A stretch of 50,197 nt of DNA from NCBI GenBank assembly GCA_027069855.1, contig JALXEF010000105.1, forward strand, positions 1 through 50,197. Reading direction: 5' to 3'. This DNA is from Caldifarciminota bacterium. GTDB taxonomy: Bacteria > Hydrothermota > Hydrothermia > WGAB01. The position numbers were made by a program, and so were the translations under genes. Numbering within the stretch: position 1 is the first letter of the stretch; each line of letters begins with the position of its first letter. The notes beneath the pieces were generated by a model, which saw nothing but the letters and a program-made list of their open reading frames with translations, was not told the DNA's origin and did no database searches. Below, piece after piece: positions 1 through 50,197 of the stretch.

Positions 1-374
<374 letters not shown>

Positions 375-611
375 CTACACCTCGCCCTGGATTTCTTCAT
401 CGGAGGGGAGTTCCTCCTCCCTGCGTTTCAACTCTTCGCGTTTCTTTTCCAAGGCTTCCCGGGTTTTGTCCACCACCTCCCGCACCTTCTCGCGGGTTTC
501 GGTGCCGGTGGCCGGGGTCAGGAAAACGGCCAGAGCGGCGCCGAACAAACTGCCCAGCACAAAGGCCGTGATGGCCCAGCCCAGGCTTCCGGAATCCCTG
601 TTTTCTGCCAT
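375..611 (-). CDS. YtxH-like small membrane protein
   Basis: This is a 78-residue protein. Residues 10-31 form one transmembrane segment (GWAITAFVLGSLFGAALAVF) followed by TPATGTETR and a charged, Glu/Lys/Arg-rich helix that is likely a coiled coil (residues 38-68). This layout, with a Gly-rich membrane segment then 'LTPxxGxExR', is typical of the YtxH family, whose function is poorly known; some members are linked to stress or the cell envelope. The ORF track extends it upstream, but AAGGAGGTGGCCC directly before the ATG at 611 fixes the start. It precedes gap in a two-gene operon. Confidence 0.8.
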   Translation of the reverse strand: MAENRDSGSLGWAITAFVLGSLFGAALAVFLTPATGTETREKVREVVDKTREALEKKREELKRREEELPSDEEIQGEV

Positions 612-636
612 GGGCCACCTCCTTGGCTTTGTGATA

Positions 637-665
637 AGGTTACATGCCTTCCCGGATGGGGTCAA
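637..665 (-). promoter_or_regulatory. Promoter candidate for YtxH-gap
   Basis: On the minus strand TTGACC (665-660) is followed after exactly 17 bases by TAACCT (642-637), about 26 bases upstream of the YtxH start. It begins inside the tail of the terminator at 668-707. The same -35 form and spacer recur at other operon starts in this window, which supports it. Confidence 0.6.
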
Positions 666-707
666 GAAACGGCCGCCGCCCCGGCCATGGCCGGGGCGGC
701 GGCCGTT
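660..707 (-). terminator. Intrinsic terminator of the envelope operon
   Basis: Bases 668-707 form a perfect 40-base palindrome (20-bp arms around GGCCATGGCC). On the minus strand it ends in GGCCGTTTCTTGACC, a short T-rich tail. It lies 20 bases after the lipoprotein stop codon, so it fits as the end of the three-gene operon 727-2854. The T-run is short, so termination may be incomplete. Confidence 0.65.
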
Positions 708-726
708 CTCAAAAAGGGATTGCCCC

Positions 727-1524
727 TCAGGGTCGCTCCACGGCCACCAGCCGGTATTCTTCCCGAATATGCAGGTAGCCCAGGAAGTTCCCGTTCTCGT
801 CGTAAACTTCGATGAGAAGCCACAACTGTTTGCGGAGCCACAGGCGGTCGGTGACCCAGTCCTCAAGGCGAAGGAAGGCGGAGTCCGCCACGCTGTCCCA
901 TGCGCGCAGCCTCCAGGCTGAAAACAAGGCCCCATCCGGACCTGTCACCGTGTCCACGGCCACCACCCGTCGGATGCGGAGCCAGGGATCGCGGAACACC
1001 ACCCACTGTTGTCCCACCTCCAGGGGAAACCGGAGGGTTTTCTGGGGTTCCGCCAGATTGGAGGGGGTCTGCGTCAGGCCGTCTCCCATCCGCTGGTGTG
1101 CGAACCGGAGCACCTGGTCAAGGCTGGAGAACTCCCGGGTCCCCAGGCGAAACCGCAGGTTTCCGGCGTCCGGCACCGGGGCGAGGGCCCAGGGATAGGG
1201 GATACCCGGGCCCTGGATTTCCACCCACAGGAGTGCCGTGTCGGTGATCCACCAGCGGTTTCGGGATCCTTCGGTGTTCTCCACCCACACCTCGGTGAAG
1301 TTCGGGAAGCGGGAAATCCGCCGGGTTTCCTGCACATAAAGGTCACCTTCGCGGTGCCCCTCCATGCCGGGGACCCCCCACCAATCCAGGGTCCAGTGGA
1401 CCTTCCACCGGAATCCCTCGGGAAAGGCGAAGGTGGCTCCGAGGTCCTCCGGGGCCGTCACACAGCCGTTCCCCCCAAGGAGGAACAGCAAAAGCCCTCC
1501 GATGGCAAGGGTTGCCCTTTTCAT
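727..1524 (-). CDS. Lipoprotein of unknown function
   Basis: This is a 265-residue protein with a lipoprotein signal: MKR, then a hydrophobic stretch ending LLLFLLGGNGC, giving a mature Cys at about residue 21. The mature part is rich in Trp and aromatic residues (for example WKVHWTLDWWGVPG) and predicted to be mostly beta strand. I recognise no family. Its ATG at 1524 overlaps the stop of the upstream barrel gene (ATGA), implying translational coupling. Together with the two upstream outer-membrane proteins it probably forms an envelope complex or pathway. It is the last gene before the terminator at 660-707. The role is inferred only from the signal peptide and neighbours. Confidence 0.7.
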   Translation of the reverse strand: MKRATLAIGGLLLFLLGGNGCVTAPEDLGATFAFPEGFRWKVHWTLDWWGVPGMEGHREGDLYVQETRRISRFPNFTEVWVENTEGSRNRWWITDTALLWVEIQGPGIPYPWALAPVPDAGNLRFRLGTREFSSLDQVLRFAHQRMGDGLTQTPSNLAEPQKTLRFPLEVGQQWVVFRDPWLRIRRVVAVDTVTGPDGALFSAWRLRAWDSVADSAFLRLEDWVTDRLWLRKQLWLLIEVYDENGNFLGYLHIREEYRLVAVERP

Positions 1525-2162
1525 GGGATACCGACGAACAGCCACACACCCAGGTTCCCCTGGGTCACCGAGAGGCCCTGAAGGCGCCATTCGGCTCGGG
1601 TTGCGGTCTCTTTCTCGGGTTCGGAGGTGTGCCAGGTTCGGGTTTTGGTTTCTTCACGGTACCAGGAGAGGCCCAGGGCCTGCACCAGCCCCTGCAGCCT
1701 CAGGTCCAGGCCCTTCAGGGTGAAGGCGTACTCCAGACCCAGAAGAAAGCCCAGGCCCACATCCCAGCCCGTCCGTTCCTGGGTTTGGGGGTATGACCAC
1801 TGGGACGAGGGCTGAAGACTGTCCCGGGACAGGCTCACGGAAACCCAGGGGCCAAAGCCCACGAGGCCCTGGAGCCTTCCCTGGGGCAGGGACCGGCGGA
1901 ACACCGGCTGCAGAAGGGCCAGGTTTCCGCCCAGGCTCAGCGTTCGGCTGTAGGCCTGATCGCTTGTCGAGTCCCCGTTCTGGGTAGTTTCCTGCGTGAA
2001 GCCGTGAAGATCCAGATGGAGCCCGAGTTCCAGCCGGGGCCCGGCCTCGTGGAACTGTACCTTGAAGAAGGACGGGGGCCGGCTGAAGCTCTCCAGTTTG
2101 AAGCCCACCAGGCTTCCCGGATAGGGCAACAGCCCCATCAGCATGAGAAAGGTTCCCAGCAT
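1521..2162 (-). CDS. Predicted outer-membrane beta-barrel protein, paralogue of the next upstream gene
   Basis: This is a 213-residue protein with an N-terminal hydrophobic segment (MLGTFLMLMGLLPY), likely a signal peptide. Alternating amphipathic strands follow (LELGLHLDLHGF, GLEYAFTLKGLDLRLQGL, GLSVTQGNLGVWLFVG), as expected of a small outer-membrane barrel. Its N-terminus aligns by eye with the 223-residue protein encoded upstream: both start ML, share VG...S...P.S..KVQ at the same place, and end GLS....N..LWL. AAAAAGGAGGTCGCCC precedes the ATG. No specific family was recognised. It sits mid-operon, 20 bases after its paralogue and coupled to the lipoprotein gene. Confidence 0.65.
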   Translation of the reverse strand: MLGTFLMLMGLLPYPGSLVGFKLESFSRPPSFFKVQFHEAGPRLELGLHLDLHGFTQETTQNGDSTSDQAYSRTLSLGGNLALLQPVFRRSLPQGRLQGLVGFGPWVSVSLSRDSLQPSSQWSYPQTQERTGWDVGLGFLLGLEYAFTLKGLDLRLQGLVQALGLSWYREETKTRTWHTSEPEKETATRAEWRLQGLSVTQGNLGVWLFVGIP

Positions 2163-2182
2163 GGGCGACCTCCTTTTTGAAC

Positions 2183-2854
2183 TTACAACCGAAACATCAG
2201 CCAGAGGTTAAAGGTGTTGAAAAAGGCCGAGAGGCCCTCCAGGCTCACCTCGGGTCCCCGAGTGGTTTGTTCTGAGCGCTGTCCATCGGAGTCTTTATAG
2301 GTGTCATGGTGCCAGGTGTACCCCGCATTCAGGGTGAAGAGGCCTGCCGTGGCCTGCAGGTACACCCGCCCCTGCCAGAACGGCGGCACCACATCCAGCC
2401 GGATCCGGGGACCGAGCGACAGGTTCAGGCTCCGCTCCTCCAGCACACTTTCTCTCCACCATCCCTCACCGTCGGCTGTGAATTTGCCGAACTGGTATGC
2501 GTAATCTCCCCGGAGGGAGAGACTCCATCCCCACCAGGGCACCAGATTCCAGCGGCCCACGGCGAAGGCCGGACGCCGGTGCCAGCGGAGAATTCCAATT
2601 CCCACGCCCGCAGAGTACAAGCGTTGTCGTTCCTTGCTATGGCGCTCCAGGGAATCGCCCGCAAAAACATCCCTTGGGATGGTCCTCCAGTGTCCGGCCA
2701 GCGAGAAATCCAGGCGCAGGTCCCAGGCCACCGGACCCTTCCCCAGCTGCACCTTGTAGGAGGTCGGCAGATCCACGAGCGAAGTCATCCGGACCCCGAC
2801 GGTTTTCCCCTGGAACGAAAGGAAGGAAACCAGGGCCAGCACATAGGAAAGCAT
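2183..2854 (-). CDS. Predicted outer-membrane beta-barrel protein, first gene of a three-gene envelope operon
   Basis: This is a 223-residue protein. It starts with a hydrophobic signal-like segment (MLSYVLALVSFLSFQG). The rest alternates short amphipathic strands with many Trp and Tyr residues (LVPWWGWSLSLRGDYAYQFG, VYLQATAGLFTLNAGYTW), typical of an outer-membrane barrel. The ORF track begins 9 residues earlier, but AAAGGAGGTGAGGTTC directly before the ATG at 2854 decides the start. A good promoter lies at 2880-2908. It resembles the next gene (1521-2162), so the pair probably arose by tandem duplication. Function unknown. Confidence 0.65.
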   Translation of the reverse strand: MLSYVLALVSFLSFQGKTVGVRMTSLVDLPTSYKVQLGKGPVAWDLRLDFSLAGHWRTIPRDVFAGDSLERHSKERQRLYSAGVGIGILRWHRRPAFAVGRWNLVPWWGWSLSLRGDYAYQFGKFTADGEGWWRESVLEERSLNLSLGPRIRLDVVPPFWQGRVYLQATAGLFTLNAGYTWHHDTYKDSDGQRSEQTTRGPEVSLEGLSAFFNTFNLWLMFRL

Positions 2855-2879
2855 GAACCTCACCTCCTTTGTTGTCCCC

Positions 2880-2908
2880 ATGTTAAGGGGTCATCCTGCG
2901 GAGGTCAA
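2880..2908 (-). promoter_or_regulatory. Promoter of the barrel-barrel-lipoprotein operon
   Basis: Minus strand TTGACC (2908-2903), exactly 17 bases, then TAACAT (2885-2880). This places the transcript start about 20 bases before the ribosome binding site of the gene starting at 2854. It is close to the sigma-70 consensus and matches the style of the other promoters in the window. Confidence 0.7.
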
Positions 2909-2964
2909 GGAACTACGAGAAGGGAACGCAGGGGCCTTCAAACTAAGGGTGAGGAGATCCGGTC

Positions 2965-2993
2965 TTGCAAAGCCCGCGGCCAGGCCGTACCCT
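2965..2993 (+). promoter_or_regulatory. trpS: Weak promoter candidate for trpS
   Basis: TTGCAA (2965-2970), 17 bases, TACCCT (2988-2993), 22 bases before the trpS ATG. The -10 element is poor, so this rests mostly on position in the divergent region and on spacing. Confidence 0.35.
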
Positions 2994-3014
2994 GTGCGGC
3001 CGAAGGAGGACGGC

Positions 3015-4193
3015 ATGAAAACCATCCTTTCAGGTATGCGCCCCAGCGGCAAACTCCACATCGGGCACCTCTTCGGCGTGCTGGAGAACTGGCGGAAACT
3101 CCAGGACTCGTACCGGTGCTACTTTGAGGTGGCGGACTGGCACGCCATGACCACCGAGTACCGGAACCCCCGGGCCATCCGGCAGAACACCCTGGAGATG
3201 GTCAAGGACTGGCTGGCGGCCGGCATCGACCCCAAACGCGCCGTGATCTTTGTCCAGTCGCGGGTCCCCGAGCACACGGAACTCCACATCGTGTTTTCCA
3301 TGCTGGTGTCCCTGTCCCGCCTCCTCCGGAACCCCACCTTCAAGGAGTATGTGGGGGAACTCAAGGCCAAGGAACTCAAGACCTCGGGCCGACGGGTGCT
3401 GGACCGGCTGGTGGAGCAAACCCTGGACCGCATCCTGGAGGTGCTGCAGCAGGAGCAGCAGAGCCATCTCTCCGCCAAGGAGTACCGGAGCCTGCTCCGG
3501 GCCCGGCTCAAGGAAACCGTGGCCGAGGGGTTGAACCGCCTGTTCCACACCACCGAGGGCGAGGAACTGTCCTACGGCCATCTGGTGAACTACGGGTTCC
3601 TGGGGTACCCCGTGCTCCAGGCGGCCGATATTCTGCTGTACAAGGGCGAGGTGGTGCCGGTGGGCGAGGACCAGGTGCCCCATATTGAGCTCACCCGGGA
3701 AATCGCCCGGCGGTTCAACGAGTACTATGCGCCGATCTTTCCGGTGCCCGAGCCCCTGCTCACCCGGTTCCCCCGGGTGCCGGGCACCGACGGCAAACGC
3801 ATGTCCAAGTCGCGGGGCAACACCATCCTGATCTCCGAGAAGCCCGAGGACCTGGCCCAGAAGGTGCGCCGGATGATCACGGATCCCCAGAAAATCCGGC
3901 GGGGCGATCCGGGACGGCCCGAGATCTGCCCGGTGTTCGCGCTGCATCGGGTGTTCGGCACGCCCGACCTGGAGGCCATTGAGCGCGACTGCCGGAGCGG
4001 TGCCCTGGGCTGTGTGGACTGCAAAAAGAAGCTGCTGAGCCAGATCCAGGCGCATCTGGAACCCCTGCAGGAGAAGCGGGCCGGCATCAGCGACGCGCAG
4101 GTAGTGGAGATTTTGGAGGAGGGCAGCCGCAGGGCCCGCGAGGTGGCCCGCCGCACCATGGCCGAGGTGCACGAGGCCCTGGGCCTGTTCTAA
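3015..4193 (+). CDS. trpS: Tryptophanyl-tRNA synthetase with large insertion and Cys cluster
   Basis: This class I synthetase charges tRNA-Trp. The 392-residue protein starts at the ATG after AAGGAGGACGGC, not at the longer ORF start. It has HIGH (residues 15-18), GFLGYP and AADILLY (194-208), GEDQ..HIELTR (218-228) and a KMSKS-type loop KRMSKS (261-266). It is longer than the usual roughly 330 residues because about 65-70 charged, helical residues (about 112-190) sit between NPTFKE and the GFLGYP strand. Cysteines 305, 326, 333 and 336 form C-x20-C-x6-C-x2-C near the anticodon-binding region. This resembles the 4Fe-4S motif known in the Thermotoga maritima enzyme. A tRNA-Trp gene lies 270 bases downstream. 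Confidence 0.95.
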   Translation: MKTILSGMRPSGKLHIGHLFGVLENWRKLQDSYRCYFEVADWHAMTTEYRNPRAIRQNTLEMVKDWLAAGIDPKRAVIFVQSRVPEHTELHIVFSMLVSLSRLLRNPTFKEYVGELKAKELKTSGRRVLDRLVEQTLDRILEVLQQEQQSHLSAKEYRSLLRARLKETVAEGLNRLFHTTEGEELSYGHLVNYGFLGYPVLQAADILLYKGEVVPVGEDQVPHIELTREIARRFNEYYAPIFPVPEPLLTRFPRVPGTDGKRMSKSRGNTILISEKPEDLAQKVRRMITDPQKIRRGDPGRPEICPVFALHRVFGTPDLEAIERDCRSGALGCVDCKKKLLSQIQAHLEPLQEKRAGISDAQVVEILEEGSRRAREVARRTMAEVHEALGLF

Positions 4194-4206
4194 GGGCCTT
4201 GCCTGC

Positions 4207-4235
4207 TTGCGGTGGGCGAAGGGCCTGCGTACAAT
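4207..4235 (+). promoter_or_regulatory. Promoter of tRNA-Arg
   Basis: TTGCGG (4207-4212), 17 bases, TACAAT (4230-4235). Transcription would begin at about 4242, a few bases before the mature tRNA 5' end. The -10 is a strong match. Confidence 0.6.
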
Positions 4236-4246
4236 ACGAAAACCCC

Positions 4247-4320
4247 GCCCCCGTAGCTCAGGAGGACAGAGCGGCGGTTTCCTAAACCGCAGGTCAGAGG
4301 TTCGAATCCTCTCGGGGGCG
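4247..4320 (+). tRNA. tRNA-Arg (anticodon CCT)
   Basis: A 74-base cloverleaf. The acceptor GCCCCCG pairs with CGGGGGC. The D stem is GCTC/GAGC. The anticodon stem GCGGT/ACCGC encloses TTCCTAA, with CCT at 4281-4283. The T arm is AGAGG-TTCGAAT-CCTCT and the discriminator base is G. No CCA is encoded, so the 3' end must be added by tRNA nucleotidyltransferase. It reads AGG codons. It has its own promoter and is followed by a T-rich stretch (CTCTTCTTTTTC). Confidence 0.95.
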
Positions 4321-4419
4321 CTCTTCTTTTTCACCGGTTGCAGGTGGCCGCGCCGACCTGCATACTGGGGAACCGAACCGCCGGGGGATGGGCCTCCGGG
4401 GTAGGGGTAGGTGTCGCTA

Positions 4420-4448
4420 TTGACGGACCCCTGTCCCGGCTGTAAGAT
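4420..4448 (+). promoter_or_regulatory. Promoter of the tRNA-Trp / rpmG-secE-nusG / ribosomal / rpoBC transcript
   Basis: TTGACG (4420-4425), 17 bases, TAAGAT (4443-4448), 15 bases before the mature tRNA-Trp 5' end. The -10 is identical to that of the str operon promoter at 15973-16001. No later promoter is evident before rpoB, so it may drive everything through rpoC. Confidence 0.7.
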
Positions 4449-4463
4449 TACCCGGCTACACGG

Positions 4464-4536
4464 AGGCCTGTAGCTCAATTGGGAGAGCACCGGATTCCAA
4501 ATCCGGCGGTTGGGGGTTCGAGTCCCTCCAGGCCTG
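4464..4536 (+). tRNA. tRNA-Trp (anticodon CCA)
   Basis: A 73-base cloverleaf. The acceptor AGGCCTG pairs with CAGGCCT. The D stem is GCTC/GAGC. The anticodon stem CCGGA/TCCGG encloses TTCCAAA, with CCA at 4497-4499. The T arm is GGGGG-TTCGAGT-CCCTC (one G-T pair) and the discriminator base is G. No CCA end is encoded. It is the first element of the rpmG-secE-nusG transcript, a common bacterial arrangement, so RNase P and 3' processing must release it from a messenger. Confidence 0.96.
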
Positions 4537-4587
4537 CTTTTTCTTCTATAAGGGAGGAAATCCCCAGGTTTTGAGGAGGATGTCCTG

Positions 4588-4740
4588 ATGAGGATTGTGG
4601 TGCACCTGGTATGCACGGAATGCAAGCGGCGGAACTACTCCACCACCAAGAACCGGGATAAGCGGGGTGTGAAGCTGCAGCTGCGGAAGTACTGCCCCCA
4701 TTGCCGTCGGCACACGCTACACAAGGAGTCCAAGGCCTGA
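4588..4740 (+). CDS. rpmG: 50S ribosomal protein L33, zinc-binding form
   Basis: A 50-residue protein too short for the ORF track: MRIVVHLVCTECK...NYSTTKN...YCPHCRRHTLHKESKA. Two CxxC pairs (CTEC and CPHC) give the zinc-ribbon (C+) form of L33. AGGAGG lies 8 bases before the ATG. Its TGA overlaps the secE ATG (TGATG), so the two are translationally coupled. The place between tRNA-Trp and secE is the classic one for L33. Confidence 0.95.
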   Translation: MRIVVHLVCTECKRRNYSTTKNRDKRGVKLQLRKYCPHCRRHTLHKESKA

Positions 4741-4946
4741 TGGGTGCGTTGAGCCGGAAGTTGCAGCAGGCCATCACCTTCCTGCGGGAGGTGCGGGCCG
4801 AATTGAATCGGGTCACCTGGCCCACCCGCGAGGCCGTGATCGGTGGAACCGTCGCCGTGATCGTGCTCTCTCTGATCCTGGTGATCTACATGGGCATCGT
4901 GGACTTCATCGTGACCAAGATCCTGGGGTTCCTCATGGTGAGGTGA
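4740..4946 (+). CDS. secE: Preprotein translocase subunit SecE
   Basis: A 68-residue single-span subunit of the SecYEG channel, which it clamps in the inner membrane. It has the amphipathic cytoplasmic helix and family motif FLREVRAELNRVTWPTREA (residues about 14-32), then one transmembrane segment (GTVAVIVLSLILVIYMGIV). The ATG at 4740 overlaps the rpmG stop; the ORF track starts 13 residues too early. Followed after 4 bases by nusG, as in most bacteria. SecY is encoded at 29044-30360. Confidence 0.95.
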   Translation: MGALSRKLQQAITFLREVRAELNRVTWPTREAVIGGTVAVIVLSLILVIYMGIVDFIVTKILGFLMVR

Positions 4947-4950
4947 TCGT

Positions 4951-5520
4951 ATGGCCGAACAAGCCAAGGAAACTCCGGCCCAGGAGGCGCCCAGGAAGAA
5001 GAAGTGGTTCGTGTTCTGGACCCTTTCGGGCCGGGAACTGAAGGTCAAAAAGATCCTGGATCGCCTGGTGGAGGAACACGGGCTCCGGGGCAAGGTGGGC
5101 CAGATCCTGGTGCCCATGCAGACCATTCCAAAGGTCCGCAAGGGCAAGCGGTATCTGGTGGATAAGCCCATCTTCCGGGGGTACATCCTGGTGGAAATGG
5201 AGCCCGACCCCGAGGTGATTGAGAAGCTCACGGCCACCGGGGCCCTGCGGGCCCTGATCGCCAAGGACACCATGATCACGCTCACCGACGAAGAGGTGGA
5301 GCGGATCATGGAAACGGTGCGCCGGGAGCAGGAGAAGAAGGAAAAGGAGGTGCCGTTCCTCAAGGGGGAACGGGTCAAGATTGTGGACGGCGCCTTTGCC
5401 GACTTTGTGGGAGAGGTGGAGGAAGTGTACCCCGAACGGGGTCAGTTGAAGGTTCGCGTGAACATCTTTGGCCGGAGCACCCCGGTCATCCTGAATTTCC
5501 TCCAGGTGGAGCGGCAATAA
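4951..5520 (+). CDS. nusG: Transcription termination/antitermination factor NusG
   Basis: A 189-residue protein that binds the RNA polymerase clamp and couples transcription to Rho or the ribosome. The NGN domain covers about residues 14-120 (WFVFWTLSGRELKVKK..., RGYILVEME, DEEVERI). A linker leads to a KOW domain at about 135-189 (GERVKIVDGAFADFVGEVEEV). The N-terminus has an extra charged tail (AEQAKETPAQEAPRKKK) before the usual start of the NGN domain. GAGGTGATCGT precedes the ATG. Confidence 0.96.
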   Translation: MAEQAKETPAQEAPRKKKWFVFWTLSGRELKVKKILDRLVEEHGLRGKVGQILVPMQTIPKVRKGKRYLVDKPIFRGYILVEMEPDPEVIEKLTATGALRALIAKDTMITLTDEEVERIMETVRREQEKKEKEVPFLKGERVKIVDGAFADFVGEVEEVYPERGQLKVRVNIFGRSTPVILNFLQVERQ

Positions 5521-5538
5521 GGAAAGGAGGCCCCAGAG

Positions 5539-5982
5539 ATGCCACCGAAGAAGGCGAAGAAGGAAGTGGTCGCGGTGATCAAACTCCAGATTCCGGCCGG
5601 ACAGGCGACGGCGTCGCCGCCCGTGGGGCCTGCCTTGGGGCAGCACGGCCTCAATATCATGGAGTTTATCCGGGCCTTTAACGAGGCCACCAAGGATCAG
5701 GCGGGTTTGATCATTCCCGTGGTGATCACGGTTTACAAGGATCGCACCTTTACCTTTGAGTTGAAGACCCCGCCGGCCTCTGTGCTCCTGAAGCGGGCTG
5801 CGGGCCTGGCCAAGGGCTCCGGAGAGCCCAACAAGGTGAAGGTGGGCAAGGTTACCCGTTCCCAGGTTCGGGAGATCGCCGAACTGAAGATGCGTGACCT
5901 GAATACCGACGATGTGGAAGCTGCCATGCGTATGATTGAGGGCACCGCCCGCAGCATGGGCATTGAAGTGGTGGAGGGTTGA
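5539..5982 (+). CDS. rplK: 50S ribosomal protein L11
   Basis: A 147-residue stalk-base protein that binds 23S rRNA at the GTPase-associated centre. The N-terminal domain shows [17 protein letters not shown], the proline-rich region contacted by thiostrepton-type antibiotics. The C-terminal RNA-binding domain ends [21 protein letters not shown] good AAAGGAGG site precedes the ATG. It is followed by rplA two bases after the stop. Confidence 0.97.
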
Positions 5983-5983
5983 G

Positions 5984-6700
5984 ATGCCGAAGCACGGAAA
6001 ACGCTATCGCGCCCTTTTGGAAAAGGTGGACCGCACCCGCGCGTACCCGGTGGACGAGGCGATCCAGCTGGTTAAGGATCTCGCCTCCGCCAGGTTTGAT
6101 GAAACCGTGGAGGCCTCGGTGAAGCTCGGGGTGGACCCCCGGAAGGCCGATCAGATGGTTCGCGGTGCGGTGACCCTGCCCCATGGCACCGGTAAAACCG
6201 TACGGGTGCTGGTGTTCACCCGCGGCGATGAAGAACAGGAGGCCCGCGAGGCCGGGGCCGACTATGTGGGCTTCAAGGACCTGATTGATAAGATCAAACA
6301 GGGCTGGCTGGAGTTTGATGCGGTGGTGGCCACGCCCGACGCCATGCCCGAGGTGGCCAAGCTCGGGCGGATCCTGGGCCCCCGGGGGCTGATGCCCTCG
6401 CCCAAGACCGGAACCGTGACCAAGAATGTGGGCGAGGTGGTGCGCGAACTGAAGAAGGGCCGGGTGGAGTTCAAGGTGGACAAGACCGGAAACCTGCATG
6501 TGCCCATCGGCAAGGTTTCGTTCCCCGTGGAGCACCTGAAGGAAAACCTGCTCGCGTTCATCCAGGAAGTGTTGAACCAGCGTCCGGAAGCGCAAAAGGG
6601 TACCTACATCATTTCGGTTTACCTCTCGCCCACCATGGGGCCCAGTGTAAAGGTAGATGTCAACGACCTCTTGCGTGAGGTGGAGGCCAGGAGGATCTGA
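5984..6700 (+). CDS. rplA: 50S ribosomal protein L1
   Basis: A 238-residue protein of the mobile L1 stalk that moves deacylated tRNA to the E site; in many bacteria it also represses its own L11-L1 messenger. It begins [19 protein letters not shown]. The family signature near [20 protein letters not shown] is intact, followed by PSPKTGTVT. The ORF track begins 16 residues upstream inside rplK; the GGAGGG-preceded ATG at 5984 fits the family length. Confidence 0.97.
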
Positions 6701-6702
6701 TC

Positions 6703-7227
6703 ATGCCGAGGCCGGAAAAGGTTCAACAGGTGGAAGAGATCAAGCATCTGGTGGAGGGGGCCCACGCGGTGGTCCTCACCGACTTCACGGGCCTGAATGT
6801 GCAGGAGCTCAGCGAGCTCCGGCACACCCTGAAGCGGCGGGGGGACGCCCTCAAGGTGGTGAAGAACACCCTGGCCCGCCTGGCGTTCCAGGAAAAGGGG
6901 CTGGGGGATCTGAACCCCTACCTTGTGGGGCCCAACGCCGTGGTGGTGGCCCGGAAGGACGCCGTGGAAACTCTCAAGACCCTCTTCGGGTTCAGCAAGG
7001 AGGTGGGCAAGGGGGCCATCAAGGTGGGGATTGTGGATGGGCAGTTGTACGAAACCAAGGATCTGGAACGCATTTCCAAGTTGCCGTCGCTTCAGGATTC
7101 CCGCGCCCAGGTGGTGGGGATCCTGATGGCACCGCTCAGCGGCCTGGTGTACACCCTGCAGGGCCTGCTGAATACCCTGGTGGCGGTGCTGGAAGAAATT
7201 GAGAAGAAAAGAAAGGAGGAAGGTTAA
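6703..7227 (+). CDS. rplJ: 50S ribosomal protein L10
   Basis: A 174-residue protein that anchors L7/L12 dimers on the stalk. The N-terminal RNA-binding domain holds [15 protein letters not shown] and the [17 protein letters not shown] region. The C-terminal helix that binds L12 dimers is at about 145-174 ([20 protein letters not shown]). The gap from rplA is only 2 bases, so the L10-leader control structure known in some phyla has no room here. rplL follows after 2 bases. Confidence 0.96.
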
Positions 7228-7229
7228 TC

Positions 7230-7628
7230 ATGTCGGCTGAGAAGATGAGTGTTCAGGAGATTGTGTCGGCGATCGAATCGCTCACCGTGCTGGAACTGGC
7301 CGAACTCGTGGAAACCCTGAAGGACAAATTCGGGGTGACCGGTGCGGTGCCGGTGGCGGCTGCTGCGGTTCCCGCGGCTGGCGCGGCTCCTGCCGAGGCA
7401 GAGGAAGAGGAAAAGACCTCCTTTGATGTGATCCTCACGGAGGTCCCGGCCAACGCCAAGATCAAGGTGCTGAAGGAGATCCGGTCGCTGACCGGCCTGG
7501 GCCTCAAAGAGGCCAAGGAACTGATTGAGAACCTGCCGAAGCCCGTCAAAGAAGGGGTTGAAAAGGAAGAGGCCGAGAAGATCAAGGCCGCCCTGGAAGG
7601 TTTGGGCGCCAAGGTGGAGATCAAGTAA
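7230..7628 (+). CDS. rplL: 50S ribosomal protein L7/L12
   Basis: A 132-residue stalk protein that recruits and activates translational GTPases. The N-terminal dimerisation domain runs to about residue 35. The Ala/Pro/Glu-rich hinge ([18 protein letters not shown]) covers about 46-65. The C-terminal factor-binding domain has [36 protein letters not shown] precedes the ATG. A 69-base gap separates it from rpoB; I saw only a weak five-base inverted repeat there and no clear terminator. Confidence 0.97.
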
Positions 7629-7697
7629 CGGATCCCTTGTGTTCCCTGCTCCGTATCCGCCTTCTGGGCTTTGAACCTTTAGTTAGGTAAAGGGGAG

Positions 7698-10600
7698 GTG
7701 CAGAACATTTCTACTGCCACCCGTCGCCGTATCCAACGGAAGGGTTATAAGGAAGAAGCCTACCCGATGCCCCACCTGCTGGTGGTGCAGGTGGAGTCGT
7801 TCCGGCAGTTCCTGCAGGCCGATGTGCCGCCGGAACGGCGCCGCGACGAGGGGCTCCAGGCGGTCTTCAAGGAGATGTTCCCCATTGAGGACATCCACGG
7901 CCGCTACTCGCTGGAGTTCATCAGCTACGAGGTGGGCTCTCCGAAGTATACCGTTGAAGAGGCCAAAGAGAAGAACCTGACCTACTCCATCCCGATCTGG
8001 GCCAATCTGGAACTCGTGGTCAAGGACCCCGAGGAAAAGGATCCCGATCGGGCCGTCAAACACCGGATCCGCCAGCGGGTGTACCTCTGCGATCTGGTGG
8101 CCATGACCCCCAACGGGACCTTCATCGTGAACGGGACCGAGCGGGTGGTGGTCAACCAGCTGCATCGGTCGCCGGGGGTCTATTTCCAGAAGGGCGAACG
8201 GGGCTCGGCTGCTTACTCGGCGCTCTTGGTGCCCTATCGCGGCCCCTGGATCGACTTCTCCATTGACAGCCAGAAGGTGCTGGGCGTCACCATCTCCAAA
8301 CGCCGCAAGATCCCCATCACCCGCCTGCTGAAGGCCCTCGTGTATAAGGACACGGGCGATATCGTGGAGATGATCTTCGCCCACTACCCCGTGGACCTCA
8401 ACACCGTGCGGCCCGGCACCCGAATCTCGCGTCCGGTCTACAGCCCTCGGGCCAAGGAGCGCGCCGTAAGCCAGCTGGAGCCCGGCCGGTTCGTGAATGT
8501 GCGGGAGATCTCCGACGACCAGACCGGCGAGGTGTTGGTGCCCCCCATGACCCTCCTCACCCGGGAACACCTGCGACTGCTCAAGGCCCATCGGGTCCAG
8601 CGGATCAAGGTGCAGGAGATGCTGTACCCGGCCGACACCGTGCTCTCCGAGGAGGATCTGGAACGCCTGCGCGAGAACGATGTGTACGAGGTGTACATCT
8701 CCCCCATCCAGGAACTGGATCCCCGCCGGATGGAGCCCGGCAAGTATGTGACCGTCAACGATGTGATCCACCCGAAAACCGGCGAGGTGCTGATTCCGGT
8801 GCTCAGCCTGCTGGAGGAGGACGCCCTGGAGTACCTCAAGGGTGAGGGCGTGGAGACGGTCAAGGTGCTGCCCAAGGACTTTCCGGGCCTGGATGTCCTG
8901 ATGGCCACCACCAAGCTGGACCGCATCAAGGATATTGAGGGCGCCATCGGCAACCTGTACCGGACCCTGCGGTACACCCCGCCCAAGAGCCTGGAGGAGG
9001 CCAAGACCTATGTGCGCGACTTCTTCATGTCCAAGGCCCGGTTCTTCCTGGGCCGGGTGGGGCGCTTCAAGCTGAATTCCCGCCTGAACCTGGATCTGCC
9101 GGGCAACCAGGACACCCTGGACTTGGAGGACATCCTGGCCATTGTGCGGCGCCTCATCAAACTCTATGTGGGTGAGGAGCGCGAGGACGATGTGGAGGAT
9201 ATTTCCAACCGCCGGGTGCGCCGGGTGGGAGAACTGCTGGCCGAACAGTTCCGCATTGCCTTCCAGCGCCTGGGCCGGGTGATCAAGGAACGGATGCTCC
9301 TGGAGCGCGACGCCAACCTTACCCCCCGGAAGCTGGCCAACCCGCGGATCGTCACCGGCTCCATCCAGGCCTTCTTTGTGGGGGATCGGCTGTCGCAGTT
9401 CCTGGATCAGACCAACCCCCTGGCCGAACTGACCCATAAGCGGAGGCTTTCGGCGCTGGGCAAGGGCGGTCTCACCCGGGAAACCGCCGGCTTTGAGGTG
9501 CGCGATGTCCACCCCTCCCACTACGGCCGTCTCTGCCCCATTGAGACCCCGGAAGGCGCCAACATCGGGCTGATCACCTCGCTCACCACCTACGCACGGA
9601 TTGACGAACTGGGCTTTATCACGACCCCTCTGCGCCGTGTGAAGCGGGGCCGGGTGACCGACGAGGTGGTGGACATGGACCCCCTGGAGGAGGCCAAGTA
9701 CCGGATTGCCTCGGCGGATACCCCCTACGACCCGAAGACCGGCAAGATCCTGCAGAAGATGGTGTGGGTGCGGCACCGGGGCGGCTACCCCATGGTGCGG
9801 CCCGAAGAGGTGGACTTTATGGATGTGTCGCCGCGGCAGGTGCTTTCGCCCTCGGCGGCCCTCATCCCCTTCATTGAACACGACGACGCCAACCGGGCCC
9901 TGATGGGCTCCAACATGCAGCGGCAGGCGGTGCCTCTGATTCAGCCCGACCCGCCCCTGGTGGGCACCGGCCTGGAACACAAGATCGCGGTCAACTCCGG
10001 GGCCGCCCTGGTGGCCCAGCGGGCCGGTGTGGTGAAGGAGGCCGATGCCTTCCGCATCGTGATTGAGACCACCGAAGAGGTGGAGGATGCGCTGGATCCC
10101 CTGAAGGGACGCCTGGACATCTACGAACTCCGCAAGTTTGAGCGGTCCAACCAGAACACCAGCGTCCACCAGAAGCCCCTGGTGAAACCCGGCGATCGGG
10201 TGGAACGGGGCGATGTCATCGCCGACGGTCCGGCCACCAGCCAGGGCGAACTGGCCCTGGGGAAGAACCTGCTGGTGGCCTTCATGCCCTACTTCGGCTA
10301 CAACTTTGAAGACGCCATCGTGGTGTCGGAGCGTGTGCTCAAGGAAGACCTCTTCACCTCCATCCACATCCTGGAGTACAAGGTGGAAGTCCGGGAAACC
10401 AAGCTGGGGCCCGAGGAAGTGACCCGCGACCTGCCCAATGTGAGCGAGGACATGGTGAAGGATCTGGACGAGTACGGCATCGTGCGCATCGGGGCCGAGG
10501 TGGGGCCGGACGATATCCTGGTAGGGAAGATTTCGCCCAAGGGCGAGCGGGAACTGCTGCCTGAGGAGAAGCTCATCTACGCCATCTTCTCCGAGAAGGC

Positions 10601-11853
10601 CAAGGATGTGAAGGACACCTCCCTCCGGGTGCCGCCCGGTGTGGAAGGTGTGGTGGTGGATGTGGTGGTGCTGTCGCGGAAGCGCGACCACGATCCCCTC
10701 TTTAAGAAGGTGGTGCGGGAACGCCTGGAGAAACTGGAACGCGAAACCGCCTTTGCCAAGCGGAACCTGCGGGAGGGACTCCAGCAGCGGTTTGTGGAAC
10801 TCCTCAAGAACTACAAGTTGCGGGGAGACATCCTGGACGCCGAGGGCAATGTGCTGGTACCTGCGGGAACCCGGCTGACCGCCAGAATCCTGGAATCCCT
10901 GGATCCCCTGGCCATCCAGTTGCCGGAGGATCTGATCTCCGACAAGAAGCGGGCCCGGACCGTTTTCGCGCTGCTGGAGCGGGCCCGGGAGATCCTCAAG
11001 GACATTGAGGAACGGGCCCAGAGGGAGCGGAACCGCATCCGCCGGGGCGACGAGTTGCCGCCTGGCGTGATCCAGCTCATCAAGGTCTATGTCGCCCAGA
11101 AGCGGAAGCTCCAGGTGGGCGATAAGCTGGCCGGCCGTCACGGGAACAAGGGCGTGGTGGCCCGGATTGCGCCGGCCGAGGATATGCCCTTCCTGGAGGA
11201 TGGAACCCCGGTGGACATCGTGCTGAACCCCCTGGGGGTGCCCTCCCGGATGAATGTGGGGCAGATCCTGGAGACCATTCTGGGCTGGGCCGCCAAGGAA
11301 AAGGGCATCTACTATGCGACACCGGCCTTTGAGGGATTCTCCACCGAGGAGATCCGGAAGGAATTGGAGGAAGCCGGACTGAGCCCCAACGGCAAGGTGT
11401 GGGTGCGCGACGGCCGTACCGGCGAACGCCTCGCCTATCCGGTGACCGTGGGGTACATCTACATGATGAAACTCATCCACATGGTGGAAGACAAGGTGCA
11501 CGCCCGCGCCGTGGGGCCGTATTCGCTCATCACCCAGCAGCCTGTGGGAGGCAAGAGCCACTTTGGCGGCCAGCGGTTCGGCGAAATGGAGGTGTGGGCA
11601 CTGGAGGCCCACGGGGCCGCCTACACCCTGCAGGAAATGCTGACCGTGAAGTCCGACGATATCCAGGGCCGGAACCGGCTGTATAAGGCGCTCCGGAACG
11701 GTGAGGAGCCGCCCGAGCCGGGCTTGCCGGCCTCCTTCAGCGTGCTGCTGCATACCCTGCGCGGATTGGGCCTGGATATTGAGATCATCACCGACAAGGG
11801 GGAGAAGAAGGCCCCCGTGTCGGAAAAAACAGAGCAAACAGGGGTGACGGAAC

Positions 11854-11864
<11 letters not shown>
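7698..11864 (+). CDS. rpoB: RNA polymerase beta subunit
   Basis: A 1388-residue beta subunit that forms half of the active-site cleft. The fork and rifampicin region reads [19 protein letters not shown], then [10 protein letters not shown], with the usual Asp, His, Arg and Ser of sensitive enzymes. [14 protein letters not shown] and [18 protein letters not shown] are intact. An insertion in the lobe region (about residues 245-390) carries repeated modules of the form TGEVLVP..L..E.L..L...V..I.V. The listed start is a GTG inside the likely Shine-Dalgarno stretch AGGGGAGGTG; the alternative is ATT at 7707 (see findings). An in-frame stop at 7680 excludes an upstream start. The end overlaps rpoC by 11 bases. 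Confidence 0.97.
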
Positions 11865-15885
<4,021 letters not shown>

Positions 15886-15930
15886 ATTCGGCTGAGACGG
15901 GCCGGATCGGCCGCACTCCTCTCGTAGCGG

Positions 15931-15952
15931 CGATGCACCGCGGGGTGCGTCG
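15931..15952. other. Hairpin between rpoC and rpsL
   Basis: CGATGCACC and GGTGCGTCG can pair (9 bp with one G-T pair, loop GCGG), 46 bases after the rpoC stop and before the rpsL promoter. No T-run follows, so it is not a standard intrinsic terminator. It could be a processing site or a 3' stabilising structure; this is speculative. Confidence 0.3.
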
Positions 15953-15972
15953 GCAGAGGGTTGTGCGGTTGG

Positions 15973-16001
15973 TTGACACCCCTGAGGCAGGTCGTTAAGA
16001 T
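15973..16001 (+). promoter_or_regulatory. Promoter of the str-S10-spc operon
   Basis: TTGACA (15973-15978, perfect -35), 17 bases, TAAGAT (15996-16001), 26 bases before the rpsL ATG. It is the only clear promoter found for the run of genes from rpsL to infA. Confidence 0.75.
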
Positions 16002-16026
16002 AATTGGCCCTTGTGAGGGAGGAACT

Positions 16027-16401
16027 ATGCCAACGATCAACCAACTGGTTCGGTACGGAAGAAAGCCGAAGCCGAAGAAGTCGAAGTCGCCGGCGCTGGA
16101 AGGGAACCCCCAGAAGCGCGGGGTGTGCATCCGGGTGTACACCACCACGCCCAAGAAGCCGAACTCGGCCATGCGGAAGGTGGCCAAGGTGCGGCTTTCC
16201 AACGGGCGTGAGGTGGTGGCCTATATTCCCGGCGAAGGGCACAACCTGCAGGAACACTCGGTGGTTCTCGTGCGCGGCGGCCGTGTCAAGGACTTGCCGG
16301 GCGTGAAGTATCACATCATCCGCGGCAAGTACGATGCCGCGGGAGTGGAGGGCCGGCGGAACTCCCGGTCCCTCTATGGTACCAAACGTCCGAAGGAGTA
16401 A
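16027..16401 (+). CDS. rpsL: 30S ribosomal protein S12
   Basis: A 124-residue decoding-centre protein. [15 protein letters not shown] is the standard start. The streptomycin-contact loop reads [15 protein letters not shown], with the usual Lys, and the second loop [16 protein letters not shown] is also of the sensitive form. GAGGGAGGAACT precedes the ATG at 16027; the ORF track starts 22 residues early. First gene of the str segment, 26 bases from its promoter. Confidence 0.98.
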
Positions 16402-16407
16402 GGATGA

Positions 16408-16878
<471 letters not shown>

Positions 16879-16938
16879 GGATCTCGCGTTCCGTAAGAAC
16901 CTTGAAACGGCAACAGCAGACAAGGTGGTGGCCATACC

Positions 16939-18987
16939 ATGGGCGCTCTGGCGCTGGATCGGATCCGGAATGTCGGCTTCGTCGCCCACATCGACGCCGG
17001 CAAAACGACGGTGACCGAGCGGATCCTGTACTACACCGGCAGGATCCATCGGCTCGGCGATGTGGACGAGGGGACGGCCACCACCGACTGGATGGTGCAG
17101 GAGAAGGAGCGCGGGATCACCATCACCTCCGCCGCCACCTTCTGCCGGTGGCGTGACGCCTTCATCAACATCATCGACACCCCGGGGCATGTGGACTTCA
17201 CCGCCGAGGTGGAGCGCGCCCTGCGGGTGCTGGACGGCCTGGTGGTCATCTTCAGCGCCGTTGAGGGGGTGGAGCCCCAGTCGGAAACCGTCTGGCGGCA
17301 GGCCGATCGCTACGGGGTCCCCAAGATCGCCTTCATCAACAAGATGGACCGCATGGGGGCCTCCAGCGAACGCGTGATCCACCAGATCGAGGAACGGTTC
17401 CATGTCCGGCCCCTGCCCCTGCAGTTGCCCATCGGCCTGGAGGCCGACTTTGTGGGGGTGGTAGACCTGGTGCATCGGCGCCGCTTCATCTGGGATGTGG
17501 ACGAAACCGGCGAGAAGTACCGGCAGGAAAGGGCCACCGGGCCCGAGGTGGAGGAGGCCTACGAAGCCCTGGTAAACGCCCTGGCCGAAGTGGATGAGGC
17601 TGTGCTGGAGGAGTACATGGACCGGGGCGAGGTGTCGCCGGAAACCCTGAAGCAGGCCATCCGCCGGGTGACCCTCCAGGGTTTGATGGTGCCGGTGCTC
17701 CTGGGATCCGCCCTGAAGAACCGGGGCATCCAGCCCCTGCTGGACGCCATCGTGGACTACCTGCCCTCGCCCCTGGATGTGGAAGTGCCCCTGGGTGTGG
17801 ATCCCCATACGGGCGACATCGTGGAGCGCAAGCCCGACCCGAAGGAGCCTTTCTCCGGCCTGGTGTTCAAGGTGCAGCGCGACAAGCACGCCGGTCGCCT
17901 GCTGTACACCCGCATCTACTCCGGCACCCTGCGGGTGGGCCAGAAGGTGCTGAACACCGTGACCGGCACCCAGGGCAAGGTACTCCGCATTTACCGGATG
18001 CACGCCATCAAGCGGGAAACCCTGCGGGAGGCGGCGGCCGGAGACATTGTGGCCCTGGTGGGGCTCAAGGACGCCAAAACGGGCGACACCCTGTGCGACC
18101 CCCAGGCGCCCGTGCTCTTTGAGGGCATGCAGTTTCCCGAGCCCGTGGTGAGCATGGTCATTGAGCCCCGGAGTTCCAAGGATCTGGATCGCCTGAAGCA
18201 AGCCATTTCCGACATGCTGTACGAGGACCCCACCTTCCGTTTCAAGGAGGATCCGGAAACCGGCGAACTCATCATCTCGGGGATGGGCGAGTTGCACCTG
18301 GAGATCCTGGTGGACCGGATCCAGCGGGAGTTCGGGGTGCCCGTGCGGCTGGGGCGGCCGCAGGTGGATTATCGCGAGACCATCACCGAGACGGTGGAGA
18401 AGGAGGCGGTGGTGGAACGCGAGGTGGGGGGTACGGTGCACCGCGGTCGCGTGCGGGTTCGGGTGTCGCCGGTGGAAGACCGGGGACAGGTGATCCTGTC
18501 GGTGCCCGAGGACCTGCCGCCGGAGTTTCGCGAAGTGGCCCTTGCCACCCTTCGCGAGCGGGTGGCCTATGGACCCCTACTTGGCTATCCGCTGTTTAAC
18601 CTTAAAATAGAGGTCCTTGATTTGGACACCGAGGGGGGTACCCCTCTGGGCACCCGGCTGGCTCTGATCCAGGCCTTACGGGAGGCCCTTTCGGCGGCTC
18701 ACCCCATTCTGCTGGAACCGGTCATGTACCTGGAGGTCCAGGTACCTGCCGACTATGTGGGGAATGTTGTCGCCGATCTCGGCCACCGGGGTGGCGAGCT
18801 GCTGGGGATCGAGGTGGTAACCCCTGGTGTACAGAAGGTGAAGGGGAAGGCTCCCCTGAAGAACCTGTTCGGGTACGCGGTCCAGTTGCGATCGCTCACC
18901 CAGGGCAGGGGCAATGTGTGGATGAAGCTGGACACCTTTGCCCCGCTGCCGGAAAAAGAGTTCAAAGAAATGCTGTCACTAAGATAG
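16939..18987 (+). CDS. fusA: Elongation factor G with atypical domain IV
   Basis: A 682-residue translational GTPase that moves tRNAs and mRNA after peptide bond formation. The G domain is complete: AHIDAGKTT, KERGITIT, DTPGHVDFT and NKMDR. Domain II, domain III (GMGELHLEILVDRI) and domain V (RSLTQGRGN) look normal. In domain IV the usual SGGRGQYG loop and the HDVDSS loop at the tip are both missing. The spans read EREVGGTVHRGRV and DTEGGTPLG instead. The ribosome binding site is weak (AAGGTGG, 60-base gap after rpsG). Its place in the str operon suggests the main EF-G, but a paralogue elsewhere could do translocation. Confidence 0.9.
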   Translation: MGALALDRIRNVGFVAHIDAGKTTVTERILYYTGRIHRLGDVDEGTATTDWMVQEKERGITITSAATFCRWRDAFINIIDTPGHVDFTAEVERALRVLDGLVVIFSAVEGVEPQSETVWRQADRYGVPKIAFINKMDRMGASSERVIHQIEERFHVRPLPLQLPIGLEADFVGVVDLVHRRRFIWDVDETGEKYRQERATGPEVEEAYEALVNALAEVDEAVLEEYMDRGEVSPETLKQAIRRVTLQGLMVPVLLGSALKNRGIQPLLDAIVDYLPSPLDVEVPLGVDPHTGDIVERKPDPKEPFSGLVFKVQRDKHAGRLLYTRIYSGTLRVGQKVLNTVTGTQGKVLRIYRMHAIKRETLREAAAGDIVALVGLKDAKTGDTLCDPQAPVLFEGMQFPEPVVSMVIEPRSSKDLDRLKQAISDMLYEDPTFRFKEDPETGELIISGMGELHLEILVDRIQREFGVPVRLGRPQVDYRETITETVEKEAVVEREVGGTVHRGRVRVRVSPVEDRGQVILSVPEDLPPEFREVALATLRERVAYGPLLGYPLFNLKIEVLDLDTEGGTPLGTRLALIQALREALSAAHPILLEPVMYLEVQVPADYVGNVVADLGHRGGELLGIEVVTPGVQKVKGKAPLKNLFGYAVQLRSLTQGRGNVWMKLDTFAPLPEKEFKEMLSLR

Positions 18988-19002
18988 CGGAGGTGTAAAG
19001 TC

Positions 19003-20202
19003 ATGTCGAAGCCGAAGTTTGAACGGAAGAAGCCCCACTTGAATGTGGGAACCATCGGCCACGTAGACCATGGTAAGTCCACGCTGACCTCTGCCATCAC
19101 CAAGTACCTGTCGCTCAAGGGGCTGGCCGAGTTCGTGCCCTTTGACTCCATCGACAAGGCGCCGGAGGAAAAGGCCCGCGGAATCACGATCCAGCTGGCC
19201 CACATTGAGTACGAAACCGAAAAGCGCCACTACGCCCACATCGACTGTCCGGGCCACGCCGACTATGTGAAGAACATGATCACCGGCGCCGCCCAGATGG
19301 ACGGGGCGATCCTGGTGGTGGCAGCGCCCGACTCGGTGATGCCGCAGACCCGTGAGCACGTGCTCCTGGCGCGTCAGGTGAATGTGCCGTCCATCGTGGT
19401 GTTCATCAACAAGGTGGACATGATGGACGACCCCGAACTCCTGGAACTCGTGGAGATGGAAGTGCGCGACCTCCTGAACGAGTACGAGTTCCCGGGCGAC
19501 GAGGTTCCCGTGATCAAGGGCTCGGCCCTCAAGGCCCTGGAGTGCGGCGACGACCTCAACTGCGAATGGTATAAGCCCATCCAGGAGCTCCTGGATGCCA
19601 TGGATAACTACATTCCCGAGCCCAAGCGGGAAGTGGACAAGCCCTTCCTCATGGCCATTGAGGACGTGTTCTCCATTACCGGTCGTGGTACCGTGGTGAC
19701 CGGCCGTGTGGAGCGCGGCCGCCTGACCCCCGGCGAGGAAGTGGAAATCGTGGGCTTCCGGGACAAGCCCATCCGCACCGTGGTGACCTCCATTGAGATG
19801 TTCCGCAAGATCCTGGACGAGGCCCTGCCGGGCGACAACGTGGGCCTCTTGCTGCGCGGCGTCAAGAAGGAAGAGGTAGAGCGCGGCATGGTGGTGGCGG
19901 CTCCCGGAAGCATCAAGCCCCACAAGAAGTTCAAGGCCCAGGTGTATGTGCTGAAGCCCGAGGAAGGTGGCCGGCACACGCCCTTCTTCAACGGGTATCG
20001 GCCGCAGTTCTACTTCCGGACCACGGATGTGACCGGTACCATCAAGCTCCCGCCCGACCGGGAGATGGTGATGCCGGGCGACCATGTGAACCTGGAAGTG
20101 GAACTCATTTACCCCGTGGCCATTGAAAAGGAGCTGCGGTTCGCCATCCGTGAGGGTGGCCGGACGGTAGGCGCCGGCGTCGTGACCGACGTGGAGGACT
20201 GA
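19003..20202 (+). CDS. tuf: Elongation factor Tu
   Basis: A 399-residue GTPase that delivers aminoacyl-tRNA to the ribosome. Motifs: GHVDHGKST (P-loop), EEKARGITI (switch I), [12 protein letters not shown] (switch II), NKVDM and SALK (guanine binding). Domain [15 protein letters not shown] and domain [27 protein letters not shown] are intact. CGGAGGTGTAAAGTC precedes the ATG. Ends one base before the rpsJ start codon. Confidence 0.98.
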
Positions 20203-20203
20203 G

Positions 20204-20512
20204 TTGGAGGCCAGAATCCGGATCAAACTGAAGTCCTTTGACCCCCACCTCCTGGACCGGTCGGCCAAAAAGATCGCGCTGACCGCCCGGAGGACGGGGG
20301 CAAAGGTTTCTGGCCCCATCCCTCTGCCCACGAAGCGGACCCTGTTCTCCGTGATCCGGTCGCCCCATGTGCATAAGAAGTCGCAGGAACAGTTCGAACT
20401 CAAGATCCACAAGCGGCTGCTGGAGATCGTGAACCCGCAACAGGAAACCATCGACAAGCTCTCGCGGCTGGAACTGCCTCCGGGCGTGGAAGTGGAGATC
20501 AAGGTGCTATGA
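20204..20512 (+). CDS. rpsJ: 30S ribosomal protein S10
   Basis: A 102-residue protein of the small-subunit head; also the NusE antitermination partner. It starts with TTG (GTGGAGGACTGAG then TTG) one base after the tuf stop. The protein reads [20 protein letters not shown], with [14 protein letters not shown] and [13 protein letters not shown] as in the family. The end overlaps rplC (ATGA). It opens the S10 cluster, here joined directly to tuf. Confidence 0.97.
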
Positions 20513-21141
20513 TCGGCCTACTGGGACGCAAGGTCGGCATGACCCAGTTGCCCGACGAACGGGGCAACATGACGCCGGTGACCATCCTGGAGGTGGGGCC
20601 GTGCACCGTTCTGGGGGTCCGGACCCCGGAGAAGGACGGCTATGCCGCCATCCGGGTGGGCTACGGTGAGGTGCCCCAGCGCAAACTCAACCGGCCCCTC
20701 CTGGGGGAGCTGGTGAAGGTGCTGGGCGAAGGCCGTAAGACCTATCCCGCCCGGGTGATCCGGGAGTTCCGGGTGGACAACCCCGAGGAGTACCAGCCCG
20801 GTCAGGTGCTCACCGTGGAGGTGTTCCAGGGTGTGGATCGGGTGGATGTCACCGGGTACTCCAAGGGCCGCGGGTTCCAGGGCGTGATGAAGCGCTGGGG
20901 CTTTAGCGGCGGTCCGATGAGCCACGGCTCCAAGTTCCATCGGCGTCCGGGGTCCATCGGCCAGAGTACCTTTCCGGGACGGGTCCACAAGGGCAAGAAG
21001 ATGCCCGGGCATATGGGCATGCGACGGGTGACCGTGAAGAACCTCAAGGTGTTCAAGGTGATCCCGGAGAAGAACCTGCTGGTGGTGAAGGGCAGTGTGC
21101 CGGGTCCGAACGGGCGCGTTCTCATGGTGAAGGCGAGGTGA
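20509..21141 (+). CDS. rplC: 50S ribosomal protein L3
   Basis: A 210-residue early-assembly protein near the peptidyl transferase centre. It begins [13 protein letters not shown] and holds the signature region [20 protein letters not shown] plus GKKMPGHMG. The central extension that reaches toward the A-site crevice is present. ATGA overlap with rpsJ. Confidence 0.97.
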
Positions 21142-21143
21142 AC

Positions 21144-21767
21144 ATGAAGGCACCCCTGTATTCCAGAGAAGGCCAGCCGGTGGGCGAGGTGGAACTCCCC
21201 CAGAGCGTGTTTGGGGTCACCCCCAAGCGCCATGTGCTCTGGGAGGTGGTGCGCGCCTACCTTCTGAACCGGCGGCTGGGGACCCATAAGGCCAAAACCC
21301 GGGGCGAGGTCAAGGGCTCGGGCCGCAAGATCTGGCCCCAGAAGGGGCTGGGTCGGGCCCGCCACGGCGACCGGTATGCGCCGATCTTCGTGGGCGGTGG
21401 CAAGGCTTTTCCGCCCAGGCCCCGGAAGTATGGGTACGAGCCGCCCAAGAAGGTGCGCCGGCTCGCCCTGAAGATGGCCCTGTCCGACCGGGCCCGGGAG
21501 AAGCGCGTGCTGGTCATTGAGGGGTTTGAGTTTCCCGCCCCCAAGACCCGCAGCGCGGTCACCCTGCTCCAGAACCTGGGCATTGCCGAAAAGAAGGCGC
21601 TGCTGATTTCCGGCGATGTGAACCGCAACCTCTACCTCTCCACCCGAAATCTCCCGCGCGTGGCCACCCGTACCGCCAGCGAAGCCAACACCTACGATGT
21701 GCTGAACGCCGAGTACGTGGTGCTGGACCAGGCCTCCATTGAAAAGCTCAAGGAGCGGCTGAAATGA
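21144..21767 (+). CDS. rplD: 50S ribosomal protein L4
   Basis: A 207-residue protein lining the exit tunnel; in some bacteria it also represses the S10 operon. The tunnel loop region reads [22 protein letters not shown], then [17 protein letters not shown]. The ORF track begins with GTG at 21138, but that lies inside the Shine-Dalgarno stretch (GCGAGGTGAAC); I chose the ATG at 21144. Overlaps rplW by ATGA. Confidence 0.96.
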
Positions 21768-22054
21768 GAGATCCCCGTGATGTCATCCTCCGGCCCATCT
21801 TTACCGAGCGCAGCATGCACCTGCAGCAACAGGCCAACGCCTATGTGTTTGAGGTGGCCCGGGATGCGAACAAGCACGAGATCAAGCACGCCGTGGAGTC
21901 CCTCTTCAAGGTGAAGGTGCGCAAGGTGAATGTGATCAATGTCAAGGGCAAACCCAAGCGGCGGTTCCGGGCCCCTGGCCGCACCCGTTCCTACAAGAAG
22001 GCCATCGTCTTCTTGAAGGAAGGGGAAACCATCCCGCTGTTTGAAGGAGCGTGA
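21764..22054 (+). CDS. rplW: 50S ribosomal protein L23
   Basis: A 96-residue protein at the tunnel exit, the docking site for trigger factor and SRP. It begins [18 protein letters not shown], with [19 protein letters not shown] and the [16 protein letters not shown] loop that contacts rRNA. Normal length. Starts within the rplD stop (ATGA). Confidence 0.96.
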
Positions 22055-22059
22055 GGACC

Positions 22060-22884
22060 ATGCCGGTAAAACACTTTGTGCCCTATACACCCTCGCGCCG
22101 CTTCATGACGGTTACCGACTACTCGGTGCTGACCAAAAAGAAGCCCGAGAAGTCGCTGCTGTTGCCGAAGAAGCGGACGGGGGGCCGGAACAACCGGGGG
22201 CGGATCACCGTCCGGCACCGGGGCGGCGGCCACAAGCGGCGGCTCCGGATCGTGGATTTCCGCCGGGAGAAGTTCGGGGTGCCGGCCAAGGTGGCGGCCA
22301 TTGAGTACGACCCGAACCGCACCGCCTTCATCGCCCTCCTGCACTATGTGGACGGCGAAAAGCGGTACATCCTGGCCCCTGAAGGGATCCAGGTGGGCGA
22401 TACGGTGGTGTCGGGCCCGGGTTCGGAACTGAAGCTGGGCAACCACCTGCCCCTGGCCGAGATCCCCGAGGGCATGGAGATCCACAACATCGAGCTCTAT
22501 CCCGGCCGGGGCGGCCAGCTGGTGCGCGCGGCAGGCACCGCCGCGGTGATCCTCTCCAAGGAGGGCAAGTATGCCTATGTGCAGCTGCCCTCCGGCGAGG
22601 TGCGGATGATCCTGCAGAAGTGCATGGCCACCATCGGTCGGGTGTCCAATGTGGATCACGAGAATGTGGTGCTGGGCAAGGCCGGGCGCAGCCGCTGGCT
22701 GGGCATTCGGCCCACCGTCCGCGGGGTGGCGATGAACCCGGTGGATCACCCGCTGGGCGGTGGCGAAGGCCGCTCCAAGGGCGGCCGGCCGCCGGTGAGC
22801 CCCTGGGGCAAGCCCGCCAAGGGCGGCAAGACCCGCAAGAAGAACAAGCCGTCCGATCGGTTCATTGTGAGACGGCGGAGGTGA
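22060..22884 (+). CDS. rplB: 50S ribosomal protein L2
   Basis: A 274-residue core protein needed for subunit joining and peptidyl transfer. It starts [37 protein letters not shown] is the N-terminal signature. [17 protein letters not shown] holds the conserved His near the peptidyl transferase centre. The ORF track starts at a GTG 3 codons earlier, one base after an AAGGAG site; the ATG at 22060 has better spacing. Confidence 0.97.
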
Positions 22885-22890
22885 GAGCGC

Positions 22891-23178
22891 ATGGGTAGGT
22901 CACTGAAAAAGGGACCCTATGTAGATCCGAAGTTGCTGAAGCGCATCCGGCAGATGAACGAAACCGGCGAAAAGCGGGTCATCAAAACCTGGTCGCGCCG
23001 CAGCACGATCACGCCCGACTTCGTGGGACATACGATTCAGGTGCACAACGGCCGCAAGTTCATCCCCGTGTACATCACCCAGGACATGGTGGGCCACAAG
23101 CTCGGTGAGTTCGCCCCGACCCGCACCTTCCGGGGCCATAAGGGCCTGAAGGGCGCCCAGAAAGCCAGGATGCGGTAG
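22891..23178 (+). CDS. rpsS: 30S ribosomal protein S19
   Basis: A 95-residue head protein that forms a complex with S13 near the A site. [16 protein letters not shown] is the standard start; [17 protein letters not shown] and THE segment [17 protein letters not shown] follow. GGAGGTGAGAGCGC precedes the ATG. Confidence 0.97.
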
Positions 23179-23180
23179 CC

Positions 23181-23528
23181 ATGGTGGGAAGAAGCGTACG
23201 CAGGTTCGTGCTGGCCTCGCCCAAGAAACTGAAGCCCCTGATGGAACTCATCCGCGGGCGGTCCGTGAGTGAGGCCTACTGGCTCCTGGAGGGCAACGCC
23301 AAGCGGCGCCTGTCCACCCATGTCATGAAGACCCTGAAGGCCGCGGTGGCTTCGTACCGCGAAAAGGCCGGCACCGATGCCCGGCCCGACGACGAACTCG
23401 TGGTGCGGACCGCCAAGGTGGACCGGGGCCCGATCCTGAAGCGCTGGCGTCCGGCGTGGCGGGGCCGGGCCGTGATGCGCCGCCGGCGCATGAGCCACAT
23501 CACCATTGAAGTGGCCGAAGCCGAATAG
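23181..23528 (+). CDS. rplV: 50S ribosomal protein L22
   Basis: A 115-residue tunnel protein whose beta-hairpin narrows the exit tunnel. It contains [19 protein letters not shown] and the hairpin region [25 protein letters not shown]. Ribosome binding site is weak; translation is likely coupled to rpsS, which ends 2 bases earlier. Confidence 0.95.
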
Positions 23529-23536
23529 GAGGACCC

Positions 23537-24190
23537 ATGGGACAGAAAGTTCATCCAACCGGATTCCGACTCGGCGTCATTAAAGACTGGGAGGCCCGCT
23601 GGTTCGCCCGGGGAAAGAGGATCGCCGAGTACCTGCACGAAGACCTCAAGATCCGCGATTACCTGGAAAAGCGCCTCAAGCACGCAGGCCTCTCGCGGGT
23701 GACCATTGAGCGTACGGCCGATCGCCTGACCGTGAACATCTACACCTCCCGTCCCGGGGTGGTGATCGGCAGCAAGGGCCGGGAAGCCGACAACATCCGC
23801 CGGGAACTGGAGTACCTGACCGGGCGCAAGAGCATCTACCTGAACATCAACGAGGTGCGGATCCCGGAGATCGACGCACCCCTGATCGCCAAGAACATCG
23901 CCTACCGCCTGGAACAGCGGGTGTCCCATCGCCGCGCCATGAAGCGGGCCGTGGAGCTCGCCATGAAGATGGGTGCCAAGGGCATCCGGGTGCAGGTGAA
24001 GGGCCGGCTGGGCGGCGCCGAAATCGCCCGGAAGGAATGGTACCGCGTGGGCCGCGTGCCCCTGCAGACCCTGCGGGCGGACATCGACTACGCCGAGGCC
24101 ACGGCCTTCACCAAGGCCGGCACCGTGGGTGTGAAGGTGTGGGTGTACAAAGGCGACGTGCTGCAGCGCGAGGAAGAGGAGGTGGAGTAG
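23537..24190 (+). CDS. rpsC: 30S ribosomal protein S3
   Basis: A 217-residue protein at the mRNA entry site with helicase-linked residues. [19 protein letters not shown] is the standard start. A KH domain with [18 protein letters not shown] lies near residues 70-95, and the C-terminal domain has [34 protein letters not shown] precedes the ATG. The segment shows slightly less T-ending codon use than rpoBC. Confidence 0.97.
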
Positions 24191-24193
24191 GCC

Positions 24194-24613
24194 ATGTGGA
24201 TGCCAAAACGCACCAAGTACCGCAAGATGCAGCGCGGCCGGATGAAGGGCAAGGCCCAGGCCGGCTACTTCATCGCCTTCGGTGAATACGGGCTCAAGGC
24301 CATCGGGCGTGGCTACATCAACGGACGCCAGATTGAGGCAGCACGAATCGCCATCACCCGACACCTGAAGAAGGGCGGCAAGCTCTGGATCCGCATTTTC
24401 CCGGATAAGCCGATCACCAAGAAACCTGCAGAAACACGGATGGGTAAGGGCAAGGGCAATGTGGAAGAGTGGGTGGCCGTGATTCGGCCCGGGCGCATCC
24501 TCTTTGAACTCGCCGGTGTCAGCGAGGAGGATGCCCGCGAGGCCTTCCGGCTGGCCTCCCATAAGTTGCCCATTAAAACCCGGTTCGTGTCCATCAGCGA
24601 GGGTGGCGTATGA
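24194..24613 (+). CDS. rplP: 50S ribosomal protein L16
   Basis: A 139-residue protein that helps position A-site t[22 protein letters not shown] matches the usual MLMPKR start, so I keep the first ATG (the second, at 24200, is possible). Signature region [24 protein letters not shown]. The tail overlaps rpmC by ATGA. Confidence 0.96.
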
Positions 24614-24810
24614 AGCCGGCAGAACTCAGAGAGATGACCGTGGAGGAACTGCGCGACCTCCTGAACGAACTCAAGGAGCAACTGTTCCAGCTCCGGCTGG
24701 AACGGGCCCGGGGGTCCCTGGGGCAACCGCACCGCTTCCGGCAGGTGCGCCGGGATATCGCCCGGGTGCTCACCATTCTCAGGGAAAAGGAAAGCCATGA
24801 ACGGGCATAA
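24610..24810 (+). CDS. rpmC: 50S ribosomal protein L29
   Basis: A 66-residue helical-hairpin protein at the tunnel exit next to L23. [32 protein letters not shown] is the family pattern, then [18 protein letters not shown]. Overlaps rplP at its start and rpsQ by 14 bases at its end. Confidence 0.95.
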
Positions 24811-25063
24811 GGGAGAACGCAAGCAGCGGGTGGGCATTGTGGTGTCCGACAAGATGGACAAGACCCGGGTGGTCATGGTGGAAACCCTGGTGCAGCACCC
24901 GCGCTACAAGAAGTACATCAAGCGCCGGAAAAAGTTTTACGCCCACGACGAGAACAACGAGTCGCGGGTGGGCGACCTGGTGCAGATCATGGAAACCCGC
25001 CCGCTGTCCAAGCTTAAGCGTTGGCGGATTGTGAAAATCCTGCGGAAGGCGCCTGTGCTGTAA
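24797..25063 (+). CDS. rpsQ: 30S ribosomal protein S17
   Basis: An 88-residue OB-fold protein that binds 16S rRNA early in assembly. [20 protein letters not shown] and [18 protein letters not shown] are the hallmark segments, and [20 protein letters not shown] is the signature. AGGGAAAAGGAAAGCC precedes the ATG within rpmC. Confidence 0.96.
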
Positions 25064-25075
25064 GGAGGACGACCC

Positions 25076-25444
25076 ATGATCCAGGACTTTACCCGACTGA
25101 AAATCGCCGACAACACCGGAGCCCAGGAGGCCATGGTGATCAAGGTGCTCGGGGGAACCCGGCGCAAGTACGCCTATGTGGGCGACATTGTGGTGGTGAC
25201 CATCAAGGAGGCCATCCCCGGAGCACCGGTCAAGCGGGGCGATGTGGCCCGGGCGGTGATCGTTCGGACCCGCAAGGAGATGCGCAGGCCCGACGGCACC
25301 TACATCAAGTTTGACGACAACGCCGCAGTGCTCATTGACCAGAACAACGAGCCCCGCGGCACCCGGGTGTTCGGCCCGGTGGCCCGGGAACTCCGGGAAC
25401 GGCGCTTCATGAAGATCGTGTCGCTGGCGCCGGAGGTGGTGTGA
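25076..25444 (+). CDS. rplN: 50S ribosomal protein L14
   Basis: A 122-residue protein at the subunit interface (bridge B8). [20 protein letters not shown] is the family start; [22 protein letters not shown] and [16 protein letters not shown] follow. TAAGGAGGACGACCC precedes the ATG. Standard length. Confidence 0.97.
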
Positions 25445-25446
25445 CC

Positions 25447-25764
25447 ATGGCCGCCAAGATCAAGAAGGGCGATACCGTGATGGTCATGGTGGGCCGGTCC
25501 CGGGGCCATGTGGGCAAGGTCAAAAAGGTTTTCCCGAAGGAAAAACGTGCCCTGGTGGAGGGCGCCAACATCGTGAAGCGTCACCTTCGGTCCCGTCGGG
25601 AAAACCAGCCCAGCGGCATCGTGGAAATGGAAGCCCCCATCCACATCTCCAACCTCATGCTCGTGTGCCCCAACTGCGGCGAACCCACCCGCGTCGGATT
25701 CCAGATCCGCGAAGACGGCACCAAGGTTCGGGTGTGCAAAAAGTGTGGCGGGGTGATTGACTGA
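25447..25764 (+). CDS. rplX: 50S ribosomal protein L24 with zinc-ribbon-like end
   Basis: A 105-residue assembly initiator. The KOW motif is KIKKGDTVMVMVGRSRGHVGKV, followed by VEGANIVKRHLR. The C-terminal half carries two CxxC pairs (CPNC and CKKC), a zinc-ribbon-like feature present in many but not all L24 proteins. The ORF track begins at GTG 25441, only 2 bases after GGAGGTG; the ATG at 25447 has 8-base spacing and is preferred. Confidence 0.95.
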   Translation: MAAKIKKGDTVMVMVGRSRGHVGKVKKVFPKEKRALVEGANIVKRHLRSRRENQPSGIVEMEAPIHISNLMLVCPNCGEPTRVGFQIREDGTKVRVCKKCGGVID

Positions 25765-25765
25765 C

Positions 25766-26305
25766 ATGAACCTCTTGGAAGAATTCCGCAAAAACATCGT
25801 GCCCCAGTTGATGAAGGAACTCGGGGTGGACAACCCCATGCAGGTCCCCCGGATCGAGAAGGTGGTCATCAATGTGACCGACGGCGAGGCCGTGAAGGAC
25901 CCCAAGATCCTGGATGTGATCGCCCAGGATCTGGCGCTCATCACCGGCCAGAAGCCCCGCCTGATCCGGGCGCGGAAGTCGGTGGCCGCCTTCCACCTGC
26001 GGAAGGGCATGCCCATCGCGCTGAAGGTGACCCTGCGGGGGAAGCGGGCCTACGACTTCATCGTGCGGCTCGTGCACTTCGCCCTGCCCCGGGTTCGGGA
26101 CTTCCGTGGTATTCCCCTCGACGGCTTCGACGGACGCGGCAACTACAACTTCGGCCTCAGCGAACACACTGTGTTCCCGGAGATCGACATCGACAAGGTA
26201 AAACGCGTGTTCGGCATGGACATCAACATCACCACCACGGCCAAGACCGATCGGGAGGCGCTGGCACTCCTCAGGGCCCTCGGCTTCCCCTTTGAAAGGA
26301 GGTAA
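25766..26305 (+). CDS. rplE: 50S ribosomal protein L5
   Basis: A 179-residue central-protuberance protein that binds 5S r[19 protein letters not shown] and [23 protein letters not shown] are hallmarks, and the C-terminal region has [20 protein letters not shown]. The ORF track starts at a TTG three codons earlier; the ATG at 25766, 8 bases after GGGGTGAT, gives the usual family length. Confidence 0.96.
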
Positions 26306-26307
26306 CC

Positions 26308-26496
26308 GTGGCAACCAAGGCTCAGTGGGCCAAGACCTTTCTGAAGAAACCCAAGTATCCGGTGCGCCATCGGAACCGGTGCCGCCGCTGTGGTCGGCCC
26401 CGGGGCTACATCCGGAAGTTTGGTCTGTGCCGGATTTGCTTCCGGGAACTCGCCCTGCAGGGCAAGATTCCGGGTGTGAAAAAGGCCAGTTGGTAA
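26308..26496 (+). CDS. rpsN: 30S ribosomal protein S14, zinc-binding type
   Basis: A 62-residue protein with a GTG start after AAAGGAGGTAACC. Two CxxC pairs (CRRC and CRIC) surround [12 protein letters not shown], the zinc form (type Z) rather than the longer zinc-free form. The end reads [15 protein letters not shown], the standard C-terminus. Confidence 0.97.
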
Positions 26497-26511
26497 GGAG
26501 GACGAATCGCC

Positions 26512-26910
26512 ATGATGCAGGATCCGATTGCTGACCTCATCACCCGGATTCGGAACGCCGTGCGGGCCCGGAAGGAGGAAGTGGAGGTTCGCCCCGCTTC
26601 CAAACTCAAGGCCGGCATCTGTGAGATCCTCAAGCGCGAAGGCTATATCACCGGCTACGAAGTGCATCAGGATTCCCGCGGCGGCTCCATCCGGATCCAG
26701 CTCAAGTACCTTCCCAGCGGTGAGCCGGTGCTGACCCAGCTGCAGAGGGTGTCTAAGCCCTCGCGCCGGGTGTATGTGGACTCCCGCAATATCCCCTGGG
26801 TGAAGAACGGCCTGGGCATCGCCATTCTTTCCACTTCCCAGGGGTTGATGACCGACCGGGAGGCCCGCCGCCGGCGCATCGGGGGCGAGGTGCTCATCTA
26901 CGCCTGGTAG
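26512..26910 (+). CDS. rpsH: 30S ribosomal protein S8
   Basis: A 132-residue 16S rRNA-binding protein and, in enterobacteria, the spc operon repressor. MMQDPIADLITRIRNAVRA is the family start; the C-terminal signature is GIAILSTSQGLMTDREARRRRIGGEVL. TAAGGAGGACG precedes two adjacent ATGs; the first is taken. Confidence 0.97.
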   Translation: MMQDPIADLITRIRNAVRARKEEVEVRPASKLKAGICEILKREGYITGYEVHQDSRGGSIRIQLKYLPSGEPVLTQLQRVSKPSRRVYVDSRNIPWVKNGLGIAILSTSQGLMTDREARRRRIGGEVLIYAW

Positions 26911-26923
26911 GAGGTGACCTGAG

Positions 26924-27475
26924 ATGTCGCGCATTGGCAAGAAACCGGTTCCCATTCCCGAAGGCGTCACCGTGGAATGGAAGGGCGACCAGATCGTGGT
27001 GACCGGCCCCAAGGGCACCCTGTCCTACCGGCCCCATCCCGACATGAAGATTGAGATCGACACCGAAGCCCGCGAGATCCGCGTGCAGCGGCCCAACGAC
27101 CTCAAGTTCTTCAAGGCTCTCCACGGCACCACCCGCCAGATTTTGAACAACATGGTGATCGGGGTGTCGCAGGGGTTCCGGAAGGAGCTGGAGGTCGTGG
27201 GCACCGGCTGGCGCGCCCGCATGGAGGGCAACACCCTGGTGCTCTCCGTGGGGTATTCCCACGATGTGCGGGTGGAGCCCCTGCCCGGCGTGTCCATCGC
27301 CGTGGAAGGCCAGAACAAGATCATCGTGACCGGCATTGACAAGCAGAAGGTCGGACAGATGGCGGCGGACATCCGTGCGGTGCGGCCGCCCGAGCCTTAT
27401 AAGGGCAAGGGCATCCGCTATGTGGGCGAGAAGGTGCGCCGGAAGGCCGGCAAGGCCGGCGTGAAGGCCGCCTGA
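26924..27475 (+). CDS. rplF: 50S ribosomal protein L6
   Basis: A 183-residue protein near the sarcin-ricin loop with two similar domains. MSRIGKKPVPIPEGV is the standard start and the C-terminal signature reads PEPYKGKGIRYVGEKVRRKAGK. TAGGAGGTGACCTGAG precedes the ATG. Confidence 0.97.
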   Translation: MSRIGKKPVPIPEGVTVEWKGDQIVVTGPKGTLSYRPHPDMKIEIDTEAREIRVQRPNDLKFFKALHGTTRQILNNMVIGVSQGFRKELEVVGTGWRARMEGNTLVLSVGYSHDVRVEPLPGVSIAVEGQNKIIVTGIDKQKVGQMAADIRAVRPPEPYKGKGIRYVGEKVRRKAGKAGVKAA

Positions 27476-27490
27476 GAGGGGTGAACCAAC

Positions 27491-27868
27491 ATGAGACCAG
27501 AAGAGAAAGTTTGGCGCAGAAAACGGCGTCATCTTCGGGTTCGGAAGAAGATCCGGGGCACCCAGGAACGGCCGCGGATCACCGTGAAGAAAACCGCCAA
27601 GCACATTTACGCCCAGCTGGTGGTGGATCCTCCCTTCGGCACCTCCCGGGTGTTGACCGGGGTGTCGTCGCTCTCGCCGGAGATCCGCGACCAGATCAAA
27701 GAGGCCAAGGGCAAGATCGCCAAGGCCCGCATCGTGGGCCTGTATCTCGCCAAGAAGGCCCAGGAACTGGGCATCAAACGGGTGGTATTCGACCGCTCGG
27801 GTTACCTGTATCACGGCCGTGTGAAGGCCCTGGCCGAGGGTGCCCGCGAAGGAGGACTGGAGTTCTGA
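27491..27868 (+). CDS. rplR: 50S ribosomal protein L18
   Basis: A 125-residue 5S rRNA-binding protein. It shows [22 protein letters not shown]-like basic start, [10 protein letters not shown], and the C-terminal [24 protein letters not shown], all family marks. GAGAGGGGTGAACCAAC precedes the ATG. Confidence 0.96.
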
Positions 27869-27869
27869 T

Positions 27870-28448
27870 ATGGCACGCTATTCCTTGAGCAACGGCGTTT
27901 CCGATTTTATTGAAACCGTCGTCACCATCCGGCGGGTGACCAAGGTCACCAAGGGCGGCCGGAAGTTCAAACTCTCGGCCTGGGTGGTGGTGGGCGATGG
28001 CAAAGGCCGGGTAGGCATCGGCCACGGCAAGGCCGTGGAAACCCCGGAGGCCATCCGCAAGGCCACCCAGAAGGCCTACAAGGACCTCAAAAAGGTGGTG
28101 ATCCTGAAGGGCACCGTGCCCCACGAGGTGATCGGCAAGATGGGGGCCACCAAGGTGCTCATCAAACCGGCCGCTCCCGGGACCGGGATCATCGCCTGTC
28201 AGCCCGTGCGTGCGGTACTGGAGGCCGCCGGCTACGAGAACGCGCTCACCAAGTCGCTCGGCGCCAACAATGCGGTGAACCTGCTGAAGGCAACCCTCAA
28301 CGCCCTCACCCAGTTGAAGAGTCCGGAAGAGGTAGCGAAGGCCCGGGGAGTACCCGTCAATCGGGTCTTGAGGAGGTACAGAAGTGAAAGACAAATGGCT
28401 GAAGATCACGCAGGTGAGGTCGAGCATCGGCAAACACAAGAAGGCTAA
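27870..28448 (+). CDS. rpsE: 30S ribosomal protein S5 with extended tail
   Basis: A 192-residue protein at the mRNA entry site, important for accuracy. The N-terminal dsRNA-binding-like domain has [25 protein letters not shown], and the C-terminal domain has [23 protein letters not shown] and [14 protein letters not shown]. The last 22 or so residues (from [11 protein letters not shown]) have no family likeness that I can see and overlap rpmD by 65 bases. The ORF track starts 10 residues early; the ATG at 27870 follows the rplR stop. Confidence 0.95.
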
Positions 28449-28587
28449 GCGTACCCTGGAGGCCCTGGGCCTGGGGCGCATCGGCAAGAGCCGGATCCAC
28501 AAAGACTCGCCGTCGCTGCGCGGAATGCTCCAGGTGGTACGGGAGTATGTGAAAGTGGAGGAAGTGGACCATGTGGACGCTGAGTAA
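28384..28587 (+). CDS. rpmD: 50S ribosomal protein L30
   Basis: A 67-residue protein with a GTG start after [40 protein letters not shown] matches the family pattern and LRGMLQVVREYVKVEE is the end. It begins inside rpsE and ends inside rplO, an unusually nested position. Confidence 0.94.
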   Translation: MKDKWLKITQVRSSIGKHKKAKRTLEALGLGRIGKSRIHKDSPSLRGMLQVVREYVKVEEVDHVDAE

Positions 28588-29044
28588 CATCGGGCCGAAG
28601 AAGGGTGCCAAGAAGAAGAGAAAGCGGGTGGGCCGGGGCATCGGCTCGGGCCACGGCAAAACCGCCACCAAGGGGCATAAGGGCCAGCTGGCCCGCTCGG
28701 GCGGCGGCAAGGGCCCGGGCTTTGAAGGCGGCCAGATGCCCCTGTACCGCCGTTTGCCCAAGAAGGGCTTTAAGAACCCCTTCCGCGTGGAGTACCAGGT
28801 GGTGAACCTGAACCGCCTGGAGGAGCGCTTTGAGGACGGCGCCACCGTGACCCCCGAGGTGCTGGAACAGGTACGCCTGGTGCGGGACGCCCACAAGCCC
28901 ATCAAGATTCTGGCCCGGGGCACCCTCACCAAGAAGCTCACGGTGGTGGCCGATGCGGCCAGCGAGGCAGCCCGTAAGGCCATTGAGGCCGCCGGCGGCA
29001 GTTTCCAGACCCGGCAACCCACTCAACAGGAGGGAGCCTCCTGA
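28571..29044 (+). CDS. rplO: 50S ribosomal protein L15
   Basis: A 157-residue late-assembly protein. It starts MWTLSNIGPKKGAKKKRKRVGRG, then GRGIGSGHGKTATKGHKGQ and FEGGQMPLYRRLPKKGF, the family marks. The C-terminal region has KILARGTLTKKLTVVADAAS. It overlaps rpmD by 17 bases and its stop overlaps the secY start (TGATG). Confidence 0.96.
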   Translation: MWTLSNIGPKKGAKKKRKRVGRGIGSGHGKTATKGHKGQLARSGGGKGPGFEGGQMPLYRRLPKKGFKNPFRVEYQVVNLNRLEERFEDGATVTPEVLEQVRLVRDAHKPIKILARGTLTKKLTVVADAASEAARKAIEAAGGSFQTRQPTQQEGAS

Positions 29045-30360
29045 TGCTGCAGGGTGTCGGCTCTCTCCTGAAGATGGAGGATCTGAAACGCAAGATCCTC
29101 TTCACCTTGCTGATCCTGGCGGTGTACCGGGTGGGCACCCATATTCCCCTGCCCGGCGTGGATGCCCGCGCCCTCGGTGAGTTCTTTAAGGCAGCCCTTC
29201 AGGGTACCACCTTCGGTATCCTGGACATCTTCGTGGGTGGCGCCCTGTCCCGGGCCGCCGTGTTCGGCGTGGGCATCATGCCCTACATCTCGGCCTCCAT
29301 CATCCTGCAGCTGTTGACCACAACGGTGCCCTATCTGGAACGCCTGCAGAAGGAGGGCGAGCACGGCCGCCGCAAGATTGAGCAGTACACCCGGTACCTC
29401 ACCGTGGTGGTGGCGGCCATCCAGGCCTTCGGTGTGGCCATTTTCCTGACCCGGCTCACCAGCCCGGTAACCGGCTCGCCGGTGGTGCCCAACCCCGGGC
29501 CCTTCTTCGTGTTCGTTACCGTGGTGTCGCTGGTGGCGGGCTCCGTGTTCCTCATGTGGCTCGGCGAAGAGATTACCGAACGGGGGATCAGCAACGGCAT
29601 CTCCCTCATCATTTACGCCGGCACCCTGGATTCCGTGCCCAACGAGTTCTTCAACACGCTGCGACTCCTGCGCACGGGCGCCATCACGCCCATCACCCTG
29701 GCCTTCGTGGCGGTGGTGATCCTGCTGACCACGGCGGCGGTGGTGGCCGTCACCGAGGCCCAGCGCCGGATCCCCATCCAGTACGCCAAGCGGGTGGTGG
29801 GGCGCCGCATCTACGGAGGTCAGCAAACCTACCTGCCCCTGACCGTCAATACCGCGGGCGTGATCCCCATCATCTTCGCCCAGAGCCTCATGATGTTTCC
29901 CAGCACCATCGGCACCTTCTGGCAGACCAATGTGATCCAGACCTTCAGCCAGTGGTTCAGCCCCGGGCATCCGGTGTACGACATCATCTACGGCCTGCTC
30001 ATCGTGTTCTTCGCCTACTACTACACGGCCGTGGTCATGAACCCCAAGGACATGGCCGAGAACCTGCAGCGGTACTCGGGCTTCATCCCCGGGGTTCGGC
30101 CGGGCCCCAAAACCGCCGAGTACATTGACCGGGTGATGACCCGGATCCTTCTGCCTGGTGCCATCTTCTTCGCCATCATTGCCATCCTGCCGTGGCACCT
30201 CATTCGCTGGACCAACATTCCCTTTTACTTTGGGGGCACCCGACTGCTCATCATCGTGGGTGTGGCCCTGGAAATCATGCAGAAGATTGAGGCCCACCTG
30301 ATCATGAGGCAGTACGAGGGGCTGCTGAAGAAGGGCAGGATCCGCGGATGGAGAGGCTGA
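29044..30360 (+). CDS. secY: Preprotein translocase subunit SecY
   Basis: A 438-residue channel subunit of the Sec translocon in the inner membrane, with about ten hydrophobic segments. The first segment after RKILFTLLILAVYRVGTHIPLPG is the conserved start. The plug region and GIMPYISASIILQLLTTTVPYLERL (TM2) and RRIPIQYAKRVVG (cytoplasmic loop) are standard. ACAGGAGGGAGCCTCCTG precedes the ATG. SecE is encoded in the upstream operon; SecG is not in the window. Confidence 0.97.
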   Translation: MLQGVGSLLKMEDLKRKILFTLLILAVYRVGTHIPLPGVDARALGEFFKAALQGTTFGILDIFVGGALSRAAVFGVGIMPYISASIILQLLTTTVPYLERLQKEGEHGRRKIEQYTRYLTVVVAAIQAFGVAIFLTRLTSPVTGSPVVPNPGPFFVFVTVVSLVAGSVFLMWLGEEITERGISNGISLIIYAGTLDSVPNEFFNTLRLLRTGAITPITLAFVAVVILLTTAAVVAVTEAQRRIPIQYAKRVVGRRIYGGQQTYLPLTVNTAGVIPIIFAQSLMMFPSTIGTFWQTNVIQTFSQWFSPGHPVYDIIYGLLIVFFAYYYTAVVMNPKDMAENLQRYSGFIPGVRPGPKTAEYIDRVMTRILLPGAIFFAIIAILPWHLIRWTNIPFYFGGTRLLIIVGVALEIMQKIEAHLIMRQYEGLLKKGRIRGWRG

Positions 30361-31019
30361 ACCGGGTCAACCTCATCTTCCTGGGGCCTCCGGGAGCAGG
30401 CAAGGGCACCCAGGCGGAACGCCTGGCCCGGCGGTGGCACCTCAAAAAGATCTCCACCGGTGATATCCTTCGGGAGGCGGTGCGAAACAACACCCCCCTG
30501 GGCCAGAAGGCCCGGGAGTACATGGAGCGGGGCGATCTTGTGCCCGATGAGGTGATGCTCGGGCTCATCCGGGAGGTGCTCCGGGAACTGCCCGAAGGTG
30601 GCTTCATTCTGGACGGTTTCCCCCGCACCCTGGAACAGGCCCGGGGCCTGGATCGCCTGCTCCAGGAACTGAACCTGCAACTCCACGCCGTGGTGCTGTT
30701 TGAGGTGCCCGACGAGGAGATCGTGCGTCGGCTCAGCGCGCGCCGGGTGTGCCCGAAGTGCGGCGCCACCTATAACCTGATTACCGATCCGCCGAAGAAC
30801 GACGAACGGTGCGACCGGTGTGGCGAACCCCTGGTGCTCCGCGACGACGATCATCCCGATACCGTGCGCCACCGCCTGGAGGTGTATCACCGGCAAACCG
30901 AGCCCCTGATTGAGTATTACCGCCGTCGGGATCTGCTGCGGACGATCTCCGGCGTGGGGACCCCTGAGGAAGTGGAAACCCGCCTGCTCCAGGCCCTCCA
31001 GGATGGCCATTCCCATTAA
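30348..31019 (+). CDS. adk: Adenylate kinase, zinc-binding lid
   Basis: A 223-residue enzyme that converts AMP and ATP into two ADP. P-loop LGPPGAGKGTQAERL; AMP-binding DGFPRTLEQA; the lid has CPKC...CDRC, so it binds zinc, as in many Gram-positive and thermophilic forms. It starts 13 bases inside secY and overlaps map by 17 bases, so all three are tightly coupled. Confidence 0.97.
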   Translation: MERLNRVNLIFLGPPGAGKGTQAERLARRWHLKKISTGDILREAVRNNTPLGQKAREYMERGDLVPDEVMLGLIREVLRELPEGGFILDGFPRTLEQARGLDRLLQELNLQLHAVVLFEVPDEEIVRRLSARRVCPKCGATYNLITDPPKNDERCDRCGEPLVLRDDDHPDTVRHRLEVYHRQTEPLIEYYRRRDLLRTISGVGTPEEVETRLLQALQDGHSH

Positions 31020-31761
31020 GACCCCGGAGCAGGTGGCCGGCATCCGCCGGGCCGCCCGGATCGTGGCCGAGGTGTTGAATCTCGTGCCGTCCTGGCTCCG
31101 GCCCGGCATGACCACCGCCGAACTCAACGAAAAGATTGACACCCTGATCCGCCAGCGGGGTGGAATCCCCGCGTTCCTGGGCTACCGGGGGTTCCCGGCG
31201 GCCAGCTGTATTTCCCTAAACCACGAGGTGGTCCACGGCATCCCGTCGCCCCTGAAACGGATCCGGGAAGGGGATCTCGTGAAGGTGGATGTCGGGGTGA
31301 TCTGGCAGGGGTACTACGGCGACGCGGCCCGCACCTACGCGGTGGGCGAGGTGTCGCCCCTGGCCCGCGAACTGATGCGGGTCACGGAACGGGCCCTGTA
31401 CCGGGGCATTGAGCAGGCCCGGCCGGGCCGACGCCTGTACGACATTTCCGCTGCCATCCAGGACGAGGTGGAACGCCACGGGTTCCATGTGGTGCGGGAA
31501 CTCACAGGCCACGGCGTGGGCCTGAAGCTCCACGAAGAGCCCATGATCCCGAACTTCCGGGAGCCCTCCACCCGAAGGATTTTTTTGAAGCCCGGCATGG
31601 TGCTGGCCCTGGAACCCATGGTCAACATCGGCACGCCCAGGGTCTATACTTTAGAAGACCACTGGACGGTGGTAACGGCGGACGGTTCGCTCTCCGCCCA
31701 CTTTGAACACACGGTGTTGATCACCAAGGATCAACCCGAGATCTTAACCCGATTGGACTGA
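31003..31761 (+). CDS. map: Methionine aminopeptidase, type I
   Basis: A 252-residue metalloprotease that removes the initiator Met. The metal ligands fall in VDVGVIWQGYYGDAARTY (two Asp), GHGVGLKLHEEP (His), LALEPMVN (Glu) and FEHTVLI (Glu), the complete type I set. The ORF track begins 31 residues too early, in adk. The usual position of map after secY-adk is kept. Confidence 0.97.
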   Translation: MAIPIKTPEQVAGIRRAARIVAEVLNLVPSWLRPGMTTAELNEKIDTLIRQRGGIPAFLGYRGFPAASCISLNHEVVHGIPSPLKRIREGDLVKVDVGVIWQGYYGDAARTYAVGEVSPLARELMRVTERALYRGIEQARPGRRLYDISAAIQDEVERHGFHVVRELTGHGVGLKLHEEPMIPNFREPSTRRIFLKPGMVLALEPMVNIGTPRVYTLEDHWTVVTADGSLSAHFEHTVLITKDQPEILTRLD

Positions 31762-31764
31762 GCC

Positions 31765-31983
31765 ATGGCCAAGAAGAATGTGATCCGTGTAGAAGGAACG
31801 GTGAAGGAAGTGCTCCCGAACGCCATGTTTCGGGTGGAGCTGGACAACGGTCTCCTGGTGCTGGCCCATGTTTCCGGCAAGATGCGGATGCACTACATCA
31901 AGATTTTGCCGGGAGACCGGGTTACCGTGGAACTCACGCCCTACGACCTGACCCGGGGCCGGATCGTGTACCGCTACAAGTAG
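31765..31983 (+). CDS. infA: Translation initiation factor IF-1
   Basis: A 72-residue OB-fold factor that binds the A site of the 30S subunit during initiation. [24 protein letters not shown] is the standard start and [24 protein letters not shown] the signature. It is the last gene of the operon: rpmJ, rpsM, rpsK, rpsD, rpoA and rplQ, which usually follow, are missing and a terminator begins 36 bases later. Confidence 0.97.
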
Positions 31984-32019
31984 GCCCTTTCCCCTGGTGA
32001 ACCGTTTTTCCGTGTGCCT

Positions 32020-32048
32020 GGGCCGCCGATAGAGGGCGGCCCTTGTTT
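32020..32048 (+). terminator. Intrinsic terminator after infA
   Basis: GGGCCGCC (32020-32027) pairs with GGCGGCCC (32035-32042) around the loop GATAGAG, followed by TTGTTT. It ends the plus-strand str-S10-spc operon. Confidence 0.8.
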
Positions 32049-32053
32049 GGCGT

Positions 32054-32095
32054 AAAAAACGGCCGGGGCCGCGGCAACCGCCGCGGCCCCGGCCG
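32054..32095 (-). terminator. Intrinsic terminator of the minus-strand envelope operon
   Basis: A 16-bp perfect stem (32060-32075 with 32080-32095, four-base loop AACC). On the minus strand it is followed by GTTTTTTACG, a strong T-run. It lies 21 bases after the stop of the secreted FG-GAP protein. It faces the plus-strand terminator, giving two-way insulation. Confidence 0.85.
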
Positions 32096-32116
32096 AAATC
32101 TTTGGTGCCTTCCGGC

Positions 32117-33886
32117 TTAGTGGGTTACCACCATGCGGGCGATCCGCAGGCCGTCCGGGGTGTGCAGCCGCACGACGTAGACACCGCTGGCCAGGCCCGC
32201 GGTGTTCACCGTGAGGCTGTGGGCACCCGGCTCCAGGTTGCCCTGGAACACCCGGGCCACCCGGCGACCGCTCACATCAAACACCTCGGCGGTCACCCGC
32301 CCGCGGGTCCGCAGGTTGAAGGACAGGCGCGCCTCGTCCTTCACCACGGTGGGCTGCAGGTGGAGCTTCACCACATCGCTGGGCTTGAGGGTCCACTCCT
32401 CCACGCCCACATCGTTGAACTCCAGCACATTCAGCAGGCCGGTTTCCACGGTCATACGCGGATAATCGCTGTTGTCACGAGATTCATACGCGCAGAACAC
32501 CACTTCCTTGTTGCCGTCGTCGTCCAGGTCGTTCCCGAGGGCAATGGCCACCGAAGGCTGGAGCCAGTAGTGCACCCACACCGGGTTGCCGAGGGAGTCG
32601 GTGAACTGGGCGCTGTCCTGCCAGAAGTCTTCGGGGGCCATCAGGGTGTAGGCGGTGTAGGAGGCCGGGTCGCCGAGGTCGGTGCCGGTGAACTCCAGGT
32701 CCATCACCCGCTGATAGTCGTCGGTGAAGTAGATGTCGGCGCCGTCGGTGCCCGGACCGTGATCCTGGTCACCCACCCGCAGGCCCAGCAGGGAGTACAT
32801 GGCTGTGGAGTCGTTCTCCATGAACTCCACGGGCCCGTGGATGGTGATCTGGTCGGCGGTCACATCGTCGCCGGCCTCCACCACATAGAAGCGGGAACGC
32901 AGCAGGGCGCCGATGACCATCTCGGGCTTGCCGTCGTTGTCCATGTCGTAGGCGTCCACGATCTTGGCGAAGGGATACCGGTCCTCGGTATCAATGTTGT
33001 CAAAGTAGGCCTTGGCCTCGTAGGTGTTGGGTGCCGTGGCCTCAATGATCTGGAAGCCGATGTTGTTCCAGATCATCACCACGAGATCCTGGAGCCCGTC
33101 GGCATCCAGGTCCGTCGCGAAGCCCGACACCGAGCTGCCGCCCCAGCCGAGCTCCAGCCGCTTGAACACGGCCTCCACATCCACGGTGATGAAGTGGCTT
33201 CCGATGTCGCCCACGATGGAGAAGATGTAGGCGTTGTCAAAGGCCGAGCCGCCGTTGTTCACCCAGAGCACTTCCTGCACGCCGTCGGCGTCAAAGTCGC
33301 CCACCACCACATCTTCGCACCGATACCGGTCGGGGAACAGGGTATCGCCCTCAAAGCCGAACTCAATGATCCGCTCGGAGGGGACCCAGTTGCCGGTGTT
33401 GGCATCGTACTCGCCGTACTCGTTGTCGTTGCCGTTCCATTCGTACACCCACAGACCCACATGCAGGCGGTTGGTGTCGCCGCCGCCGCCGGTCATGGCC
33501 ACGATGATCTCACCGTAGCCGTCGCCGTCCAGGTCGCCGGTGGTCACGGAACGCGGGCCGTAACCGTAGGGGTTGTCGGTACCCGAAACGCACCACACCT
33601 CTTCCAGGGCGCCGTCGGTCACCTCAAACACATGGATCCGGCCGCCGTTGTAGTAGTCGGTGACGATGATTTCCTTGATGCCGTCCTGATCCAGGTCGCT
33701 CCCGGTGATCACCGAACGGCTGTAGCCGTAGTAGTTGGTATCCGCCAGCATGCAGTCGCCGATCTGGTCGGTGAGGGTGAGGTTGAAGGCGGTGTTGTCG
33801 CCATCCTGGGCGTTTTGGGCCAGCGCCCGCCCAGGCAGCAGGGCCAGCAGCATCAATACGCTGCCCCATACGGCAACCTTCTTCAT
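32117..33886 (-). CDS. Secreted FG-GAP/VCBS-repeat protein with type IX-like sorting domain
   Basis: A 589-residue protein. Signal peptide MKKVAVWGSVLMLLALLPGRALA. Residues about 40-500 hold repeated calcium-binding loops of the DxDxDG type (DLDQDG, DLDGDG, DFDADG, DLDADG, DMDNDG, DLDDDG), which indicates an FG-GAP/integrin-like beta-propeller. The last 75 or so residues (ARLSFNL...VFDVSGRRVARV...GVYVVRLHT...MVV) match the C-terminal sorting domain of type IX secretion cargo. So it is probably exported through the outer membrane and displayed or released. AAAAAGGAGGTTGTCCG precedes the ATG; own promoter candidate at 33926-33954. Ligand unknown. Confidence 0.85.
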   Translation of the reverse strand: MKKVAVWGSVLMLLALLPGRALAQNAQDGDNTAFNLTLTDQIGDCMLADTNYYGYSRSVITGSDLDQDGIKEIIVTDYYNGGRIHVFEVTDGALEEVWCVSGTDNPYGYGPRSVTTGDLDGDGYGEIIVAMTGGGGDTNRLHVGLWVYEWNGNDNEYGEYDANTGNWVPSERIIEFGFEGDTLFPDRYRCEDVVVGDFDADGVQEVLWVNNGGSAFDNAYIFSIVGDIGSHFITVDVEAVFKRLELGWGGSSVSGFATDLDADGLQDLVVMIWNNIGFQIIEATAPNTYEAKAYFDNIDTEDRYPFAKIVDAYDMDNDGKPEMVIGALLRSRFYVVEAGDDVTADQITIHGPVEFMENDSTAMYSLLGLRVGDQDHGPGTDGADIYFTDDYQRVMDLEFTGTDLGDPASYTAYTLMAPEDFWQDSAQFTDSLGNPVWVHYWLQPSVAIALGNDLDDDGNKEVVFCAYESRDNSDYPRMTVETGLLNVLEFNDVGVEEWTLKPSDVVKLHLQPTVVKDEARLSFNLRTRGRVTAEVFDVSGRRVARVFQGNLEPGAHSLTVNTAGLASGVYVVRLHTPDGLRIARMVVTH

Positions 33887-33925
33887 CGGACAACCTCCTT
33901 TTTGGTTGCTTGTTGCTATCGTTAT

Positions 33926-33954
33926 GTTTTAAGGCTTTTCCCGCCGGTTCTCAA
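33926..33954 (-). promoter_or_regulatory. Promoter candidate for the FG-GAP protein
   Basis: Minus strand TTGAGA (33954-33949), 17 bases, TAAAAC (33931-33926), 40 bases before the ATG at 33886 in a visibly A+T-richer gap. It would allow separate expression of the last gene of the cluster. Confidence 0.5.
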
Positions 33955-34958
33955 AATACCAGCAGAACCCCGAACCGCTGGGCGTTCTGCAGCCGCCCGA
34001 AGTCCAGGTACGAGTAATCCAGGTTGAGCTTCCAGGGCAGGCGGGGCGAGGTGATCTGGAAGCCGGCCCCGGCGGTGAGGCCGCCCTCCATCTCGTCGTT
34101 AAAGAGGCCCCGGTACCCTGCCCGGAGACTCAGAAACCGGCCCAGGTGAACCTCGGCGCCGGCGTTGAGGTACGCGTAGTTGTCGTTCGGGGTCACGAAG
34201 TCCACGGCCCAGATGCCGGGCAGCACCGGCAGGGGGCCCGAGAGCCCCACCTGGAACCGCGTGGGCAGGTCAAAGGCATCGGTCCGCAGGTCGGCCACCA
34301 CATTGGGGGTATGGTTCGGGTTCCGGTTGGGGTCAATGTTGTAGATGAACCGGGTGTCTTCGCCCATGAGCCGCATTTTGCCACCGAAGTTGGACAGGTT
34401 CATGCCCAGCTGGATGCCGTGGAAGTCGGTATCAAAGTGGATACCCAGGTCAATGGCATAGGCCGAGGCGCTCATGTGCCAGATCTGTTCGGAGATGTAC
34501 TTGAAGGCGAAGCCGAAGGAAAAGCGGTCGGTGAAGGGCACGCCGTAGGCAAAGGTGAGGGCCAGGTCGTTGACCTCAAAGGTTTCGCCGGTGCCCTCGG
34601 GGGCGTCTTCGGTGCGCACCTTCATCTCGCCGGAGCCCAGGTAGGTCATGGCCCCGCCGATGGTGCCGCGGTTGGGCAGCGGCCACACCATGCCCACATA
34701 GCCGAAGTTGATGCCGGCGATCCAGTTGGCCTGGTTGAAGATCACCTGGCGCCGGGACACCCGGCTCAGGCCGGCCGGGTTCCAGTATAGGGCCGAAGCG
34801 TCGTTGGCCACGGCCACGAAGGCGTCGCCCATGGCGGTGGCACGCATGCCCACGCCGATCTTCAGAAACTGGGCGGCCCGGGTGCCCACATTGGACACGG
34901 CCCCGGCACTGCCCACCAGAGCAACCGTCAACAAGAGGGTGACGATGATCCGTTTCAT
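33951..34958 (-). CDS. PorV/PorQ-like outer-membrane barrel protein
   Basis: A 335-residue protein. Signal peptide MKRIIVTLLLTVALVGSAGA. The mature start (VGTRAAQFLKIGVGMRATAMGDAFVAVANDASALYWNPAGLS) is the hallmark of the PorV/PorQ and FadL-like barrel group, with amphipathic strands to the end (YLDFGRLQNAQRFGVLLVF). In type IX systems PorV carries cargo from the secretion channel to the sortase. The link is inferred from family and the adjacent sorting-domain proteins; a general outer-membrane role is possible. The ORF track begins 4 residues early; GAGGTGGATC precedes the ATG at 34958. It starts 8 bases after the upstream gene. Confidence 0.85.
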   Translation of the reverse strand: MKRIIVTLLLTVALVGSAGAVSNVGTRAAQFLKIGVGMRATAMGDAFVAVANDASALYWNPAGLSRVSRRQVIFNQANWIAGINFGYVGMVWPLPNRGTIGGAMTYLGSGEMKVRTEDAPEGTGETFEVNDLALTFAYGVPFTDRFSFGFAFKYISEQIWHMSASAYAIDLGIHFDTDFHGIQLGMNLSNFGGKMRLMGEDTRFIYNIDPNRNPNHTPNVVADLRTDAFDLPTRFQVGLSGPLPVLPGIWAVDFVTPNDNYAYLNAGAEVHLGRFLSLRAGYRGLFNDEMEGGLTAGAGFQITSPRLPWKLNLDYSYLDFGRLQNAQRFGVLLVF

Positions 34959-34966
34959 GATCCACC

Positions 34967-37813
34967 TCACTTAATCACGGCAAACTTGCCGATGGCCGAG
35001 CCCACGCGTTTGCCGTCCACATACCCCTCCACATGGTACACATACAGGCCGTAGGCGATTTCCTGGCCGTACTTGTTCTGCAGGTTCCAGGCGTGCACCG
35101 AGGGGCTCAGGTAGCCGTCTTCACCAGGGAAGTGGCGCAGCGTGCGGATGAGCTCGCCGTTGATGGTGTAAATGCGGATGACGGCCTCCTCCGGCAGGTT
35201 GATGAAGTGCAACTCACGTTCTCCGCGGCCGAAGCGGATGTACTCGTCCTTGATCTCCCAGCGGGCGGCCACCACGTAGGGGTTGGGTACCACCGCCACC
35301 TGGTCCAGCTGGCTCTGGATGGTTTCCTCCGAGGTGCGGGGCGCGGTCACCGTGAAGAGCACGGTGTCGGCCGGTGAAAGCGGCGTGTAGAAGCGCAGAT
35401 GGGCCACATCCCCGGCCTGGGGCGGAATGTACACCGAGTCGGTGTCGGCCACGAAGGGGTATTTGAAGATGATCTGGTACAGCGGCGTGGTGCCGCCGGG
35501 GGCGAAGATGGACAGCCGGTCGTTGCCATAAGGATCGTCCACCAGCGAGTCGCCGTCCGCCTCCTGGTACATGAACTCGGCCGGCAGGATCTGATCCCCC
35601 TGCACCAGGGACACCCGGAACTTCATGGGCACATTGTTCACATAGGGGCCGGTGGACTTGTACCGGGCGGCCGTGTCCGGCTCGCCGATCTCAATCATTA
35701 CATGGTACGGCAGCCAGCGGAACACCGAGGCCTGATCCACATACAGGTTGGAGTTCCCGGGCAACCACACCAGCGTGTCCAGGCCCTCGCGGGTTTCGCT
35801 GGTGATGAAGAAGCGGAGCCCATCCACGATGGGGGCGCCGTCCTCTCCGTGGATGTAAGGAATCCCCGAGGCCAGCACGGTGCCTTCGCCGTTCTGCAGG
35901 CGGGTGATCGTCCAGGTGGTGTCGGTGCCGGTGGAATCGTACTGGATGGTGATCTGGTAGTCGGCGTCGGCCAGGTCATAGGGGTTGGCAATCCGGGCCT
36001 CAAAGAGGCTGGTGGTCACCAGCGTGGACCGGCTGGAATCCAGGACCACCGCAGGTTCGGTCATCCCGAGGGGCGGAGCCGTGGGGATCACCTTCACGAT
36101 GGCCGGGTTGTTCTCAATGGGGTACAGGGAACTCATCATGGGCGGCACCAGGAGCGAAGTGTCGCCCTGGTTATAGGAGAGCACGGCGTACCAGTAGGTT
36201 TTGCCCGGGGTCACCGTGCTGTCCACGAAGGAGTGGCGCAGGCCGCTGTCGTCACCCAGGTAGAAGTGCACGCCGTTGACGCCGATGGGGGCGTAGCCGG
36301 TGACGCCGTCGGCCTTATCGTACTGGGCCAGGGGCTTGTACCATACCAGGCGGCCCAGAGCATCGGTCACCGGATCGCCCCAGGAGGCGCCGCCGTCTTC
36401 GGAACGGTACACGAGGTAGCCTTCAAATCCCTCGGCCGATTCCGGGGAATCGTCCCAGAACAGGGTGACCCGGTACCGGTCGGGTACGGCCATTACGCGC
36501 GGCGGCGGCGGAGCCTTGGGGAACTGGTAATCCCGGTCGTAGATGATCTGGGCGAAGCGGGCGTTGTCGTAGAGGTCGGCCGAGTCCTCACCCATCACGA
36601 TGGCAATGGAGAACCGCTGGGTTTCGCCGCGGGCCAGGCGGAAGTAACCGGAGCCGAACACGGTGATGTAGTCCCCGGGGCCGGGGTTCACATCGTACAC
36701 CCCCGGCCGCAGCAGGTTGTACATGGCCGAGTCGTTGTAGGCGAAGAGGCCGGCGGTGCCGTAGGGGAAGGAGTACACCGAGGTCAGCCCCAGTTCCTGG
36801 CCGTTTTCGTCCTTGGGGGTTTCCAGCAGGCGGAAGCCCAGCATACCGCACTGGTACGGGCGGCCGTCGGCGCCGAAGCCCATGCCGTCCTGGTCGTACA
36901 CGATCACCATGTTGTTTTCGGCGTCAAAGGCGTACATGTCGTCGCTGAAGTCGGAGCCGGGCCCGCCGATCCGGTAGTCGCCGAAGTAGCCCACCACCAT
37001 GGAGTCCAGGTCGTAGTCCGAGATGTTGGTGATCTCGTAGGTGAAGATGATGAGGTCCTCCACTACCGAGGCGGCCCACTGGTATCCACGCACCTTCACG
37101 AGGAGGCCCAGGCCGCTCACCTGGTCGTTGTCGGCGTAGGGCAGGTAGATGGGGTTGCCCTCGGGGTTGCCGGGCCGGAAATCCAGGTTGAAGCTGTCGG
37201 ACATCACGAAGAAGGACTCCTGGTCGCCCCGGATCACCTCAATCACGCTGTCCGGGCTTACCACCTCGTTGTAGGCGCCGGCCCACTTGCCCCGCAGGTT
37301 CTTGACGGTGTCGCCGTAGACATTCGTGTACGGGGGCCAGACCTCGGGCCAGGTTTCCGGACGGTTGGAAAAGGCCAGCATGGGCTGGCCGTCGCGGGCG
37401 AAGCCGGGCACCGGCTCAAAGTCCTCGTCGCCGCCGTCCTGGATCGGGTCGTCCACGATAGAGATCCATACGGAGTCGCCGGTCGCCGGGTTGTAGCCCT
37501 TCACGCGGGCGCCGATCATGGGGCCGATTTCGTAAAGGTACTCATGGCCCGAGTAGGCGGGCCACTCCAGGCGGGGCCAGGGATCTACCCGGTTGGGGCC
37601 GCAGATGGCCCCGTGGTTAAAGAACTTGAGGCGGATCTTGTTGCCGTCGTGGATCCCGTATTTGCGGGCCGGGGCGCCCTTGAGCCCCACGGTGGCCCCT
37701 TTGCCGGCCTGCTCGGGCGCCAGTTTCACCGATTCGGGCAGGTACTTCTGCCCGGGAACGCCGGCCAGCGCGGTACCGGCGAGCACCAGAATCCAGAAAA
37801 CGCGTTTCATCAT
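34967..37813 (-). CDS. Large secreted protein with C-terminal sorting-type domain
   Basis: A 948-residue protein. Signal peptide MMKRVFWILVLAGTALAG. Residues about 60-430 are a beta-rich domain with many Asp, Gly and aromatic residues (for example FDAENNMVIVYDQDG). A fibronectin III-like unit lies near 450-540 (RVMAVPDRYRVTLFWDDSPES). The last 95 or so residues (VVPNPYVVAARWE...IRIYTINGELIRTLRHF...YGLYVYHVEG...FAVIK) resemble the FlgD-like/type IX sorting domain of FCB-related phyla. No catalytic motif seen. It sits between the TonB-dependent receptor and the PorV-like gene. AAGGAGACC precedes ATGATG; the first ATG is taken. Likely surface-located. Confidence 0.8.
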   Translation of the reverse strand: MMKRVFWILVLAGTALAGVPGQKYLPESVKLAPEQAGKGATVGLKGAPARKYGIHDGNKIRLKFFNHGAICGPNRVDPWPRLEWPAYSGHEYLYEIGPMIGARVKGYNPATGDSVWISIVDDPIQDGGDEDFEPVPGFARDGQPMLAFSNRPETWPEVWPPYTNVYGDTVKNLRGKWAGAYNEVVSPDSVIEVIRGDQESFFVMSDSFNLDFRPGNPEGNPIYLPYADNDQVSGLGLLVKVRGYQWAASVVEDLIIFTYEITNISDYDLDSMVVGYFGDYRIGGPGSDFSDDMYAFDAENNMVIVYDQDGMGFGADGRPYQCGMLGFRLLETPKDENGQELGLTSVYSFPYGTAGLFAYNDSAMYNLLRPGVYDVNPGPGDYITVFGSGYFRLARGETQRFSIAIVMGEDSADLYDNARFAQIIYDRDYQFPKAPPPPRVMAVPDRYRVTLFWDDSPESAEGFEGYLVYRSEDGGASWGDPVTDALGRLVWYKPLAQYDKADGVTGYAPIGVNGVHFYLGDDSGLRHSFVDSTVTPGKTYWYAVLSYNQGDTSLLVPPMMSSLYPIENNPAIVKVIPTAPPLGMTEPAVVLDSSRSTLVTTSLFEARIANPYDLADADYQITIQYDSTGTDTTWTITRLQNGEGTVLASGIPYIHGEDGAPIVDGLRFFITSETREGLDTLVWLPGNSNLYVDQASVFRWLPYHVMIEIGEPDTAARYKSTGPYVNNVPMKFRVSLVQGDQILPAEFMYQEADGDSLVDDPYGNDRLSIFAPGGTTPLYQIIFKYPFVADTDSVYIPPQAGDVAHLRFYTPLSPADTVLFTVTAPRTSEETIQSQLDQVAVVPNPYVVAARWEIKDEYIRFGRGERELHFINLPEEAVIRIYTINGELIRTLRHFPGEDGYLSPSVHAWNLQNKYGQEIAYGLYVYHVEGYVDGKRVGSAIGKFAVIK

Positions 37814-37832
37814 GGTCTCCTTCCCAGGTTCC

Positions 37833-40454
37833 TCAGAAGTTCAAGGCCAAACCCAGCCGCACTTCGCGGGGCGGGCTGAAGTAATAGGGCCGCTTGTAGT
37901 AGCCGGGGTCGGCCGTGGGCCGGGTCATGTAGGTGTGGGTAGCCCGGCCGGTGTCGGTGTACACATAGCGCTCGTTCATGCGGTCCAGCACGTTGTACAC
38001 CTTCGCGAAGATCCGCAGCACCTTGTTGCCCCAGTGGAACTCCTTATAGGCATGGAGGTCCACATTGAAGTGGGCCGGGCGACGCGCGGAGTTGAACTCG
38101 CCCCGGAAGTTGCCGGTGGTGTCGGTGGGGGTGTAGGGCAGGCCGCTGCCGTAGGAGGCGATCAGGCTGATGCCGTAGTTCCGGGGCACCGTGTAGGACA
38201 CGGTGGCGTTGATCCGATGCCGCTCGTCCCAGTCCAGGGGCACCATCTTCCGCGGCGGCTCCACGCCGTTCCGGAGATCGGCGAAGAGGTCGCGGGGCGC
38301 CGAGTTCAATCCCTCGGCCACCTGCAGGGTGTAGTCAAACTCGGCGGAGAGGTAGCCCAGGTTGCGCAGCTTCAGGTACACCGAAACACCGCGCACATTG
38401 CCGTAGTCGTTGTTGATGTAGGTCATGTAATGGTCGCCCTGCACCAGCGACGGCATGAGTTTGGTGGCCAGGAGGTTCCGGATATCCTTGTAGTAACCGG
38501 TGACCTCCACGCCGAAGTGGTCGCCCACGGCCTGTTTGAAGCCCACCTCGTAGGCGATGGTTTGCTGGGGTTTCAGGTCGGCGTTGCCCATGACCGTGCG
38601 GTTCGCCTTGGAGGCCCACTCAAATTCGGAGTTCCGGTACAGGTAGTAGAGCGGCGGGATCTGGAAAAAGTGGCCGTAGGAGAAGTGGAACACGCCGGTT
38701 TCAGAGATCGGGAAGGCCAGGCCCAGCCGCGGCGAGATCTGCCACTTGGGGTCCACCTGGTGATAGCCCGGGAAGGGATTGGCTGTGTCGGCCCAGATCA
38801 TGGGTGAGGGGGCCAGGTCGTCGTTCCACACCTTCCACCGGGGGTCAAAGTAGTCCAGTCGGATGCCGGCGTTGACGATGAGGTCGCGGAATTCCATCTT
38901 ATCCTGGATGTAGGCGGCGTACTGCACCGGATGGTGGGTGTACTGGTCAATGTCGTAGATGGTGTCGCGGATAGGCAGGGCCGGCGGCGTCGTGTCGGGA
39001 TTGGACACATACAGGCTGAAGCGGTGCACCGTGGTGCGGATGGCCTCCAGGCCCGTTTTCAGGAAGTGGTGCCGGGTGGCCTGCCAGCTGAGGTCCAGGC
39101 GGGCCGTCAGGTTCTTGGTGTACCGCTTGAACCAGCTGCGGGAAACGCCTCCCTCATAAAAGCGATGCTCCGAAACAAAATAGCCCCAGTACCCGAAGTG
39201 GTAGCAGGGGCAGTAGTAGTCCTCGTACACGAAACTGCGGTACTGGGAATAGACATAGCCCAGGCGGGCCGAATAGCTCAGCGTGGGGCTCAGGATATGG
39301 TTCCAGGCAACGATGCCGGTGTAGGCCCGGCGGAACCGATGGGGGTTGGCCAGGGGTTCCCATAGGAGCCGGTGTTCCCCGATGCTGTTGTACTCCCGCC
39401 AGTACCGATCGTCAAACACTCCGGTGAGGTTGATCTTGATGTGGGAAGTGAGGGGCAGGGTGAACTTGCCGGTGACCTGATACGCCTCATAGGGGTTCAT
39501 CGGCACCAGGGAGCCGTCGCCGTTGCCGGTGCTGTCGTACTGGGTGTCGGTGGGTAGGTACTTGTTGATCCCGAAGAGCCAGCCTTCGTCCTTGACCACA
39601 TTGCCGCCCAGGAAGAAGCGGAGCTTGGTCCGGGCCAGGGGACCGGAGAGCGACCAGCGGAGGTGCTTGTTGGACAGCGGATTCACCCGGTCCACATGCG
39701 GGAAGTAATCCGTGTGGGTGGACACCTTATCGCCGCTGTACGCCTCTACATAGCCCTCCAGTTTGGGGCCGCCCTCGCGGGTCACCACATTGATCACGCC
39801 GGACATGGCGTTGCCGTATTCCGCATTGAAGGTGCCGGCGATGAGTTCCAGCTGGCCGATGGTATTGGTGGCCACCTGGATCCCCTGGCTGGAGAGATAG
39901 GGGTCGGTGATGGGGATGCCGTCCAGGTAATAGGCCACCTCGTTGGAACGACCGCCGCGGATGTGGATGCCGCCGCCGGGGTCCTGGGTGATGCCTGCCT
40001 TGATGGAGATCACCTGAGACACATCTTCCACCGGCAGGGCCCGGAGTTCCGCGCGGTCGGTCACGATCATGGTGGAGGTTTCGTCTTTACGCACCACAGG
40101 CTCCCGGGCGGTGACCACCACGGGCTCCACCTCAATGGCCTCGGGTTGGAGCTGGAAGTTGACCTCCGTGGTGAGGTCCACGATAACCTTCACACCCTTG
40201 ACGGTCATGGGGGCGTAGCCCACCATGCTGGCGGTGACATCGTAGGTGCCCGGGGGCACATGCAGGATCATGAAGAAGCCGTCCACATCGGTGGCCGCAC
40301 CGAAGGTGGTGCCCTCAATGTACACATTGGCGCCGGGCAGGGGGTCGCCGGTTTGGGCGTCGATCACACGCCCGACGATTTTGCCGGTTTCGCCGGCCAG
40401 CGCCCAGCCCACCAGCGCCAACACGGCCAGGATTTGGAGGGAAAAGCGACGCAT
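37833..40454 (-). CDS. TonB-dependent outer-membrane receptor with N-terminal regulatory-like domain
   Basis: An 873-residue protein. Signal peptide to about residue 20. A carboxypeptidase-regulatory-like domain follows (GRVIDAQTGDPLPGANVYIEGT, residues about 28-105). A likely TonB box is EPVVVTAR near 115. The plug domain has IHIRGGRSNEVAYYLDGIPITDP and NAEYGNAMSGVINVVT. The barrel runs to the C-terminal Phe (RLGLALNF), the usual end for BAM insertion. A loop in the first half of the barrel is rich in aromatics and holds CPC. Substrate unknown; similar receptors take up siderophores, sugars or peptides. GAGGAGGTGGCC precedes the ATG at 40454, so the GTG two codons earlier is not used. Confidence 0.9.
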   Translation of the reverse strand: MRRFSLQILAVLALVGWALAGETGKIVGRVIDAQTGDPLPGANVYIEGTTFGAATDVDGFFMILHVPPGTYDVTASMVGYAPMTVKGVKVIVDLTTEVNFQLQPEAIEVEPVVVTAREPVVRKDETSTMIVTDRAELRALPVEDVSQVISIKAGITQDPGGGIHIRGGRSNEVAYYLDGIPITDPYLSSQGIQVATNTIGQLELIAGTFNAEYGNAMSGVINVVTREGGPKLEGYVEAYSGDKVSTHTDYFPHVDRVNPLSNKHLRWSLSGPLARTKLRFFLGGNVVKDEGWLFGINKYLPTDTQYDSTGNGDGSLVPMNPYEAYQVTGKFTLPLTSHIKINLTGVFDDRYWREYNSIGEHRLLWEPLANPHRFRRAYTGIVAWNHILSPTLSYSARLGYVYSQYRSFVYEDYYCPCYHFGYWGYFVSEHRFYEGGVSRSWFKRYTKNLTARLDLSWQATRHHFLKTGLEAIRTTVHRFSLYVSNPDTTPPALPIRDTIYDIDQYTHHPVQYAAYIQDKMEFRDLIVNAGIRLDYFDPRWKVWNDDLAPSPMIWADTANPFPGYHQVDPKWQISPRLGLAFPISETGVFHFSYGHFFQIPPLYYLYRNSEFEWASKANRTVMGNADLKPQQTIAYEVGFKQAVGDHFGVEVTGYYKDIRNLLATKLMPSLVQGDHYMTYINNDYGNVRGVSVYLKLRNLGYLSAEFDYTLQVAEGLNSAPRDLFADLRNGVEPPRKMVPLDWDERHRINATVSYTVPRNYGISLIASYGSGLPYTPTDTTGNFRGEFNSARRPAHFNVDLHAYKEFHWGNKVLRIFAKVYNVLDRMNERYVYTDTGRATHTYMTRPTADPGYYKRPYYFSPPREVRLGLALNF

Positions 40455-40464
40455 GGCCACCTCC

Positions 40465-40983
40465 TCAGCGGGTTTGCAGGGTGTCTACCAGGGTGTCGGG
40501 ATACAGGTTGGCGCTGTCCACCACCGGAATCAACAGGTCGCCCAGGTCGGTGGTCTCGTTCTCGCGCACTTCCAGGCCGGGGATGCTGGTGTCGGGGAAC
40601 ACCTCCACGCTTTCAATCACGGTGACGGCCCGATAGTGGAGCAGGGTGGTGTCCCAGGTGAGGGTGTCCACCAGGGTATCCAGCCATTCGGCCTCTATGA
40701 GGGTTTCCGGGGGAAAGACCACGGGGTCCTTTTGCAACACGAGTTCATAGGTTCGCGGGCACAGGGAGAGTTCAAAGGCACCGTTGGCATCGGTGTACCG
40801 ATAGGTCACCGGAGGGATGGTGCTGACCTTGACCGATTCAATGGCGGTTTCCTGTTGCAGGCGGAGCACCCGGCCGGTGAGAATGCCGGCCTTGGGAGAT
40901 TCCGGGGGCTTAATACAGCCCACCAGGAGAAGAAGGATCCCCACCCCCCCAATTCCCCACGCGAACGGTCTTAAGGCTCTCAT
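40465..40983 (-). CDS. Lipoprotein with carboxypeptidase-regulatory-like domain
   Basis: A 172-residue protein. Lipoprotein signal ending LLLLVGC, so the mature Cys is near residue 23. The rest is like a regulatory-like beta sandwich (TGRVLRLQQETAIESVKVST...TYRYTDANGAFELSLCPRTYELVL), the same type of fold as the N-terminus of the receptor encoded next. Ten bases separate it from the receptor gene, so they probably work together at the outer membrane. It starts 12 bases after rsmB ends. AAAGGAGGTTCCG precedes the ATG. Confidence 0.75.
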   Translation of the reverse strand: MRALRPFAWGIGGVGILLLLVGCIKPPESPKAGILTGRVLRLQQETAIESVKVSTIPPVTYRYTDANGAFELSLCPRTYELVLQKDPVVFPPETLIEAEWLDTLVDTLTWDTTLLHYRAVTVIESVEVFPDTSIPGLEVRENETTDLGDLLIPVVDSANLYPDTLVDTLQTR

Positions 40984-40995
40984 CGGAACCTCCTT

Positions 40996-42321
40996 TCAGG
41001 GGCCAATTATAACCGGCGCCGATTTCCGCCGAAAGAGGGCGCCGAAAATCTCGTCGCAGTCGTGCAAAGGCCCGTGGGACCGGAAAAAGGGGCCGTCGGT
41101 CCAGTCTTCGGGCACCCGCTCGGCGGCGGGAATCTGCTGGAAATCCCTGAAAGATTTGAGGAATTGCTGCACTTGGGCCTCGTTTTCTTCGGGCTCCGTG
41201 GTGCAGGTGGCGTACAGCAGGGTGCCCCCTGGCCGCACCAGCCGGGCTGCATTGGCCAGGAGTTGCTGCTGCAGGCGGGCCAGGGCCGGGATGCGTTCGG
41301 GGCGCAGCCGCAAAAGGATTTCGGGTTTGCGGCGCAGGGTGCCCAGGCCCGTGCAGGGGGCGTCCAGCAACACAGCATCCACCGGTGTGCGGAGGGAAAA
41401 GGTCCGGCCGTCGGCCACCACCGGAGCCACGATGGAGGCCCCCAGCCGCCGGGCCACCTGCTGCAAACTGCGGGTCCGGCCCGGATGACGGTCCACGGCG
41501 ATCACCAGCCCCTGGTTCCCCAGGAGGGCCGCCAGGTGGGTGGCCTTGCCCCCGGGCGCCGCTGCCAGGTCCACGATCCGGCTGCCGGGTTCCGGAGCCA
41601 GAAGGTGCGCCAGGGCCTGGGTGGCCCGGTCCTGCACATAGTACCAGCCGGGCGGCAGGTCGGGGATCTCCCAGGGGTGACGGTCCAGGCGCAGGGTTTC
41701 CGGCGGCCAGTCCACGGGTTCGGCGGCCACCCCTCTTTCCTGCAGGAACACCTGCAGGGCCTCGCGGGAGGTTTGCAGGGTGTTCACCCGCAGGTACAGG
41801 GGCGGTGCGCTGTGGTAGTATTGGAGCCAGGTTTCCAGAGCCTCCGGGCCCCAGCGCTGGTGCCACCGTTGATACAGCCATCGGGGCACCGACCACGCGA
41901 TCCAGGGATGGGGCGGGTCCGGCGCTCCGCGGGCCAGGCGCCGCAGCACGGCGTTGACCAGGCCGGCGGCCTGGGGCGCCCCGCGCCGGGCCAGTTCCAC
42001 GGTTTGATCCACGGCTGCGTAGGCCGGCACCCTGCCCTTGAGCAGCTGGTACGCACCCAGCCGCAGCAGGCTGCGTACCGGGGGATCCAGGCGTTTCAGC
42101 CCGCCGTGCACCTGTTGCTGCAGCACCCAGTCCAGGTACAGGGTCCACTTCACGGTACCGTAGGCGAGTTCGGTGGCACGGCGACGGGCAGGGCCAGCCG
42201 GCAGGTTCTGCAGAACGGCCACCAGGATGCGGCTGAGCCAGGCCCCTTCTTCGGTGACCCGGTGCACCAGGTACCAGGCAGCTCCGCGGGGATTCTGAAG
42301 CAGGGAAGGAGAAGCCTTCAC
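40996..42321 (-). CDS. rsmB: 16S rRNA (cytosine-967 C5)-methyltransferase RsmB
   Basis: A 441-residue enzyme that methylates C967 of 16S rRNA with S-adenosylmethionine. The N-terminal NusB-like domain covers about residues 8-140 (RRRATELAYGTVKWTLYLDW). The catalytic domain has DLAAAPGGKATHLAAL (SAM binding), VDRHPGRTRS, DAPCTGLGTLRRKPE (motif IV with its Cys) and LLYATCTTEPEENE (motif VI with the nucleophilic Cys). GTG start overlaps the upstream kinase stop (GTGA), implying coupling. It could be a close relative such as RsmF, but the NusB domain and length favour RsmB. Confidence 0.93.
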   Translation of the reverse strand: MKASPSLLQNPRGAAWYLVHRVTEEGAWLSRILVAVLQNLPAGPARRRATELAYGTVKWTLYLDWVLQQQVHGGLKRLDPPVRSLLRLGAYQLLKGRVPAYAAVDQTVELARRGAPQAAGLVNAVLRRLARGAPDPPHPWIAWSVPRWLYQRWHQRWGPEALETWLQYYHSAPPLYLRVNTLQTSREALQVFLQERGVAAEPVDWPPETLRLDRHPWEIPDLPPGWYYVQDRATQALAHLLAPEPGSRIVDLAAAPGGKATHLAALLGNQGLVIAVDRHPGRTRSLQQVARRLGASIVAPVVADGRTFSLRTPVDAVLLDAPCTGLGTLRRKPEILLRLRPERIPALARLQQQLLANAARLVRPGGTLLYATCTTEPEENEAQVQQFLKSFRDFQQIPAAERVPEDWTDGPFFRSHGPLHDCDEIFGALFRRKSAPVIIGP

Positions 42322-45300
42322 GAGCCTTCCGGGCTTTCCTCCGGAGGTTCGGGAGGCGCTTGATCAGACTGTTGGAGCCGATATCGCTGGGCCTCGGCAA
42401 TCCGCTTTTCCAGGTAGTAGACATAGTAGCGGGAACGCACGGTGATCAGGATCAGGCTCAGGGAAACGGGCTTCAGCAGGAAGATCACGCCGTCCTCCTC
42501 CATGGGGCGGAGACGTTCGGGCAGGGGGATTTGGTCCACGATGACAACCAGTCGCGACACCAGGTCCGGGCGGTGGGTTTTGAGCCACCGGTAAAAGGTA
42601 TCCAGGTTGAAGTCGGGCAGACCCGCGTTGACGATGAGGAGTTGATAGGTGCGGCTGCTGACATAGTCCTGGAAGGTGGGGCCGTCGGTCACGACATCCA
42701 CATACACGCCGTCCTTTTCCAGTTCTGGCTTGATGGATCGGCTGAGGAAGGGTTCAAACTCGCCGATCAGCACGCTGGGCTGCCCCTCCTTGGGCCCGGT
42801 GGGTTTGGCGCCGGGTTTCAGGGGCAGGCGAATGATGAAGGCGGTGCCCTTGCCCCCTTCGGTTTCTACCTGGATGGTGCCGTTGTGTTCCCGCACGATC
42901 CGGGCACAGAGGGCGAGGCCCAGGCCGGTGCCCTTGCCCGGGGGTTTGGTGGTAAAGAAGGGGGCGAAGATGCGGGGCAGGATCTTGCGGGGAATCCCCG
43001 GGCCGTTATCCCGCACCACCAGTACGGCAAAATCGCCCTCCAGGCTGGTTTCAATGTCGGTGATGACCTCCACCTCATCGCCCTTTCTGCTCATCTGGAT
43101 GGCGTCGCGGGCGTTGAGCAGGAGGTTGACCAGAACCTGCTGGATTTCTCCCTCGTAGCCCCACAGATAGATAGGGCGGCCGGCACGCTTGGTTCGCTTG
43201 ATCTTGACCCCGGAGAAGGAGAGATTGCGGTCAAAGGTGTTCAGGATCTGATCCACGGCCCGGTCCAGGTCAAAGGGCTGGGGTTTTACCCGTTTCTTGG
43301 TGCCCGCCAGGGAGAGCATCTCGCGCACGATGTAGGAAGCCTGGCTGGCCAGGCTCCGGGCCTTTTCCAGGTCTTCCCGCAGTTCCGGGTGAAGCCCTCC
43401 GCGATTCAGCCAGTATTCCAGGAGCCCGATGACCCCCGTGAGGGGGTTGTTGACTTCGTGGGCAACACCGGAAGCCATTTCCGCCACCGCGCTGGACAGG
43501 GAAACGAGGGGGAGATCTTCGTCCATCTTCCGCACCGAGGTCATGTCGCGGATGGCAAACACATAGTGGCCGCTGGGCGTACGGGAGCCGGAGATGTTCC
43601 AGAAGGCGAAGGGTTCGGCGTTGGGGGAAACCTGGGGAGCCACATCCGTGGGAGGGAGGGAACCGCGTTCCCGAAGAGTCTGGAGGAACCGGTCAATGGG
43701 CAACATGGGCAAAAGATCCTGGAGGTTCCGTCCGATCAGGGATTCCGGAGGGTCGCCCAGGGCCTGGAAGGCCCGGAAGTTGGAGTACAGGATGGTGCCG
43801 TCTTCGGTGACCGACACGATCCAGTCGGGAGAGAACTCCAGCACCGATTCTCGGTGCTGGCGCACCTCGCGTTCTTGTTCGTAGCGCTGGGCGTTGTACA
43901 GGGCTCGGGCCGCCAGCGGGGCCAGGCGGTGCAGCTTGTCCAGGGTTTCCGGCGAAAGCCGTGTGGGACTGCACAGAACCAGGGCCGCCACCGAGCCCTC
44001 GCCCCGCCGCAGCGGATAGAGGTAGCGATGGGGACAATCCTCGGGAAGGGGAAGCCGGTGCCGGGGAGTAAGGGGCAATTCGTGCAGTTCCTTCGGGATT
44101 TCCACGATGTGGGGGCGGTTTACCCACTCCAGGAACCGCTGGTTTGCATCCTGCAGATCCCAGGTTTGCCTCTCCAGGGAGGGATCAGGTTGCCACCGGT
44201 AGAAGTAGAGACGCAGGGGTTCGGGGAACAGCAAAAGCCCCTGGATCCCTTCCGGCACGATGGCTTCAACGGTTTGGAGCAGCAGGTTCAACACCCGCTC
44301 CGTGTCCAGCACCTGGCTCTGCTCCAGGAAACGGTGGGTAAGATCCTGAAGTTTCAGCCGCTGGAGTATCCGCTGGTGTCGGTCAAAGGTCTGGTACAGC
44401 AGCGAAAACATGGACCCCAGGGCTTCCAGGAAGTGGACATCGTGGGGGGTAAAGGCCCGGCGGTGCCGGCTTTGCACCTGAAGCACGCCGAAGACACTGC
44501 CGTCCAGATCCTTCAGGGGCACACAGATCTCGGAATAGGGGAACCACTGGGAGGGAAGAGCGGTGATAAAGTCGGGATGTTTGGTGGTGTCATTGGCCCA
44601 AACGGTTTCGCCGGTGCGGGCGGCCTTGCCCAGGAGGCCCCGTTTCATGCTCTGGGTGTACTCGCGAACCGACACGGGCAGCCCCCGGAAGGATTTGAGG
44701 CGGAGTTCCTGCTTCAGAGGATCCACTTCCCAAAGACCCACATGGTGATACATGGGAAGTTCCAGGATCACCGACATCAGGTTTTCTACCAGTTCGTCGG
44801 GCGGGAAGGGGAAGGTCAACCGTCGTAGAACCTCGGTGAACCGCCGCAGGGCTTCTTGCTGGTGTTGCGTGGCTTTTTCCAGTTCGGCCCGCTGGATGGC
44901 AATGCTCAGGAAGTTGGCCACGGTCTTGAGCACCTGGCGGATGAAACCGGTGCCCTGCCAGGGCCGAGCGAACAGTAAGCTGAGGGCCCCCCGGAGTTCG
45001 CCGTGTTCAAACAGGGGAACGCTCACCAGCGTGTGGTATCCCTCAGCCTGATCTTCGGGAGAAAGATCCGGGACTTCCCGGAGGACCTCCTGGATCACCA
45101 CGGGTTTACGGGTTTCTACGGCCTTAAGGAGAAGGGTATCACCGGGTTTGGCCTCCCGGAAGCGCTGCAGAAACCCCCGGCTCAGCCCCTGCTGGGCATG
45201 CAGCCGGTAGATGCCGTTTTCTTCAATGAAACAGGCGATTTTGAAGGCCCCTGTGAGATCAATAAGGGCCTGGAAGGCTTCGTCCAGCAGGTCTTCGGTT

Positions 45301-46187
45301 GCTGCTCCCTGCAGGGCCCGGGCAAACAGGCGTTGCATCCGGCTCAGGAGATCCTGGAGAGCCCGGGCTTCTTCGGTAATCTGGACCTGATGCCACACCC
45401 GGCCCAGGCGTTGCGCCAGAGTTTCCAGAAACATGCGCTCGCGCTCCGAAAAGGCCTCAGGGCGGGCCCCGAACAGTACTCCCATCACGCCTCCGCTGTC
45501 CCACACCGGCAGAATGAAGGCGTGGTAGCCCTCCAGCACGGGTCGCAGGACCTGCCGGAGGGGCTCAGGGAACAGCGGCAACTGCTCCATGAACTCCAGG
45601 GCCGTTAGGTACCGGGGTTTCTTGCGTTTCAGGCTCTGGATTAGGGGATGTTGCTCGCAACACTCCATCTGGAAGTAGGCCAATTCGGGACGGAACCCCA
45701 CCTGTTTACGGAAGGCTTCCCGAATCTCCGGTGCCCGGGCATCCACCCGCCGGAACCGCAGGGTTTGGTTTTCAACCAGGTCAAAGGTATGGATCAGCGA
45801 GAGGTTTAAGAGTTTGGCCAGGCGCCGGTGCAGCATCTGGAAAAGGGTGGAGAACCGGGTGACCTGATGCAGGTCGCGCAGCAGAGGCCCCAACTGGTTC
45901 AGCACCCAGCACAGGTCGTCCTGGAACTGGAACCTCTGGATCAGGGCCTTAATGTCCTTCAGGCCCACGACGCGAAATCCCCGGGCGGCGGTAAAGATAA
46001 TGGCCCGCGTAGAGGTGATCGGGATCTTGAGAATCTCCCGTTCCCCCTCCCGATCTATCTGCGGGGCGTCCAGCGCAAGGTCGCGGACCTCCACGGTTAA
46101 AGGCTGCCCTTCGGCGGCCAGGAGGTCCACGATTTTTAGCAGCAGATCTTCCTGGGCCTTGCGCTTTGCTGCTTTCCCCTTCGCCAT
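42318..46187 (-). CDS. Cytoplasmic multi-GAF/PAS histidine kinase with degenerate receiver
   Basis: A 1289-residue protein with no signal peptide or membrane segment. Approximate layout: unknown N-terminal domain (1-90), four GAF-like domains (105-270, 285-435, 470-605, 620-765), a PAS domain (775-880), HisKA with phosphorylatable His910 (GVAHEVNNPLTG), HATPase with NLLLNARDAI, DNGPGIP, FAPFFTT and GTGLGLALC, then a receiver-like domain (about 1150-1265). The receiver has Asn1187 (IVNAGLPD) where Asp is phosphorylated and a poor acidic pair (IGEFEP), though the KP motif stays. GAF/PAS ligands are unknown. No response regulator lies nearby. It sits between addA and rsmB and is coupled to rsmB; GAAGGAATC precedes the ATG. 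Confidence 0.88.
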   Translation of the reverse strand: MAKGKAAKRKAQEDLLLKIVDLLAAEGQPLTVEVRDLALDAPQIDREGEREILKIPITSTRAIIFTAARGFRVVGLKDIKALIQRFQFQDDLCWVLNQLGPLLRDLHQVTRFSTLFQMLHRRLAKLLNLSLIHTFDLVENQTLRFRRVDARAPEIREAFRKQVGFRPELAYFQMECCEQHPLIQSLKRKKPRYLTALEFMEQLPLFPEPLRQVLRPVLEGYHAFILPVWDSGGVMGVLFGARPEAFSERERMFLETLAQRLGRVWHQVQITEEARALQDLLSRMQRLFARALQGAATEDLLDEAFQALIDLTGAFKIACFIEENGIYRLHAQQGLSRGFLQRFREAKPGDTLLLKAVETRKPVVIQEVLREVPDLSPEDQAEGYHTLVSVPLFEHGELRGALSLLFARPWQGTGFIRQVLKTVANFLSIAIQRAELEKATQHQQEALRRFTEVLRRLTFPFPPDELVENLMSVILELPMYHHVGLWEVDPLKQELRLKSFRGLPVSVREYTQSMKRGLLGKAARTGETVWANDTTKHPDFITALPSQWFPYSEICVPLKDLDGSVFGVLQVQSRHRRAFTPHDVHFLEALGSMFSLLYQTFDRHQRILQRLKLQDLTHRFLEQSQVLDTERVLNLLLQTVEAIVPEGIQGLLLFPEPLRLYFYRWQPDPSLERQTWDLQDANQRFLEWVNRPHIVEIPKELHELPLTPRHRLPLPEDCPHRYLYPLRRGEGSVAALVLCSPTRLSPETLDKLHRLAPLAARALYNAQRYEQEREVRQHRESVLEFSPDWIVSVTEDGTILYSNFRAFQALGDPPESLIGRNLQDLLPMLPIDRFLQTLRERGSLPPTDVAPQVSPNAEPFAFWNISGSRTPSGHYVFAIRDMTSVRKMDEDLPLVSLSSAVAEMASGVAHEVNNPLTGVIGLLEYWLNRGGLHPELREDLEKARSLASQASYIVREMLSLAGTKKRVKPQPFDLDRAVDQILNTFDRNLSFSGVKIKRTKRAGRPIYLWGYEGEIQQVLVNLLLNARDAIQMSRKGDEVEVITDIETSLEGDFAVLVVRDNGPGIPRKILPRIFAPFFTTKPPGKGTGLGLALCARIVREHNGTIQVETEGGKGTAFIIRLPLKPGAKPTGPKEGQPSVLIGEFEPFLSRSIKPELEKDGVYVDVVTDGPTFQDYVSSRTYQLLIVNAGLPDFNLDTFYRWLKTHRPDLVSRLVVIVDQIPLPERLRPMEEDGVIFLLKPVSLSLILITVRSRYYVYYLEKRIAEAQRYRLQQSDQAPPEPPEESPEGS

Positions 46188-46227
46188 GATTCCTTCGGTT
46201 TCCTCACAATAATAAAGGGAAGTGCCC

Positions 46228-49047
46228 TCAGAACAGGGGGAGGATCTCGCCGGTGGCGGTCAGGACCACATGTGCCCGCACCGGTTTGCCAAAGAGCCGT
46301 CGCAGCCCCGCGGCATAGGCCTGAACCTGGGGGGCGAAGCGTTGCTTCAGCGCCTCCCGGTTCGTGGCGGGGGTCACCGGTAGGGTTTTGAAGTCGTAGA
46401 GTTCCAGGTGGTCGTCAAAGAACAGTACCAGGTCGGCCCGGCCCACCACGGGTTCAGAACCCGTTTGCCACACCGGAAACTCCGCCCGGCGGCGGGGGGC
46501 GCGTTGGAGGATCTCCCGAAGGGGGCCGTGGAGAGTCTGGAGCACATGTTCGGCGGCCCGGTGCACCTCCTCAGGAGACACCTGGAGCCGATAGCGGGCC
46601 AGAAGTTCCTGGATTCGGTGTTCCAGGGCGGCCCGGTCGGGGGTACCGTCAGCCATGAGTGCCTCGCGGAGGGCCTCGTGTACCACGCGGCCGAAAACCG
46701 GATCCCCGCCCTCCCCGGGGGTTTGGGGGAGCAGGGCCGAGGGTTCCACCACCCGCGGATGGGGGTGTAGGAGCAGGGCATCGGGATGGCGCTCTCCCTG
46801 GAACACGGGTTCCGGGGATGGGGCGGGGGCCTGCGCCGTGTCGGCCACCTCGTGCCAGAACACCTTGCCGGCTTGCAAAAGTTCTTGGAGCGACTCTGGA
46901 GCCTTGCGGAGGAGTTCCATCAGGGCCTTGACGGGAGGGCCCAGGGAAGAGGTGAGTTTTTCCGCCGAGTCCACCGGGATCACCAGATGGTCTCGGGCGC
47001 GCGTCAGGGCCACATACAGGATGCGGTACTGCTCTTCCTCGTCCAGGGTTTGCACCTCGCCGGCATCGCGCACCCGAACCTGGTACTCGCCGGTGGGTTC
47101 CACCAGGAGTTCCTCCAGATAGAGCCGGGAAATCTGGGATCGCGCGTTTTTGCGATTGCTCCAGAGTCCCGGCGCAAAGATGACCACCGGCCACTCCAGG
47201 CCCTTGGATTTGTGGATGGTGTACACCTGAACGGCGTTCAGGTTGGTGGCCTCGGCGGGCAGGGGAGCTGTAAACGCATCGGCCTGCGCCGCCAATTCTG
47301 CCCACAGGGCGCCCTCGCGCTCGGCGGCCCGCAGGCGGTCCAGAACCTCGCGGATCCAGCGGTACTCCAGCAGGGAGCCCACCCATCGGAAGAACCCCAG
47401 GTTCCGCAGAAGTTCCAGGAGCACCTCCGACAGGGGGCGGCGGTCCCGGTCCTGGAGCGGGGAGATCAACGGCGTCAAAACCGAAGAAGCGGCTTCGCCG
47501 CGGGCGCGGGCCAGGGCCCAGCGGGCCCGAATTTCCTCGGATATCAGGGGCGAAGATGCCAGTACCAGTTGGGCCAGGTTGTCCTCCGGGTTCCCCAGGA
47601 ACCGGATCAGGAACCGGAGCCACCGCAGAGGCTCGGGCTCCAGGGTGTTTGCTTCGCTGAGCACCACGAAGGGGATCCCGGCCTCCCGGAGGGCCTGCAA
47701 ATAGACCTGCAATTGCGAGGCGTTGCGGCCCAGTAGGGCGATGTCGCGATAGGTGAGCGGCCGGGGGCCGGTGCCGTCGGGCGGTTCTACTTCCAGGCCT
47801 TCTGCCAGGGCCCGGGCGATCCAGGCCGCAATGGCCCGGGCTTCCCGTTGCCGGAGATCGTCAATCTTGGGCGCACCGTATCTATCCAGGGCGACAGGCG
47901 CAGGCAGGCGGAGCAGGTGCACCCCACCCTGCACCCGGGCTTGGCGATGGGCATGAAACGGCACATAGTGGATTTTCCCTTCTCCGTGGAACCGCGCAAA
48001 TACAGCGTTTACGAACTCCACAATGGCCGGCACACTGCGGAAGTTCTCCTGTACCTGCAGGAAAGCGAACCGGTCTCGGAAGGCAACGGTTTGAGCCAGG
48101 TCCAGCAGGGCCCGGCGGAACACCGCCACATTGGCGCCCCGGAAGGCGTAAATGGACTGGTTTTCGTCGCCCACCACGAAGAGGGTGGGCTCAATGCCTC
48201 GTTCGGCCTTGGCCCCGAGCCCGGAGCGCCATTCCTCCACGAATTTCCAGAGCAGGGCCCATTGGAGCAGGTTCGTGTCCTGCAGTTCGTCCACCAGCAC
48301 ATGCCGGGTGGCCTCGTCAAAGGCTTCCAGTACCCGGGACCAATCGGAATTGTGGAACACCAGTTCGTAGGCCAGCCGTTCCATGTCGTTGAAGGTGAGG
48401 ACCTGGAGCCGCCGACGGGCCTGGAGGGTTTCCCCGGCCAGGGGACGCAAAAGGCGCCAGGAAAGGTCGCCGACGGCTTCGGGCTGGGCCTCCGGGTCCA
48501 GGAAAGCGTACAGGTGCTCCACGGTTTCCAGGTTCTCTACCAGATCCCGGACATTCTTCTGCCAGCGGCCCTTCTGGGCCTGTTGGCTCAGGAACTGGAA
48601 CCAGGGGTTCTCAGGCTGGTTGGCCGCCCGTACGGCCTGCTGTCGCACCCACTGGTTCAGCCAGGTTTTGGCATCCTCCATGACCTGTAGGTCGGGGCTC
48701 AGGCCCAGTTCGGGGGCGAACCGCCGCACCAGGTCCAGGAAAAAGGAATGGAAGGTTTGCACCCGCAGTTCCTGGAGCCGGTACCGCAGTTTCTTGTAAA
48801 GTTCGGGCTTTTCCCGGCGCAGGCGCTCCAGGATGCGGGCGCGCATTTCAGTCGCCGCCGCCCGGGTGAAGGTGATGGCCAGCAGGTGCCGGGGCGACTC
48901 CACGGTTTCCAGGAGCCGCAGGTACCGGTCCACGAGCACGGTGGTTTTCCCGGAGCCTGCCGGGGCCGCAAAGAACACCACCCGGTGGGGATCGGTGGCC
49001 ACCGCGCGGTCCTGCAGAGGCTTCGGCATCGGCTGTTCACCCGGCAT
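46228..49047 (-). CDS. addA: AddA-like helicase-nuclease subunit
   Basis: A 939-residue UvrD/Rep-type helicase with a C-terminal RecB-family nuclease, partner of AddB in processing double-strand breaks for recombination. Walker A is AAPAGSGKTTVL (about 27-38). Motif II is VLVDELQDTN, motif III VGDENQSIYAFRGA, motif V IHKSKGLEWPVVI and motif VI VALTRARDH. The nuclease has GRVVHEAL, VVGRADLVL and LYDFKT, so the active site looks intact. It is shorter than the Bacillus AddA (over 1200 residues). I chose ATG 49047 (AAGGAGG 9 bases before) over 49029; it overlaps addB by 11 bases. The ORF track extends 37 residues too far. Confidence 0.92.
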   Translation of the reverse strand: MPGEQPMPKPLQDRAVATDPHRVVFFAAPAGSGKTTVLVDRYLRLLETVESPRHLLAITFTRAAATEMRARILERLRREKPELYKKLRYRLQELRVQTFHSFFLDLVRRFAPELGLSPDLQVMEDAKTWLNQWVRQQAVRAANQPENPWFQFLSQQAQKGRWQKNVRDLVENLETVEHLYAFLDPEAQPEAVGDLSWRLLRPLAGETLQARRRLQVLTFNDMERLAYELVFHNSDWSRVLEAFDEATRHVLVDELQDTNLLQWALLWKFVEEWRSGLGAKAERGIEPTLFVVGDENQSIYAFRGANVAVFRRALLDLAQTVAFRDRFAFLQVQENFRSVPAIVEFVNAVFARFHGEGKIHYVPFHAHRQARVQGGVHLLRLPAPVALDRYGAPKIDDLRQREARAIAAWIARALAEGLEVEPPDGTGPRPLTYRDIALLGRNASQLQVYLQALREAGIPFVVLSEANTLEPEPLRWLRFLIRFLGNPEDNLAQLVLASSPLISEEIRARWALARARGEAASSVLTPLISPLQDRDRRPLSEVLLELLRNLGFFRWVGSLLEYRWIREVLDRLRAAEREGALWAELAAQADAFTAPLPAEATNLNAVQVYTIHKSKGLEWPVVIFAPGLWSNRKNARSQISRLYLEELLVEPTGEYQVRVRDAGEVQTLDEEEQYRILYVALTRARDHLVIPVDSAEKLTSSLGPPVKALMELLRKAPESLQELLQAGKVFWHEVADTAQAPAPSPEPVFQGERHPDALLLHPHPRVVEPSALLPQTPGEGGDPVFGRVVHEALREALMADGTPDRAALEHRIQELLARYRLQVSPEEVHRAAEHVLQTLHGPLREILQRAPRRRAEFPVWQTGSEPVVGRADLVLFFDDHLELYDFKTLPVTPATNREALKQRFAPQVQAYAAGLRRLFGKPVRAHVVLTATGEILPLF

Positions 49048-50197
49048 AGGGACACGCCTCCTTAAAGGGGCAGTTGTAGCAGGCTTTGGGGTTGGGAGCA
49101 AATTCGGCCTGGAGCAATCGTTCTGCCGCTTCCCGGAGCGCTTCGGTGGCACCGGCAATCAGCGAGTCCACGGTTTTACCTTTCAGGTCGGCGGTTTCCA
49201 CCTTGAGTTGATCGCCCAGGAAGATCAACTGGGGCGGTTCGGGAATACTCTCCGGAGCCTGATGGCGCCGGTACAATGCCGTGTAGGCCCAAACCTGCCA
49301 GAACCGGTCCTCTTTCTTCCCCTGGGGTTTCCCGGTTTTGTAATCAATGACCCGAAACCTGGAGCCGTCGGCAGAGGTATCCACCCGGTCCATTCGCCCG
49401 AAAACCACCAGGTTTGTGCCGGGTAGGGGGGCCTTCAACCGGTGTTCCAGATACCGCGGCCTCAAACCCTCCTGGTTCTGGGCCTTCAGATGCTCGTAGA
49501 GGAAGGAGCCCACGGGCTGGTACCGTTCCTTCAAGAAGGCTCGCAGCAACGCCCACGGGGCGACATCCCCAAGCCAGCGGTCCATCTCCCGGGCGAAGAC
49601 CCGAAGAAATTCCTCCTCCGGGGGCAGGGCTCCCCGCGAAAGGTACCGCTCCTTGAGGGTGTCAAAAAGTTGATACAGGAACCGATGCACCAGGTTGCCC
49701 TCTTCGGCCATAGGCAGCAGGGTGAATTCCTCCGCGCCGCCGAGATGCAGGATCTTTTCCAGATAGGCCCGGTAGCCGCAGGTGTTGGACACCACGAGGC
49801 TTTCCAGAAGTGTCAACGGCACCTGATACTCCCGCTGTTCCAGCCAGGCCTGAACCTGCGAAACCGTGGGGTGCATCGGTTGCTGGGTGAGCACCTGGGG
49901 CGAAGCCAGAGCCCGGCGGATTTCGGTTTCCTCCGGGGCCAGGGCACCCGATTGGTACACCTCGGCGGAAGGGGTCAGCGGGGTTTGGGCGGTGAGGACC
50001 TCATCGGCCAGCAGGGTGGGCAGCCGTGGGTTGCCAGCTTCGTCCACCCGGGGATAGGCCACTACCACCCGGTGGTACGGGGCCTCCAGCAGCAGGTGGA
50101 ACCGGAACTCCTGTTCCTGGGCCACCCGTTCCCGGATGGGCAGTTCCAGGGCTTCCCGGAACCGATGGGGCAGGAAGAAGTCGTTGGGCCCCGGGCC
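49037..50197 (-). CDS. addB: AddB-like nuclease subunit, C-terminal part (cut by window edge)
   Basis: About 386 C-terminal residues of an AddB/RexB-type protein; the frame stays open to the end of the window, so the GTG start in the ORF track is internal. The nuclease region has GNLVHRFLYQLF, GRMDRVD and VIDYKTGKP. A first Cys (SNTCGYRAYL) and a final CYNCPFKEAC give the C...C-x2-C-x5-C arrangement of the AddB iron-sulfur 'staple'. It acts with AddA, whose gene begins inside its end. Its helicase-like half lies beyond the window. Confidence 0.9.
   Translation of the reverse strand, partial: GPGPNDFFLPHRFREALELPIRERVAQEQEFRFHLLLEAPYHRVVVAYPRVDEAGNPRLPTLLADEVLTAQTPLTPSAEVYQSGALAPEETEIRRALASPQVLTQQPMHPTVSQVQAWLEQREYQVPLTLLESLVVSNTCGYRAYLEKILHLGGAEEFTLLPMAEEGNLVHRFLYQLFDTLKERYLSRGALPPEEEFLRVFAREMDRWLGDVAPWALLRAFLKERYQPVGSFLYEHLKAQNQEGLRPRYLEHRLKAPLPGTNLVVFGRMDRVDTSADGSRFRVIDYKTGKPQGKKEDRFWQVWAYTALYRRHQAPESIPEPPQLIFLGDQLKVETADLKGKTVDSLIAGATEALREAAERLLQAEFAPNPKACYNCPFKEACPYAG

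Follow-up and report, generated by a model that had tools for sequence, protein, structure and literature searches.

In the SusCD systems of Bacteroidota, which are encoded in polysaccharide utilisation loci, the gene of the receptor adjoins that of its surface partner, the lipoprotein SusD, and glycoside hydrolases, regulators and transporters are encoded in the same loci. In the attachment complex of the type IX secretion system, on the other hand, the surface protein PorZ sits by its uncleaved tail on PorQ, a barrel of the PorV family (PMC5562754). The tails of PorU and PorZ both stay uncleaved and are bound to PorV and PorQ, respectively (PMC10202324, PMC5562754), and a review has suggested that tails are shielded from cleavage by PorV-like barrels cognate to them (PMC10202324). 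Type B tails and their cognate PorP/SprF barrels have been experimentally shown to form private pairs (PMC12618676, PMC9143113), and in the BamG-BamH pair of the Bacteroidota BAM complex a FadL-type barrel binds a surface protein (PMC12578637).

In this paper, we describe a locus in which the genes of a TonB-dependent receptor (TBDT), of a large secreted partner protein with a type IX C-terminal domain (hereafter big) and of a barrel of the PorV/PorQ family stand side by side. This triad shares features with all of the systems above, but it cannot be assigned to SusCD, to PorV or PorQ proper, or to the type B pairs. As in SusCD loci, the receptor gene adjoins the gene of a surface partner, and glycoside hydrolases, regulators and transporters are encoded in several sister triad operons; unlike in SusCD, the place of the SusD lipoprotein is taken by a type IX protein that has a barrel of its own, the phylum has no SusD, and the triad operons carry inner-membrane ABC or sodium-symporter genes and LacI-type regulators. 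The nearest system in sequence is PorZ-PorQ, from which the triads differ in that they occur as several cassettes per genome, stand beside a receptor, and have a barrel that scores below the PorQ equivalog cut-off. With the type B pairs they share the side-by-side encoding of a tail protein and a private barrel, but the triad barrels are of the PorV/PorQ kind without a PorP/SprF match, and the tails have more matches to PorU and PorZ than to the type B model. Likewise, BamG-BamH offers a FadL-type barrel that binds a surface protein, whereas the triad barrels score weakly against BamG and the triad is not a single-copy assembly part. The components belong to known families; of their combination we found no description in the open-access literature, which also gave nothing on PorV paralogues beside receptors or on PorU2/PorV2, and two papers on WOR-3 made no mention of type IX or TonB. 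We favour, with moderate confidence, the reading that the triad is a SusCD-like outer-membrane unit for nutrient uptake, whose type IX partner is permanently held by its own PorQ-like barrel.

The five-gene cluster and its surroundings

The window, to which all coordinates refer, is the whole stretch of 50,197 nt of contig 105 that was analysed; it comes from a genome of 2.14 Mb in 178 contigs, estimated to be complete, which the named relatives retrieved by protein similarity assign to the candidate phylum WOR-3. ORF calling places the cluster on the minus strand as five ORFs running from 40983 to 32117, and the gaps of 10, 19, 8 and 64 bases given in the first-pass annotation are reproduced when ATG starts are used for the receptor and the barrel. 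The first gene (40465..40983) encodes a lipoprotein of 172 aa with the lipobox ..LLVGC. It is followed by the gene of the TBDT (37833..40460), which has 875 aa from a GTG start and an alternative ATG at 40454, and by that of big (34967..37813), a protein of 948 aa made up of a signal peptide, an N-terminal beta-sandwich region, an FN3-like region and the type IX C-terminal domain (34967..35308). The barrel of 339 aa (33951..34970; GTG start, alternative ATG at 34958) and an FG-GAP protein of 589 aa (32117..33886) complete the series, all on the minus strand, and a terminator-like hairpin on the same strand (32060..32095), with 16 G-C pairs, a loop of 4 and a T run, closes the cluster. At the other end, the lipoprotein gene starts only 12 bases after the end of rsmB and is preceded by a good Shine-Dalgarno sequence, so the cluster transcript may start further upstream. 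The stretch 40996-46187 contains the gene of a hybrid histidine kinase of 1289 aa, with GAF and PAS domains, which overlaps rsmB by 4 bases; because of this overlap and of the 12-base distance from rsmB to the lipoprotein, the sensor kinase may share a transcript with the cluster.

Two other parts of the window were also noted. A minus-strand tRNA-Leu (AAG) called by ARAGORN at 31687-31780, overlapping the end of a methionine aminopeptidase gene, is probably false, since Rfam gives it no support. In the region 7683-18441, frames of 1425 and 2217 codons lie antisense to plus-strand frames of 1388 and 1343 codons; the latter are probably rpoB and rpoC, and the former probably shadow frames of these GC-rich genes.

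The receptor carries CarbopepD_reg_2 (77 bits), Plug (39 bits) and outer-membrane barrel domains in Pfam, with PF13715, PF07715 and PF14905 all above their cut-offs, and scores 71.5 bits against the SusC/RagA model TIGR04056 (cut-off 368). It had been proposed in the first-pass annotation that the receptor and the lipoprotein share a regulatory-like fold; the CarboxypepD_reg match of the lipoprotein (21.6 bits, E 2.3e-4) falls below the curated cut-off of 32.2 bits. The FG-GAP protein combines FG-GAP repeats with an ordinary type A sorting tail at residues 523-587 (TIGR04183, 25.2 bits; cut-off 23). Both the lipoprotein, upstream of the receptor, and the FG-GAP protein were seen beside the triad in WOR-3 relatives alone, and we regard the two as accessories to the triad core. 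Given this restricted occurrence and its ordinary type A tail, the FG-GAP protein is probably served by the general PorV; the idea that it is a client of the local barrel was dropped, since its tail is of the ordinary cargo kind.

A search for sprA and porU elsewhere in the genome, as proposed in the first-pass annotation, recovered SprA (PF14349, 100.9 bits; TIGR04189, 424.7 bits, cut-off 200) and a PorU-like sortase just under its cut-off (NF033707, 402.4 bits, cut-off 420). Sorting tails that pass the cut-off were counted in over 50 of its proteins, and SprA is present in 137 of 147 WOR-3 genomes. PorL gave no match in this genome with the GldL model, while the PorM (GldM) search across the phylum matched in no control and so carries no weight; the type IX motor of WOR-3 may be divergent or different.

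Conservation and inheritance of the triad

A contig scan with the single 948-aa sequence as query found no loci, and a profile made from the alignment of big found 79 in named genomes, which span WOR-3/Stahlbacteria/Hydrothermota, Neomarinimicrobiota, KSB1, Calditrichota, Kryptonia, Ignavibacteria, Rhodothermales, Delongbacteria and TA06. Within WOR-3, big was matched in 141 of the 147 genomes, many of the matches being partial, to the tail or to the body. The flanking genes were typed by gene calling together with home-made receptor and barrel profiles. A receptor lies directly upstream of big in 44 of the 45 loci with at least 4 kb of upstream sequence, and a barrel no more than 300 bp downstream in 47 of the 50 with 4 kb downstream; where both flanks are available, the exact order TBDT-big-barrel within 300 bp is found at 32 of 33 loci, which cover WOR-3, Neomarinimicrobiota, KSB1, Calditrichota, Bacteroidota relatives and Delongbacteria. 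Because the loci were picked by similarity to big alone, this order is not built into the sampling, and it is far beyond chance, as the genome of the window has just 9 PorV-family matches in its 2.14 Mb and yet 32 of the 33 loci are flanked by both genes. The gene order that the first-pass annotation had suggested looking for in related genomes is therefore conserved far beyond close relatives, and its view of a dedicated surface module, made up of a receptor, a type IX cargo and a PorV-family barrel, is supported.

The genome of the window itself has four cassettes with a triad-type tail and a barrel, namely that of the window (C105) and those on contigs C69, C38 and C30. In C38 the barrel precedes big, giving the order receptor-barrel-big, and C30 consists of a GH53 galactanase gene, big and a barrel, and lacks a receptor gene directly upstream. 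For all three genes, the triads of C105 and C69 each group with a counterpart in another genus of the family; the distance between counterparts in the two WOR-3 genera is about 0.5-0.9 substitutions per site, compared with about 2-3 between the two triads within a genome. This consistent pairing of the C105- and C69-type paralogues across genera shows that the triads travel as units. The patristic correlations between the three genes are also high (0.82-0.93), though we do not take them as proof of co-inheritance, since a shared species history inflates such values.

The tail of big and its barrel

Conservation is strong over the last 120 residues of big (VVPNPY ... GKFAVIK). The first-pass annotation had both the 589-aa and the 948-aa protein ending in domains that look like type IX sorting signals and proposed profile searches of the two C-termini; the claim stands for the former through TIGR04183, while the latter gave no match to that model (cut-off 23 bits) and resembles the tails of PorU and PorZ. 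As to the type B tail (PF13585/TIGR04131), the tail of the 948-aa protein had no match in Pfam; CHU_C is weakly matched by 13 of 48 relatives of big, and TIGR04131 is absent from the matches of the family. When 48 tails of big were scanned singly, PorU was matched by 39, PorZ by 36 and the ordinary cargo model TIGR04183 by 14, at E 0.01. For comparison, 28 tails of the ordinary kind from the genome of the window were scanned, of which 6 matched PorU and 4 PorZ; these had been picked by the cargo model, hence their count for that model is circular. Searched against the PDB, the triad-tail profile had PorU (6za2) and PorZ (5m11) as its sole matches, both weak in absolute terms (E 0.003-0.007), whereas for the ordinary tails PorU and PorZ ranked below FlgD, mirolase, gingipain and further cargo tails. 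Judged by these profiles, the tail of big appears to be of the retained PorU/PorZ kind and not an ordinary cargo tail. In the genome of the window the triad-tail profile has exactly four strong matches (77-154 bits, the next being 23.7), all of which sit in the barrel-containing cassettes; the C69 tail also passes the ordinary cargo cut-off. No relatives of the triad tail were found in viral contigs.

The barrel of the window scores 203.4 bits against the PorV/PorQ family model NF033709 (cut-off 90), which is matched by all 42 triad barrels; a PorP/SprF match was found in none of the 42. Among the equivalog models, the best is PorQ (NF033711) with 116.3 bits, below its cut-off of 220, while PorV (NF033710) gives 77 bits, below its cut-off of 250. 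The PorQ/PorV scores of the four cassette barrels are 116/77, 63/41, 80/58 and 80/51 bits, and of eight triad barrels from other loci seven lean to PorQ and one is level; the two models overlap, and none of the triad barrels tested passes the equivalog cut-off of either. A solitary gene on contig C48, on the other hand, is PorV-like (PorV 144, PorQ 79 bits). By model score, then, the barrel is nearer to PorQ, the anchor of PorZ, than to the PorV shuttle. The first-pass annotation had inferred that both cargo proteins use it as an adjacent PorV-like factor, a reading that needs to be changed: since all four cassette barrels score higher for PorQ than for PorV and the C48 gene is PorV-like, the local barrel is not best read as a PorV cargo shuttle.

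A rather unlikely explanation of these data is that big is an ordinary type IX cargo, for which the barrel would be an extra shuttle to PorU, the tail being cleaved and the protein linked to LPS or released, and the receptor merely co-regulated. The barrel does belong to the PorV/PorQ family, its best solved structural match is PorV, and the genome encodes a PorU-like sortase and many ordinary cargo proteins. However, the strict one-to-one pairing of tail and barrel speaks against it, as ordinary cargo tails need no private barrel, and so do the kinship of the tail of big to retained tails and the existence of a separate PorV-like gene.

The AlphaFold model of the barrel (pLDDT 90.7) has FadL and BamG as its next best solved matches after PorV, and many FadL and TodX structures match it as well; in Pfam a weak Toluene_X match was found. 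This FadL-type fold would suit a channel for greasy molecules, in which case the cluster would import such a compound by two outer-membrane routes. We give this explanation very little credence, since PorV is the best structural match, the PorV/PorQ family score lies far above its cut-off, we saw no hydrocarbon genes in the vicinity, and sugar genes accompany several of the sister triads. The resemblance to BamG, a related FadL-type barrel that likewise binds a surface protein (PMC12578637), raises the question of whether the barrel and the surface protein might, together with the BAM machinery, help to fold or place the receptor, as BamG and BamH do in Bacteroidota. Although 17 of the 42 triad barrels weakly match the BamG model, these scores are tiny beside those for PorV and PorQ; moreover, the cassettes have a copy each and do not share a single general set, and several sister cassettes contain genes for ligand uptake, which makes such a role in assembly very unlikely.

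The body of big, neighbouring genes and the proposed uptake unit

No Pfam family was matched by the 948-aa protein, and no catalytic family was found in it. Its AlphaFold model (pLDDT 83.4) is nearly all beta, with the N-terminal sandwich region, FN3-like modules and the tail, and Foldseek matched it to fibronectin modules, PorZ, members of GH94 and GH116, and a cellobiose phosphorylase; the match to PorZ is not full-length. The fold match to the glycoside enzymes spans about one fifth of the query, and in our reading the matched part of these enzymes would be their sandwich domain. As sequence-profile comparison with a GH94 protein gave no homology, this likeness is kept as a mere hint. Some proteins with different tails share the N-terminal domain of big (G001:C36, L102:4012-5700; L118:12928-15777). 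In one case, in G142, a relative of this domain is encoded between big and the barrel and is joined to a cargo tail of the ordinary type (TIGR04183, 31.9 bits), possibly representing a released form of the same binding domain.

As for the ligand, no sugar genes, transporters or enzymes were found beside the window cassette. Elsewhere, besides the galactanase gene of the C30 cassette, GH13 and MalEFG-type ABC sugar-transport genes adjoin the sister cassette in G146, and GH94 and MalEFG-type genes lie on the same strand in that of G144. Among 78 operon neighbours at other triad loci, the raw counts are 8 ABC permeases, 4 solute-binding proteins, 4 sodium symporters, 4 LacI regulators, 3 GH94, 3 GxGYxYP hydrolases, 2 GH77, 2 GH130 and 2 CBM20. 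A glycan or oligosaccharide is our leading guess for the ligand of the window triad. At the locus L119:1-12199, the genes of a GH94-type phosphorylase, an ABC sugar transporter, a barrel, big and a receptor lie on one strand, which makes it a compact candidate operon for oligosaccharide uptake.

The FN3-like and sandwich regions of big without a catalytic family, and a window cassette without an adjoining transporter or enzyme, would also suit a non-nutritional role, in which big would act as an adhesin or a matrix protein and the receptor would serve for sensing or anchoring instead of import. The receptor, however, has a full plug and barrel, and inner-membrane sugar transporters are encoded in several sister operons; we consider such a role improbable.

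We therefore return to the nutrient-uptake unit as the preferred reading. From what is known of the family, big would be exported by the type IX system. Its uncleaved tail would then be bound by the private PorQ-like barrel, which would keep big permanently anchored in the outer membrane just as PorQ does with PorZ; we infer this retention because tail and barrel are kin to PorU/PorZ and PorQ and are strictly paired. Outside the cell, big would serve as a ligand-binding partner that covers or feeds the receptor, a cooperation to which the gene order and the co-inheritance point, and the receptor would import the ligand with TonB energy. The retention of the tail, the contact between big and the receptor, and the binding of a ligand are all predictions. 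That the same arrangement is widespread for uptake across the FCB superphylum, every such receptor having a private, unprocessed type IX partner clamped by a private PorQ-like barrel, and that it is the functional counterpart of SusCD loci where SusD is absent from the phylum, is put forward more tentatively.

If the prediction holds, it would support the suggested shielding of tails by their cognate PorV-like barrels (PMC10202324), and would add a third way of holding a receptor partner at the cell surface, besides lipoproteins and linkage to lipopolysaccharide. It would also give a function to many genes that are now merely annotated as PorV/PorQ family proteins. The triad joins two fields that have been studied separately, TonB-dependent nutrient uptake and type IX secretion. 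SusD was found in one of the 147 WOR-3 genomes, and there with internal stops; as WOR-3 is without SusCD, and its receptor is encoded beside a secreted protein and a probable tethering barrel, the triad may replace SusCD in this phylum. It would thereby explain how large ligands are taken up without SusD in poorly cultured phyla, in WOR-3 and perhaps also in Neomarinimicrobiota, KSB1 and Calditrichota.
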